Assembly (NCBI GenBank): GCA_034440635.1 | Contig: JAOTON010000333.1 | Coordinates: 62,001 to 126,000 of the forward strand | Source: Lepas anatifera | Taxonomy: Eukaryota > Arthropoda > Thecostraca > Lepadidae | Reading direction: 5' to 3' | Length of the DNA stretch: 64,000 bases | Part shown: in pieces, positions 1-64,000 of the stretch | Layout of the letters: every line of letters starts with the position of its first letter | Numbering within the stretch: the first letter of the stretch is position 1 | Made by a program: the position numbers and the translations under genes | The notes under the pieces: model-generated | Databases searched by the model: none | Seen by the model: the letters and a program-made list of their open reading frames with translations, nothing else | Told to the model about the DNA's origin: nothing

Positions 1-299
1 CCCTGGGTTAGTTTTGGGTTCCTGAGCTTATTTAGAAACCGTTTAAATAGGTAGGCACCCCACGCTGGTCTTGAGAATCCTGTGTTGGCACTGAGGTCAA
101 ATGAGCTCGTCGGGGGCCCTTATCTGGGGCCCCCTTAACTGGCACGGACCCCTCAGCTGATTTTGGGGACCCAAAATCCCTCCTACCGGATTCCACCCAC
201 GCCAGATTTCCTGACTCCCTGAGGGCCCCTGGGGGCCATTGGGGATTTTTCCCGCGATCAGCGCTAGGGCCCCCTCCCCGAGACAAAGCTTACAACATG

Positions 300-1110
300 T
301 CTCTGTGTATATACTCTAGCATCTGCCAGAGTTGAGCTAGAATCATTTTGAGGCACAATTTGCTTCCTCTCGTTACGGTGAATCATCAAATAATGCATAA
401 TATGACTATACTAGGTCAAAACATAAAAATGACCTGACCTAAGGCTTGGTCAAGGTCACCATTTAGCCTAGCATAGTCAGTATGCATATGAATCAACTCA
501 CAATAGCAATAAAAAATGGTATCAAAATACGGGTTTTATCAATATGTCCTGCAAAGCAATTAACCCGAGTCTTAAAACCTGCTTAGGAAGCCCCAGATGA
601 ACTCTCAGAGGTATCATGTCTAAACTTGCAACATGAACCGATAAAGAGGCCTAGGATACCATGATTTGGGGAATCCGAAGGTATTCCAAGCGGCGTCGGC
701 AGACATACAGCAATTTTTCGGCAAATTTCCGTTTTACCCCATGCATTTTCAATGGAGAGGTCATGATTCGTACCTGTCTCTAGGCCATCGATGGGAAAAA
801 TCCCGCAATAAATGTATTAGTACTTTTTGGGCCCATTATATGGTACAAGTTTGAATTCGATAGATTCACCCTTTTCTTACTTACGCCAACTTAAACATTT
901 TTTGGGGTGAGGTCACTTGACCTGCACTGGTGACCTGACCTGAGATGACGCAACCTTAAATTTTGAGGGAAAGTTGCGGAATTGATCAATGATAAGGTGT
1001 GACAAGTACTGTGTCGCTTCGCGCCGACGTTTTTTCGTGCCACTGGGAGACCTCGAGGGGGTGTTCAAGCACCCCCCAACGGGCCGGAACGGGGCTCGAA
1101 TACTCTATAA
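300..1110. repeat. Relic of an AGGTCA-rich interspersed repeat (TTAA family)
   Basis: The stretch shares long blocks with 33.1-33.8 kb and 34.6-34.7 kb, including the segment around 943-1006 that ends in a C-rich tail. It holds many TGACCT/AGGTCA hexamers. No intact termini or reading frame are visible. It is useful because 948-960 preserves the uninterrupted form of a site that carries a TTAA-flanked insertion at 33.8 kb. Confidence 0.55.
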
Positions 1111-1389
1111 CAGGGCTGAGGCCAAAAGGGAAGGCGCTAAACAATGTCTGCAATTTTTGGGGTCAAGGTCCTTCAAGGTCATTGACCTATTACGGCACAA
1201 CCCAACATATTATGCCTAATTTACACTATAACTAGCGCTGTGCCCAAGCTTACCAATGACCTTTGATCAAGCCTTGATCATCAAGGCCAGTGACCTTTAA
1301 AATTGACCTGTAACCTTGATCTAAACACTGAATAACCTTTACTTTGATATAATAGCATACGTCATAATAGGAATCGTAACATTATGCAA

Positions 1390-4300
1390 CGTCATTTAGG
1401 GGCTGTCCAGGAGTACCTGTGCTCATCAGGGACACCTATGCTCTCTGGGGGGGGCCTTTGCTTCGATGAGGCACCTGTGCCACCCAGGGGCGCCTTCGCT
1501 CCCCAATGGACGCAACCTAGCTATCCAGGGGCATCTTTGCTGTTCCGGGGGTGCCTTTGATACCCAGTGCCCAAGGGGAGCTTTTTCTTATCCAGGTTCA
1601 CCATGGTATTGAGGGGCGTATTTTTATTCAAGGTAACCTATACTACCCAGTGGCGCCTACCCTATGCAAGGGGCGCTTAGGCTATCCAGGGGGCGGCAAT
1701 TTGCTATGCATAGGGCGCCCTTATGCTCTCCATGGGCACCTCATTCAGAGGGTGCCTCTGATATTCAGGGGCGCTTTTCCTATCAACAGGGTACCTGTGC
1801 CATCTTGGGGCTATTCTTATCAAGGGACGCTGCTGTTATTCAGGAATACCTACACCACTGTCGAGGGTCGCCTTTGCTACGCAGAGGCGCCTTTACTTCT
1901 TAGGAAATTGTGCGCCCGTGCTTTAAGGAGTGCTTCGGCATCGATTGATTGATCTATTATTGGGCTTAGGTGCGCGTGAACCTTGAGCTCATGTAGCGCC
2001 CATACTGTTGCTAAGGAACGCTTATGCTATCAAAGGGCGCCTTTACTATCCAGGGCCGCTGTTTTATTCAAGGCAGTCTGTTCTATCCACGGGCATCTGA
2101 TATTTCGGGGGCGGTGCCTAGGTTATTCAGGAGGCGGTTTTTTTCTCCACAGGGGCGCACTATTGCTTTCCAGGGGCGCCGTTACTGCCCAGGGGTGTCT
2201 TTCTATCCAGGGGCGCATATGCTGTCTAGGTGTATTTTTCAATCACAGACATGATTGAAATACATGCCCCTACGTTATCCTGGGGTGCTTTTTGTCTCCG
2301 GTGAGGCGCTATTTTTCTCTTCCGGGCACCAGTTTATCCAAGGGCACCTATGCTGTCCAGAGAACCTTTGTTATCTAGGGCTGCCTTCGCTGTTAAGGGG
2401 CACCTTTGCTACCCAAAGGGAGCATTTTACTTTCCTGGAGTGCTTATTTCCATCTAAGGGGAACATATGCTATCTTGGAGCGCCTTTGCAAACATGGGGC
2501 GCACTTTTCTATCCAGGTGCGCCTTTGCACTTGAGGGGGCGCCTCTGCAATCCAGGAGGAGCCCAAAATAGATGGAGAATAAGAATTCTGAAATAAGGCG
2601 CTCGAACACTGAAATAAAGTGCCTAGTTATCAGAAAGAGGCGCTCATCTGCTGAGCGGGGAGGACTGCTGGTTGGTGAGGGCAGCGTTCTCGGAAACGGG
2701 GCGCACATACTGAAAAAGGCACCCGGTTGCAGCGATGGAGCACTAAGCCTTCAGTTATAGGTTAATGAAATGTGGTTAAAGGCAGTCCATGCTCAAATTG
2801 AGCGCTCGAGCCCTGTAACAGAGCGCGCGACTGTCAGACAGGTGTGCCAAACCATAGACAGTAGGGCAGCTGAAGATGGAAAGGGACACCTATGATATCC
2901 TGGGGGCGCCTGTACTCTCAGGTGAGGCGCTTGTTTTCTTTCTCAGGCGCCTAGTTTATCCATGGCCGCATATGCTGTCCAGATCATCTATTTCAAGAAG
3001 GGTTAACTTTGCTGTCCATGGGCGCCTTTGCTATCCAAGAGCGCATATGATATCTGTAGGGCGCTTTATGCAGAGGGCGCCTAGGCTGTCCAAGGGCGCC
3101 GTCCTAACCAAAGGCCGCCTTTCACTTCCCTGAAGTGCCTATTTCTATGTAAGGAGTGCATATATTATCTAGGAGTGCCCTTGATATACGGAGACGCCTT
3201 TTTGTCCAGCGGCGCCTTTGCTCTTGAGGGGCGCTGCTCCAATCCAAGGTAGCTGAAGATGGATAAGGGACATCTATGTTATACAGGGGGAGCCTGTACT
3301 TTCCAATGGGGCGCTCATTTTCCTTCTCAGGCACCTAGTTTATCTAGGGAGCGCATAGGCTATCCAAAGGCACCTTTGCTTTCGAAGGGGTGCCTTCCTA
3401 GGGGTGCCTTTGCTATCCAGGGGCGCCTTTGCTGTCCAAAGCACTTGTGTTATCCAGGGTTGTCTTTGCTGTCCAGTGGCGCCTTTGCTATCTAAAAGTG
3501 CATATGATATCCGTCGGCGCTTTATCCAGTGGGCGCCTGGACTATCAAAGAGCACTTTTTCTATCCAAGGGTTGCATTTATTTTCCTGAAGTGCCTATTT
3601 CTATCTAAGGGGCTCCTATTCTGTCCAGGGCACCTATGTTTCCCAGATTTGCCTTTGCTGTCCAGGGACGCCTTTGCTATCCAAGGGCACCTTTCTTAAC
3701 CAAGGGGCGCATTTTGCTTTCCTGGAGCGCCTATTCCTATATAAGGGGCGCATATGTTATCTAGGAGCGCCTTTGATACCAGGAGGCGGTTTTTTGTCCA
3801 GGGGCGCCTTTGCTCTTGGGGGCGCTGCTCCAATGCAGGGCAGCTGAAGGTGGATAAGGGACATCTATGTTATACAGAGGGCGCCTGTACTTCCCAGTGG
3901 GGCGCTCGTTTTCCTTCTCGGGCTCCTAGTTTATCCAGGGGGCGTCTAGGCTATCCAAAGGCGGCTTTTCTATCGAAGGGATGCCTTCCTAGGGGTGCCT
4001 TTGCTACCCAGGGGCGCCTTTGCTGTCCACGGCACTTGTGTTATCCAGGGTTGTATTTGCTGTCCAGGGGCGCCTTTGCTATCCAAGGGTGCATATGACA
4101 TCCGTAGGCGCTTTTTCCAGTGGGCGCCTAGGCTATCAAAGGGCGCCTTTTCTACCCAAGGTGAGCATTTTATTTTCCTAAAGCGCCCATTTCTATCTAA
4201 GGGGCGCTTATGCTGCCCAGGGCACCTATGTTACCAAGAATTGCCTTTACTGCCCAGGGGCGCCTTTCCTAGCCAAGGGCGCATATAGTATCCGTAGGGC

Positions 4301-5640
4301 GCTTCATCCAGGGGGCGCCTAGGCTATCTAAAGGCGGTTTTTCTATCGAAGGGGTACCTTCCTAGGGGCGCCTTTGCTACCCAGGGGCGCCTTTGCTGTC
4401 CACAGCACTTAGGGTTGTCTTTGCTGTCCAGGGGCGCCTTTGCTATCTAAGGGTGCATATGACATCCTTAGGGCGCTTTTTCCAGTGGGCGCCTAGGCTA
4501 TCAAAGGGCGCCTTTTCTACCCAAGGTGAGCATTTTATTTTCCTAAAGCGCCCATTTCTATCTAAGGGGCGCTCATGCTGCCCAGGGCACCTATGTTACC
4601 AAGAATTGCCTTTACTGCCCAGGGGCGCCTTTCCTAGCCAAGGGCGCATATGATATCCGTAGGGCGCTTCATCCAGGGGGCGCCTAGGCTATACAAAGAC
4701 GGTTTTTCTATCGAAGGGCTGCCGTCCTAGGGGCGCCTTTGCTGTCCACAGCACTTGTGTTATCCAGGGTTGTCTTTGCTGTCCAGGGGCGCCTTTGCTA
4801 TCCAAGGGTGCATATGACATCCTTAGGGCGCTTTTTCCAGTGGGCGCCTAGGCTATCAAAGGGCGCCTTTTTCTACCCAAGGTGAGCATTTTATTTTCCC
4901 AAAGCGCCTACTTCTATCTAAGGGGCGCTTATGCTGTCCGGGGTACCTATGTTACCAAGATTTGCCTTTGCTGCCCAGGGGCGCCTTTCCTAGCCAAGGG
5001 CGCATATGATATCCGTAGTTCGCTTCATCCAGGGGGCGCCTAGGCTATCCAAAGGCAGGTTTCTATCAAAGGGGTGCCTTCCTAGGGGCGCCTTTGCTAC
5101 CCAGGGGCGCCTTTGCTGTCCAGGGGCGCCTTTGCTATCCAAGGGTGCATATGACATCCGTAGGGCGCTTTTTCCAGTAGGCTATCAAAGGGCGCCTTTT
5201 TCTACCGAAGGTGAGCATTTTATTTTCCTAAAACGCCTATTTCTATCTAAAGGGCGCTTATGCTGTCCAGTTCACCTATGTTACCAAGATTTGCCTTTGC
5301 TGCCCAGGGGCGCCTTTCCTAGCCAAGGGCGCATATGGTATCCGTAGGGCGCTTCATCCAGGGGGGCGCCTAGGCTACCCAGGGGCGCTTCATCCAGGGG
5401 GCGCCTAGGCTACTCAGGGGTGCATTAGTTCCCCATGGCGCAATCTTACTATCTAGTGGCGCCTTTTCTTTGCCGGGGCGCTTTTGTTAGCTTTCTAAAT
5501 TTCATCTTCAACATTTTACTGGGGCGCAAAAGACCAGTAAAGGCGTCTAGTGTTTGGGCAGGGGCGCTTTGCCATGGTTTTAAGGAGCATGTGTTCATTC
5601 AAGTGGAATAAGTGGTATCTACCACCTTGGCTCACGAAAT
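1390..5640. repeat. Degenerate minisatellite with higher-order repeats
   Basis: About 4.2 kb is built from a roughly 20-bp G/C-rich unit whose core reads like ATCCAGGGGCGCCTTTGCT, with many variants. From about 3.2 kb rightward, larger units of about 330-370 bp recur: the AAGA(A/T)TTGCCTTT segment appears near 3648, 4236, 4603, 4957 and 5286. Several short frames are open in both strands but follow the repeat and look non-coding. Units near 1.4-3 kb are more diverged than those at 4-5.4 kb, consistent with more recent expansion on the right. Confidence 0.85.
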
Positions 5641-5655
5641 GGGTACAGGCGCGCC

Positions 5656-5690
5656 GCTCATATCGGGCGCCTTCGGCGCCCGATATGAGC
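5656..5690. repeat. Perfect 16-bp hairpin with a 3-base loop
   Basis: Arms GCTCATATCGGGCGCC (5656-5671) and GGCGCCCGATATGAGC (5675-5690) are exact reverse complements around the loop TTC. It lies between the end of the minisatellite and the start of duplicated block A. No transposon ends or poly-T tract mark it as a known element or terminator. Confidence 0.9.
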
Positions 5691-7178
5691 TGAGCTTTAC
5701 TGGGGCGCTTCGGAGCTAAGGGGGGGCCCGGGCCCCTGGGCCCCCCTTGGATCCGTCACTGTAGGTGGCCTATTTGTTGTAATTATGTCATAACTTTACA
5801 GAGCAGCTCTATGACTAATGCCATGACCAACCAGCGTTGAGCGAAAATCCAGCAAAGCCTGCCCTCGCTTCGTGGTCTTCGTTACAAGAGCGCTGTCGTG
5901 TCTATGGTCGCGTTAGCTGTGCTGTCAGTGTTATGCGTCGAACAGCTGTGGGCAGAACTGCCGGGTCCGGCCTCCGCTGACTCATCCGCCACTACTGCGC
6001 CGCTTGACACATGTTACCAGCGACCCAAAAAAACCCTGCCGGCCAACTGCGGCGACGCGCCCCGGTCCGGCGAGCGCTGACCCGCCAACTACCTCATCAC
6101 CCGACCCGGCGGTCACGCGCTCAGCACATGAGGTCGTGTGGAACACTGATTCTGACACACCACAGCTGTGTAATGTTTAGCTCACGGCTGCAACAGCTGC
6201 CGACTTACGGTGCAAGTCTGCCGCGTGCTCTCACAGTTGGGTTTGCACGCCAGGTTCGGTCGGCTTACTGTGGACGAGCGAGCAGGAGTTACCTCCATGT
6301 CTGACACTAAGAACTCATGGTTCTGCCATGTAAGCGTTTGTGACCTCTTTGTCTCAAGGACTTTATGGATGGTTTTTATCGATTTATTTTTAAATCGAGT
6401 GCTGTCAGTGTCAGGTTCACCGAGGTTTGTTATAGTCGCAGATGTGTAGGTCAGAGAGAGGGGCCGCAAATCGGAACTCCTCGACATGATACTGAATTCA
6501 AGAAAACAAATCCCATGGCTGTTTTTGCTATAGGGTATTATTTTTAAATGGTTTTGAAAATGATAGCTGTGAAGAATGCACTGAATCCTGTTGGATGCGC
6601 GCGTTCTGTTGTCATGCCAATTGCAAGGTTAGCCTTCCTTCTGCCGTTACAGCCGGAGAGCTAGAAATTACGGCTGTCTTTCAGCTGTCGTATTTGACAG
6701 TGCCATGGTTTTCTGGGCTTAGCAACAACTCGGTTCAATATATAAGGGAAGACTTTAACACGCATTAGGCACGTCACAATGCTACATTGACGTTGTCGAG
6801 CGATTATATTATTTGAAAAGCATATATTGAATACCTATATCAGCATAACTTAGCTCATGTTGATGTCACCTAAATCCAGATCATGCTGGTTTAGGATTTT
6901 CCTCACATACAGGCTTTTCTGATGATTTAATTGCTCGATAAAACGGCTCTTAAGATGATCTGGAGCGAATGTCGTTAAAATTACGTCAAAACCGATGCCA
7001 AAGCTTTTGTAAGATTGGTTACAGTTATGAAATACGTTAGGAGACGCAAAAGGGGCATGCTGCTATTAAATCTGGATAACCACCCTGCATAATAACTGGT
7101 GTGGAATGGGTGTGAGGTAGTGTGGTCAGTCTTTAGCATGAAGCAGACTGAATTGATGATTTCCAACTGCGATTCAAT

Positions 7179-7428
7179 CATAGGCGGATCCAGGGGGCAA
7201 GGGGGCACGTGCCCCCTCCCCCGATTGACCCACGGCGCCCCCTGAAAGGTCGATGGCGCCCCCTGAAATGTCGCTTCCCACCCCCCCCAGGATGCGAAAG
7301 TCGGCGCCCACTGATAGGATTTGGCGCGCACCTGATAGGTTTTGCCGGTCATAAGTGGCGCCCTCCTGGTCCGGATGGCGCCCCCGGAAAGGTGTCCCTC
7401 CCGATCGGCAATCCTGGATCCGCCTTTG
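7179..7428. mobile_element. hAT-like MITE, GGCGGATCC family, TSD GATTCAAT
   Basis: The 250-bp element begins CATAGGCGGATCCAGG and ends with the near complement CCTGGATCCGCCTTTG. Exact 8-bp duplications GATTCAAT lie at 7171-7178 and 7429-7436. The interior is rich in GGCGCC and C-tracts and has no coding capacity. An 8-bp duplication fits the hAT superfamily. The same termini occur at 32204-32437 and 36714-37002. Block B lacks this element but has a different C-rich insertion of about 70 bp at the same point. Confidence 0.85.
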
Positions 7429-9699
7429 GATTCAATACAGTATCCCCTGCTCTCTATTCTCAAGTCACCCTCTCGATTTGTTTCATCAGCTATATTTCAC
7501 ACGGTTTATTACAGTGGCATAGCACATAGGAACTGCAGGAGAAATGAGGCGAGTTTTGGCAGCTAACAAGTTATTTACCACCAATTCTGATTTGCTGTTT
7601 ATGTCAATGTGACTAAATGTGACAATGTGACTGTGGCTATTCTACGGAATTTCTGGAAACCCGAAAGGCTTTAAGACATCTGGAAATGTGGGGGAGTTCA
7701 TAAAGCCGCTTCATACCCAAAATCATGATTGTGACCCATATTTATGCCTTTTCCCGACTGGTGTAGGTCATTATTGTAGGCTTAAGGGGTAATATTGAAT
7801 TTACTTATTATTTCCCCGAAAACAGTTCAAACAGGTGAACGATAAATGTAGTACCACTTTACAAACTGTACATAAAGGAATTATTTGAATACGCTTTTCT
7901 GATCTGCCAGCTTTTCATCAGGCTGAGTCGGCCACCATCCATTATGCCACCCCCTGTTCTCTGGATGGGAGACGCGAGACGGCAGCCCCGCCTCTTCGCA
8001 GTTCCAGCTCCACACAAAGCTGAACTAGAGTGGTTGGCCTGAGCGGCGTGTGGGGAGGGGGAGGGAGGTGGCTATTCTTTATTAACACGGCTGGGGTTAT
8101 AATACACACACAATTACTGTTTTGTCAGGCTTACAGCTTGTGTGAATCCGATGCATCCTTTGGTAGGATTTCTTTCATCTGATTCAAAGTTTTTGGTCAG
8201 TTGAGTTTTCATTGAGTCGTTGACCACGCCACTGTTATGTGTATGCTGGCATATAACACCCTGTTTGTTTCTTTACAGATGTCAACTGAGTGGAGATGCC
8301 TAACCAACCGTTCAGTATCAGAATCAATCAGACCTTGAATATGTCTGTGTTTTCAAATGCCTGTGGTAACTGATAGGCAAGTTTGTTTCTACACACAAAG
8401 GCGGAGAAAAACACTACCTGTCATATAACGCATACAGTATAAAAGTAAGTACAGCACGAAAGTATCACGCTTCTGTAATGAGCGATTGTGTTTTACGATG
8501 CGCGTACCCACAGGTTTGACACGTTTGGAATATATACCGACTTTGTATTGCTTTTTTCTGTCGTGGCGAGACACATTGAGGGTATTATTTGTTGTCTGTT
8601 GTTTATTTATAATTCCTTTCTATTTTTTCTTCTCCGCTATTTGCCACTGCCCACAGCGGTGTTCACTATAGTAATATATTCCTGTCCCACTTTTCCCCAT
8701 TCTTTTTTCTCTTACTGCCTCCATATATCTTGACTCTTGGCAGGCCTGTCTTTTGCACTCATCCATCTTCTCCAACTTCAAATTTGGTAGACTTCCTCGG
8801 TGGTTTCTTTTATTACGGAAGTTGAAAGTCTTCAGGGCATTGTTTACTTCAGAGCAACTTTCGGGGAAGCAATATGAAAGCCTCAGCTTCCGAATAAGTC
8901 TGCTACAATGTGAACATACTGCTTGCTTTGAAGGCCACATTTGCAACATTCACTCTAAGAAGTTTTTCAGCGCGCAGAGTAGCGAAATACTCCAGCGATA
9001 TAAAAGGAATGTGAATTAAAAACTTGGTTTCCTTGGGCTGAGTTTGATGTGGCTCGTGATTGAAAAAGTGAGAGAATTGCATCTTTCTATATTCTCTGAC
9101 ATCCCGTTTTGTTTGTGGAACCATTTCACTCGAAGTGAGTGACGCATCATTAGTGCTGTGTCATGATCTGACGGACACATTAGTCTCGTGAAACTGCCCT
9201 TTTTCGTATTTAGTGTCCCAAAATTTGTCTTGCACATGGGTGTGGAGAATACATTCTCAAGAGGTTACTGGAGAGGACATTTACATCTATTTTTGTGCTT
9301 TCCTTGAAACGTAAATTTTCACCGCACTTCTTGTCTTTTTGAACAAAAAGTACGTCGTTGTGCAAACGAATAAAGAGTCTCATCGGATTTCGTCGTCCGA
9401 CTTGATATTGTTCATGTTTATGCATAAAGTGACTACACAGGACAAGAAAGCCTGTATTGACGGCGATCAACTGCAGGCTTGAGTGGAAAATGAAGCACTC
9501 CAGCATAATAAGTGTGTAGAAATCGCTTTCCTGAGTGTAGCGCTCCACACTCAGAATCCAGCTATCCAAAATCCAGGATTTCGGAACACTGATCAAACTG
9601 TTTCCCTCCGCAAACTGTTTGGTGGGACGGAATTTTCATGCCAACCATTTCAGAGTGAGGAGTTAGCATACACACCCACTTGAGCTGCAGTCCCCGTTC

Positions 9700-10240
9700 A
9701 TGTGTATGTATCGCCCAGCTATCAAATCGGGCCGTGACCTTTCCGTCGGCGTTCGGTGGCGCCCAAACTCAATTACCTCCGCCTCCGCAGCTGCATAGCT
9801 TACCAAGCCGGACCGCTCCCCACTCAATCTATTCAAATACCCAGCTGCTCCAGTCCAAAGCACGTGATGGAAACGAGACGTCCGCCACGTGATTAAATCC
9901 AGGTGCGTCTCAAAATTCGGGATAGGCATAAGCCTGAAAACAGGCGATGCCTTGTCTTAAGCACGAAGCTGGTCCGTTGCAGACGGCCGTGTGTTGCCCG
10001 GTGGTGTGCCGGTAGGGCCTGTCTGTGTGCGTGTGTGTGTGTGTGTGCGACGCGCCTGCAGCTGTGCTGCCGGCGGCGGCAGCGCGAGATCAGTAGGGGC
10101 AGCCAGGGCGTATCGACCCTGAGCCCTCAGTAGTGGGCCGAACACGGCGCAGGTGTGGGGCCGCCGCCGTTGACAGGTCGCCGTGAATCAGACCGCCGCG
10201 TGTACACGGCGTCGCCGCCTCCGACAGGTAACGCCAGAGC
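9700..10240 (+). promoter_or_regulatory. CpG-rich possible promoter/noncoding first exon in block A
   Basis: The stretch is CpG-dense, carries a (GT)n microsatellite around 10023-10048 and ends in CCGACAG followed by GTAACG, a good 5' splice site at 10228. The same arrangement is in block B near 46.2-46.7 kb. A noncoding first exon is one reading, but no downstream coding exon could be linked, so this is only suggestive. Confidence 0.25.
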
Positions 10241-10420
10241 TGGCCTCTGTCTGGTGGGCTAGGGCATCTGCTGTGGGAGGGTCTGACAGTTGTGGGTTAC
10301 GGGGCCGTTACTGATGTGAGCGGGGTGCGTCAGGATAGCTCAAGTATGGCAAAATGCTCCTGAGCTGGATGCTTTGCACCTTTTTGCTACTGTATATTTC
10401 GGATAAATTAAAATGCTGGG

Positions 10421-10597
10421 TTGGTTCAGTTTGTTTCTTTTTTGTTGTACGGGGTGACAAAATAAGAAAAGAAAAAGCGGCCCGTGGCGCACTTTTTTGT
10501 TATGTAGCGTGAATTATTTTACTATCACCCTTATTTTGTTTGGCGTAGTAATAACAAAGCCCGTGAACACAAGTGGACCCCAATGGGGCCCAGAAAA
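10421..10597. other. Segment present in block A, absent from block B
   Basis: The flanks AAATGCTGGG and AATACAATC are adjacent in block B (about 46895) but about 177 bp apart here. The segment contains T-rich and A-rich tracts. No terminal repeats or clear target duplication are visible, so insertion in A and deletion in B are both possible. Confidence 0.6.
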
Positions 10598-11614
10598 GAA
10601 TACAATCTAAGAAACTGTCACAAGACAGATATGCTCACAAAAATGTATGGCACTGTGAAAAGGCCGGCTTCAAATATAGCAAGTTTTTCCTGAAGCATAA
10701 TTCGGGACTTGTGGGATATTCCTGATAATGAATGAATGAATAGCGTGTATCGTTGGACCATCACGCAGGGTTTAAAACGAAATCCATCCAACTGGAAGTG
10801 CCTTCCGCTGCGCTGCGGGTGGACACTGGCCCAGACAACTTAGTCGATCGAGAACACTAACCTACAACCTGTAGAGGAGATCGCGGTTAATGAATCCGTT
10901 TTTGGATCCAAATCAAATCCTTCGTCTCACATTTCCAGTAAAACACGTCAGACCAACAAAACATGAGGATTGTGAACTCGATTGTTTCAAACCGGCTTAT
11001 ATTCATTAAAGTTCAATACCAAAATGTTGTTCACAAAATGCAATGCTAATGTTTTCTCTGTCTAAAAGTTAGGTTTTCCTAGAACTTCGTAAATCTGGCT
11101 GAACTGTTCTGGTCTTTACGTTTCATCCCTATTGGCACATAGCTTGCGACATTTCGCCGAACCCCACGACCGTACAGACACAGTCGTCCTTGGGTTTGTG
11201 TGACAGATTTTTAGATCTGCAAACAAGTTTTTGGCCAAGATCAACAACACGTTTTTAGTGATGCTTTTGACACGTCCACATTTTTAAGTACTTAAAGGAC
11301 CTGGAAATGTCACTGTCTCAATCGGTCCCTGCTGACAGATGAACGGATGGCAAAGTCGCTTTACGCTCCTTCTTTGACGCTCGTTTTCATCCTTTGTAAA
11401 TTGTTAGCCATTTTCAATGTTTTCTTGGATGTTTTACGTGAGTGTGTGTGTTCAAATGTGTGTCTGTTGACTTTTTTGACCGATTTCACCTGTCAGGGTG
11501 CATAAGTCTGTGGGCGATTGGTCGTTGATGAACAAAGAATAAACGCGTATGCGACCAAGGATAACCTGGATACAGACAATGGAACCCGTCCAGGCTACTC
11601 AGGGTGCCTCGGGG

Positions 11615-11856
11615 CAGGGACGTAGCCAGGATTTCACTCAGGGGGCGGCGCCACAAAAGGGCCCTGATGCGTAAAAACGGCCCTGCTTGTTACAGAATAG
11701 AATGCTGAAGAGGGCTTAAGATGGCCCTGTCTGGTATGAAATTTCAAATTTGGCCACAGAGCATAGTGCGGGTGAGCCGCGCTTCGTGCGGCCCGTGTCC
11801 TCAGGGGCCCTCAGGTGGGGGGGGCGGCTGTCCCTGCCCCCATGGCTACGCACCTG
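11615..11856. mobile_element. hAT-like MITE, GTAGCCAGG family (block A copy)
   Basis: The 242-bp element starts CAGGGACGTAGCCAGG and ends GGCTACGCACCTG. It is flanked by CCTCGGGG (left) and CCTCAGGG (right), one mismatch apart. The block B copy has exact duplications, so the insertion predates the block duplication. Confidence 0.8.
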
Positions 11857-11880
11857 CCTCAGGGAGGCAGGTGCGTAGCC
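11844..11880. repeat. Perfect 17-bp palindrome at a MITE end
   Basis: GGCTACGCACCTGCCTC and its exact complement are separated by AGG. The right arm looks like the start of a second, inverted copy of the same MITE, cut off within about 20 bp. The junction is also the right limit of duplicated block A. Confidence 0.85.
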
Positions 11881-11929
11881 ACCTGATTTATTCCGAAAAG
11901 GTCCTGTACCACCTAGCTGCTTAGCTCTT

Positions 11930-13062
11930 TAGAGCACTGGACCCAAGTGCTTGAAGACGGCCTCCCAGTAGATATCGCCTATTTGGACTTCTCAAAGGCT
12001 TTTGATTTGGTGCCCTACAAGCGATTAATCCTGAAACTGAGAAGCTTAGGCATAGGAGGAAAAATTTTCTGCTGGAACAAGTCTTTCCTGACGGGTAGGA
12101 GCCAGAGGGTCAGGGTTAATGGAGCACTTTCAGACTGGGCTCCGGTGACCAGCGGTATTCCACAGGGATCGGTCCTGGGCCCCACACTATTTGTCCTGTT
12201 CGTGAACGACTTGCCTCAGGGACTGCGAAGTAGTGTCCGACTATTTGCCGATGATGCCAAATTATTTGGTGAAGTAGGTAGTCGAGAGGGTGCATGTGCC
12301 TTGCAAGAGGACCTTCGCAGACTAGAATCATGGTCTGACAGATGGCTCCTGACCTTCAATGTTTCGAAATGCAGCATGCTCCACATTCGACACAACAATA
12401 GTCAACGGCACTACGAAATGAGCGGCCAACCCCTGACTCAGCTGACTATCGAAAAAGACCTGGGTGTGTTCATGAACGACCAGCTAAAGTTCCGCCGTCA
12501 AGCTGCTTCTGCCGCATCTAAGGCCAGCCAGATACTGGGGGGCCATCAAGAGGACTTTTGTCCACATGGACAAGCATGTGCTGACCCTTCTCTTTAAAGC
12601 CCTTGTCAGACCGCACCTCGAATATGCCAGTGTGGTGTGGGGCCCGTTCAACAAGGCTGACCAAATTTTGGTTGAACGGGTCCAGCGTCGTGCTACAAAA
12701 CTAGTTCCCGGTGCGCGTCCTTTGGACTATGAGCAACGGCTTAGGCTCCTCAAGCTTCCGTCTCTCTGGTACAGGCGCAAGAGGGGGACATGATCTTCGT
12801 CTTCAAGTTGATGCACGGCCAGCTGGGAGTTAGCAAGGAAGAGTTCTTCATGGATCCACCTGTCGGTGTTACGCGCGGTCACAGGTTCAAGGTTGGGAAG
12901 CCACGTGCAATAACGAGGGCAAGAAGGAACCATTTTGGAGTGCGTACTGTTTCCGACTGGAACAGCCTCACCGACTGGGTCGTCGATTCGCCATCTGTTG
13001 GTTCATTAAAAAATAACATCGACAGACACTGGGCCGACCACGCTTATGCATTCCCGACGTAG
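11930..13062 (+). pseudogene. 5'-truncated non-LTR retrotransposon reverse transcriptase (Jockey/CR1-like)
   Basis: The 11947-12597 frame carries ordered reverse transcriptase motifs: YLDFSKAFD (motif A), GIPQGSVLGP (motif B), FADD (motif C) and then LGVFMND. Translation shifts frame near 12580 into VRPHLEYASVVW (to 12793) and again near 12790 into a C-terminal tail ending at a stop at 13060-13062. That order is typical of the Jockey/CR1-type pol thumb and C-terminus. The endonuclease domain and the start of the reverse transcriptase are missing, as in 5'-truncated copies, and two frameshifts make it non-functional. A short 3' region follows to about 13150; no clear target duplication was found. 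Confidence 0.9.
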
Positions 13063-13189
13063 TTAAGCACTGTACCTGTAATGAGCTCGATGAGAGCGGG
13101 CAAAACAGGCACCTAGCGTGTCTCATAAAGACCCGTACACCTAAGCTAAAAAGCTATCGCCATCTGTTACTAAGTTATTCACTTTAAAA

Positions 13190-13840
13190 CCATTTACCCA
13201 TGTATTTCCAATTGAGAGGTCAACGCTCGTACCTGACCTTAGGTCATCGATATCAAAAATACTGGAACATATGGGCAATTCCAGCACCAATCGACCAGGC
13301 AAATGGCAAATCTACACGGTACCTCTTCGATTTTCTTCAAAATAATTATATAGGGTTCTCATGGGCCCTAAAGACGAATCTGAAAGTTTTAGCTCGATCG
13401 GAGTAAAACTTTAGAAGTTATTGCCTCAGGCATTTTTTGGAAATCTGCTTACAGTGCATTTTTTAGGTGACCATAAAACCCACAGAGACTGATGAACTGT
13501 ACATTAAATATGCATTTTCCTGTCTGAAAAGAGCCGAAGAATTCGAATCTGAAGTCTGTTTGAGCCTAGGTCACTTGTGAAAAAAGTTGTGATTTGACCT
13601 TGACCTAAGGTCACATTCAAAATTTGCTGGTACACTTTTTGTTCAAAATGGAGCATTCCAAATTAAAGATTGAACTTTTCTCCTTCCATAAAAATAGGTT
13701 AAAATATCCGTTTTTATATCTACTAGTGTTTTTAACACGCTTAGTGCAGGGTAACCTGGCGTCAACACGTAATGAAGGGGTCCCGAAATGCCTCCCCTGA
13801 GATTTCACCAATTAAGAGGGTTAGGAAAAACGAGTGTTGC
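13190..13840. repeat. Left arm of a large inverted repeat
   Basis: The arm is the reverse complement of about 16800-17400 over several hundred bases with scattered mismatches and small gaps. Shared landmarks include the segment around 13315-13335 (complement near 17325-17345) and the stretch around 13765-13830 (complement near 16820-16890). It contains the same AGGTCA-rich sequence as the TTAA-flanked elements. Confidence 0.8.
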
Positions 13841-14425
13841 GGGTTTTGTGAGGGCTGCAGAATGTGTTTTTATGCTAGATTTTATGAACCTATACCAGTA
13901 TCCTCAACGTCAAATGAGGTCATAGAGGTCAAATGTAGCCCGTACCTGACGCTTAGCGAAATGCCGTGATTGTGCGAAACAAAGTCGCGAATACACTTTG
14001 AGCGGGCAAATTTGATAAAGAGAAGATATAAATTGTTCTCTGGAATATTTAGGTCGAGGTCAGTCAAGGTAATTGACCAATGACACCACAGTGTGAGATA
14101 TTTCCATAATGGATGCACATACGTTGAAGCTTGCAAAGAAGCAACCATTAGGCAATCAATGAGTTTGACCTTGACCCACAGTCTTTGGCATTTGACCTGG
14201 AACTTAGCATTCAGTAACCTCAGCTGTAACATCAAAATATCATACACGTATTGCCAGGGAACGTCATCTGACCGTAAGTTCTGGGATCAACAATTGTGAT
14301 AATGTTTATATGACCTTGGTCTGTGACCTATGATCTAGTGAAGTGATCTTAACATACAACCCTGATGATACTACGTTTTCATTTCAGAGCTAGGTCTGCA
14401 ATGCATTTGAACTGGTGTGACCGCA

Positions 14426-14664
14426 CATGGGCGTCGGAAAAGGGGGCCAGGGGCCTGGCCCCTCCCCCCCACTTTTTGGTCCAAAATTTTCGTATCTCAG
14501 TCAAAATGGGAGGAAACCTGAAATTTGCATAAACAGCCGCTGCAGAAGGCAACGAGGAGCTCAAATTTGAACGGTTTTTGGTCCTATCGTGGAAAGGTTT
14601 TTGTCAGCATCAGGTTGGAGTTTTACTGCCCCCCCCCCACTTTTTTCCGGCGGCGATGCTTATG
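14426..14664. mobile_element. hAT-like MITE with 8-bp TSD TGACCGCA
   Basis: The 239-bp element starts CATGGGCGTCGGAAAAGGGG and ends with a diverged complement ending GATGCTTATG. Exact TGACCGCA copies lie at 14418-14425 and 14665-14672. The interior has G and C tracts and no coding capacity. Confidence 0.75.
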
Positions 14665-15590
14665 TGACCGCAGATTATGGCTATTTAGGAATATATTTCT
14701 GATTTTGTAAGCCTATAGGGCAGTCAGTGCGTAAACATAGAGGACAGATTTTCCAAGTTCTTTCCAAAATTAACTCGCTCATCGATGTCGTTTTTCTGCC
14801 ATGAAGGGTTTCCGGCCACCTCGGGCAATTATGCTTAAGCCCTGTCCGACTGCGTGTTAAGGCTCATCACAGTGTTTTAAAGGATGACAATGACTCGTCG
14901 CTGAGATTTCGACAGCATACTGGACATGTAGTGGGAAAAAATGGTGATACAATAGGAACAGTGCTAGAAGTCTGGTGAAAGCCAAATAAAGTAAATCGGT
15001 AAGTTTTTTTTTGCATTGGACCGAAGCAAACATTTCCCACTTGCGAGTTAGAACTATAGCAATACTCTCTCCTTGACGATATCTTTGCGCGATTTTACTC
15101 TCCTTGAAGTTAAAGGAAGCAAGCATTTGTCAGCACGTGCAACAAATATCTATGTATTTACAGTACACCGGACACCGGTTTGCAACAATGCACCGAAATA
15201 CAGGAGCTGGCGCCTCCATGAGCTGTCTTTGTGCTGAGCTGACCTTACGCTGTCACAGTACGCAGCTCTGTTCCGTCCAGTGGCGGATTCAGGGGAAACA
15301 AAAACGATATGCCCCCCAAATGGAAAACTAGGGGCAAAACTATGTTTTGCCCCCCTTCCCCCAAGCGGTTGACCTCCTTTATGCCCCGACTCATTTTTAA
15401 TTTATAAGCAAGATTTCAGTGCTTCAACTCTCAACTTCCAACAAAACCATTTAAGTTCAGTGTAAATATTGGATCTTGGATAGAAAGAAGTATCTTGAGC
15501 CCATACTTTTTCACCCCGTGACGTTTGTTTGCCTTTTGGCTCAAATATCCCAAATCCTACTGTCAAGTCATATTATTGTAGCACAATTTT

Positions 15591-16538
15591 TCACTGCGTG
15601 ACGTTTTTTCTCTTTTTTTCCTTTTCGACTTTGGTTTGCTCCTCCCAAACCGACCGGCTAGATCTGCCACTGGTTCCGTCGATGTCTTCAGAGAGCTCTC
15701 GCACCTGCATGATTTTCAGGTTTATGGGTGTGAAACGATGAAACCGTTGGGTGCCCTTGGTCTTCAACGCCGAGCTGTACCGCTGTATCAGTCGTTTTGA
15801 CATTTCAAAGACCTCTCTACTGACAAACTCGAAATGGATTGTGGTGTCGAAGTATTGCGTCAGAAAAGAGAACATCAATAAAGGATCCAGGATCTGATCC
15901 TTTTCTTCTCTCCTTAAGCTTACCTGGGCTGTTCTTCTTCGAACTTTGCCTCCAACTCCGTCACAGGCGTTCTTCCCGTGGCTGGTAGCAAAGAAGTGCC
16001 ATTCACATGGTATTTGAAAGTATCTGGATGATAGCAAGCATTGATAAAGTGAAAATTGTTTTTGTATTGGCCACCGCACCCGTCTGATACGTAATGTATT
16101 TTCTTCAAACTTGGCATGTGGGTGCGTAGCTAAGGTACGAGTTTGTGCTGCAAGGTATGAACCATGACGTTAGAGTGCTTTAAGTCGTCACTTAAAAAAA
16201 CTTCTACTGCACCGGACACCATCCTCAGTCCAGTATGGAACAAAAGGGTGTGCAGTCACCTGCTTTGCATACCAGTGAGCAGTATTTTGCGCAGTACATG
16301 TATAATTTTCTGATAAGTCATTGATGACTACGGCTTCCCCCTTTGGTGCCTTTTCCTTCCAGTTTGCTCTATAATCATCTTGAGCCTTAGAGATGTAGTG
16401 GTGACTGGTTAGGTTACATACCTTCTCACTCAGGGAATCAACAAATCGCTCTATATTATCCGCGCAATCCGAAAGCGTCGATTCTCTCTCTGATTTTGAC
16501 CATTCTTTAAACGTAATATCCTCAGAAGCCATTTGCAC
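15591..16538 (-). pseudogene. Decayed transposase-like gene (DGCGGQYKN / WHFFATSHGK family)
   Basis: Three minus-strand pieces run in order. The first, 16538-16188, contains VVINDLSENYTC. The second, 16117 leftwards, contains HYVSDGCGGQYKNN. The third, in another frame at 16079-15591, contains EWHFFATSHGKNACDGVGG. I recall this motif order from an uncharacterised, multi-copy, transposon-like family in invertebrate genomes. The two acidic motifs (D in NDLSENY, D in VSDGC) could belong to an RNase H-fold DDE core, but that is inference. A stop after the first piece and a frame change between the second and third show it is broken. It sits between the arms of the large inverted repeat, so it may be the remains of the enzyme that moved that element. 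Confidence 0.6.
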
Positions 16539-16799
16539 GGAGTCAAAAGAGTATAAATACTCCCTAACCTCCTCCTCTCCAGGGCTCCGTTGACGTGAGG
16601 TTATCCACTGTCACCGTACTGTTATATGTTTCAATACCACTGTTTCAATATATCACTATTATATGTTTCAAACGTTTCGCGACTTTTTCCGTATAATCAC
16701 GGCACTTCGCTTAAGGGACGTAAATTTGACATTTATGACCTGATTTCACCTTAAAGATATAGATATAAGTTCATACAATTGAGCTCAAATAAAACAGTC

Positions 16800-17400
16800 A
16801 ACAGGCCTCACAAATCCCGGAACATGCGTTTTCCTAACCCTCTTAATTGGCGAGATCTCAGGGGAGGCATTTCGGGACCCCCTTCATTACGTGTTGACGC
16901 CAGACCACCCTCCACTGTGCGTGTTAAAAACACAAGTAGATATAAAAAACGGATGTTCTAACCTATTTTATTGGACGGAAAAAGTTTAATCTTCAATTTG
17001 AGACATTCCATTTTGAAAAAAGGTGTACCAGCAAATTTGGGATATGACCTTAGGTCAAGGTCAAACCATAAATTTTTTCACAAGTGACCTAGGGTCAAAC
17101 GGACTTCAGATTCGAGTTTTTCGGCTCATTTTAAATAAGGAAATGTATCTTTAATGCATAATTCATCAGCTTTTGAGGGTTTTGTGCTTACCTAAAAAAT
17201 GCACTGTAAGCAGATTTTCAAAAAATGCCTGAGGCAATAACTTCTAAAGTTTTACTCTGATCGAGCTAAAACTCTCAGATTCGGCTTTGGGGCCCATGAG
17301 AACCCTATATGCCCATTTTAAAAAAAATCGAAGAGGTACCGTGTAGGCCTTGGTCGATTGGTGCTGGAATTGCCCATATTTTAGAGAACTCGGTGGGCCC
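16800..17400. repeat. Right arm of the large inverted repeat
   Basis: Reverse-complement partner of 13190-13840, with AGGTCA-rich content. The sequence continues rightward to a terminus-like segment at about 17640-17660 (CCCGTCAATGCACGTG then TTAA), which matches the right end of the TTAA-flanked family at 34.6 kb. Confidence 0.8.
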
Positions 17401-17869
17401 ATTATGTCATATGAGTTTCAATCAGATAAGTTCGCCCTGTTCCAACTTATGCTATATTAAACTTTTTTATAGGTCAGGTCACTTGATCTGTGCTGGTGAC
17501 CTGACCTGAGATGGCCTGAGCTTAAAATGTTCACAAAAGATGTAAAAATGATGAGAGAAAAGGTATGCCTACTAAGGCGGCACTACGCGCCACCGTTTTT
17601 ATGCTATATCCAAAAAACCTGAGGGGGCAGGTACCCACCCCCCGTCAATGCACGTGTTAAGGATCTTGACCTTCTTAGGTGCCCTGTAATAATAATTTGA
17701 ATCCATGCATATATTGACACTTTGGGATACAAACTACATACTCTCCTACTTTTAACAGGATGACTCATAACGCCAAAATGTGTAGCCTCATCGGAAAAAA
17801 TTAATTGAGGCTGCACACTCTACACTTGAAACCATTCACTTTTATGTAAAAAGACTGTGCGCAATATGC

Positions 17870-18160
17870 ACACGGACGAGGCATGCGCAGGTCAGGAAGC
17901 AGGGCCAGCCAGGGGAGACTCAGTGGGGAAAGGATGGGAAGCTCTCATGAGTTCTACTGTCGCTCTACCTCTTCGCTGCGCGCTCGGCCTCATTAATTCA
18001 CCACTAGGAGGAACTCGCATCGACTACTGCGGGACACATCATCCCGAGGCGGCGCACGAAACTCGTAGGGGGCGCTGTTCATTCAGAACTTACAGACGAG
18101 GCATGGAAACGAGGGGTTGCACCAATGAGTTCAACTGCCGCTCTACCTCGTCGCGCGCTT
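17870..18160. repeat. Two-copy direct repeat
   Basis: Segments starting GACGAGGCATG near 17876 and 18096 share a following block with ATGAGTTC(T/A)ACTG and a shared GCTCTACCTC. The second copy is shorter. No gene is seen. Confidence 0.5.
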
Positions 18161-18202
18161 ATTTGTGGGGCTTACTGACACACCAACTGCCAGGGTCATA
18201 CG

Positions 18203-18338
18203 GCGTCGCCAACTCTTTCCCTGTTGGAAGGGCTTCTCGGTAGCCAGTTTGCCCCTTGTTTAGGGAAGCCGCCAGGCCTTGAACCCGGGTCGGCTGAATG
18301 GAAGCCAGCTACGCTGACCACTCCACTACCACACCTCC
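18203..18338 (-). mobile_element. tRNA-derived SINE
   Basis: On the minus strand, a box A-like segment (TAGTGGAGTGGTCAGCGTAGC, less its last base) is followed by a box B (GGGTTCAAGGCC). The body beyond contains CAACAGGGAAAGAGTTGG. The same head and body order occurs at 63165-63368 on the plus strand, so this is a dispersed family rather than a single tRNA gene. Confidence 0.75.
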
Positions 18339-19213
18339 TAGGTGACCTGACTTTCCCTGATAGACATTAGGTTTGCTTATTAATTGAATGCATATGGATG
18401 GAGAGGAGAGAGGTGTTAATACTGCTTATATTTGGATTAGCATTAGTTTTTTCATTTTTGTATTTTATCTATCAATTTCGTCATTAACAATATTTCAACA
18501 CAAAATTTCAGATATTTTCATGTCTGAATGTCCTCAGCGGTGCCAAATCCTAGTTATACTTAAGAAACATGTCAATGTAGTTTCTTTCCTATTAAGTGCT
18601 TTACTTACAAGCCTCCCCTCAGAGAGCATTGCCATTGCCAGACCCCTGTCAATGTGTGCGTTAAAAGCACTGCAGTTTCTGACGTCTGCACGACATCCAC
18701 TAGCCCCACCAACCGCACTGGCTTCAGCATCTACATCTGATTCTTACCTTCTGATACCAAAACTGCACCACAACCAGTCGCCGTGTGGATCAGCCACTAG
18801 CGGTGAGCTGGATCCTCGCATTACCAGTCCGGGGTACCACCGCAGACCACCATCCCAATGGCCGGAAGGCCGGTCAACACCTCTGTGACGGCTGAAAGGC
18901 TCGTCCCAGCTACCGCGGGACCTGGCAGATCTATCCGTCCCAGGCACCCCCCCGCAGTCCCGGGTGTTTGGCTGCGGTGGTCCCGGTCGGTCCGCAGATA
19001 CCCTGTTCCGGCCGTGCGAGCTCTGTCCACGCTGCCGCCAGCTCCACAAGGGCGAGCCTCGAGCCCGCGACCAGTTTCGGAAGCCAGAAATATTTGTGTT
19101 GCCAAATTGTTTGGAAATACTTTGCTGCTAATGCTATTGCTTTATACTTTGGAGGAGTGAGATCATGAGTTTGGATGACTAGTTTCTGTTTGCCCTTTTC
19201 AGAGTGTTTCACA

Positions 19214-19300
19214 ATGGGGGATAATCAGCAACTCCTGAACCTTTTGTCTCTTCCTAATGTGCTACTGGACCCCACCAAACAAAAGGAAGCTGTAACGCTG
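19214..19300 (+). CDS. AP4B1: AP4B1 coding exon 1
   Basis: Starts MGDNQQLL and encodes residues 1-29, ending in phase 0 before GTACGT. The segment LLSLPNVLLDPTKQKEAV aligns to the N-terminal helix of AP-4 beta. The ATG lies 11 bases after a CAG preceded by CCCTTTT, so this may be the second exon of the transcript. Confidence 0.75.
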
Positions 19301-22300
19301 GTACGTTATTCAACATTACTTGTCTGGGGAAATAAATTGTAGAGCAACCATAATATGCTGCTTGGTCGAAATAAAACTTGATGCTTGAAAGTTGTAAAAC
19401 ATTGCCTGCAATGATATTGATACACGATGATACCTTTGGTTGACAGTGGTAGATATGTTAATAACTTTCACATCATCAATCATCATTATATCTGTAAACC
19501 CTGTTTGAGCCGACTTCGAAATGCGCAAAAATACAGCTCAAACCACCATGTGCTATCCATCCAGCCTTTTGCTCGTCCAGGCTCGTCCATCCTTTCTCTA
19601 CTGGCAATCTTCAATTCGTTAACACACCAGCATACGGAGATTGGAGTGACAAGCGTCGTGACAATTCACCGAACATGTTGCAGTTATGTCAGCTGATAAA
19701 CACGGACTCTGACGAGCCGTGCATCGTACAGCCCAGTATCAAGCTGCTGTCATCCCACCAGCCGCTCACTCGCATAGTCGTGATGCAGCTGGTCCAGAGG
19801 TAAATTGTCCGGAACGGTCGCCAGGGCGGGAACGGAGTAGCAGTGACGATCGACTTTTTGTTGTTGTAAAACGTTGGAAATGTGTCGCAAATGAGTTTCC
19901 CAGGTGAGATGGAAAAGTTCACAAATTCTCAGTCATAGTGTAGCCAGTGTCAGCCAAATTCTCAGTCCAGTGTATTTTATATCCAGGATTCGAGGAGACA
20001 GGCCAGTATACACCTTGTCATCTTATAATCATGCTCCTCACAACGGCACTACAAAACCTATCAACATGAAAACCAGCCAGTCTGCCGTGTGAGACGTGCA
20101 GGTGCTGAGCGTGTCGTACCCCGCAGGCACGTGACACGGAACCCTGACATCATGCCCCAGGCCACGAACGCGCTGCTGAAATGTGCTGTCGACCCCAACC
20201 CGGCCGTGAGGCGGGCGGCTGTCAGGTGAGCCGGGGCGCTCTGCAATGGCCACGTGGGGCCAAACCGCTGGTGACCGTGACGACCCAATGCGGCGTCTGT
20301 GCTGAAACTGACTTGTTCGGGACTGTAGTTTTTAGTGTGGTGTCGTTTTAGCTGAGTGAAGACATGTAATTGTGTTGTAAAATAGTTATCGGGCTTGCCG
20401 TTCGTTAATAAGAACATTCGAGAATTGTGGGTCGCTTTGGGCGAGACGATTTGGAGGCTGAAAAACGTCCCGGGACTGGATGCAACATTTGCGCTCACCC
20501 CCCCTCCCCCCTGGTAGTGGGGATGTGTCGGTGTACTGGTGCACTGGAAGTAGGCTGAAAGTTGTTATTTCTCAATACGTTTTACCATTTCAACGAAAAT
20601 CCAGTGACGTGTCTGTGTATGTGCGACAGCACGCTGGCCTGTGTGCCGGGCGCCTCTGAGGTTTCGCTGCTGGTGGTGACGTGTCTGTGTATGTGCGACA
20701 GCACGCTGGCCTGTGTGCCGGGCGCCGCCGAGGTGTCGCTGCCGGTGGTAGCGGCCGCCCTCCGTGACCCCCACCCCTCGGTCCAGCGCGCCGCCGCCGT
20801 CGCCTGTCGCGTTCTGCCCCGCACCAACCCGCACAACGAGCTCGGTATGCAGCGCCGAACTCAGCTACCACCACAGCGGGGTAGAGTTCGGATGCCCGTT
20901 TCGGTGTGTTTGGAAGTTTACTGTTTTGATGTTATATGAGTCCGCCAGAACTGCCGGCACAAGGGCTCGAGTTTGCCTCATCACGCCTTGTCTGGCTCTT
21001 TTTGTTTTCACGATAAATATAAATTGACGAATCGCTTGAATGCGTTCATGTTACATATGGGTATTTTCACCAGTATCCGTCGTTACGATTTTATTCATTC
21101 ACCATCATATGTATCGTTTTCTACACATGCCTTGAACCGCCGCAGAGGTCGGTGTGCGGTTGTGTGCGCCCGTGTCCGCCCCGCCTCTGACCGCCGGCAT
21201 CCTCCCGCGGCCGCAGACCACGTGGACCAGCTGTACCGACTGATCCGCTCGGAGGACCCGCTCCTGCTGCACGCCTGCCTCACCAGCCTGGAGACGCTGC
21301 TGGCGCCGGAGGGGGGCGTCGTCGTCAGCCGAGCCATGGTCAAACACCTCGCCAACAGGTGACGTCAGACACATCACCGCCGGGATGCATTAGATACATT
21401 ACCGTCCGGTGACATCAGGTGCACCAGTGCCACCCGACGTCAGACAGCACAAATAGGTTACATCAGACGCATCACAAACATGTGACGACAAACTTGTCAC
21501 CAACATGTAACGTCAGACATCACCGCCGGCGTACATTAGATACATCACCGTCAGGTGACGTCAGGCACACCGCTGTCAGGCGACGTCAGACACATCACAA
21601 ACAGGTTACATCAGACATATCACCAACATGTGACGTCAGCATCTTACCAACAGATGGCGTCAGAGACACCAGACCCCAGGTGACGTTAGACGCACCGTTG
21701 ATATGTAAAGTAGGACACGTCACAAACAGGTGACATCAGACTCATTATCAGGTGACCTGGGACACATCATTAACAGGTGACGTCAGACAAACCACCCATT
21801 AACGACGTGGCACGTCTCACTGGATGTTTACGTCGAATATCCACGTAAATTGTTCATGGCTGCGCCGTTTCATTAATGTTCCTTCCAAGTACTAACCATG
21901 GGTTACGGCAGAGCTAAATAAATGCCGGAATGAAATTTGATCACTCGTCTCTAAGCAAAAACAACTTCAATTTGGGAGAAAATCTGGCTGGGATTTAGTT
22001 CTTCACTGATTCTTGAGAAGTCAATTATGGGGTCCTCGCTGAAGTTGAACCGGAAGAGGATACAATATGAAATATAACTTTCGCTGGTAACTTGAAAATG
22101 GCAACTGCCTCTTTTAAGAGGGCATGTGACTTGGTCGCTTGTAGTCTGCATTTCAAGCAAACATGTGTACGCGAAAAGTCGAGCCTAGTCTTTATTTGCC
22201 TGATTCAAAAGACATTTTTATTCGTTTTTTCGCTTTTTCCGCGTGGAGTGCCTCGTGTGCTAACGAGATGCCACCTGAATGCCATAAATGACTTATTTTC

Positions 22301-25300
22301 CACGCACAATTCCGATCAGGATCGCACGATGTATCCTGATGCGTTTACGATACGGGTTGGGCTTTTGGCGATGGAAACCGAGTTTCTTGTCAATTCGTAT
22401 CCAGCCAGAGATGTTAGCATATGGCAGCGTGATAGTGAAGGCTTTCCTTTCAGTGCAGAGAGGGAAAATATATGTCTGTAGAGAGTAAAGCTTTCTTTGT
22501 TGTTTCACAAGATGAAAGTAAAACAATTGTATTTAACGTGAAAGAAAACTACTCATCAAACAAAATTCATTAAACAAAAATATTATTCATGAAACACGAT
22601 TGGATACTTGGGCGAAGGAAGTGAAATCAAACGTCAATAGTGCGCTAGAAATGGAGACAGAACTGAGATGAAGACTCTTCCATCCGTTACAGCTCTATCA
22701 ATATCCAAGCCAAAGTGTCATGGAACCGCGATCGCTGACTCTGTTCTATCCGGATCGCCTCATTGTGCATGGAAACTGGGTATTTGTGACAACCTCTATT
22801 TCTCCTCTGCTGACGCTGTGTTCTAGTGAAAGTTTAGAACCCCCAATACCCCCCCTCCAGGCGGACCGGTATGATCCGTCGACCAGCTGACCGCCGCTGG
22901 TCGCCAGGAGTCGGGAGTCTCCTGTCGTGGTTATGGCCGCTAATTTCCTATACTGACCACTGTGCGCTGGCAGGAGCCGTGAGCTGCCGGACATGGCGCT
23001 GGCGGAGGTGCTGCGGCTTTTCCCGCGGTACACGCCCGGCTCGGACTCTGAGCGGCTGGCACTGATGAACCGGCTCGACTGGCTGCTGGCCAGCCCCCAC
23101 CCGCATCTGGTGCAGGTACGGGTCACAGTCTGCCAGGGGTGGCCTGGTACATGCACGGGTCACAGTCTCCCAGGGGTGGCCTGGTGCAGGTACGGGTCAC
23201 AGTCTCCCAGGGGTGGCCTGGTGCAGGTACGGGTCACAGTCTCCCAGGGGTGGCCTGGTGCAGGTACGGGTCACAGTCTCCCAGGGGTGGCCTGGTACAT
23301 GCACGGGTCACAGTCTCCCAGGGGTGGCCTGGTGCAGGTACGGGTCACAGTCTCCCAGGGGTGGCCTGGTACATGCACGGGTCACAGTCTCCCAGGGGTG
23401 GCCTGGTGCAGGTACGGGTCACAGTATGCCAGGGGCGACCTGGTGCAGGTACAGGTCACAGTCTTCCAGGGGTGGCCTGGTACATGCACGGGTCACAGTC
23501 TCCCAGGGGTGGCCTGGTACACACACGGGTCACAGTATGCCAGGGGTGGCCTGGTGCAGGTACGGGTCACAGTATGCCAGGGGCGACCTGGTGCAGGTAC
23601 GGGTCACAGTCTCCCAGGGGTGGCCTGGTACATGCACGGGTCACAGTCTCCCAGGGGTGGCCTGGTGCAGGTACGGGTCACAGTATGCCAGGGGCGACCT
23701 GGTGCAGGTACGGGTCACAGTCTCCCAGGGGTGGCCTGGTACATGCACGGGTCACAGTCTCCCAGGGGTGGCCTGGTGCAGGTACGGGTCACAGTATGCC
23801 AGGGGCGACCTGGTGCAGGTACGGGTCACAGTCTCCCAGGGGTGGCCTGGTGCAGGTACGGGTCACAGTATGCCAGGGGCGACCTGGTGCAGGCACGGGT
23901 CACAGTCTCCCAGGGGGTGGCCTGGTACATGCACGGGTCACAGTCTCCCAGGGGTGGCCTGGTGCAGGTACGGGTCACAGTCTCCCAGGGGTGGCCTGGT
24001 GCAGGTACGGGTCACAGTCTCCCAGGGGTGGCCTGGGTACATGCACGGGCCACAGTATGCCAGGGGTGGCCTGGTGCAGGTACGGGTCACAGTCTCCCAG
24101 GGGCGACCTGGTGCAGGTACGGGTCACAGTCTCCCAGGGGTGGCCTGGTGCAGGTACGGGTCACAGTCTCCCGGGGGCGACCTGGTGCAGGTACGGGTCA
24201 CAGTCTCCCAGGGGCGACCTGGTGCAGGTACGGGTCACAGTCTCCCAGGGGTGGCCTGGTGCAGGTACGGGTCACAGTCTCCCAGGGGTGGCCTGGTACA
24301 TGCACGGGCCACAGTATGCCAGGGGCGACCTGGTGCAGGTACGGGTCACAGTCTCCCGGGGGCGACCTGGTGCAGGTACGGGTCACAGTCTCCCAGGGGT
24401 GGCCTGGTGCAGGTACGGGTCACAGTATGCCAGGGGTGGCCTGGTGCAGGTACGGGTCACAGTCTCCCAGGGGTGGCCTGGTACATGCACGGGCCACAGT
24501 ATGCCAGGGGCGACCTGGTGCAGGTACGGGTCACAGTCTCCCAGGGGCGACCTGGTGCAGGTACGGGTCACAGTCTTCCAGGGGTGGCCTGGTACATGCA
24601 CGGGTCACAGTCTCCCAGGGGCGACCTGGTGCAGGTACGGGTCACAGTCTCCCAGGGGTGGCCTGGTACATGCACGGGTCACAGTCTTCCAGGGGTGGCC
24701 TGGTACATGCACGGGTCACAGTCTCCCAGGGGCGACCTGGTGCAGGTACGGGTCACAGTCTCCCAGGGGTGGCCTGGTACATGCACGGGTCACAGTCTCC
24801 CAGGGGTGGCCTGGTACATGCACGGGTCACAGTCTCCCAGGGGTGGCCTGGTACATGCACGAGTCACAGTCTCCCAGGGGGCGACCTGGTGCAGGTACGG
24901 GTCACAGTCTCCCAGGGGTGGCCTGGTACATGCACGGGTCACAGTCTCCCAGGGGTGGCCTGGTACATGCACGGGTCACAGTCTCCCAGGGGTGGCCTGG
25001 TACATGCACGGGTCACAGTCTCCCAGGGGCGACCTGGTGCAGGTACGGGTCACAGTCTCCCAGGGGTGGCCTGGTACATGCACGGGTCACAGTCTCCCAG
25101 GGGCGACCTGTTGCGGGTACGGGTCACAGTCTCTCGGCGGCTGAGGGCTCCGGTAGTGTCACGGCACAAATGGTCGCTGCACTGCGAAATCAGTCTAAAT
25201 GAATTACACCGTCGTAACTATTAATTTTGTTTAAGGCTAGAAACCACAACGGTGAAAAAACGAGATTTGACGCTCAATTCTCGTGTACGAACACATCTGG

Positions 25301-28300
25301 TCGTATTGAGGCGCCGCTGCAGGTCCCGCACGTCGACAGAAGCGTAGATGCGTAGCTTCCCCGTCCGTTGGCAGGCGGCGCTGTAGCTTCCCCGTCCGTC
25401 GGCAGGCGGCGCTGTAGCTTCCCCGTCCGTCGGCAGGCGGCGCTGTAGCTTCCCCGTCCGTCGGCGGGCGGCGCTGTAGCTTCCCCGTCCGTCGGCAGGC
25501 GGCGCTGTAGCTTCCCCGTCCTTCGGCAGGCGGCGCTGTAGCTTCCCGTCCGTTGGCAGGCGGCGCTGTAGCTTCCCCGTCCGTCGGCAGGCGGCGCTGT
25601 AGCTTCCCCGTCCGTCGGCAGGCGGCGCTGTAGCTTCCCCGTCCGTCGGCGGGCGGCGCTGTAGCTTCCCCGTCCGTCGGCAGGCGGCGCTGTAGCTTCC
25701 CCGTCCGTTGGCAGGCGGCGCTGTAGCTTCCCCGTCCGTCGGCAGGCGGCGCTGTAGCTTCCCCGTCCGTTGGCAGGCGGCGCTGTAGCTTCCCCGTCCG
25801 TCGGCAGGCGGCGCTGTAGCTTCCCCGTCCGTCGGCAGGCGGCGCTGTAGCTTCCCCGTCCGTCGGCAGGCGGCGCTGTAGCTTCCCCGTCCGTCGGCAG
25901 GCGGCGCTGTAGCTCCCCGTCCGTTGGCAGGCGGCGCTGTAGCTTCCCCGTCCGTCGGCAGGCGGCGCTGTAGCTTCCCCGTCCGTCGGCAGGCGGCGCT
26001 GTAGCTTCCCCGTCCGTCGGCAGGCGGCGCTGTAGCTTCCCCGTCCGTCGGCAGGCGGCGCTGTAGCTCCCCGTCCGTTGGCAGGCGGCGCTGTAGCTTC
26101 CCCGTCCGTCGGCAGGCGGCGCTGTAGCTTCCCCGTCCGTTGGCAGGCGGCGCTGTAGCTTCCCCGTCCGTCGGCAGGCGGCGCTGTAGCTTCCCCGTCC
26201 GTCGGCAGGCGGCGCTGTAGCTCCCCGTCCGTTGGCAGGCGGCGCTGTAGCTTCCCCGTCCGTCGGCAGGCGGCGCTGTAGCTTCCCGTCCGTTGGCAGG
26301 CGGCGCTGTAGCTTCCCCGTCCGTCGGCAGGCGGCGCTGTAGCTTCCCCGTCCGTCGGCAGGCGGCGCTGTAGCTTCCCCGTCCGTCGGCAGGCGGCGCT
26401 GTAGCTTCCCCGTCCGTCGGCAGGCGGCGCTGTAGCTTCCCCGTCCGTTGGCAGGCGGCGCTGTAGCTTCCCCGTCCGTCGGCAGGCGGCGCTGTAGCTT
26501 CCCCGTCCGTTGGCAGGCGGCGCTGTAGCTTCCCCGTCCGTTGGCAGGCGGCGCTGCGGGTGTTCTTCCACCTGTGCTCGGGCGCGCTGGCACACCTGCG
26601 GGCGGACGCGGTGGCGCGCGCGGCGGCGGCCCTCTGCGGTCCCGGTAGCCACGGCAGCGGCCCAGAGCTGCGCCAGCTCACTCTGGAGACCGTGCAGCAG
26701 CTGGGGCGGGAACACTACCCTGCGTTCTGCCCGCACTACAGGTGCGCTGACCCGAGTCTTTGTCCTGGTTTTGTGTTATTGGCTTGTGATTTATGCCAGC
26801 TACTAATATAATTCTGCATCCATGCAAGAGTAATAAGAATACTCTTGACAGCGCCGGTCTAGAAACCTCAAACAATGCTGAGGTGTTCGTCATCTTAGGC
26901 GTAGGACAAGCAAGCGCTCTGAACTGCCATGGTAAGATGCCTGTCGTAATAATTTTGACGAAATTACATACTTGAGTAAATTTAAGGGTATTATTTATGG
27001 CAAATAACGGATGTGGTCGTATTTCTGCTCAGAGATTACTAAGCTCAATAGTTTGTAGTTCATTTGCATCTCCAAATAGCAAACACTCTGTCTGCAGGGG
27101 TGACTAATTTGATGACGCTTGATGCTACCATGCATACCAAATTTAATAGCGGGAGGGGCGGCGAGAGAATATGTTTTTGCAGCGATCTCTGTTTAATTTT
27201 TCCTTATGGTTTAGATGGGTGTTACCTTGGTGAGGTGTGGGTATTGCCCGCAGCAATCCGGAGTTATTCCCTTCGCCACAGCAACGATTGCGTGGACGTC
27301 CCATGAATTTGATACAGCCAGCACTTCCGCCCCGAGGCATTCGACTCTTACGACATCCCACAGGTTTTGAGATGGCCTAAGTAGCGAATGATTTTTTCGT
27401 TGGCACTTCAGCATTACGCCATGTTGTGATTACCGATGGACTCTTGGGGGCCTAGGGTAGGTGGTTTAGGAGCGGAACAAACTTCGACTCCTGTAAAGTT
27501 TTTTTCGGCAACGATGAGTTCTGGGACAAATGAAATACGAAACGGGTTTCGGTTTGCTCCATTACATGTTTATCTCACACCCAATCCCACTTTAAAGGTG
27601 CCACCTACCCTTTAAAGACACGGTGGACGCGTAATCCGCCAAGTGTTGGACCACTATAATGGCTGTAGTCAATACCTTGGAACTATGGAGCATCATTTTC
27701 TGCGGCCTTTGTACTCAAGGGTATAATGATGTCTTGAGATGAGTACTTTCGAAATAGAGGTGGGACTTTCTAGGCCCGGGGCCCGGGGCAAAAGCCCGGC
27801 CCAGGCCCGCGGGCTTTGACCGGGCCTGAAGGCCTGATTTAAGCCAATGTCGGGCTGATAACGGGCTTCACCCAGGCTTATTCCGGGCTTCAACTAAACT
27901 GGGACTTCAAGTCAATTTTCTGTAAGTTAAATAAGCCTTTTTCAGTACAGACCTAGTTTTTTCCACTGAAACATAACCTTATTCATGCACCAGCAGCTTT
28001 TGAAAATGCATTTACAATTAATTTTGACTTTTAGACATACATCAGGAATGTAAACGCATGAAGCTCTAGCTTTCTATCTGTTACTCATGCCAGGGTCAAA
28101 AGCAAGTTACTTAAACCTGAATTAATATTTAAAATCTAATATTGAATAATGCCTACAGGGCACCCATCCATGCCGTACTGTCATCTTATGAATATCCTAA
28201 TTACTTTAAAATTTTCAAGTCATATATGGGTGAACAAAATATAAATTGTGATAGCATATTTGTTACTTCCATATTGTCAGTATACCATTTCAAAGGAAGT

Positions 28301-31255
28301 CATTTAACCAATTTGCTGCTAACATATTGATACTAACACCTAGCTCTAGCTAGAAAATTCTTTCGAGAAGCTTTCTTCTCCAGGTAAAAAGAAAATGTTA
28401 TCTATGGAGCCATTCCCATGTCCTCTACGAAAAATGGTGAAGTAAATATGTCAGGTACAAACTATCTAGTGGGAGCCCATAATTGTCAAATTGGCCTGGT
28501 AACTCTAGCTGCAAGAACAAATGTTGATAAGTTTGACCCTTCCACAGCTTCATCTTGCTCTTTCATTGCCCAAAAGATGCAAAATCCACTCAGAAAGGGC
28601 TAGTATAAACAAGGAAATAGCCACAAAGAAAACATGTTTTTGATCGAAGTACTTCAAAACATATAAATTAGTCAGTTGTGTGGAGATACTGGGGAGAGCA
28701 GTCAGCCTTAGAAGGAACCTTTGAAATTACACCAAAACATGAATATACTTGACAGTATGTGTTCCTTTTTCCTTGTGGGAATACTTCCCTGGCCTCTATG
28801 AAATACAACTTCTATTATAAGCTTTGAACTTGAACATAACAGCACTTCCCTCCCACCACACTAAAGGTATTATCGCAGTCAGTAGGTGGATCACATCTCG
28901 CGGTTCAAAAGGATTACATCAGAAGGTCCACTGATCAAAGGGTCTAATGTTCATAGGTTTAGACCTTTTGAATAAGAAGTCCACAAACAAGTGCACAAAA
29001 AGTGGCCTATTCTCAGGAACAAAAGAAATGCACCACACACTTTGTGATTATTTTTTAAATCTGTGAAATTTTAAAATATATTTTCAAAAGTCTTGAAATA
29101 TTTTCGCTGAAATAAACTTACTATTCTGGTAAATTTTGGTGAAAAATGTTTTCATAAATGATTGCTCTAATGTAGACAAGCACGGCGCTTCAGATACCTA
29201 CTAAGCGCAAGCCCGTCAAATACAACAAAGCAAACAGAAATAGTGTTCAAGCCCAAATGGTGATGTGGATGGGATTGAGTTGTTTTTTTGTGTCAGATTT
29301 AATTTTTGGTGGAGATTGGTGCAATATTTTTATTCAATGTTTGGTGCGAACCTGTGGAAAACTAGTGGTTCCTTATCAAGATAGTTCTTTATGGCTGGTG
29401 GTTTGATAATTGTATATGGCTGATGGGCCTTGTTCATGTTGGCCTGTTGGCTTACCTACTTTCCAGACCGGGCTGACCCAAGCAGAACATTCTTTTAACT
29501 ATCTTCCAAGCTGTTTAGTGACTAAACTAAAAGAAAATGTTCACATGTATCAATTGAGGGACAATGTGAAGGAGTTTTGGTTCCTTCACAGCCATTCCGC
29601 CATGATATTCTGAAAAGTTTTAGCTGAAAACTTGTCACTGCTCTCTCCTCTATTTATAAACATTATTGGAACTCAATTGTGAGGCTTGTGCCAGCATATA
29701 ATGATTTATAAAAGTGCAAAGATGGAGGAAATGTCTGACATGAGTGGACTTATTTCATCCCGATTCTTATAGCTGCCATGTGCATACCTCTATCTAGAAT
29801 ACCCTTTGTTTTTATAAGGTGATGCTGGTCATTACCTGAAGTAAGCTTGCATCATAAGCAAGCCATGTTTCATACTGTGTTTTTCAGTATCATTTTCTGC
29901 TGAATTATTAAGATAGCTGAGGCTACTGATGCTACATGCACCTTTTTGATATGGTTTTGGGTGAAACCAAAACTTTTTACAGGATAAATTGGCTTAAAAC
30001 ATATATTTGAAACAGCTTTAAAGTAAATAAATTTTGTATATAGTCGTTAATGGTTTTCCATGACACCGGGCCTTCCCGGGCTTGATAATCCATTTCTTCC
30101 ACAAACCGGGCTTGTGACGGGCTTCTAAAATCAGCAGCCGGCCGGGCCCGGCCCGGGCCTGCAAAATTGCCTGAAACTCCCACCTCTATTTCGAAACAAA
30201 GTATCGTGTTTGTGATAAGAAAGTAGGCGTTCACTTTTTCATTAATATGTCGGGCCCAAGTTTATGTGGTGTTCACCGTGCTATGGCGTAAATAGACGGG
30301 CCGTCTGGGTCCGCACATTAAATCCGGCGTGACCTCCCGCAATTATATTAGTCAGATCTGGGATAGCCTCGGTTACTAGTGTGCTTATTCCCGTGTTGTG
30401 ATTGACTGCCGCCGCCGCAGGTACTTTCTGCCGCGTCCGCCGGACGGTGACGCCCTATCTGAGCGGCTGCTCTCCTTCCTGCCCCACCTCGCCGGTCCGG
30501 AGCAGGCGCCCGACATTGCGCGCGAACTGAGCGCGCGTCTGCCGGCGCCGCGCCTCCAGGCGGCGGCGGCGCGCGCCCTGGTGCGGCTGGGCCGGCGCCG
30601 GCCGGAGCTGGCCGCCGCCGTGGCGGACCCGCTGGTGCGGCTGTGTCGCAGCGGCGGCGCTGCGGCGGTGGCCGGCGCGCTGACGGCGGCAGACCTGGCG
30701 CCGCTGCCGGCGGCTGCGCGCTCGCAGCTGCTGTCAGCGCCGCTGGCGCAGCTGGAGCAGCTGCCGGCGCCGGCGCTGACCCGGCTGCTGCCCCTGGTGG
30801 GCCGCTGGGGCGCTGAGCTGGAGGCGGCGCCGGCGCGGCTGCGGCAGGCAGTGGCGCGGTACGGCACGCTGGATGCCGCCGGCAGGGCCGCTCTGCTGGA
30901 GGCGACGGCGCGGGTGCTGGTGAAGCGTCCGGCGGAGCTGCAGCTGACGCTGGGGCGGCTGCTGGAGCTCAGCTGGCGCTCAGGCGGGGAGCTGCGCCGG
31001 CTCGCCGCGCAGCTGTACGCCGTGCTGGCTTCTGACCAGGCGCGGACTCTGCTGCAGCCGAGGGTGGAGGAGTGTTCGGCTGCGTTGGCAGGGTACGAGG
31101 GGTTCCACACGGTAGGTATCGACCCTGCGGCGCTGGACGCGGCCCAGCAGCCGATTGGGATTGAGAATGCGGAGCGAGAGGGTGGAGAGACCGACATCAG
31201 GGAGCTGGAGGATCCAGGAGGGCTGACGGAGAGCTTCACGGGCGTTGTGATATAA
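19214..31255 (+). CDS. AP4B1: AP-4 complex subunit beta (trunk-only), eight coding exons
   Basis: Beta subunit of AP-4, the adaptor that sorts cargo at the trans-Golgi network. Coding exons: 19214-19300, 19684-19799, 20127-20225, 20702-20844, 21217-21358, 22974-23115, 26548-26741 and 30421-31255. All introns are GT-AG, phases agree, and the joined frame is 585 codons plus TAA. Family matches run through the trunk: NPDI..ATNALLKC..DPNPAVR (about 77-96), RSTLACVPG (101-109), LYRLIRSEDP (154-163), the AP-4 beta signature EGGVV (180-184), HLANR (192-196), AEVL..FPRY (about 205-214), and RPAELQ..LGRLL (477 onward). Known animal AP-4 beta is about 740 residues; this one stops in the hinge, so the ear is absent. 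Exon 8 is extremely GC- and Ala/Leu-rich. AP-4 is missing from Drosophila and C. elegans. The upstream acceptor at 19194-19202 suggests a noncoding first exon. Confidence 0.83.
19684..19799 (+). CDS. AP4B1: AP4B1 coding exon 2
   Basis: Encodes residues 30-67 plus two bases of codon 68, followed by GTAAAT. The start after TTGCAG was chosen over the nearby GTCAG (19692) because it gives a gapless alignment with the family between KEAVTL and IKLLSSHQ. Confidence 0.7.
20127..20225 (+). CDS. AP4B1: AP4B1 coding exon 3
   Basis: After CCCCGCAG; encodes HVTRNPDIMPQATNALLKC and DPNPAVRRAAV, the best-conserved N-terminal adaptin helices. Ends in phase 2 before GTGAGC. Confidence 0.85.
20604..20747 (+). 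repeat. AP4B1: 72-bp tandem duplication of the exon 4 acceptor
   Basis: Units 20604-20675 and 20676-20747 each hold the intron end GTGCGACAG and the exon start CACGCTGGCCTGTGTGCC. Units differ at a few bases. The period is exactly 24 codons and contains no stop, so splicing to the upstream acceptor (exon start 20630) instead of the downstream one (20702) would add 24 residues in frame. Confidence 0.85.
20702..20844 (+). CDS. AP4B1: AP4B1 coding exon 4
   Basis: Encodes residues 101-149 (split codons at both ends): STLACVPGAAEVSLPVV, AALRDPHPSVQRAAAV and ACRVLPRTNPHNEL, then GTATGC. The downstream of two duplicated acceptors was chosen because the resulting protein aligns to the family without an insertion. 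Confidence 0.85.
21217..21358 (+). CDS. AP4B1: AP4B1 coding exon 5
   Basis: After GGCCGCAG. Encodes residues 149-196, including LYRLIRSEDPLLLHACLTSL and the AP-4 beta hallmark EGGVVVSR. Ends AACAG before GTGACG in phase 2. The donor begins a tandem array in the intron. Confidence 0.9.
21352..21800 (+). repeat. Degenerate tandem array seeded by the exon 5 donor
   Basis: The exon-intron junction CCAACAG|GTGACGTCAGACAC recurs many times down the intron, for example near 21600, 21650, 21726 and 21773, as variants of AACAGGTGACGTCAGACA with a period near 20-30 bp. Copies are diverged, and spacing varies. Many retain an AGGT(G/T)AC core that could act as a donor. Confidence 0.75.
22974..23115 (+). 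CDS. AP4B1: AP4B1 coding exon 6
   Basis: After GCTGGCAG. Encodes residues 196-243, including AEVLRLFPRYTPGSDSERL and LDWLLASPHPHLVQ, aligning to the family segment that ends just before a conserved helix resumed by exon 7. Ends CTGGTGCAG before GTACGG in phase 0; this junction is the unit core of the following array. Confidence 0.88.
23107..25137 (+). repeat. 37-bp minisatellite made from the exon 6 donor junction
   Basis: About 54 near-perfect units of 37 bp. The commonest form runs GTACGGGTCACAGTCTCCCA, GGGGTGG and then CCTGGTGCAG, so each such unit rebuilds the last nine exon 6 bases plus the GT donor. A second form replaces GTGCAGGTACGGGT by GTACATGCACGGGT and loses the donor. Because 37 is not a multiple of three and the unit lacks stops, all three plus-strand frames stay open for more than 640 codons; I treat this as an artefact of the repeat, not as coding sequence. 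Confidence 0.95.
25341..26556 (+). repeat. 31-bp minisatellite made from the exon 7 acceptor junction
   Basis: About 39 units of CTTCCCCGTCCGTCGGCAGG plus CGGCGCTGTAG (a few are 30 bp). Each holds a pyrimidine tract, CAG and the first nine bases of exon 7 (GCGGCGCTG), followed by TAG. The last copy runs into the real exon. Entry at any upstream acceptor would read Ala-Ala-Leu-stop. All minus-strand frames are open for more than 430 codons, again only because the unit has no stop on that strand. Confidence 0.95.
26548..26741 (+). CDS. AP4B1: AP4B1 coding exon 7
   Basis: After GTTGGCAG, the last of the repeated acceptors. Encodes residues 244-307 plus two bases: AALRVFFHLCSGALAHL, then ELRQLTLETVQQLGREHYPA and FCPHYR. 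It continues the family helix begun in exon 6. Ends CACTACAG before GTGCGC. Confidence 0.88.
27755..30188. mobile_element. Non-autonomous hAT transposon (2.4 kb) with TSD TTTCGAAA
   Basis: The ends are TAGAGGTGGGA and its exact complement, flanked by identical 8-bp TTTCGAAA at 27747-27754 and 30189-30196. Within about 130 bp of each end, GC-rich motifs such as CGGGCC and CGGGCTT are repeated many times, while the interior is AT-rich. The 8-bp duplication and TAGAGGTGGGA-type terminus fit hAT. No transposase-sized frame is visible. The element lies inside AP4B1 intron 7 and makes up most of it. Confidence 0.88.
30421..31255 (+). CDS. AP4B1: AP4B1 coding exon 8 (terminal)
   Basis: After GCCGCCGCAG. 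Encodes residues 308-585 and TAA. Composition is strongly Ala/Leu/Arg-rich with long CG runs, unlike exon 1. The RPAELQLTLGRLLELSW segment and the following helix match the end of the AP-4 beta trunk; the usual FYY after it reads QLYAVL here. The last 60 residues are acidic hinge, ending ESFTGVVI. No ear domain follows, and the poly(A) signal is 118 bases past the stop. Confidence 0.88.
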
Positions 31256-31372
31256 TGTGGTTGCAAACAAGCCTCGTGACTGGAGTTTGTGAGTGCCTTG
31301 CGGAGTGTTTGTGTCATGATCTTTGAATGGTTTTAAATTATGTCCTTTTATGCGTCTATGACATAGAGTATG

Positions 31373-31378
31373 AATAAA
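31373..31378 (+). promoter_or_regulatory. Poly(A) signal AATAAA of AP4B1
   Basis: AATAAA lies 118 bases after the stop codon, and a GT-containing stretch (GTACAGTGTGTA) follows it. This supports 31253-31255 as the true end of the gene rather than an internal stop. Confidence 0.75.
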
Positions 31379-32203
31379 GGTACAGTGTGTATACAAACTT
31401 GTGCAGAGAATAGATTTATTCCGTTACTGATTTTTTAACTCAGTGATGTGCTCTGCTAAACAATATTCACGTGCATATTTTATGGCTCTTGTTTATATTG
31501 GTCATGGAAACATTTGATTTAGTTCGAATTATATTACTCGACCATGCACAGATATGATGCCGAATCACGGATACTGAATTTTGAAAATTCACCCTGGCAG
31601 AGGCATTCTTTTTCGGCGTTTCCCATTTTTTGCCGCCCGCATTGGCAGTCACAGACCGCCGTCGGCTTATTTGGCCGCCCCTTCGATCCAGACAGCGAAC
31701 TCCTTTGACGAAATTTACTCTGCATTATTCCAGGTGAAACTTTAAGGAGCAGCTACTCACGCAAAAATACACAAATATAATCCCCACGGCGAGAAACCGC
31801 TTTCATGTCCGATTTGACTCGGTGGAAAAAATACTTTAACACCCATGCTAATCCTCCCTGCAAATGGGCAAGTACTTATAGTATAGTCATGTTATACATC
31901 ATTCGATTTGCCGTAACGAGAGGAGGCGGATGGTGCTTAAACATTTATTTTAGCTCAAATCTGTCAGACGCTAGGGCCCAGAAACTCCTCTAACCTGGCA
32001 CCTTCTTTGAACTATCGTGACCTCAATATTGACGTCAGACAAAAAGTGACTAATACAGTTTCTTCATCAAGTTTTTTTAGCTAACCACAAGCGCTCTTGT
32101 TTTTCGCTTGCCTGCATGGTAACCAAGATCGAGGGGGTGGGAATCGCGGAGGTATTTCCCAAGATCGAGGGGGTGTTTCTCCCAAGGCAAAGTTGGCTTG
32201 AAG

Positions 32204-32437
32204 CATGGGCGGATCCAGGATTGCCGATCGGGGGGGCAACTTCGGGGGCGCCATCCGGACCGGGGGCGCCATCCGGACCAGGGGGCGCCACTTATGACCG
32301 GCAAAAGCTATCAGGTGGGCGCCAAATCCTATCGGTGGGCGCCGACTTCCGCATCCTGGGGGGTGGGAAGCGACATTTCAGGGGGCGCCGAGGGTCGATC
32401 GGGGGGCACGTGCCCCTTGCCCCTGGATCCGCCTATG
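32204..32437. mobile_element. hAT-like MITE, GGCGGATCC family, TSD GCTTGAAG
   Basis: The 234-bp element starts CATGGGCGGATCCAGG, ends CCTGGATCCGCCTATG and is flanked by identical 8-bp GCTTGAAG at 32196-32203 and 32438-32445. It is in the opposite orientation to, and shares GGCGCC blocks with, the element at 7179-7428. Confidence 0.88.
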
Positions 32438-32950
32438 GCTTGAAGGCCCACCGGGCCTGTGTAAAGTACCCCCGGGTTGTGCCATATTGGGTGCCCGTGC
32501 ACCCTGAATGAAACGTTAAAGTAGTGATACAATATCCCGGAGGTTATATGTGATAAATAACTACGTCTTTGTTTTCAATGCCAATGTTCAATACCCTACC
32601 GATTCAGTGGCAGATGGGGGAACGGAAAAGCAGGCATTTGTCGCTCCCCAGTCTCCCGATTTACACGATAAAAACTACGGTTTTCACGATTTTTTACCCC
32701 ATTATCTCTCCCAAGAACAACTGGTATAGATTCGCCACTGCACTGATTACCCGGGGGGGGTGGTTATCATTAATTACTTTTACTGACTTACTTCTGGTCT
32801 CTCGCTTCAAAAATACGAAAAATACACGATTAGGTTTTGAGGCATTATAGTTGGATCCAGAATGGTCGATCGGGAGGAGGGCACATGATTAGGAGGGTGC
32901 CATCCGGACCAGAGGGGGCTGGCGTTGCTTCTGGATGGCAAACCTCTTAA

Positions 32951-34741
32951 CCTGCGCCACTATGGGCCTCCGATCCACCTTCGCCCTGGTGGGGGGTGTT
33001 CGAACAGTGCCTCGAACTCGGCCCCTATGCGGAATAGCGATAAAATGCGAATGCTGGCGGATAGCTCATACAAATTCATGACGAAACTATATTGGTCACT
33101 TTTTGGCTCGGGTCAATATCGAGGTCATGACAGGTCAAAGAATGTGGCCTTTTGTAGCATTCAGTTTTAGGGCTGTAGAATCTGAGTTGAGTTAGAATTA
33201 TTTTGTGGGTACCATTCACTTCCTCTCGTCACGGTGTACGAATGATGTATCATATGACCAAACTAGGTCAAAACACAACAATAACCTGACCTCAGGTCAG
33301 GTCTAGGCTACTTTTTGACAGCATAGTCGATGTGCATATCACTAGACTCGCAATAGCAATCCAAACACAATGATATCAAAATAAAAGCAGTATCATCATT
33401 TTATGCCAAGTTTTTTACTTAATTCTGAAAACTGCTTAAGTATCCCCAGATGACCTCTCAGGGGTCACATAAAAAAAAATGCAGCCTGAACCTAGAAAGG
33501 AGGATACTACGATTTGGAGAATATGAAGGTATTCTCAGCTGTATGTGCACAAATACAGCCCAATTTCTGTTTTTCCCATGTATTTCCAACCGAGAGGTCA
33601 TGGTCCGTACTTGACCTCACGTCATTGATATGAAAAAATCCCGGAATACATTTTGTAGAACTCTGTGGGGTCATTATTTGTCATAAGTTTCAATCTGATA
33701 GATTCCCCCAAATCTCACTTATACCACCTTAAACATTTATGGGGGATAGGTCACTTTGACCTGCACTGGTGACCCGACCTGAGGTGACCCAACCTTAACA
33801 CGCGCATTGACGGGGTCTAAGCCACCTTCGCATTGACGGGGGGCGGGTACCCGCCCCTAAGATCTCGAGAACCACGGTAGGTAGCGAAAAACGGTAAACG
33901 GCGTTGGGCTGCCCATCCACTTCTCCATCGAAAACATTTGAACCATTTTTTGTCAGGTCACATTTAAGGTCACGAGAGGTCAAAACATGCCCGTCATAGG
34001 GATAACATGTAAAATTCAGTTTTTCGGGCATTGCATCTGAACAAGTAAAGATAGAGCAAAACGACTTGAACTATATGAATCCTCTTAGCAAGCCGAATCG
34101 AATGATATATAATTTGACCTTGCTAGGTCAAACCGAGGATTTGACCTGACCTGAGATCAGGTCAGGGTCAAATTATATGAAATGCATATCATTAGAACTG
34201 CAAAGCCCAGGCGAATCTAATGCAGCTAAAATAAATGCTCTATCACCATCCGTTACTGAGTTATTCCGTAAAAACCATTTTTCCCATGTATTTCCAATGG
34301 AGAGGTCATGCCTCGTACCTGACCTTAGGTCATCGATATAAAAATACCGGAACATATGTTAGAGAACTCGGTGGGGCCATTATGTGATATGAGTTTCAAT
34401 CGGATAAGTTCACCCTGCTCCGACTTATGGTATCTTAAACTTTTTTGAGGTCGGATAACTTGACCTGTACTGGTGACCTGACCTGAGATGACCTAACCTT
34501 AAAATTTTCACAGAAGTTGTAAAAATGATGAGGGAAAAGACATACCAAGTGCGGCGTACGCGCCGCGTTTTTTACTATCTCCGAAAAACCCGAGGGGGCG
34601 GGTACCCGCCCCGTCAATGCGCGTGTTAAGATTTTGAGGGAAGTTGCGAAATCGATCGAGGAGGTGTGCCAAGTACGGAGGCGCTTCGCGCCGCCGGTAA
34701 AGCCCGAGGGGGTGTTCAAACGCTCCCCAACAGGGCGAGGG
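32951..34741. mobile_element. Outer TTAA-flanked element, interrupted by a nested copy
   Basis: Left side begins after TTAA (32947-32950) with CCTGCGCC and soon GCCCTGGTGGGG; right side ends CCCCAACAGGGCGAGGG before TTGA, a one-base variant of TTAA. These ends resemble those of 57437-58444. The body shares long blocks with 300-1110 and is full of AGGTCA hexamers. Removing the nested 33799-34625 element restores a continuous match. Confidence 0.6.
33799..34625. mobile_element. TTAA-flanked MITE with CACGCGCATTGACGGGG ends
   Basis: The 827-bp element has ends CACGCGCATTGACGGGG and CCCGTCAATGCGCGTG, with TTAA at both borders (33795-33798, 34626-34629). The flanks match the uninterrupted sequence at 948-975, which has a single TTAA. 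A TTAA duplication is characteristic of the piggyBac and Kolobok superfamilies. There is no coding capacity. Confidence 0.8.
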
Positions 34742-34799
34742 TTGAGTGGGTGCCAAATCCTATCGAAGGGCGCCGATATTCGCATGGGGGGAGTGAGTC

Positions 34800-35070
34800 G
34801 GAAGCAGTGGCGGATCCAGGACTTTCTTTGGGGGAATGGAAGGCTATCGAGTCCCCCTCCCTCATTACTGATCGGAACAATCTCCGGTTATGCATTAGCA
34901 GCATTTCAGGGGGGGGTTCAGCCCCCGTTGATTTCACCACTCTAGTCGGAAAGCGACATTTTAGAGCGGCGCCATCGATCTCTCAGGGTGCGCCGTGAAC
35001 ATTTCAGGGGGGCTGAGAGTCGGTCGGGTCGGGCAGGTGCTCTCCATCACCTCCCTGGCTTCGCCTATCT
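34800..35070. mobile_element. Degraded GGCGGATCC-family MITE
   Basis: Begins near CAGTGGCGGATCCAGGA and shares the interior phrases ATTTCAGGGGG and GGTGCG with intact copies. The right end, near CCTGGCTTCGCCTATCTC, is diverged and no target duplication can be fixed. Confidence 0.5.
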
Positions 35071-36200
35071 CTTGAACCAATATTGATAGTTTTGCGCAGC
35101 GCAACTTGGTCAAGGCTAACACCGAACAATGGCCGTACGATCCCAGGCTGGTTCAAATAAGTGCCTAATATGTTTTAGGCATTCCCTGGGTAACGCATGA
35201 AACATTCAGGGGTGGGGATTTATGTGTCTGTGGGGCTGCCCGGGTACCCCCAATGAAACGTTGAGTCAGTGTTAAAAGTTCCTTCATCAAACTATCTATT
35301 TTTTCATGGTGACTATTGACATTCTTTCAAATTTGGACACCTCCGAATGACTTCCGAAAATCCACGCCCCAGAAAACAGCTCCGCATAAAACAAAACAAG
35401 ACCTCGTAAAAAACTATTCCCAAGTAATCCGAGTGGTGGTCTGGGCTATCGGTCGCCCAAAAGCTCATTTTACATTTAGAGTCCTTTCGCTAAAGGGTCC
35501 CATAGGGTAGGTAGGTAGGTACTGTCCGCCCCGAAGTCCCTTTCTTTTCTTCGATTGCTCGGCATTCAACACGTATTGACGGGGGTCTGAGCCACCTTCG
35601 CTTTGACGGGGGCAGGTACCCGCCTCCCCCTAAGATCTCGAGAACCACGCTAGGTAGCGAGAAACGATAAGCGGCGTTGGGCAGCCCATCCACTACTCTA
35701 TCGAAAATATTTGACCATGTTTTGTCAGGTCACATTTAAGGTCACTAGAGGTCAAGACATTCCGTCATAGAGATTGCATGTAAATGTAGGTTTTGGTTAA
35801 CCATGAAAGATAAAACAAAAAAATGTACACCATTGGAATCTTCGCAGCAAGCCGAATCGAACGATATATAATATGACATTGCTAGGTCAAATCAGATCAA
35901 ATATGGAATTTGACATGACCTGAAGTCAGGTGAAGATAACTGCTAATGCAATGCAAATCTAATGAAGTTAGAATAAACGCTCCATCATCATCTGTTACTA
36001 AGTTATTCAGTTAAAACCATTTTCCCATGTTTTTCCAATGGAGAGGTCATGGCTCGTACTTGACCTTAGATCATCGATATAAAAAATATTGGAACCTGTT
36101 TTAAAGATCCCGATGTGTCCATTGTGTGATATGAGTCTTGATTGGACAAGTTGATCATTTTCTGACTAATGCTATCTTAATTTTTTTAGGTGAAGCCACT

Positions 36201-36519
36201 CAGGGGCGGGCGCAGGTCCGAGTTTTGGGGGCCAAACCCGCCATGTCTGCTTCTCCTCCTGGGGGTGGAAACGAATATTTTTTATGCTCTACAGACCTAG
36301 TTAATTTTCAGTGCTCGATAGGCCTAGCATAAGCTACATCTCCAAGTACATGACCGCTCTCGGGGGGGGGGTGGGAGCAGATTTTTGCTCTACAGACCTA
36401 CTGTAAACACCTTTTCAAAAAATTTCCGGCGTTTGGGGAGGGGGCAAAAGATAGTTTGGCCCCCTCCAGCGCTTTGGGGGGCCATGGCTGGAATGCCCCC
36501 TCCCCTGCGTCTGCCAATG
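36201..36519. mobile_element. hAT-like MITE with 8-bp TSD AAGCCACT
   Basis: The 319-bp element starts CAGGGGCGGGCGCAGG and ends CCTGCGTCTGCCAATG, flanked by exact AAGCCACT at 36193-36200 and 36520-36527. It splits a repeat that is intact at 17.47 kb and 34.45 kb. Confidence 0.8.
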
Positions 36520-36713
36520 AAGCCACTTGACCTATGCTGATGACCTGACCTGAGATGACTTCCTTACAATTTTGAAAAATAGTTGTGAAAATGATCAGAA
36601 AAAATGTATGCAAAGAACAGCGGCGCAACCCTTCCAGCATTTCTGGTCTGGGCCAGCGCGAGCAATGGGTCGAAATGCCCCGGCAGGCCGCCGTAAAAAA
36701 GCGAACAGGCAGG

Positions 36714-37002
36714 CATAGGTGGATCCAGAGGGTGAAAATGAGGTCGTGTGCCCCCCTCCTGATCGACCCTGAATGGTTGATGGTGCCCCCTGAAATGTCG
36801 CATTCCACGTGGAATGCGACACCCCGCCCACCCACGCGAAATCGGGGTACTGGGGTACCCCACCCCCATGCGAAATCTGCGCCCACCGATAGGATTTTTC
36901 ACTCACCTGATAGGTTTTCCCGGCCAAAAGTGGTGCCCCCTGGTCCGGATGGCGCCCCCGGGAAGGTACCTCCCCCGATCGGCAATCATGGATCCGCCTA
37001 TG
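36714..37002. mobile_element. GGCGGATCC-family MITE
   Basis: Starts CATAGGTGGATCCAGAGGG and ends CATGGATCCGCCTATG. Contains a short perfect palindrome near 36805 (GTCGCATTCCACGTGGAATG). The flanks do not show an exact 8-bp duplication. Confidence 0.7.
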
Positions 37003-37039
37003 GGGGCGGGTACCCACCCCCGTCATTACGCTTGTGTAA

Positions 37040-39840
37040 CGCCTGCAGTGTAGAAATGGTGACGTTTTCGTTAGCACGGCGGGGGCACGGAGGCACTGAC
37101 AGTTGAAACAACAGTGAACCAAACTTGTAGCGAACCTTGGGAGAAATCAAAACAAGAACCAAAGAATAAACTGACAAGAACTGGAGCTGGTTTGTTTACA
37201 TCGGATTACTTTATTATTTATTCGTTTGTTTTGTATGGTTGGCTCGATTATGTATTGGTTGGTTGTCCTGTCTTTTTATTTTAGAAAAGTGATAGCTTAT
37301 TGCTAGCTTATTAGTCATTGTTGCTCGGTTTTGGCCTTTTTCACGACTTTAAAACTGTCAGCATCTCAGGATGCATTACCTCAGTATGCATTAGGTACCT
37401 CAGCATTTATAATCTTAATAATTAGGTATCATACATTACTTAAGCATACACAGTATTACAAATAGCTTTGGAGAGTGCAAAGGTGAGGGACACTTTTGAT
37501 TCCATCTCTCAGGCATCTCAGTTGTGTTGAAAGGCTGAGGGCACCCATCCTGCAAGGAGTGCAAGGCATAACAGGCCAGACAAGATGCCCCTGCCATATG
37601 GAATTCTCACAGTCTTGCACCAATTCATACCATGAGCAAAAAAAGAAGAAAAAATGGACCAAACCCTACTTAAAATTGAAAAAAACTATGACAGGTTTCT
37701 AGGTTGTGTAAGCAGTCTTTCAACATAGGTACTCAGCCAAATTTTCCTTACTTATATATTCCACATACAAATGAATTGGAGACCTTACAAAATTTTTTTG
37801 AGAAATAAATTTTAGTTTTCTATGCTCCCTATGACTAAGTTTCTATGGTTACGATGTGATGTGCATTGAACAGTTAATTAGGATACATCATGGGGTATAG
37901 AATTTCCCAGCGCTTAAGCATGAGCCATGAAAATATAGTGCTTGAGAAATAACACTTGATGTCCTTCATTAGAAATCTTATCCAGATCACATTCTGGCCA
38001 TGGACCCTAGGTCAATATTGGTACTTGTCAGTCTCCCAGTGTGAAAGTATGGCATTTTGCGGGATATTGTGGCGAGTGCCCTTGGAGACAGGGCGAGTGG
38101 TGCGATTTTATCAGCCGGTGCAAACTTGAGACTGGTGCGGAAAGTTGACACTGAAAACTAAAAAAACAATGACTGAATAGTTAGGAAGACACAGGGGGGG
38201 CCTTATAAAAGTCCTTAACTAACTAAAAAGAGGTGTTTGTCGTGGGGTGGGTGTGGTTTTCCTAGTTCTGGCGTTGGTGGATTTTTTAGGCTGGTGGTGG
38301 ATAATTTTGGATGGCTGGTGCGTTTGGCTGCTGCCATACTTTGAGCGGTTCTCAAACAATGGATATCCTAGAACTCCTCCCTGTCTTCCTGTGGACACTG
38401 ATTCTGTCATCTTGTCCACTCACCTCCAAACTACTCTCATCCTTTTTTATGATGAGGTGTTGTAACTTGTAACTGATGCTAGCCTGCTCCATATTGATAT
38501 ACATTTTAATTTTCAAGCAGGCAAGCATATTATATGACATGGTGCAAAAACAGGCAGGCTGCTAAACCAAACTATTTCTATTGGACCAGTATGGCACTGG
38601 AATCAGCAGGTTTCACTCTTTGTTCCAGTGGACATTGTATTCATGAATAAACTTATACTTCAAAACTTTATGGGGTGCACACATGTTTTTGTGTCAGTAA
38701 CATGATAAAAACTGCTTGCTGGCAGCAGCAACTTGCTGCAGCATGAATGCAGCTGCTCAGGTTTCAGGAGCATACCAGAGGCATTGCAAAATCATACCAA
38801 ATTTGTATGTGCTCAAAGTGAAGAGGAAACTTGTTTGCAAATTGAGGAAGTTAGTGGCTAAACAAGCAGATTTGAATCTTGACAAAGTGGCAGGCTCCAA
38901 ACCTGGGGTGGCCAATGAAGTCAAAAGTGCCACAGGAAGGTTAGGTGCACCACAGGCTGGCACTGAATTGAGACAAGGTGAGGTCAGTTCAGATTTGTTT
39001 CTGTCATGCTTTTTATAAAAATATGAAATTAGGAAGGCCAAAGCTCCAACTGCTGCAGGTTAGTTGCACTGCTGTCCAGCTCACTGCATTGAGGATAGCA
39101 GGCTGGTCCATACCTTCTCCTGTAAAGCCAACAGCTTTTTGTGTCAGGTGTTTTGTCATGAATTTTCCAAGGTAATTGACTCAAACTAATATCTCAAGTG
39201 ATCCCAAATTGCCAAAATCAGTTGCTAGACAATAAAGGTGTGTTTGCCACATTGCTTCTGTCATTTATTTCAGGTATTTTCTGGCAAAATATCTGGCGCC
39301 AAAAGCTCTTGGTTTTCAAGAGATTGTCTACCACTATATACTTTGATACTATAGATAGCTTTCAAGCTGCAGCGGAGTCCCAAATTCGGATTTGCTTATC
39401 TTCAAAAAGCACAGTCCTAAGATAAGTATGTCACGCTGACGGCTATCATCAGCTTTTTTTGTCACAGCGAGCTATGTGCTTGCCAATCGCCGGCCGTATT
39501 ACAAGTGAAAACACATTCACAGCTTTTAAATGGCTGCAGTATTTACATTTTCTTGGGAAGTGTAAGGCACCAGCTTTATAAGTACTGTTTTAACCAATTT
39601 TTGGCCATACCTCTCCGAGTAGGGGATATTTTTGGAAAACAATTTCCTGGTTATTCTGTCAAGATTAAAGCTTTGCAGCTCATAAAACATTTTATATGCA
39701 ATATTTTTGTGTCCCCAACCCAATAATTTTTTTACATATTTGCACCCCACAGACACACTATACCGCAACAGTTTCCACTTGTCGACACCCGTGCTGTGAG
39801 ATGGTCGTGCCCGCACGCTTCCTATCACGTGGCCCACCGT
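37040..39840. other. AT-rich interval with no recognisable gene
   Basis: Only short, low-complexity frames occur. A possible tRNA-like promoter pair on the plus strand (TTAGTGGCTAAACAAG near 38851 and GGCTCCAAACC at 38893-38903) hints at an old SINE. Otherwise I see nothing. Confidence 0.5.
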
Positions 39841-40109
39841 ACTAGACGGTGGGGCTCCATCGTACTAGATGGTGGGGCTATCCCGATTTCTCGGGCCCTG
39901 CGGAACAGAGGACTGCTGCGGTAACACGAGGTGAGGCCGTGCCCTCGGGGCGCGCCACCGGACCGGTGGATCAGTTCAAGAACCAATCAAAGCCATGATC
40001 CCAATAACAAGGGCGCTGGTTGGTCAGAGTGAAGCGTAAGTCCCGAGTCAGGGCGGGGTTTGTGCAGTGTACTGTCATCTCCTATGTAGGAGACGTTCGA
40101 GGAAAAAAC

Positions 40110-40185
40110 TGCCAGAGGTCAGTTTCGATCCAAGGACCTACCACACCATTCAGAGTCGCCTTAACCAGCTACGCCACGGCGAAAG
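40110..40185 (-). mobile_element. Probable tRNA-derived SINE head
   Basis: The minus strand reads GGCGTAGCTGGTTAAGGCG (box A-like) followed by a weaker box B (TGGATCGAAACTG) at tRNA-like spacing. Body and tail limits are not clear. Confidence 0.5.
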
Positions 40186-40199
40186 CGCATAGACGTACA

Positions 40200-42000
40200 C
40201 ATGATGGTGTGTATGTTTACAGCTTGCTTGATGACTAGTATTCGGCACACAGGTGCTCATGGTTGAATAAGATAGCAGCTAGATAGGTGCAAGTTAGAAT
40301 GACCACTTCTTATCTGTGACATTTGCAAACTGGTTTGCACTTGATTCCCAACGAGAAGTTGCAGAGGAAAATAGACCCTAGAGCCTGTGGAAGGAACTGT
40401 TCTTGTTCCTAAGCGGTGAAATTGAATGGTTGGCAGAACATCTTATGAGTGAAATATCACGCTGTGAGCTGTTTTGCACTGGGAATGTTATTTTTATAAA
40501 AATTTGTGTTGGAAATTATGAGGATATGCCCTGTTGAGATTGGCCCGTAATCCACTTAGCTTGTAGGCAACAATGAACAACCACGCCAATACAAGACAAT
40601 CTTTTGGCTCATGTCCTAAGTCTGCAATCCTTGAAGGCCAGCAGAAACAGCTGTGATATGTTCCGTACTACAAATTGCTGCAAAGCATGCAGCCTCTGGG
40701 GTCGCCCGTAAACCCAGAACAAAAGGCAACTGATGTTGATGGTCTTTTAAATCTCCTGCTGTTTTTGTTTTCCCCTCCAGCGTCCATTATAGGTGCGTAG
40801 CCTCGCAGCTCTGGATCTTGCAGTAGGCCCCCAGGTTTACCACCAACGAACTGCTCCGCACCTCCTCAGAGGGATGAATTTTTCTAGTTGGTCTTGAGCT
40901 GCCTACTGGCGACTTTGAGTTCGGATACTCGAGCGTTGGGGCTGCTCCTCTCGATGATGCTGCGGTGCAACTTCGGTCGCCGTGCCGTGGCCTCCTGGCT
41001 GGGGCACGGTCGCGAGCTGTTGGGCCGGGCGGTCGGCCTTGCGGTGTCCGGTTGGAGGCGCTGTTCCGTGTGGTGGCGCTAGGTGGCGCTGATGTCCGCG
41101 CAGTGGCGCTGGCGGTGTCTGCGCAGTGGCGCTGGCGGTGCCCGCACGGTGGCGTTGGGCGACGTGGGAATGCGGAGATGTCTGTATTGCCTGCATCTGT
41201 GGTAGGTAGCTGTCGGCTGCACTGAATGTAGTGCTAGACAGCTCCTGGAAATCTTTAGGCACATGAATTTATTTTACGTCATTTAATTTTTTTCTTGTCC
41301 CATCCGTTTTTTTGCGCATATCTCACGACTCCTGTGACATTAATCCATATCGGGCCAATGGATACTCCGGGCTTCGCAAAACGAGGATATGGACATTTTC
41401 AATCTGAACAGCAGTGGTGTTAGCTCTGCCACGTCCATTATCCACAGCTACGTAGCCTGAGAAGTGCTCCTAATCTGTGCTTCCCTCTGTGGACTGTTTT
41501 CCATCAGACTGCTCTACAAGTTTTGGAAGCCTAGATTCTATTTCCAGCTCCTTAGTTATCAGAAGCATTGAGCACCTCAGCGTTATCGGGGAAATACGCG
41601 ACAAATGTAACCAATCCTTTATGTTCCATGCTCTGGAGTCGTCAATAATAAGAATAGAAGAGAAGTCTAATTTAATGCGATTGCTATTTTTCACCCATAA
41701 CATTAAAAACGTTTGCTGTACAACTGACATAACTTCTCTTGATTTCTAAATCATACCATTAAAGACACGAGCTTCTGCGGATTTTCTTTTCAGTCAAGAT
41801 TTTTTGGGAGCGAATCCCCAAAACTTTTATATATATTTTAAGATCAGAGAAACAACTTGAAAGGAATATTTTTTTATTTCGAGAAAGTGCATTTTATCAA
41901 TCATGGTCGTCCACTCACTTTTACTGATGGATAATCAATATTTTAGGTTCTATCATATTTTAAAATGTGATCTACAATTTCGAGTTTCGTAGCGTGATTA
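40200..42000. other. Interval with no supported gene
   Basis: A GC-rich stretch at 40880-41170 contains a 64-codon plus-strand frame and a short tandem of GCGCAGTGGCGCTGGCGGTG. No domain is recognised and no convincing splice partners are seen. Confidence 0.4.
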
Positions 42001-43748
42001 GGTTATAGGTGGCCTATTTTTTGTAATTATGTCATAACTTTATAGAGCAGCTCTATGACTAATGCTATGACCAACCAGCGTTGAGCGAAAATCCAGCAAA
42101 GCCTGCCCTCGCTTCGTGGTCTTCGTTACAAGAGCGCTGTCGTGTCTATGGTCGCGTTAGCTGTGCTGTCAGTGTTATGCGTCGAACAGCTGTGGGCAGA
42201 ACTGCCGGGTCCGGCCTCCGCTGACTCATCCGCCACTACTGCGCCGCTTGACACATGTTACCAGCGACCTAAAAAACCCTGCCGGCCAACTGCGGCGACG
42301 CGCCCCGGTCCGGCGAGCGCTGACCCGCCAACTACCTCATCACCCGACCCGGCGGTCACGCGCTCAGCACATGAGGTCGTGTGGAACACTGATTCTGACA
42401 CACCACAGCTGTGTAATGTTTAGCTCACGGCTGCAACAGCTGCCGACTTACGGTGCAAGTCTGCCGCGTGCTCTCACAGTTGGGTTTGCACGCCAGGTTC
42501 GGTCGGCTTACTGTGGACGAGCGAGCAGGAGTTACCTCCATGTCTGACACTGAGAACTCATGGTTCTGCCATGTAAGCGTTTGTGACCTCTTTGTCTCAA
42601 GGACTTCATTGATGGTTTTTATCGATTTATTTTTAAATCGAGTGCTGTCAGTGTCAGGTTCACCGATGTTTGTTTTAATCGCAGATGTGTAGGTCAGAGA
42701 GAGAGAGGGGCCGCAAATCGGAACTCCTCAGCATGATACTGAATTCAAGAAAACAAATCCCATGGCTGTTTTTGCCATAGGGTATTATTTTTTAAATGGT
42801 TTTGAAAATGATAGCTGTGAAGAATGCACTGAATCCTGTTGGATGCGCGCGTTCTGTTGTCATGCCAATTGCAAGGTCAGCTTTCCTTCTGCCGTTACAG
42901 CCGGAGAGCTAGAAATTACGGCTGTCTTTCAGCCGTCGTATTTGACAGTGCCATGGTTTTCTGGGCTTAGCAACAACTCGGTTCAATACATAAGGGAAAG
43001 CTTTAACAGGCATGAGGCACGTCACAATGCTACCTTGACGTTGTCAAGCGATTAATATTATTTGAAAAGTATATATTAAATACCTATATCAGCATAACTT
43101 AGCTCATGTTGATATCACCACAATCCAGATCATGCTGGTCTAGGCCTTTTCCTCACATACAGGCTTTTCTGATGATTTAATTGCTCGATAAAACGGTTCT
43201 TAAGATGATCTGGAGCGAATGTCGTTAAAATTACGTCAAAACCGATGCCAAAACTTTTGTAAGATTGGTTACAGTTATGAAATATGTTAGCAGACGCAAA
43301 AGGGGCTTGCTGCTATTAAATCTGGATAACCACCCTGCATAATAACTGGTGTTGAATGGGTGTGAGGTAGTGTGGTCAGTCTTTAGCATGAAGCAGACTG
43401 AATTGATGATTTCCAACTGCGATTCAGTTATCCCCACCCCCCCCGAAGCACCCCCAACCCCCCCCTGAGTCCCCAACATGTTGGCCCCCCCACCCCCCAC
43501 CCGTTCAATACAGTATCCCCTGCTCTCTATTCTCAAGTCACTCTCTCGCTTTGTTTCATCAGCTATATTTCACACGGTTTATTACAGTGTCATAGCACAT
43601 AGGAACTGCAGGAGAAATGAGGCGAGTTTTGGCAGCTAACAAGTTATTTACCACCAATTCTGATTTGCTGTTTATGTCAATGTGACTAAATGTGACAATG
43701 TGACTGTGGCTATTCTACGGAATTTCTGGAAACACGAAAGGCTTTAAG

Positions 43749-44132
43749 GGATGTGGCACCTTGGTCGATTTTGGATTTAGTGAAATTAGGCGTACTTTTA
43801 GCCCAAAATAATGAAACCCTTATTTTCTAAAATGTACATAAGCTCATATTTTGTTTTTAAAATACTCCTCTAGAAAATAAATAAATATCGCCTGTGGATG
43901 ATGTCGATCTGGCAACCACTCATACTTGACGCTTCAGGGCTTCGTTGGCTGATGCTCATCTGCGTCGTTATGTCGTCACCGCGCTCACATGGCCGCTGGC
44001 ACGGGCTGATGGGGGCTGGTGTGGTGGTGCTGTTTTTTCGAAATATTGGTTCCAGACAATGAAATTGGTGTCCGGGTTTTCCGACTTGTTTACGACTTGG
44101 TATCTCGTTAAAATCACTTGTGTGCCACATTC
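43749..44132. mobile_element. TIR element present only in block B
   Basis: The 384-bp element starts GGATGTGGCAC and ends GTGCCACATTC, flanked by CTTTAAG at 43742-43748 and 44133-44139. Block A has the single-copy site at 7669-7675. The 7-bp duplication (8 with a mismatch) leaves the superfamily open. Confidence 0.85.
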
Positions 44133-47100
44133 CTTTAAGACATCTGGAAATGTGGGGAGTTCATAAAGCCGCTTCATACCCAAAGTCATGATTGTGACCC
44201 ATATTTATGCTTTTTCCCGACTGTTGTAGGTCATTATTGTAGGCTTAAGGGGTAATATTGAATTTACTTATTATTTCCCCGAAAACAGTTCAAACAGGTG
44301 AACGATAAATGTAGTACCACTTTACAAACTGTACATTGAGGAATTATTTGAATTCGCTCTTCTGATCTGCCAGCTTTTCATCAGGCTGAGTCGGCCACCA
44401 TCCATTATGCCACCCCCTGTTCTCTGGATGGGAGACGCGAGACGGCAGCCCCGCCTCTTCGCAGTTCCAGCTCCACACAAAGCTGAACTGGAGTGGTTGG
44501 CCTGAGCGGCGTGTGGGGAGGGGGAGGGAGGTGGCTATTCTTTATTAACACGGCTGGGGTTATAATACACACACAATTACTGTTTTGTCAGGCTTACAGC
44601 TTGTGTGAATCCGATGCATCCTTTGGTAGGATTTCTTTCATCTGATTCAAAGTTTTTGGTCAGTTGAGTTTTCATTGAGTCGTTGACCACGCCACTGTTA
44701 TGTGTATGCTGGCATATAACACCCTGTTTGTTTCTTTACAGATGTCAACTGAGTGGAGATGCTTAACCTACCGTTCAGTATCAGAATCAATCAGACCTTG
44801 AATATGTCTGTGTTTTCAAATGCCTGTGGTAACTGATAGGCAAGTTTGTTTCTACACACAAGGGCGGAGAAAAACACTACCTGCCTCATAACGCATACAG
44901 TACAAAAGTAAGTACAGCACGAAAGTATCACGCTTCTGTACTGAGCGATTGTGTTTTACGATGCGCGTACCCACAGGTTTGACACGTTTGGAATATATAC
45001 CGACTTTGTATTGCTTTTTTCTGTCGTGGCGAGACACATTGAGGGTATTATTTGTTGTCTGTTGTTTATTTATAATTCCTTTCTATTTTTTCTTCTCCGC
45101 TATTTGCCACTGCCCACAGCGGTGTTCACTATAGTAATATATTCCTGTCCCACTTTTCCCACATTCTTTTTTCTCTTACTGCCTCCATATATCTTGACTC
45201 TTGGCAGGCCTGTCTTTTGCACTCATCCATCTTCTCCAACTCCAAATTTGGTAGACTTCCTCGGTGGTTTCTTTTATTACGGAAGTTGAAAGTCTTCAGG
45301 GCATTGTTTACTTCAGACCAACTTTCGGGGAAGCAATATGAAAGCCTCAGCTTCCGAATAAGTCTGCTACAATGTGAACATACTGCTTGCTTTGAAGGCC
45401 ACATTTGCAACATTCACTCTAAGAAGTTTTTCAGCGCGCAGAGTAGCGAAATACTCCAGCGATATAAAAGGAATGTGAATTAAAAACGTGGTTTCCTTGG
45501 GCTGAGTTTGATGTGGCTCGTGATTGAAAAAGTGAGAGAATTGCACCTTTCTATATTTTCTGACATCCCGTTTTGTTTGTGGAGCCATTTCACTCGAAGT
45601 GAGTGACGCATCATTAGTGCTGTGTCATGATCTGACGGGCCCGTCAGATATGCCCGTCTCGTGAAGCTGCCCTTTTTCGTATTTAGTGTCCCAAAATTTG
45701 TCTTGCACAGGGATGTGGAGAATACATTCTCAAGAGGTTACTGGAGAGAACATTTACATGTATTTTTGTGCTTTCCTTGAAAGGTAAATTTTCACCGCAC
45801 TTCTTGTCTTTTTGAACAAAAAGTACGTCGTTGTGCAAACGAATAAAGAGTCTCATCGGATTTCGTCGTCCGACTTGATATTGTTCATGCTTATGCATAA
45901 AGTGACTACATAGGACAAGAAAGCCTGTATTGACGGCGATCAACTGCAGGCTTGAGTGGAAAATGAAGCACTCCAGCATAATAAGTGTGTAGAAATCGCT
46001 TTCCTGAGTGTAGCGCTCCACACTCAGAATCCAGCTATCCAAAATCCAGGATTTCGGAACACTGATCAAACTGTTTCCCTCCGCAAACTGTTTGGTGGGA
46101 CGGAATTTTCATGCCAACCATTTCAGAGTGAGGAGTTCGCATACACACCCACTTGAGCTGCAGTCCCCGTTCATGTGTATGTATCGCCCAGCTATCAAAT
46201 CGGGCCGTGACCTTTCCGTCGGCGTTCGGTGGCGCCCAAACTCAATTACCTCCGCCTCCGCAACTGCATAGCTTACCAAGCCGGGCCGCTCCCCACTCAA
46301 TCTATTCAAATACCCAGCTGCTCCAGTCCAAAGCACGTGATGGAAAGGAGACGTCCGCCGCGTGATTAAATCCAGGTGCATCTCAAAATTCGGGATAGGC
46401 ATAAGCCTGAAAACAGGCGATGCCTTGTCTTAAGCACGAAGCTGGTCCGTTGCTGACGGCCGTGTGTTGCCCGATGGTGTGCCGGTAGGGCCTGTCTGTG
46501 TCCTGTGTGTGTGTGTGTGTGTGCGACGCGCCTGCAGCCTGTGCTGCCGGCGGCGGCAGCACGAGATCAGTAGGGGCAGCCAGGGCGTATCGACCCTGAG
46601 CCCTCAGTAGTGGGCCGAACACGGCGCAGGTGTGGGGCCGCCGCCGTTGACAGGTCGCCGTGAATCAGACCGCCGCGTGTACACGGCGTCGCCGCCTCCG
46701 ACAGGTAACGCCAGAGCTGGCCTCTGTCTGGTGGGCTAGGGCATCTGCTGTGGGAGGGTCTGACAGTTGTGGGTTACGGGGCCGTTACTGATATGAGCGG
46801 GGTGCGTCAGGATAGCTCAAATGTGGCAAAATGTTCCTGAGCTGGATTCTTTGCTTCCTTTTGCTACTGTATATTTAGGATAAATTCAAATGCTGGGGAA
46901 TACAATCCAAGAAACTGTCACAAGACAGACATGCTCACAAAAATGTATGGCACTGTGAAAAGGCCGGGTTCAAATATAACCAGTTTCTCTTAAAGCATAA
47001 TTCGGGACTTGTGGGATATTCCTGATAATGAATGAATGAATAGCGTGCTTCGTTGGACCATCACGCAGGGTTTAAAACGGAATCCATCCAACTGGAAGTG

Positions 47101-47912
47101 CCTTCCGCTGCGCTGCGGGTGGACACTGGCCCAGACAACTTAGTCGATCGAGAACACTAACCTACAACCTGTAGAGGAGATCGCGATTAATGAATCCGTT
47201 TTTGGATCCAAATCAAATCCTTCATCTCACATTTCCAGTAAAACACGTCAGACCAACAAAACATGAGGATTGTGAACTCGATTGTTTCAAACCGGCTTAT
47301 GTTCATTAAAGTTAAATACCAAAATGTTGTTCACAACATGCAATGCTAATGTCTTCTCTGTCTAAAAGTTAGGTTTTCCTAGAACTTCGTAAATCTGGCT
47401 GAACTGTTCTGGTCTTTACGTTTCATCCCTATTGGCACATAGCTTGCGACATTTCGCCGAACCCCACGACCGTACAGACACAGTCGTCCTTGGGTTTGTG
47501 TGACAGACTTTTAGATCTGCAAACAAGTTTTTGGCCAAGATCAACAACACGTTTTTAGTGATGCTTTTGACATGTCCACCTTTTTAAGTACTTAAAGGAC
47601 CTGGAAATGTCACTCTCAATCGGTCCCTGCTGACAGATGAACGGATGGCAAACTCGCTTTACGCTCCGTCTTTGACGCTTGTTTTTATCCTTTGTAAATT
47701 TTTAGCAATTTTCAATGTTTTCTTGGATGTTTTACGTGAGTGTGTGTGTTCAAATGTGTGCCTGTTGACTTTTTTTACCGATTTCACCTGTCAGGGTGCA
47801 TAAGTCTGTGGGCGATTGATCGTTGATAAACAAAGAATAAACGCGTATGCGACCAAGGATAACCTGGATACAGACAATGGAACTAGTCCAGGCTACTCAG
47901 GGTGCCTCAGGG

Positions 47913-48156
47913 CAGGGACGTAGCCAGGATTTCACTCAGGGGGCGGCGCCCCAAAAAGGGCCCTGATGCGTAAAAACGGCCCTGCTTGTTACAGAATAGA
48001 ATGCTGAAGAGGGCTTAAGATGGCCCTGTCTGGTATGAAATTTCAAATTTGGCCACAGAGCATAGTGCGGGCGAGCCGCGCTTCGCGCGGCCCGTGTCCT
48101 CAGGGGGCCCTCAGGTGGGGGGGCGGCTGTCCCTGCGCCCCCTGGCTACGCACCTG
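47913..48156. mobile_element. hAT-like MITE, GTAGCCAGG family (block B copy), TSD CCTCAGGG
   Basis: The 244-bp element starts CAGGGACGTAGCCAGG and ends GGCTACGCACCTG, with exact 8-bp CCTCAGGG at 47905-47912 and 48157-48164. It is orthologous by duplication to 11615-11856. Confidence 0.85.
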
Positions 48157-48177
48157 CCTCAGGGAGGGTTCAGACGA

Positions 48178-49575
48178 CTTACTTACTTATGGCTTTTATT
48201 AGGCGTTCTGTGCATAGCACCTTTGCCCGCCTCTAAAGGAGTGTGTGGGAGAATTTTAGAATTTTGTGTGAGGGCAAGCTACGTTGGTCTGTTAAAGCAA
48301 TGGGAGTTATTTAGTAATGGGTTGCAAGATGTTTTAGCTTGCAATGGACGGTCGTGGCAATGGTATAGCCATGCCAGGGAGGTCTTTTAATAAGTTTAGG
48401 CCCGCAGAGTGCGAAGGTTATTTCTGTGGTTGAAGACCTTAAATTTAGAATTTAGAATTTGAATTTTGTGTGTGCTACTGATGTCCGCTTGTCTACGTTA
48501 CTCGAAATCCTCCGTTAACTCATAATTTCGTATTTTGAAAGTGCGCTAAACACCTGGCCAGGGTGCCGCGAATTTCCCTGCAACCCGGGGTGAGTTGCAG
48601 CCCCTCTCCGGTGGGCAGCCGCGCGCAGAGGAAAAGAAGTGTGGAGGATAGTTAGATTGTTAGTAGGTATAGGTGTGGTTAGATAGACCCGCAGTGAAGG
48701 TATCACTGCGGTGAAGAAATCTAACCTATTTAACCTAACCTGATTTCAAGCTAGCCTAACATAACCTATCCTTAGCCTACGATAAACCATTTAAAGGTTA
48801 AACAACTATTGCTTAAATTTTGCGGTGGAACATCTATGATTGGAAATAGGCAGTCCTACTTTGGGGGTGACCATGCCCTCCATCATATATACTGGGAGGG
48901 GTGATTTATAGAACTTCTCTGCCCGATTCCTTTAGAAATGTAAGACTTTTCGAGTAGCTCAGGATGGTCGTTACCGAGCAGAGTTTTTGGGTCTACAGGG
49001 ATGTTTTGGATTCGGCAGTAATCTAGCATGGGTTGCCGATGGGTATTGTGCTGGGGACAATCGATGAGAATGTGATAGGGATTCTCCATTGCGTCGGGTA
49101 CCACGGTACCCGCGTTCCAATAGGCATTTAATTTTGTGTGTCCATTTCTGAATCTGGTTAGATAACCTCGCGCCGGCGACTCTTTTGGTTGGAACTGGGC
49201 CGTAGCCGATGTTAGGCTTGATATAGAATAGGTGGGCGCTTGGTTTGTGGTCCAGCTATTTTGAATTTGTTCCGGATGCTGTCTTGGAGGAGAGCTTTGC
49301 TATCATCTCCGACACATTAAGGGTGGATTCTCTAGTTCTAGGGACTTTTTGCCTGCTCATCGGCCTTTTCTTTCCTTGATTTTGCTGGCCCGGGATCCAA
49401 GAGGGACATCGGGGTTCTCGATACCTTCTGAATATTGCTATAACGTGGTGGCTGGGGTTGACTACGTTACTGACGGCCTGCAGGACGATTTGAGTCTGAA
49501 CGATGACGGCTAAGTTGATATTTTGGGTTCTGATTATGGCTAATGCATTTAGGATGGCACCCTCGGCTGTTGAGT
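48178..49575 (-). pseudogene. 5'-truncated non-LTR retrotransposon with RNase H-like region
   Basis: The element lies between 10-bp copies of GTTCAGACGA (48168-48177, 49576-49585). On the minus strand it ends in a short TAAG-repeat tail. The frame at 49104-48883 contains NPYHILIDCPQHNTHRQPML, the C-terminal histidine/cysteine motif common after the RNase H domain in I/R1-type elements. Upstream, broken frames (about 49580-49390) read STAEGAILNAL, similar to an RNase H catalytic segment. Reverse transcriptase and endonuclease are missing. Confidence 0.75.
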
Positions 49576-49585
49576 GTTCAGACGA

Positions 49586-51030
49586 GTTTGTCGAGTGATT
49601 CAGGGGGTCGAGAAACTGCGCGCCTGGAGTCAGTCCGCCCTACATCTCCTGAGAAACCCGTATACCTGGAATCGGTCCGCCGTACATCCCCTGAGAAACC
49701 CGTAAATGTTTTATTCTTTGGGGCTGCCTGAAGTGCCGAGCGTAGACAACGATTCCAGGACCTCCACTAATCTCCTGGAATCAATCAGTGAAGATATAAG
49801 GGTTATTTCTCAATCACCTTGTCAGGCTGTTTTGGCCACTTTTGCTGCACCTGGAGAAATGTAAGGAGTTAAATGGAATGCGTGTGAAATATATTATTAT
49901 GCATCAGGAATAAAGACCGAAGATAATGGTGTTTTTATATTATGCGACGTCAATAGAACTATTTATAACCAAAGTATCATATTATGACGCAGAACGCCGA
50001 CGTCCCACCGTCTAAAGTCGGGGTCCTTGTGTAGATCACGTGTATGACCGACTTTGTCGTGAACTGTCCACTCTATTGCACGGGCCTGTCCGGTGGTGGG
50101 TCGATGGGGCAATGTCAGGGCCAGAACCTAAAAAAGCCACCAGTCGCACAGTCGGGGCCCACGTAATCGATTTTCCTGGTGACGTAAGTTGAGAGATCGT
50201 TAGACTTGAGTGCAGCTAAGTGCAGCCACCGATTTCATGCCATTCCGTGACATTGAGTTGAGTCAATAAGCAAAGTGCGACGACATGTCCAGCCTTGACC
50301 CTTTCGTAACGCAGACGACAATGACCCTAGGTGACGGATGGGCGCTCCGTAGTTGGACACTGGGCGTGTCACGCGGTCCAAATCAACAGCTTAGGAAACC
50401 CAGATTGCGGAAATGGAGACGTGGGAATGTGACTTCACTTGTGTCCTTGTGTTAGCGCCGCCTCTTCCCCGTGAGAGGTTTCACTGGATACGAACATACA
50501 CTTATCCAAACCGTTGGAAAATAGCTTAAGCATCGCAGCGTTACCAAACACAGTTCAATGGTCGGGCGAGTTTATCGTCTCGGGGGTAATTAACTGCAAG
50601 GAGATGTCTGGAAAAGTGGACAGCAAACCACTGTCCTATTGAACTACTTTGACGATTATCGTACTTGAGTAAAGCCAGAAATTGACAGTGCATGTATTTT
50701 AAGTGTGCGCTAGTCGAGTATTTTAAGTGTGCTATAGCTGATTCATGGCCGGGGGGGAGGATATGGAAAGGAATTGCCCTCTTTACCCTCGATTTCCCCT
50801 GACTTTCTTCAAAAACACTCAATTTAGTCACGATTTTTGACCGCGTTGCCCCCTCCGCCCAACAGCCGGTCTAGAACCGCCCTTGTAAGCGTGAACGCGA
50901 GAGTTGTAACGGACACAGGTGAAGAGGAGTGCAAATACATGCTTGCCCTTTGTCTGTTTCTCATTGTCATCTTGAACAATTTGCGATTGTGCTCAATACA
51001 ATTTGCGTTAAGCTCGGTGGGATTTACCAT
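49586..51030. other. Interval with no supported gene
   Basis: A short direct repeat occurs near 49625-49700 (CATC(T/C)CCTGAGAAACCCGTA twice). No splice-consistent coding or transposon ends were found. Confidence 0.4.
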
Positions 51031-51038
51031 GTATACTG

Positions 51039-52668
51039 ACAGACTTGTTGAGTCGCGACTCAGAGTCAGAGACGACTCTGAGTCGTCTCAAGTTTTCATT
51101 GAATCAGAGTTGAGTTGACTCACTTCCAAATTTGGGTTTTGTCTGAGTCGACTCAAGTGCTAGACAGGTTGAGTCGAGTCAGAATCAGAGTCAGCCTCTA
51201 AGCTGTAAGTCGAGAGTTGAGTCGACTCAGCACTCTTCTCAGCACTCATGTTATTTTCCATTGAATGTTAGCAAAAAACATGCAAAATCATACAGACAAA
51301 TGCAATTTGGCCCACATTCACACTTTTTACTTTGAGGGTTCACACCAGATAAAGTCCTAAGCTGATAATCATGCAATAATTCACTCTTAGGAAGCCACAT
51401 CTTTATTTTCTATTTTCCCACTTCGGTTGACTGAAAAAAACTAAGTAATATAAGTGCCAGATAGAGGATACCAGAAATTTTGTTTTGCACATAAGCCTTG
51501 AAATGGGTTAAAATGGAAACTAAGAGCCTCAATTAGCTGTTTTTTTTAAAGTACTTTCTTGATTGGTCATGGTTTTAGGACATCACCTGGTAGATAAAAT
51601 CAACACTGACGACACAACACTGAACTTACTGTCCTCTGTACACGGAATGTTAAACTCAACCCTATCTCTGGCATTCCCTACACATCAAGTCTCTCACAAA
51701 CCACCACTCTTTAAATTGTGTTGATTATTATTTACCTATTTACCGCTCACTGCACAACATACCACTGCAGCACCCCCTGCACCCCACGCGTGCGATGCCA
51801 GTCACAAAACTATCATTGTGCGCCACAATATATTAGCTTTTCTTTGCTTTGTAGCCTGAGGGTAAGATTATTTTTCTTAGGCCAACAGATTTTCTTAGGT
51901 TTTGTAAGTCACGTGACCTTTTGAAGTGCTATTTATCGTCATCTTTTGTGTCATCGGAGGTTAGGTTCGCGTAATATCTTTAGTGCGCCATCTGCAGTAT
52001 TCACTCTAGCTTTTTCGGAAGGATGACGCGATCATTCATTGTTTGTTTTATTTTTGATTGAGGTGGTGCACAGGGTCGGTTCGACGCGGCTTAGTATTTA
52101 TTTCTAAGCTTAATTTGTCACAGGATTGTTCAGAATGCACTAGGGGAGGAATTGCCACTCAAAGTGTCATATGTTAAAACATTGAGTCCTGTTCTTTGTA
52201 TTTGAGACCTCGCTTATTGCCTCAATTATCACTTTACCCATGAAGGACATACCTTCAAAATGAAAAGCCCTCAGGCCCTTCATATAATTCACATGTCTGC
52301 ATTTAGCACCTTTCTTCTTTCCTATGCAGACACAATTTATGTCGTGAAGTAATGCATTGCAATTGACATTTTACTGAATAAATGTGCAGTTATTAAATAG
52401 TTAATCCCATGAATCGATGTACTGGAATGTTTGTACTATTAAAGGAAATGTGCATTTTTGTGTACATACTTGTCCACCATTCTGAGTCAGAGTCGACTTT
52501 GACTCAATGCCTATTTGAGTCAGAGTTTAGTCGACTCACTTATGGATTTGGGTTGAGTCGAGTCGGTTCACCATTTTCAACACAGTGAATCGAGTCAGAA
52601 TCAGAGTCAGCCTTTAAGCTGTGAGTCAGAGTTGAGTCAACTAAAAAAATTGAGTCATCAACACGTCT
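51039..52668. mobile_element. Non-autonomous hAT transposon (1.6 kb) with TSD GTATACTG
   Basis: Exact 8-bp GTATACTG lies at 51031-51038 and 52669-52676. Left end ACAGACTTGTTGAGTC pairs imperfectly with the complement of the right end, AGACGTGTTGATGAC. Within about 200 bp of both ends, dense GAGTC/GACTC motifs recur (GAGTCAGAGTC, GAGTCGACTCA), forming subterminal repeats of the kind bound by hAT transposases. The AT-rich interior has no transposase frame. Confidence 0.82.
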
Positions 52669-52779
52669 GTATACTGGAGAGGGCTCTGGCTTACTGCCTA
52701 CTGGAGAGGGAGTCGTGGAGTGCCCTCTTGGATTTCTGTAACCGAAAGATAAGGAAAGCATCCGCGTGAGGTGTTTTTA

Positions 52780-53500
52780 GCTATGGTGATCTACAATAGA
52801 GAGCTTCCATGGACCTAGGTCAAACAAAGTCATAAATGTCAAATCTGACCCATGCTGAAATCTGTCCAAGTCCCATTGGGAAATACCGTGGTTGCACGAA
52901 AAGGTCCCGATGGCAGGAGAATATGATGTAAAACCAGGCATGCAAGTTATTTATAGGTTTATTTTCATTTCAAGATCACTCGGGACCATTGGCCTATGCC
53001 GTCACCTTATGATTCAGTACCCATCGTGTGAATTATAACTAACGCTAAATCCGTTGTTTAGTTAAGGGTGATATATTTGTTCCTGTGGCATGTGACCTTG
53101 ACCTTAACATTTTGAACAATCGTAGCAGTGACGTTATAACATGGTTTGCTTCATGCTAAGTGACATCATTTAGCCAGAACCTGACCTTGAAAATGTTTTG
53201 ACCGTGTTCTGTGTCCTTTGGGCGTGACCTTGAAACTGGGTGAGGTGTGAGTAATACATGATGATGATGACGTTGACATATCGTCCCAATCATATGACAT
53301 TATGGCCTTACCACTTCGCTAGAGATAAACTACGCTAGAGATACCCTAGAGATGAACTGGTGCGACAGTGCAGTTGTGTTGATCTCATACGGTACGTCTG
53401 AATGTGAAAGTCAAATTATTGTACGGTTTTTGAGCGAGTATTGTTAAACAAAATGTACAAAATAATTGACCGATTTCCATTTTTCACTCGTCGATGCGCT
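52780..53500. repeat. Relic of an AGGTCA-rich repeat
   Basis: Contains GTGACCTTGACCTT, GACCTTGAAA and similar hexamer clusters as in the TTAA-family elements, but is too diverged to define ends. Confidence 0.45.
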
Positions 53501-54321
53501 CATCAATTTTATCCAACGTAGACAAGAGAGGTTTTCGATTTCGTGCGGTTCTCCGGCCATCTCGGGAAAGTATGTGGGGGAATTTTACAATCCCTGCCTT
53601 TGTGCGCGTTGATTGCGTGTCGTCTCCAACCCGCATTCTGTTGGTAGAAACTGCGGCATTTAGATCTCGCCTTATTGGGATGACCCGTCGGCACTTGAAC
53701 TAGGACAAGGACAGAGAAGGACAGAGAGCCTGGGATTCCCGAACGACAAGGTCGCCCGTCGCCTTAAACTGTGCGCGATAACTTTGACTCGGGTAATGCT
53801 GTCTTCATGTAAATGATGAATTCTGTATGTTGTCACCCTTACTGTATGCATGCCACCATCTGGGTTGAGATAGCTCTTCCATGACATGACTAACGCCAGG
53901 GCCCCGTGAATGCATTATGATTCTTTTCTTCCCGCGTCGGCTTATGTTTCTCTTTACTCACCTTTTTCACCCTGTCAAGTTCAGTGGGCGTAAGCTACTC
54001 CCCTTGCTGATATTATGACTCTCCGTAGCAACCGCTAGGGAGTGTCACCACATATTTTTTTGCTTTGGGGTGGGGGAATCCGACCTGGCGATGACAGGGG
54101 AGGAAAGGGGAGGGATGAAAGACGAAGCTGAAACAGAAACAGTCAGGCCGCGCGTTATTGAGGCCGTTCACCCAAAATTAATTCGGGAATATTCATGGAA
54201 GTTCGTGATGATAGCAGTAAAATTGCATATCAAACTCATAATCAGGTGCCAGTTTTTTTGGAGGCGGAGGACTTCCCTAGTGCTCGGCCATTAGAGGGAC
54301 GCGTGTCCCCATCCCTACCGC

Positions 54322-56547
54322 TTTCGTTGCCCGTGGTAACCGCTCCCTTCTCGGCAGGTGCGGTGGTTCATCCCGGTCTATTGTAACCGTTCCATCTCGA
54401 CAGGTGCGGTGGTTCATCCCGGCCTGTGTTGTAACCGTTCCATCTCGGCAGGCGTGGTGGTTCATCCCGGTCTGTTGTAACCGTTCCATCTCGGCAGGTG
54501 CGGTGGTTCATCCCGGTCTGTTGTAACCGTTCCATCTCGGCAGGTGCGGTGGCTCATCCCGGCCTGTGTTGTAACCGTTCCATCTCGACAGGTGCGGTGG
54601 CTCATCCCGGTCTGTTGTAACCGTTCCCTCTCGGCAGGTGCGGTGGTTCATCCCGGTCTGTGTTGTAACCGCTCCTTCTCGGCAGGTGCGGTGGTTCATC
54701 CCGGCCTATTGTAACCGTTCCATCTCGACAGGTGCGGTGGCTCATCCCGGCCTGTGTTGCAACCGCTCCTTCTCGGCAGGTGCGGTGGTTCATCCCGGTC
54801 TGTTGTAACCGTTCCATTTCGGCAGGTGCGGTGGTTCATCCCGGTCTTTTGTAACCGTTCCATCTCGACAGGTGCGGTGGTTCATCCCGGTTTGTTGTAA
54901 CCGTTCCATCTCGACAGGTGCGGTGGTTCATCCCGGTCTGTTGTAACCGCTCCTTCTCGGCAGGTGCGGTGGCTCATCCCGGCCTGTGTTGTAACCGTTC
55001 CATCTCGGCAGGTGCGGTGGTTCATCCCGGCCTGTGTTGTAACCGTTCCATCTCGGCAGGTGTGGTGGTTCATCCCGGTCTGTGTTGTAACCGTTCCATC
55101 TCGGCAGGTGCGGTGGTTCATCCCGGTCTGTTGTAACCGCTCCTTCTCGGCAGGTGCGGTGGCTCATCCCGGCCTGTGTTGTAACCGTTCCATCTCGGCA
55201 GGTGCGGTGGTTCATCCCGGCCTGTGTTGTAACCGTTCCATCTCGGCAGGTGCGGTGGTTCATCCCGGTCTGTTGTAACCGCTCCTTCTCGGCAGGTGCG
55301 GTGGTTCATCCCGGTCTGTTGTAACCGTTCCATCTCGGCAGGTGCGGTGGCTCATCCCGGCCTGTGTTGTAACCGTTCCATCTCGGCAGGTGCGGTGGTT
55401 CATCCCGGCCTGTGTTGTAACCGTTCCATCTCGGCAGGTGTGGTGGTTCATCCCGGTCTGTTGTAACCGTTCCATCTCGACAGGTGCGGTGGTTCATCCC
55501 GGTCTGTTGTAACCGTTCCATCTCGGCAGGTGCGGTGGTTCATCCCGGTCTGTTGTAACCGTTCCATCTCGGCAGGTGCGGTGGTTCATCCCGGTCTGTT
55601 GTAACCGCTCCTTCTCGGCAGGTGCGGTGGTTCATCCCGGCCTGTGTTGTAACCGTTCCATCTCGGCAGGTGTGGTGGTTCATCCCGATCTGTTGTAACC
55701 GTTCCATCTCGGCAGGTGTGGTGGTTCATCCCGGTCTGTTGTAACCGTTCCATCTCGACAGGTGCGGTGGTTCATCCCGGTCTGTTGTAACCGCTCCATC
55801 TCGGCAGGTGCGGTGGTTCATCCCGGCCTGTGTTGTAACCGCTCCTTCTCGGCAGGTGCGGTGGTTCATCCCGGCCTGTGTTGTAACCGTTCCATCTCGG
55901 CAGGTGTGGTGGTTCATCCCGGTCTGTTGTAACCGTTCCATCTCGACAGGTGCGGTGGTTCATCCCGGTCTGTTGTAACCGTTCCATCTCGGCAGGTGCG
56001 GTGGTTCATCCCGGTCTGTTGTAACCGTTCCATCTCGGCAGGTGTGGTGGTTCATCCCGGTCTGTTGTAACCGTTCCATCTCGACAGGTGCGGTGGTTCA
56101 TCCCGGTCTGTTGTAACCGTTCCATCTCGGCAGGTGCGGTGGTTCATCCCGGTCTGTTGTAACCGTTCCATCTCGGCAGGTGCGGTGGTTCATCCCGGTC
56201 TGTTGTAACCGTTCCATCTCGGCAGGTGCGGTGGTTCATCCCGGCCTATTGTAACCGTTCCATCTCGGCAGGTGCGGTGGTTCATCCCGGTCTGTTGTAA
56301 CCGTTCCCTCTCGGCAGGTGCGGTGGTTCATCCCGGTCTGTTGTAACCGTTCCATCTCGGCAGGTGCGGTGGTTCATCCCGGTCTGTTGTAACCGTTCCA
56401 TCCCGGCAGGTGCGGTGGTTCATCCCGGTCTGTTGTAACCGTTCCCTCTCGGCAGGTGTGGTGGTTCATCCCGGTCTGTTGTAACCGTTCCATCTCGGCA
56501 GGTGCGGTGGTTCATCCCGGTCTGTTGTAACCGTTCCATCTCGGCAG
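54322..56547 (+). repeat. 46/48-bp minisatellite with a splice-acceptor-like unit
   Basis: About 48 units. The common unit is GTGCGGTGGTTCATCCCGGT, CTGTTGTAAC, CGTTCCATCTCGGCAG; 48-bp variants read CCTGTGTTGTAAC. Each unit holds a TAAC branch-point-like tetramer, a short pyrimidine-rich stretch and CAG followed by GTGCGG. The final unit runs into non-repetitive sequence at 56548, where the first bases of a candidate exon read like a diverged unit. The CAG|GT core could serve as acceptor or donor. Confidence 0.9.
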
Positions 56548-56658
56548 GTGCGGCGGTTCATCCCGGCCTACTGTAGCCGTCTCCTGGCCGGCAAGCGCGC
56601 CTCTGCTGCCAGTGCAGTGATGCGGCGCGCTCTGGGCGCCAGCCAGGAGGTTTTGTGA
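56548..56658 (+). CDS. Candidate terminal exon abutting the 46-bp array
   Basis: After TCTCGGCAG, an open frame encodes VRRFIPAYCSRLLAGKRASA and 16 further residues, ending in TGA. I recognise no family. Its first 48 bases align to the repeat unit, so either the array was copied from this exon or the exon is the last, diverged unit. No upstream exon was identified. An alternative is that this is promoter or 5'UTR of the gene starting at 56699; a CRE-like TGACGTCA overlaps the stop. Confidence 0.3.
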   Translation: MRRFIPAYCSRLLAGKRASAASAVMRRALGASQEVL

Positions 56659-56663
56659 CGTCA
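56656..56663 (+). promoter_or_regulatory. CRE-like site TGACGTCA
   Basis: A perfect CREB/ATF consensus 36 bases before the ATG at 56699, in CpG-rich sequence. Its position would suit a core promoter if transcription of the tomosyn-like gene starts here. Confidence 0.3.
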
Positions 56664-56698
56664 CACCCCGCGCTGAGGCGCCGCGCCACCTCTCCAGC

Positions 56699-56818
56699 AT
56701 GAAGAAGTTCAACTTCAAGGAAATGTTTGACGGGCTGCTGGGCAGTGCGCCCTCCAGCGCCCGGCTGGAGCAGCAGTATCCGGAGAGGCTCAGTGCCACC
56801 GACTTCTTCGCCATGAAC
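56699..56818 (+). CDS. Possible first coding exon of a tomosyn/Lgl-family gene
   Basis: Encodes 40 residues beginning MKKFNFKEMFDGLLGSAP and ending TDFFAMN, followed by GTGAGT in phase 0. Tomosyn (syntaxin-binding protein 5) proteins start with a similar basic-aromatic segment, (M)(K/R)KF(N/T), then a DG(L/F) motif and an E..L...F stretch; these are seen here. Tomosyns are WD-repeat regulators of SNARE assembly. The next expected exon, with a HGFP-type motif, was not found, so it may lie beyond the window or the match may be chance. Confidence 0.4.
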
Positions 56819-57436
56819 GTGAGTAGCCGGCTGTGGCGGCCGAAAATGCTGGTCCTTGGTGGGCAGGAGCTAGAGGAAGGCGATCGTTGGACATGTTGTC
56901 TGGTGGTTCAAGTTCGCTGTGCCGAATTTCCGAGGCCTACCTTTGGGGCTGGACGAGAAAAACTTTCTTGAAACGTTATCTTCAGCTCGGGAGGAGCTGA
57001 AACACGTATTTGAAGAAGCTGAGGAGATTCTTAACACGCATGGATGGGCGCACTTCACAGCCTACAGCTGCTGAATTACCCTTGAACCCCAATTCCCTGG
57101 CTACTACATACCTGGATGGAGTGGCTTTAGCTGCCTGATGGGACTATGTGAAGTACTCAGTCGCTTCTAGCACCAGCTCAGTTTTTAGGCGATTCACCGC
57201 AGAAGAGGCCGAGTGTTAGACATTTCACATTGATTGCAGTTTCACAGATTTTCCTCCGTTCCTCGTTGGTGGGTTGGGCGGGCTGGTCTGCTCCCCGAAA
57301 AATGCATTCGGTTTCCCCACAAGACACCCCCGAAACCTCCCGGCTTCTCTGAAATGTGGTGCCCCTTTGCTGTCTCCCCAGAATACAGGTAGTGCTGCCC
57401 ACAAAATGCGATCTGGTGCCCCTGATAGCACCTTAA

Positions 57437-58444
57437 CCCGCGCCCCACCGGGGGTCCGGCGCCACCTTCGCCCACCGGGGGCATCGATGGCCCCCTCTAA
57501 CTCCGAAAATATGGGCGTTAGCGCAAATCTGCAAAGTGCAATAGAAAGCTCGCGTGAATTCAGTAAGAAATCAGTTCGCATGTTTTAGTGCTCAGGTCAA
57601 TGGTTTGACCTCCAGAGGTCAAATTAGGTCAAGATCGGCTATTTTCACTCAAATATGCAATGCTTAAGCAAACTGGGTATAACTCTTATGCCATTAGAGC
57701 TATTGAGGTCTGGTAAATCACATTTGATAGAAAATTGCCAGTACTTTTTCCGCTATGTGGAACGTGAAGACCTCCCGCCAGTGGTTTGACCGCCAGAGGT
57801 CACCTCGTGACCTAATATGACCTGAGGTCACGAAAGGTCAAAAAGTAACCTTGCGTATATCAAATGAACGCCAGTGACAAGACAAACACGATGGTGTTTG
57901 TTTCACCGCTTTAGCTCAATTAGGTCAAACGTTATTGTCAAAATACTGTTTTTGACCTCTGGTGACCTTGGATGACCTTGGAAAAGTCAAAGGGCAAATA
58001 TGACCCCTGGGATCCGTGAAAGGGTGTCCAAAAACGTTGTTCTGAGCAGTCTGAGTATTTGCAATAATTTTTGTGGCTTTTATATCATGAAATAGCTTTT
58101 CCCCATGCTTTTCCAATGGGAGAGGTCGCCTCGTGACCTGACCTCAGGCACGAAATCGAAAAATCCCGGATATACACCTTGTAGACCCTGGAGGGGTCAT
58201 GAAGTGTAGGAAGTTTCAAATCGATCGACTTTGAAATGTAGCTCTTACAGAGCTCTAAAGGTGAAGTGAGGTGACCTTGGTTGACCTCGTCTGGTGACCT
58301 GACCTTGGGTGACCCGGGGTAAAAATTTCAGGGATGATGTGAAAATGATGCAGGAGAGGTAGAGCCCTCAACCGCGGTGCTGCGCCTGTCGTTTTCTGCT
58401 ATCCCGAAAACCTTAGGGGCATCGATGGCCCCGGTGGGGCGAGG
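57437..58444. mobile_element. TTAA-flanked element with CGCCCCACCGGGG ends
   Basis: The 1008-bp element lies between TTAA at 57433-57436 and 58445-58448. Ends CCCGCGCCCCACCGGGG and CCCCGGTGGGGCGAGG are inverted. An inner pair, GCATCGATGGCCCC, also mirrors. The body carries many AGGTCA hexamers, including TGACCTCCAGAGGTCA (57608), and resembles the other TTAA elements in the window. Confidence 0.75.
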
Positions 58445-59433
58445 TTAAGAAAGGACACCCGCTGAGCTCCGAATGGAAATTCTGTTGAGTGTGTTTTCCC
58501 GAATCATATATTGACAGGCGGGTAGAAGAGGAGGCGCATCTCTGGTAGGTTATGAAACATGTCAGTCGGACTAGTGGTTGGCGCTGCTCCTGAGGTAAAT
58601 TCGAAACGGAACAATCAAAATGCCAATGGGGATGTCAGTCAGCTGGTGAAAGGCCGTGATCGAGGGAGAGGAAAAAGACCAGAAGTAGATTGAGGTCATC
58701 AGGTGCAGTGACGCGTGCCACAACAGCGCTGGCGATAAGAATGGTGGCGGAATGGAGTTTGGACGTGTTCGGGGTACGTTTTCCGGGCGTAACTCTGCAG
58801 CGAGGCCCGAACGTGACGGGAATGGTGGCCACGCCGGGTCTGAGCCGGGTGAAGTTGCACGGAATCTGATGTGGCCCCGTCACAATACAGACAACCGTAA
58901 TCGCTTCCTGTAATATGTTCTCCAGAGAAGACTGTTTGAAGTGAGAATATTTGGAAACTCGAGTTTGACTCTCGCTATTGCATGGTTGGTTTTTGCAACC
59001 CCCTTCCCCCCAGAGGTTTCGGACATGGCCTGGAACAAGGTCCGGTGTTGCATAGCTTGAGAGAGTCTGCGCATGTGTTGCAAATAATTGTGTCGTGGTC
59101 ATATCAGTTCACGGAGCTGTGGCGTCATTTCCGGAAGCATGTGGGACCGATTTGAGACTTTTTAGGCTATGTGATGCTTTCCTTCGGCCATAGCTTTGAC
59201 TTAAGGCGCTAGGGGTGGTTTGTCATAAGGCGGCCTATGGCGTCAGCTAATCTTCTGTGACTTGTTGACCTTTTGTTGCCATCAAATGAGCTTTACCTTA
59301 ATTGGTCTTTGGTGACCTGTCTTGTATGTTGTAAGTTGTATTCTTTATTTTATTTTTTTGGAAACAGAACCCAATTTTGGGAAACAAAAACAATCTCAAG
59401 ACATATTTTACTGCTAAATACGGGTTAAAGTTT

Positions 59434-60415
59434 AACACGCGCATTGATGGGAGGGGGCGGGTACCCGTCCACCCTCGGGTTTTTTCGGAGAAAGCATAAA
59501 ATCAGCGGCGCGTAGCGCCGCCGTACTTGGCATACCTTTTCTCTCATCATTTTTTACAACTTCTGTGAAAATTTTAAAGTCAGTTCATCTCAGGTCAGGT
59601 CACCAGTACAGGTCAAGTGACCTGACCTCAAAAAAGTTTAAGATAGCATAAGTCGGAACAGTGTGAACTTATCCGATTGAAACTCATATCACATAATGGG
59701 CCTACCGAGTTCTCTAAAATATGTTCCCGTATTTTTTATATCGATGGCCTAAGTTCAGGTACGAGCCATCACCTCTCCATTGGAAATACATGGGAAAATG
59801 GTTTTGACTGAATAACTCAGTAACTAATGGTGATAGAGCGTTTATTTTAGACGCATTAGATTCGTCTTGTCTTTGCGGTTCTAATGATATGCATTTTATA
59901 TAATTTGACCCTAACCTGACCGCAGGGCAGGTCAAATCCTTGATTTGACCTAGGAAGGTCAAATTATATACCATTCGATTCGGCTTGCTGCGAGGATTCA
60001 TACAATGTAAGTCGTTTTGCTCTATCTTTACTTGTTCATATGTAATAGCCTAAAACGCTTTATTTACATGTTATCCCTATGACGGGCATGTTTTGACCTC
60101 TCGTGACCTGAAATGTGACCTGACAAAAAACGCTTCAAATATTTTTGATGGAGAAGTGGATGGGCTGTAACTTCAACAGGGTTGTATTGGACGGCGGGTC
60201 ACAGCAGGAATCCTTGTCGTTTCCGGGCACGTGCTGCGCAGTCCTTGGATTCTTGCTGTGACCCGCCGTCCAATACAACCCTGTTAAAGTTACAGCGCTT
60301 GTGGTGTGACACGGTGGAGGAGGAGACGCAGCACTACCCAACGCCGTTTACCGTTTTTCGCTACCTACCGTGGTTCTCGAGATCTTAGGGGGGGCGGGCA
60401 CCCGCCCCCTAAGAT
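59434..60415. mobile_element. TTAA-family element with truncated right side
   Basis: Left border TTAA with CACGCGCATTGATGGG. The body is the reverse orientation of the 33.8-34.6 kb element, ending at the equivalent of its inner GGGTACCCGCCCC without a second TTAA. It is interrupted by the foldback at 60164-60296. Confidence 0.6.
60164..60296. repeat. 50-bp-arm foldback insertion
   Basis: Arms 60164-60213 and 60247-60296 are near-complete complements (for example TTGTATTGGACGGCGGGTCA and its complement) around a loop of 33 bp. Comparison with 33890-33935 shows that the foldback and about 40 further bases interrupt a TTAA-family element between GATGGGC and CCCAACGCCG. Confidence 0.8.
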
Positions 60416-60593
60416 ATTTTGTCACTACTGCGATGACTACTATATTTGATTCTTCTGAGAGGTCATATGGCGTCGCCAATTATCATCGATTTGGGAGGCG
60501 CTATATGACCTCGCAGGTTGGCGCGCCCCTAAAACCCAATAATCAATCGATTTGGGATGGTATTATGGGGGATCAGAAATACTTATAAAAATA

Positions 60594-60670
60594 CCCACCC
60601 AGCAATCGAACCCGGGTCAGTAGCATAGAAAGCGAACGCGCTTTCCCAACGCCACTGCATCCCTACCGCA
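60594..60670 (-). mobile_element. tRNA-derived SINE head
   Basis: Minus strand: box A-like GCAGTGGCGTTGGGAAAGCG and box B GGGTTCGATTGC at tRNA spacing. It is preceded by no tRNA-like acceptor pairing that would make it a functional tRNA gene. Confidence 0.6.
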
Positions 60671-61204
60671 TCTCTTTAACAATTCATCAAACATCCATTC
60701 CATCCAAATCCTCCTGAATCACTTGTTTGTGCCGTGTGCACTCCAATAATATGTTATCCAGCAAAATACATTATCTGCATGAAAATTTGCGAATACCCAC
60801 ACTCGCCCATGGCAACGGGCTAACACTCGGAAGTCCGGTCCTGTGCTAGCCCCGGACACTTTTGCCATCTTCTGGGCGTGCCCCGCCTTAGGAGTTGAAG
60901 TTTCGGGGATACTCGTTAGGTGTCACCACATGCTACCGTTGGCACCCTCACCTCTGGTGTCGGTTAGTGCTGAGTTGTGTCCTTATTGCTTGCCGGTTTT
61001 AATATAGTCACCTCAGGGATATTTCCTGCTCTGCCCAGAAACTTCGTTTGCTTTTCGGCCTCTGGTATGCTCAATATCGGGACATTTTCCCACCTGCACA
61101 TTCTGAACGAGGTATCATCGGGGAGAGACGGCGTGACCTTCCCTGGCCTGGCGACTGTCACCGCGTCAAGGCTGCAGAGAAGCGCGGGGGGCCGCCCCGC
61201 TCCC

Positions 61205-61280
61205 AACGGGTGCTGGCGTTTGAACCCGGTACTAGGACACACAATGACATTCCCATGAGCTACGCTGGTTGCGCGCCCAG
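61205..61280 (-). mobile_element. Possible tRNA-derived SINE head
   Basis: Minus strand: GCGTAGCTCATGGGAATG (box A-like), then CCGGGTTCAAACGCC (box B). Confidence 0.5.
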
Positions 61281-61439
61281 AAGCATAATTCCCCACATCA
61301 GTGTGCCTGCTTTGCTCAGGAGTGGTTCTGTATATCACAGGAGCCTACCTATTCTGCCCAGATTGTCTCTGTTTTTCTTTTAAGCGTTTGCGTTTGACGT
61401 CAGAAGCTTGGATTTCATCCCTACAAAGGGGCTTTGCTG

Positions 61440-62110
61440 TCACCCGTATCTTGGGACGTCGCGGTTGGGAGTATGGGAACGTCGCAGTTGGCTGTGTCTC
61501 GGAACATTGCAGTTGGCTGTGTCTGGGAATGTCAGTCGGCTGTGACTGTGAATGTCGCAGTCGGCTGTCTCCAGGAACGTTACAGTTGGCTGTGACTGTG
61601 AAAGTCGCTGTCGGCTGTGTCTGTGAATGGCGCAGTCTGGGAGGACAGCAGTTGGCTGTGCCTAGTCGCTTGGCTTGTCTTGAATGTCATCTGGAGGACA
61701 GAGTTGGCTTGTCTTGAATGTCGCTGTCGCTTTCTGATGTCGCAGTCTGGGAGGACAGCAGTTGGCTTGTTTGAATGTCGCTGTGGCTGTTCTTATGGCG
61801 CGCTGGGGACAGCAGTGGCTTGACTTAATGTCGCTGTCGGCTGTTTTATTCGCATCTAGCACAGCAGTCGGCTTGACTTAAGTGCTGTCGGCTGTGTTTA
61901 ATTCGCAGTCTAGACGCGTGGCTGTACTGTAAGTCGCTGTCGGCTGTCTGAATGTCGAGTCTGGGAGGACGCAGTTGGCTGTGCTTTGTCTGTTTGTCTG
62001 TATTTGGCTTTTACTGTATCTTTTTTATGGCGCGTCTGGGAGGACAGCAGTTGTAGGCTGTGTCTGTGGATGGCGCAGTCTGGGAGCACAGCAGTCGGCT
62101 CTGTATGGGA
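61440..62110. repeat. Degenerate tandem repeat of GTCGCAGTTGGCTGTG type
   Basis: Units of roughly 25-40 bp share (G/T)CAG(T/C)(T/C)GGCTGTG and GGGA(A/G)CGTCGC or GGGAGGACAGCAG. Copies are irregular. A GC-rich stretch follows to about 62430 with open frames but no recognised domain. Confidence 0.7.
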
Positions 62111-63164
62111 ACGTCGCGCCTCGCCACCATCGGTCACGGCTGGACCGGCCGACCGGGTGGCGTTTTTGTGTCGCAGCTGCGTCTGGCGGGGAATTAATGG
62201 TGCCGGGCCGGGTCGGGCGGCCGCTGGCCCCCGCCTGGCCAGCTACACAGCTGCAGACACTGCGGCCTCCTCAGCAGGCACGGCTCAGTTCACTGGCAGC
62301 TTCAGTATCTTCACTGATGTGTCCAGATATAGCTGGCGGTGGGATGCACCATGCAGAGGAGCAGCTGACGAAAGCTCCGCCTGGTGGTGACGGTGCCTTC
62401 GGTATCGCGTCTCAGCGCGTGCACTAACAACCAGTGTCGTGAAACACACGAAACGGCAAACTTTATGGAACCAGCGACCGTTCTCTTTAATTAAGTGTAC
62501 GGCTCCTGCCTTGTTGCGCACACGTTATGATGCCTGCGAAACATCACGCCCAAACATGCAATGTCTGTATGCTCCCCATTGTCGTTTTTCGTGCACCGAG
62601 TGATTGCGGGATTCAAATAAGACATGCAGGGTGCGGATCAATAATAGAGACAGTGTGCCTGGTGAGGTGTATGGCGCTGCTTTTTCGGTAACGGTGAATG
62701 TTTAATAAAAAGCAAGTTTGGCAATGCGAGGTTTGTCGTGTCATTCAGTTTGGGCTTAATAGTTCAGCGTCGCGTCGCTGCTGCTGTTTTTAGCAAGTAA
62801 AAATGTTCTTGGCAACCCTCACTGCAAATCCGGCAAGACACACAGCCACGCGAGATAATACCGCATAATGGGAGTTACTCCTCCAACCCTAAAAGGGACA
62901 GATCCTGAGAAAGTAACTTGGATTATGGCTAATTGAGGAGCAGCTTGTAAATAGCAAGGTTGCATGAGTTGTTTGAATAAACGGGTCTCAGTAAATCTTT
63001 GAATTCCATTTGTTTGATCACTCAAGTGGGCTCCTCCGCACTTTTGCTGGCGAGAACTGTGCTGGCCGTCTTTCAACCCAGGCTAATTTCTTGCCCACCG
63101 TAGAAAATGGTTTCATATGAAGCTGCCCAGCTTCCCTTTCTACTGTTTCGCTGTATTTTGATGG

Positions 63165-63368
63165 ATGATGGCCGGGGAGGCGGTGGTGTAGTGTTTAGCA
63201 CACGCGCTCTCCACAGCGGCCGACCCGGGTTCAAGGCCCGCCGGATTCCCTGAACAAAGGCCAATCTGTCTCTCGAGAAACCCTTTCAACGGGGAAAGAG
63301 GTGGTGATGCCACATGACCCTAGTAGATATATCTCCAGCGGAGATATATCTCCCCTCCCCTAAAAAAA
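63165..63368 (+). mobile_element. tRNA-derived SINE with A-rich end
   Basis: Box A-like TGGTGTAGTGTTTAGCACAC, then box B CCGGGTTCAAGGCCC, a body with CAACGGGGAAAGAGGTGG, a small palindrome (AGATATATCTCC and complement, 63326-63352) and a run of seven A. Same family as 18203-18338. Confidence 0.75.
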
Positions 63369-64000
63369 CCTGATGACGACCAACAGCTTTGGCCAAATGT
63401 TACCGAAAATTAAATTACCTGACTTAAGAGGTAACAAGTAACCAAGTGTGCGACTGAAGGTAAGCCGTCGATTAATTAGTGATGTGGCCCTTCCAGCGGC
63501 CCTATCAACGCACTCCATGGTTCTACACACTGGCCTGATCTCCGAAATTGGAGATCCGGCCACATGATGTCAGATCACTGAACTGCGCTGTCCTCATACT
63601 AGCGTGCTGCAACTGTTTCTGCAACTAAAAATCTAATTGCTTACTCAGTCAAGAAGGAAGTGGTGTTTCCTTTCTTGAGGGCGCAGAACTTGCCTGATTT
63701 GCATCTTGATGTAGCTGGAACTCGTAAAGAACGGAATATTACTTCGTGGTAATTATACTTGCCTCGGTTGCTTCTTATGTTTGACTTCCTGATGCGCAAT
63801 TGTAATCCCAGTTCAGCCTCTGTCCTCTTGATTGGTGCACGGTAACTCCAGACACTTCCCTCCACGAGAAGTCATTTATTGGCGTATCTCGCTCATTTAT
63901 TAAATCTCATATAGATCACACTATACAAAAATAAAGTCAGAAATATACAGATTAAAAATTGGGAGTAAAGTATGTCACTGATCGTGAAGGCCGTATGTTA

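Follow-up and report, generated by a model that had tools for sequence, protein, structure and literature searches.

Tandem arrays spanning splice junctions at both ends of one intron in an AP4B1-like gene of the barnacle Lepas anatifera

It has been reported that amphioxus genes contain 'mirages', minisatellites which span splice junctions, with units of 10-72 bp in Adh3 and of about 150-160 bp in globin (PMC3087553, PMC3902484). According to these papers, mirages can lie at both 5' and 3' borders, many of their copies carry AG/GT signals, and regular splicing is reported to be intact. Unstable length, between haplotypes or in somatic cells, is a further trait of mirages. Two such repeats of 2-7 units were found in the single gene PGBD5, and haplotypes with 3 and 6 units in BflGb6. 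A minisatellite in human IFI6 (6-16) supplies several splice donors (Turri et al. 1995, cited in PMC4526556), and isoforms are made with its downstream units; no acceptor array is mentioned for IFI6 in the citing sentence. In human segmentally duplicated genes, internal tandem repeats at exon-intron boundaries alter gene structure (PMC2812944); these repeats are summarized there as units of about 30 bp and about 4 copies on average, in recent paralogs, with novel introns formed. For arthropods, the literature matches listed include a lectin family of prawns in which repeats of 30/33 bp vary (PMC7536079), and no junction-spanning minisatellite of a barnacle or other arthropod appeared in the titles and abstract beginnings of these matches.

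The AP4B1-like gene analysed here lies in a window of 64,000 nt, which is the whole stretch of DNA under study. As in the mirages, its repeat units (a 37-bp array, a 31-bp array, a 72-bp pair and a 25-bp array) span exon-intron borders set by homology, and splice signals are present in many copies (32/55 donor units and 37/39 acceptor units). Unlike the mirages, intron 6 of the barnacle gene is arrayed at both ends, which together make up 94% of the intron, and four junctions of the gene are involved, one of them decayed. The two large arrays have 55 and 39 units, compared with 3 and 6 in BflGb6 and 2-7 in PGBD5. Judged from these sequence features, the barnacle arrays are of the same kind as the amphioxus mirages, in another phylum. 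They also resemble the IFI6 minisatellite, as far as it is outlined in the citing paper, in that tandem units carry donor sites, and the human segmental-duplication repeats in that minisatellite units are placed at exon-intron boundaries. Small duplications copy splice signals here as in the summarized cases of intron gain by tandem genomic duplication; unlike those, the barnacle case lengthens an existing intron.

The eight exons of the gene (Table 1) were joined into a reading frame of 585 aa with no internal stops, and all internal borders were GT/AG. The predicted protein matched human AP-4 beta-1 (9u9i) with an E value of 6.1e-37 and three proteins of Amphibalanus amphitrite (best E 1.8e-182), two of which carry the name AP-4 complex subunit beta-1. 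The protein search scored the 8,000 candidates that had the most words in common with the query, so further barnacle homologues may be missed. Since the alignments with the human protein and with all three A. amphitrite proteins cross the exon 6/7 border without a gap, the coding side of this border is ancestral. A codon-usage scan gave no second convincing multi-exon gene.

Table 1 Features of the AP4B1-like gene (positions in the window)
Feature	Position	Strand	Remarks
AP4B1-like gene	19214..31255	+	eight-exon CDS, borders backed by homology
CDS exons 1-4	19214-19300, 19684-19799, 20127-20225, 20702-20844	+	AP4B1-like
CDS exons 5-8	21217-21358, 22974-23115, 26548-26741, 30421-31255	+	AP4B1-like
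72-bp tandem duplication, 2 copies	20604-20747/20749	+	spans exon-4 acceptor; TRF
Decayed ~25-bp array	21353..21795	+	headed by exon-5 donor, 21358/21359
Intron 6	23116-26547	+	3,432 nt
37-bp array	23107..25133	+	spans exon-6 donor; TRF period 37, 54.7 copies, 89% match
Unique middle of intron 6	25137..25351	+	215 nt examined
31-bp array	25352..26556	+	spans exon-7 acceptor; TRF period 31, 39.0 copies, 96% match

An earlier note on this DNA had described the two ends of intron 6 as arrays, each lying across its own splice junction and separated by about 200 bp of unique sequence. TRF and a parse into units recovered this structure, with about 215 nt between the arrays, which occupy 93.6% of the intron. 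By wrap-around parsing, the 37-bp array was divided into 55 units, the last one partial, and the 31-bp array into 39 full units; the array ends supplied to the parser determine a 13-nt lead-in and how long the partial unit is. In the first 37-bp unit, the terminal 9 nt of exon 6 (CTGGTGCAG) are followed by the GT of the authentic donor (23115/23116); in the last 31-bp unit, the AG of the authentic acceptor (26547/26548) precedes the initial 9 nt of exon 7 (GCGGCGCTG). The two units are unrelated, with local scores of 5 (+ strand) and 7 (- strand) where shuffles average 7.6 and 7.9, and a common unit behind both arrays was rejected on the lack of similarity above shuffles. These results support the view, also taken in the earlier note, of two independent expansions in one intron, each started across an exon border. 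It is very unlikely that misassembly inflated or invented the arrays. Both contain exact internal repeats that do not overlap, the longest being 133 nt in the 37-bp array and 162 nt in the 31-bp array, which is enough to confuse short-read assemblers, but variant units are interleaved irregularly, both arrays pass cleanly into the exons on the outer side, and the decayed 25-bp array is unlike an assembly product; the number of copies could nevertheless be in error.

The statement in the earlier note that the intron presents dozens of near-identical donors needs correction: CAG/GT was lost in 23/55 of the 37-bp units, 20/55 being a donor-less b-type variant and 3/55 of other form. AG was kept in nearly all 31-bp units. 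In all likelihood, the outermost donor and the last acceptor are still the sites used in splicing, because the copies in intron 6 have only 9 nt of exon, without an exon body; exon definition would thus pick the outermost sites. Joining of the normal donor to an upstream exon-7 acceptor would lead to a stop after three codons, since all 36 of the 36 intact upstream acceptors yield Ala-Ala-Leu-stop (AAL-stop) in the normal phase. This coding consequence also bears on a functional explanation, by which the arrays are kept since many donors and acceptors tune splicing, give isoforms (as in human IFI6) or add an in-frame repeat peptide. All three forward frames of the 37-bp array are stop-free, 13 of 33 CAGGT sites (the authentic site counted) join exon 7 in frame, and human IFI6 is summarized as employing downstream repeat units as donors. 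With the immediate stops, the many lost donors, no insert at the border in the A. amphitrite proteins and pairing between the arrays not beyond that of shuffles, we regard such a function as improbable.

The earlier note missed two further repeats of this gene that span junctions, one at the exon-4 acceptor and one at the exon-5 donor. The exon-4 acceptor (20701/20702) has an upstream copy at 20629/20630, in frame. The two copies of the 72-bp duplication differ at 4 sites, each of them in the part that derives from the exon, and two residues are changed; the proximal copy retains a Pro common to A. amphitrite, whose proteins align without an extra exon-4 copy. At exon 5, the TRF call (21436-21789, 62% match) starts 77 bp into the intron. 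The TRF consensus, from whose computation the junction was excluded, equals the exon-5 donor at 24/25 bases, with a score of 48 against 24 for the best of 4,929 random 35-mers, and more matching stretches are found between the donor and the called array. The 25-bp array was therefore assigned to the exon-5 donor.

A second copy scoring at least 17/24 within 600 nt was found for 4 of the 14 coding junctions (A4, D5, D6 and A7) and for none of the remaining 10. By comparison, among 1,047 positions in array-free parts of the gene not one reached 15, and, with six repeat stretches excluded, 0.45% of 2,215 positions in the window reached 17 (binomial P 4e-7). When the arrays were included, 28% of 1,100 gene positions scored at least 17, the same as 4/14. 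This length-biased null is unimpressive, and the claim of a junction bias therefore rests on counts of founding duplications, not of bases. All four non-coding arrays in the gene with a TRF score of at least 50 straddle a junction, the 25-bp array via its consensus link; random seed placement gave P 2.7e-5 for the four, partly post hoc, and P 0.006 for the two arrays found after the given pair. Short repeats with TRF scores of 30-49 in the introns do not touch junctions. The sample is one gene in one window, which was picked for its odd look, and the gene is the sole one modelled.

A chance origin, in which minisatellite-rich sequence touches some junctions and junctions are not favoured, seems unlikely on these counts, though less so than the two explanations above. 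The window is rich in repeats, with 22 merged loci of TRF score at least 50 covering 9.1 kb of its 64 kb, 18 of the 22 are without a known junction (though gene modelling covered one gene), and the count by length agrees with such a view; against it stand both seed counts, and the fact that in every case the junction is held by the outermost unit and no more. A 46-bp array at 54336-56580, whose unit has CGGCAG/GTGCGG, was considered as another junction array and set aside, as no gene border was established. The ORF at 56702-56821 had no Pfam match, and a look for tomosyn-like motifs downstream gave nothing convincing.

We consider it likely that small tandem duplications arose recurrently at the junctions, that arrays then grew, and that the outermost, exon-attached sites are still used. 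Duplications of 25-72 bp would have repeatedly caught junctions of the AP4B1-like gene, each one extending from exon into intron or from intron into exon. Of these, three may have become arrays via unequal exchange or slippage, and one would have stayed at two copies. As selection would maintain the original, outermost junction, which remains functional, the added copies would sit on the intron side and lengthen the intron from its ends. The TRF match values of the four arrays (62, 89, 94 and 96%) differ, which suggests separate events; array homogenisation can mask age, and match values are therefore weak clocks.

Breaks at spliceosome-associated or R-loop-prone sites could have driven the duplications. 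R-loops as the cause of all arrays were rejected, as a clear positive G-skew is confined to the 37-bp array (about +0.15), the value for the 31-bp array being about 0. A duplex of one array with the other, which would loop the intron ends together, was also discarded: its energy of -48.4 is weaker than the mean of -56.4 for 500 mononucleotide shuffles, 89% of which reached at least the same strength. When doubled units were folded, nothing unusual emerged against 300 shuffles each.

The AP4B1-like gene is a striking example of a kind already known, and suggests that introns may grow at their splice borders. It is conceivable, though we hold this only tentatively, that splice junctions in the barnacle lineage are mutational hot spots for tandem duplication, that introns grow from both ends as their own borders are copied and that older introns hold decayed copies of their own splice sites. 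If true, intron growth in an arthropod and in amphioxus would have followed a general, convergent route, which would also provide raw material for intron gain. Should junction-seeded arrays prove general in the lineage, tandem duplication would recur at splice junctions, introns could expand from their own ends, and the old question of how introns lengthen and are gained could be settled by counts within a single genome.

Splice-site choice is put to a natural stress test in this gene, which has dozens of near-identical donors and acceptors but lacks an obvious branch point close to the real exon-7 acceptor. TnA is absent from the 31-bp consensus unit, and no yUnAy motif occurs in the 1.2 kb preceding this acceptor. 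Such motifs are also absent from about 70 to 12 nt upstream of acceptors A3 and A4, and the absence at A7 is therefore only suggestive. A branch point inside the repeat would be a non-consensus site. From the unique middle to the acceptor, only two branch-point-like yUnAy motifs were found, at 25221 and 25267, both in the 215-nt middle; with a branch point there, 83 AGs would be passed before the authentic AG, or 84 with it.

The eight exons of the AP4B1-like gene were joined into a 585-aa frame without internal stop, and all internal borders were GT/AG (see table). The best solved-structure match of the protein was human AP-4 beta-1 (9u9i, E 6.1e-37), followed by the beta chains of AP-1, AP-2 and AP-3. 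A protein search, with scoring restricted to the 8,000 candidates with the most words in common, gave three matches, all from the barnacle Amphibalanus amphitrite. Two were named AP-4 complex subunit beta-1, while the top one (E 1.8e-182; 52% identity across 89% in local alignment) was named uncharacterized; identities in a multiple alignment with the three proteins were 65, 62 and 68%. A barnacle is therefore the most likely source of the window. Pfam searches with exons 6, 7 and 8, each alone, gave no match over the cut-off.

Features of the AP4B1-like gene and its junction-spanning repeats (positions within the window; TRF, tandem-repeat finder)
Feature	Position	Strand	Remark
AP4B1-like gene CDS	19214-19300, 19684-19799, 20127-20225, 20702-20844, 21217-21358, 22974-23115, 26548-26741, 30421-31255	+	eight exons joined
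72-bp repeat, exon-4 acceptor	20604-20749	+	TRF, two copies
Decayed exon-5 donor array	21436-21789 as reported	+	TRF, period 25, 62% match
37-bp array, exon-6 donor	23107-25133	+	TRF, 54.7 copies
31-bp array, exon-7 acceptor	25352-26556	+	TRF, 39.0 copies

The earlier note had described intron 6 as opening with about 54 copies of a 37-bp unit and closing with about 39 copies of an unrelated 31-bp unit, with only about 200 bp of unique sequence in between. This description held: the TRF copy numbers, which are contingent on the assembly, agreed with it, the two units were without relation on both strands, and about 215 nt of the intron was unique. Parsed unit by unit, the donor array contained 55 units (the last partial) and the acceptor array 39, and together they made up 93.6% of the 3,432-nt intron. 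Each array takes in 9 nt of the adjoining exon: from exon 6 at the start of the first 37-bp unit, and from exon 7 at the end of the last 31-bp unit. Neither human AP4B1 nor any of the three Amphibalanus proteins showed a gap at the exon 6/7 border when aligned. On this basis, these 9-nt stretches of exon seem to be ancestral coding sequence, and the arrays look to have arisen from the junctions rather than the junctions from the arrays.

CAG|GT was retained in 32 of the 55 donor units, a ACATGCAC variant occurred in 20 and other sequences in three; AG was retained in 37/39 acceptor units. In the donor-less (b-type) 37-bp units, GTACATGCAC replaces the GTGCAGGTAC of the donor-bearing (A-type) units, whose reverse complement is GTACCTGCAC. 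A 10-bp micro-inversion of the quasi-palindromic donor with one further change would seem to account for the b-type unit better than three independent substitutions, since 9/10 bases are alike under the former versus 7/10 under the latter.

For each of the 36 upstream acceptors with GGCAG|GCGGCGCTG, the normal phase gives Ala-Ala-Leu-stop, whereas the authentic exon-7 acceptor keeps the frame open. All forward frames of the donor array are free of stops. Counting the authentic donor, there are 33 CAGGT sites: 13 are in frame with exon 7, 12 reach a stop before exon 7 ends and eight continue in another frame. The consensus 31-bp unit contains no TnA branch-point core. From the unique middle through the acceptor of intron 6, yUnAy motifs were found only at 25221 and 25267, both in the middle, and 84 AGs lie between 25226 and the authentic exon-7 acceptor, counting that one. 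This is only suggestive, because yUnAy was also absent about 70 to 12 nt upstream of the exon-3 and exon-4 acceptors. We infer that exon definition chooses the splice sites joined to real exon bodies.

Two further junctions were affected. Each 72-bp copy at the exon-4 acceptor consists of 26 nt from the end of intron 3 and 46 nt from the start of exon 4, and all four sites that differ between the copies fall in the exon-derived part. By translation, splicing to the upstream copy would keep the frame and lengthen the protein by 24 residues, an insert that the Amphibalanus proteins do not have; a Pro common to these proteins is retained only in the downstream copy. At the exon-5 donor, the TRF array starts 77 bp into the intron, and its 25-bp consensus was therefore computed without the junction. 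This consensus nevertheless matched the exon-5 donor in 24/25 bases over a single stretch free of gaps, with a score of 48; 4,929 random 35-mers drawn from the remainder of the window reached at most 24. An exon-5 junction probe matched 17 stretches at 21353-21795 at a score of at least 18, the junction itself counted; 13 of them reached at least 24, versus one elsewhere on the + strand. On these consensus and probe matches, the working exon-5 donor seems to be the original, still intact, from which the decayed copies descend.

The 72-bp unit (20604-20747), at its start as judged by eye, and the 25-bp donor unit (21353-21377) are similar on opposite strands (local score 13, matched by 0/200 shuffles; one among 20 comparisons). 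Given this likeness, base pairing between the two intron ends would be possible in the pre-mRNA, in the region of exons 4-5.

To estimate the odds of such repeats, the 24 bases around each of the 14 coding junctions were sought again within 600 nt. Four junctions scored at least 17 (exon-4 acceptor 24, exon-5 donor 17, exon-6 donor 21, exon-7 acceptor 21), and the remaining ten scored 6.5-9. Outside the arrays, none of 1,047 gene positions scored 15 or above; in the window with six repeat stretches excluded, 0.45% of 2,215 positions scored at least 17, giving a P of 4e-7 that rests on a null excluding arrays. With arrays included, 28% of 1,100 sampled gene positions reached at least 17, the same share as 4/14. 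The fair counting unit is the founding duplication. When every array was counted as a single unit, the four non-coding arrays of the gene (TRF score at least 50) would all straddle a junction by chance with a probability of 2.7e-5; for only the two discovered after the given pair, the probability was 0.006. A fifth row of the gene at this threshold, 30652-30714, was excluded since it lies within exon 8; at TRF scores of 30-49, more short repeats occur in the introns, off the junctions. These figures support the need for a genome-wide test and are no substitute for one, because the gene was picked for its odd look.

The TRF match of the four repeats (62, 89, 94 and 96%) differs, which suggests separate events, with array homogenisation blurring their age. 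All four could be accounted for if a short stretch straddling the border was duplicated in tandem and then extended by unequal exchange or slippage; exon-side copies would break the protein, and growth is accordingly seen towards the intron. G-skew favouring R-loops was about +0.15 at the 37-bp array and absent at the 31-bp array. No pairing between these two arrays and no unusual fold of their units was found.

It has been reported that tandem repeats called mirages lie over exon-intron boundaries in amphioxus, at 5' and 3' borders alike, with units of 10-72 bp and somatic instability in Adh3, two BflGb6 haplotypes of 6 and 3 units, and apparently normal splicing (PMC3087553). TnC is an additional case, and in PGBD5 exons 3 and 4 are overlapped by 60-bp and 108-bp repeats, which sets a precedent for multiple repeats of this type in one gene (PMC3902484). 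In human, IFI6 has a donor minisatellite with downstream units in use (PMC4526556), and recent paralogs are known to carry tandem repeats where exon and intron meet (PMC2812944). In view of these precedents, the AP4B1-like arrays belong to an already known kind of repeat. No junction-spanning minisatellite of a barnacle or other arthropod was among the literature matches listed; noteworthy here are the phylum, the independent involvement of both ends of one intron, and the four junctions hit within a single gene, one visibly decaying.

Elsewhere in the window, a 46-bp array (54336-56580, 48 copies by TRF) has a unit resembling a branch point, then a pyrimidine tract, then CAG|GTGCGG. It ends about 120 bp upstream of an ATG, with TGACGTCA in between, which we take to be CRE-like. 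Many ORFs occur in identical or nearly identical form in both 6008-10245 and 42161-46722; the two regions would seem to be duplicates of a single repeat or transposon-like segment. A reverse-transcriptase ORF lies at 11917-12597 (Pfam RVT_1, E 8.6e-20), and 1662-5420 holds a long, partly decayed complex array set, with 19-bp units and higher-order periods of 329-365 bp in much of it (TRF).
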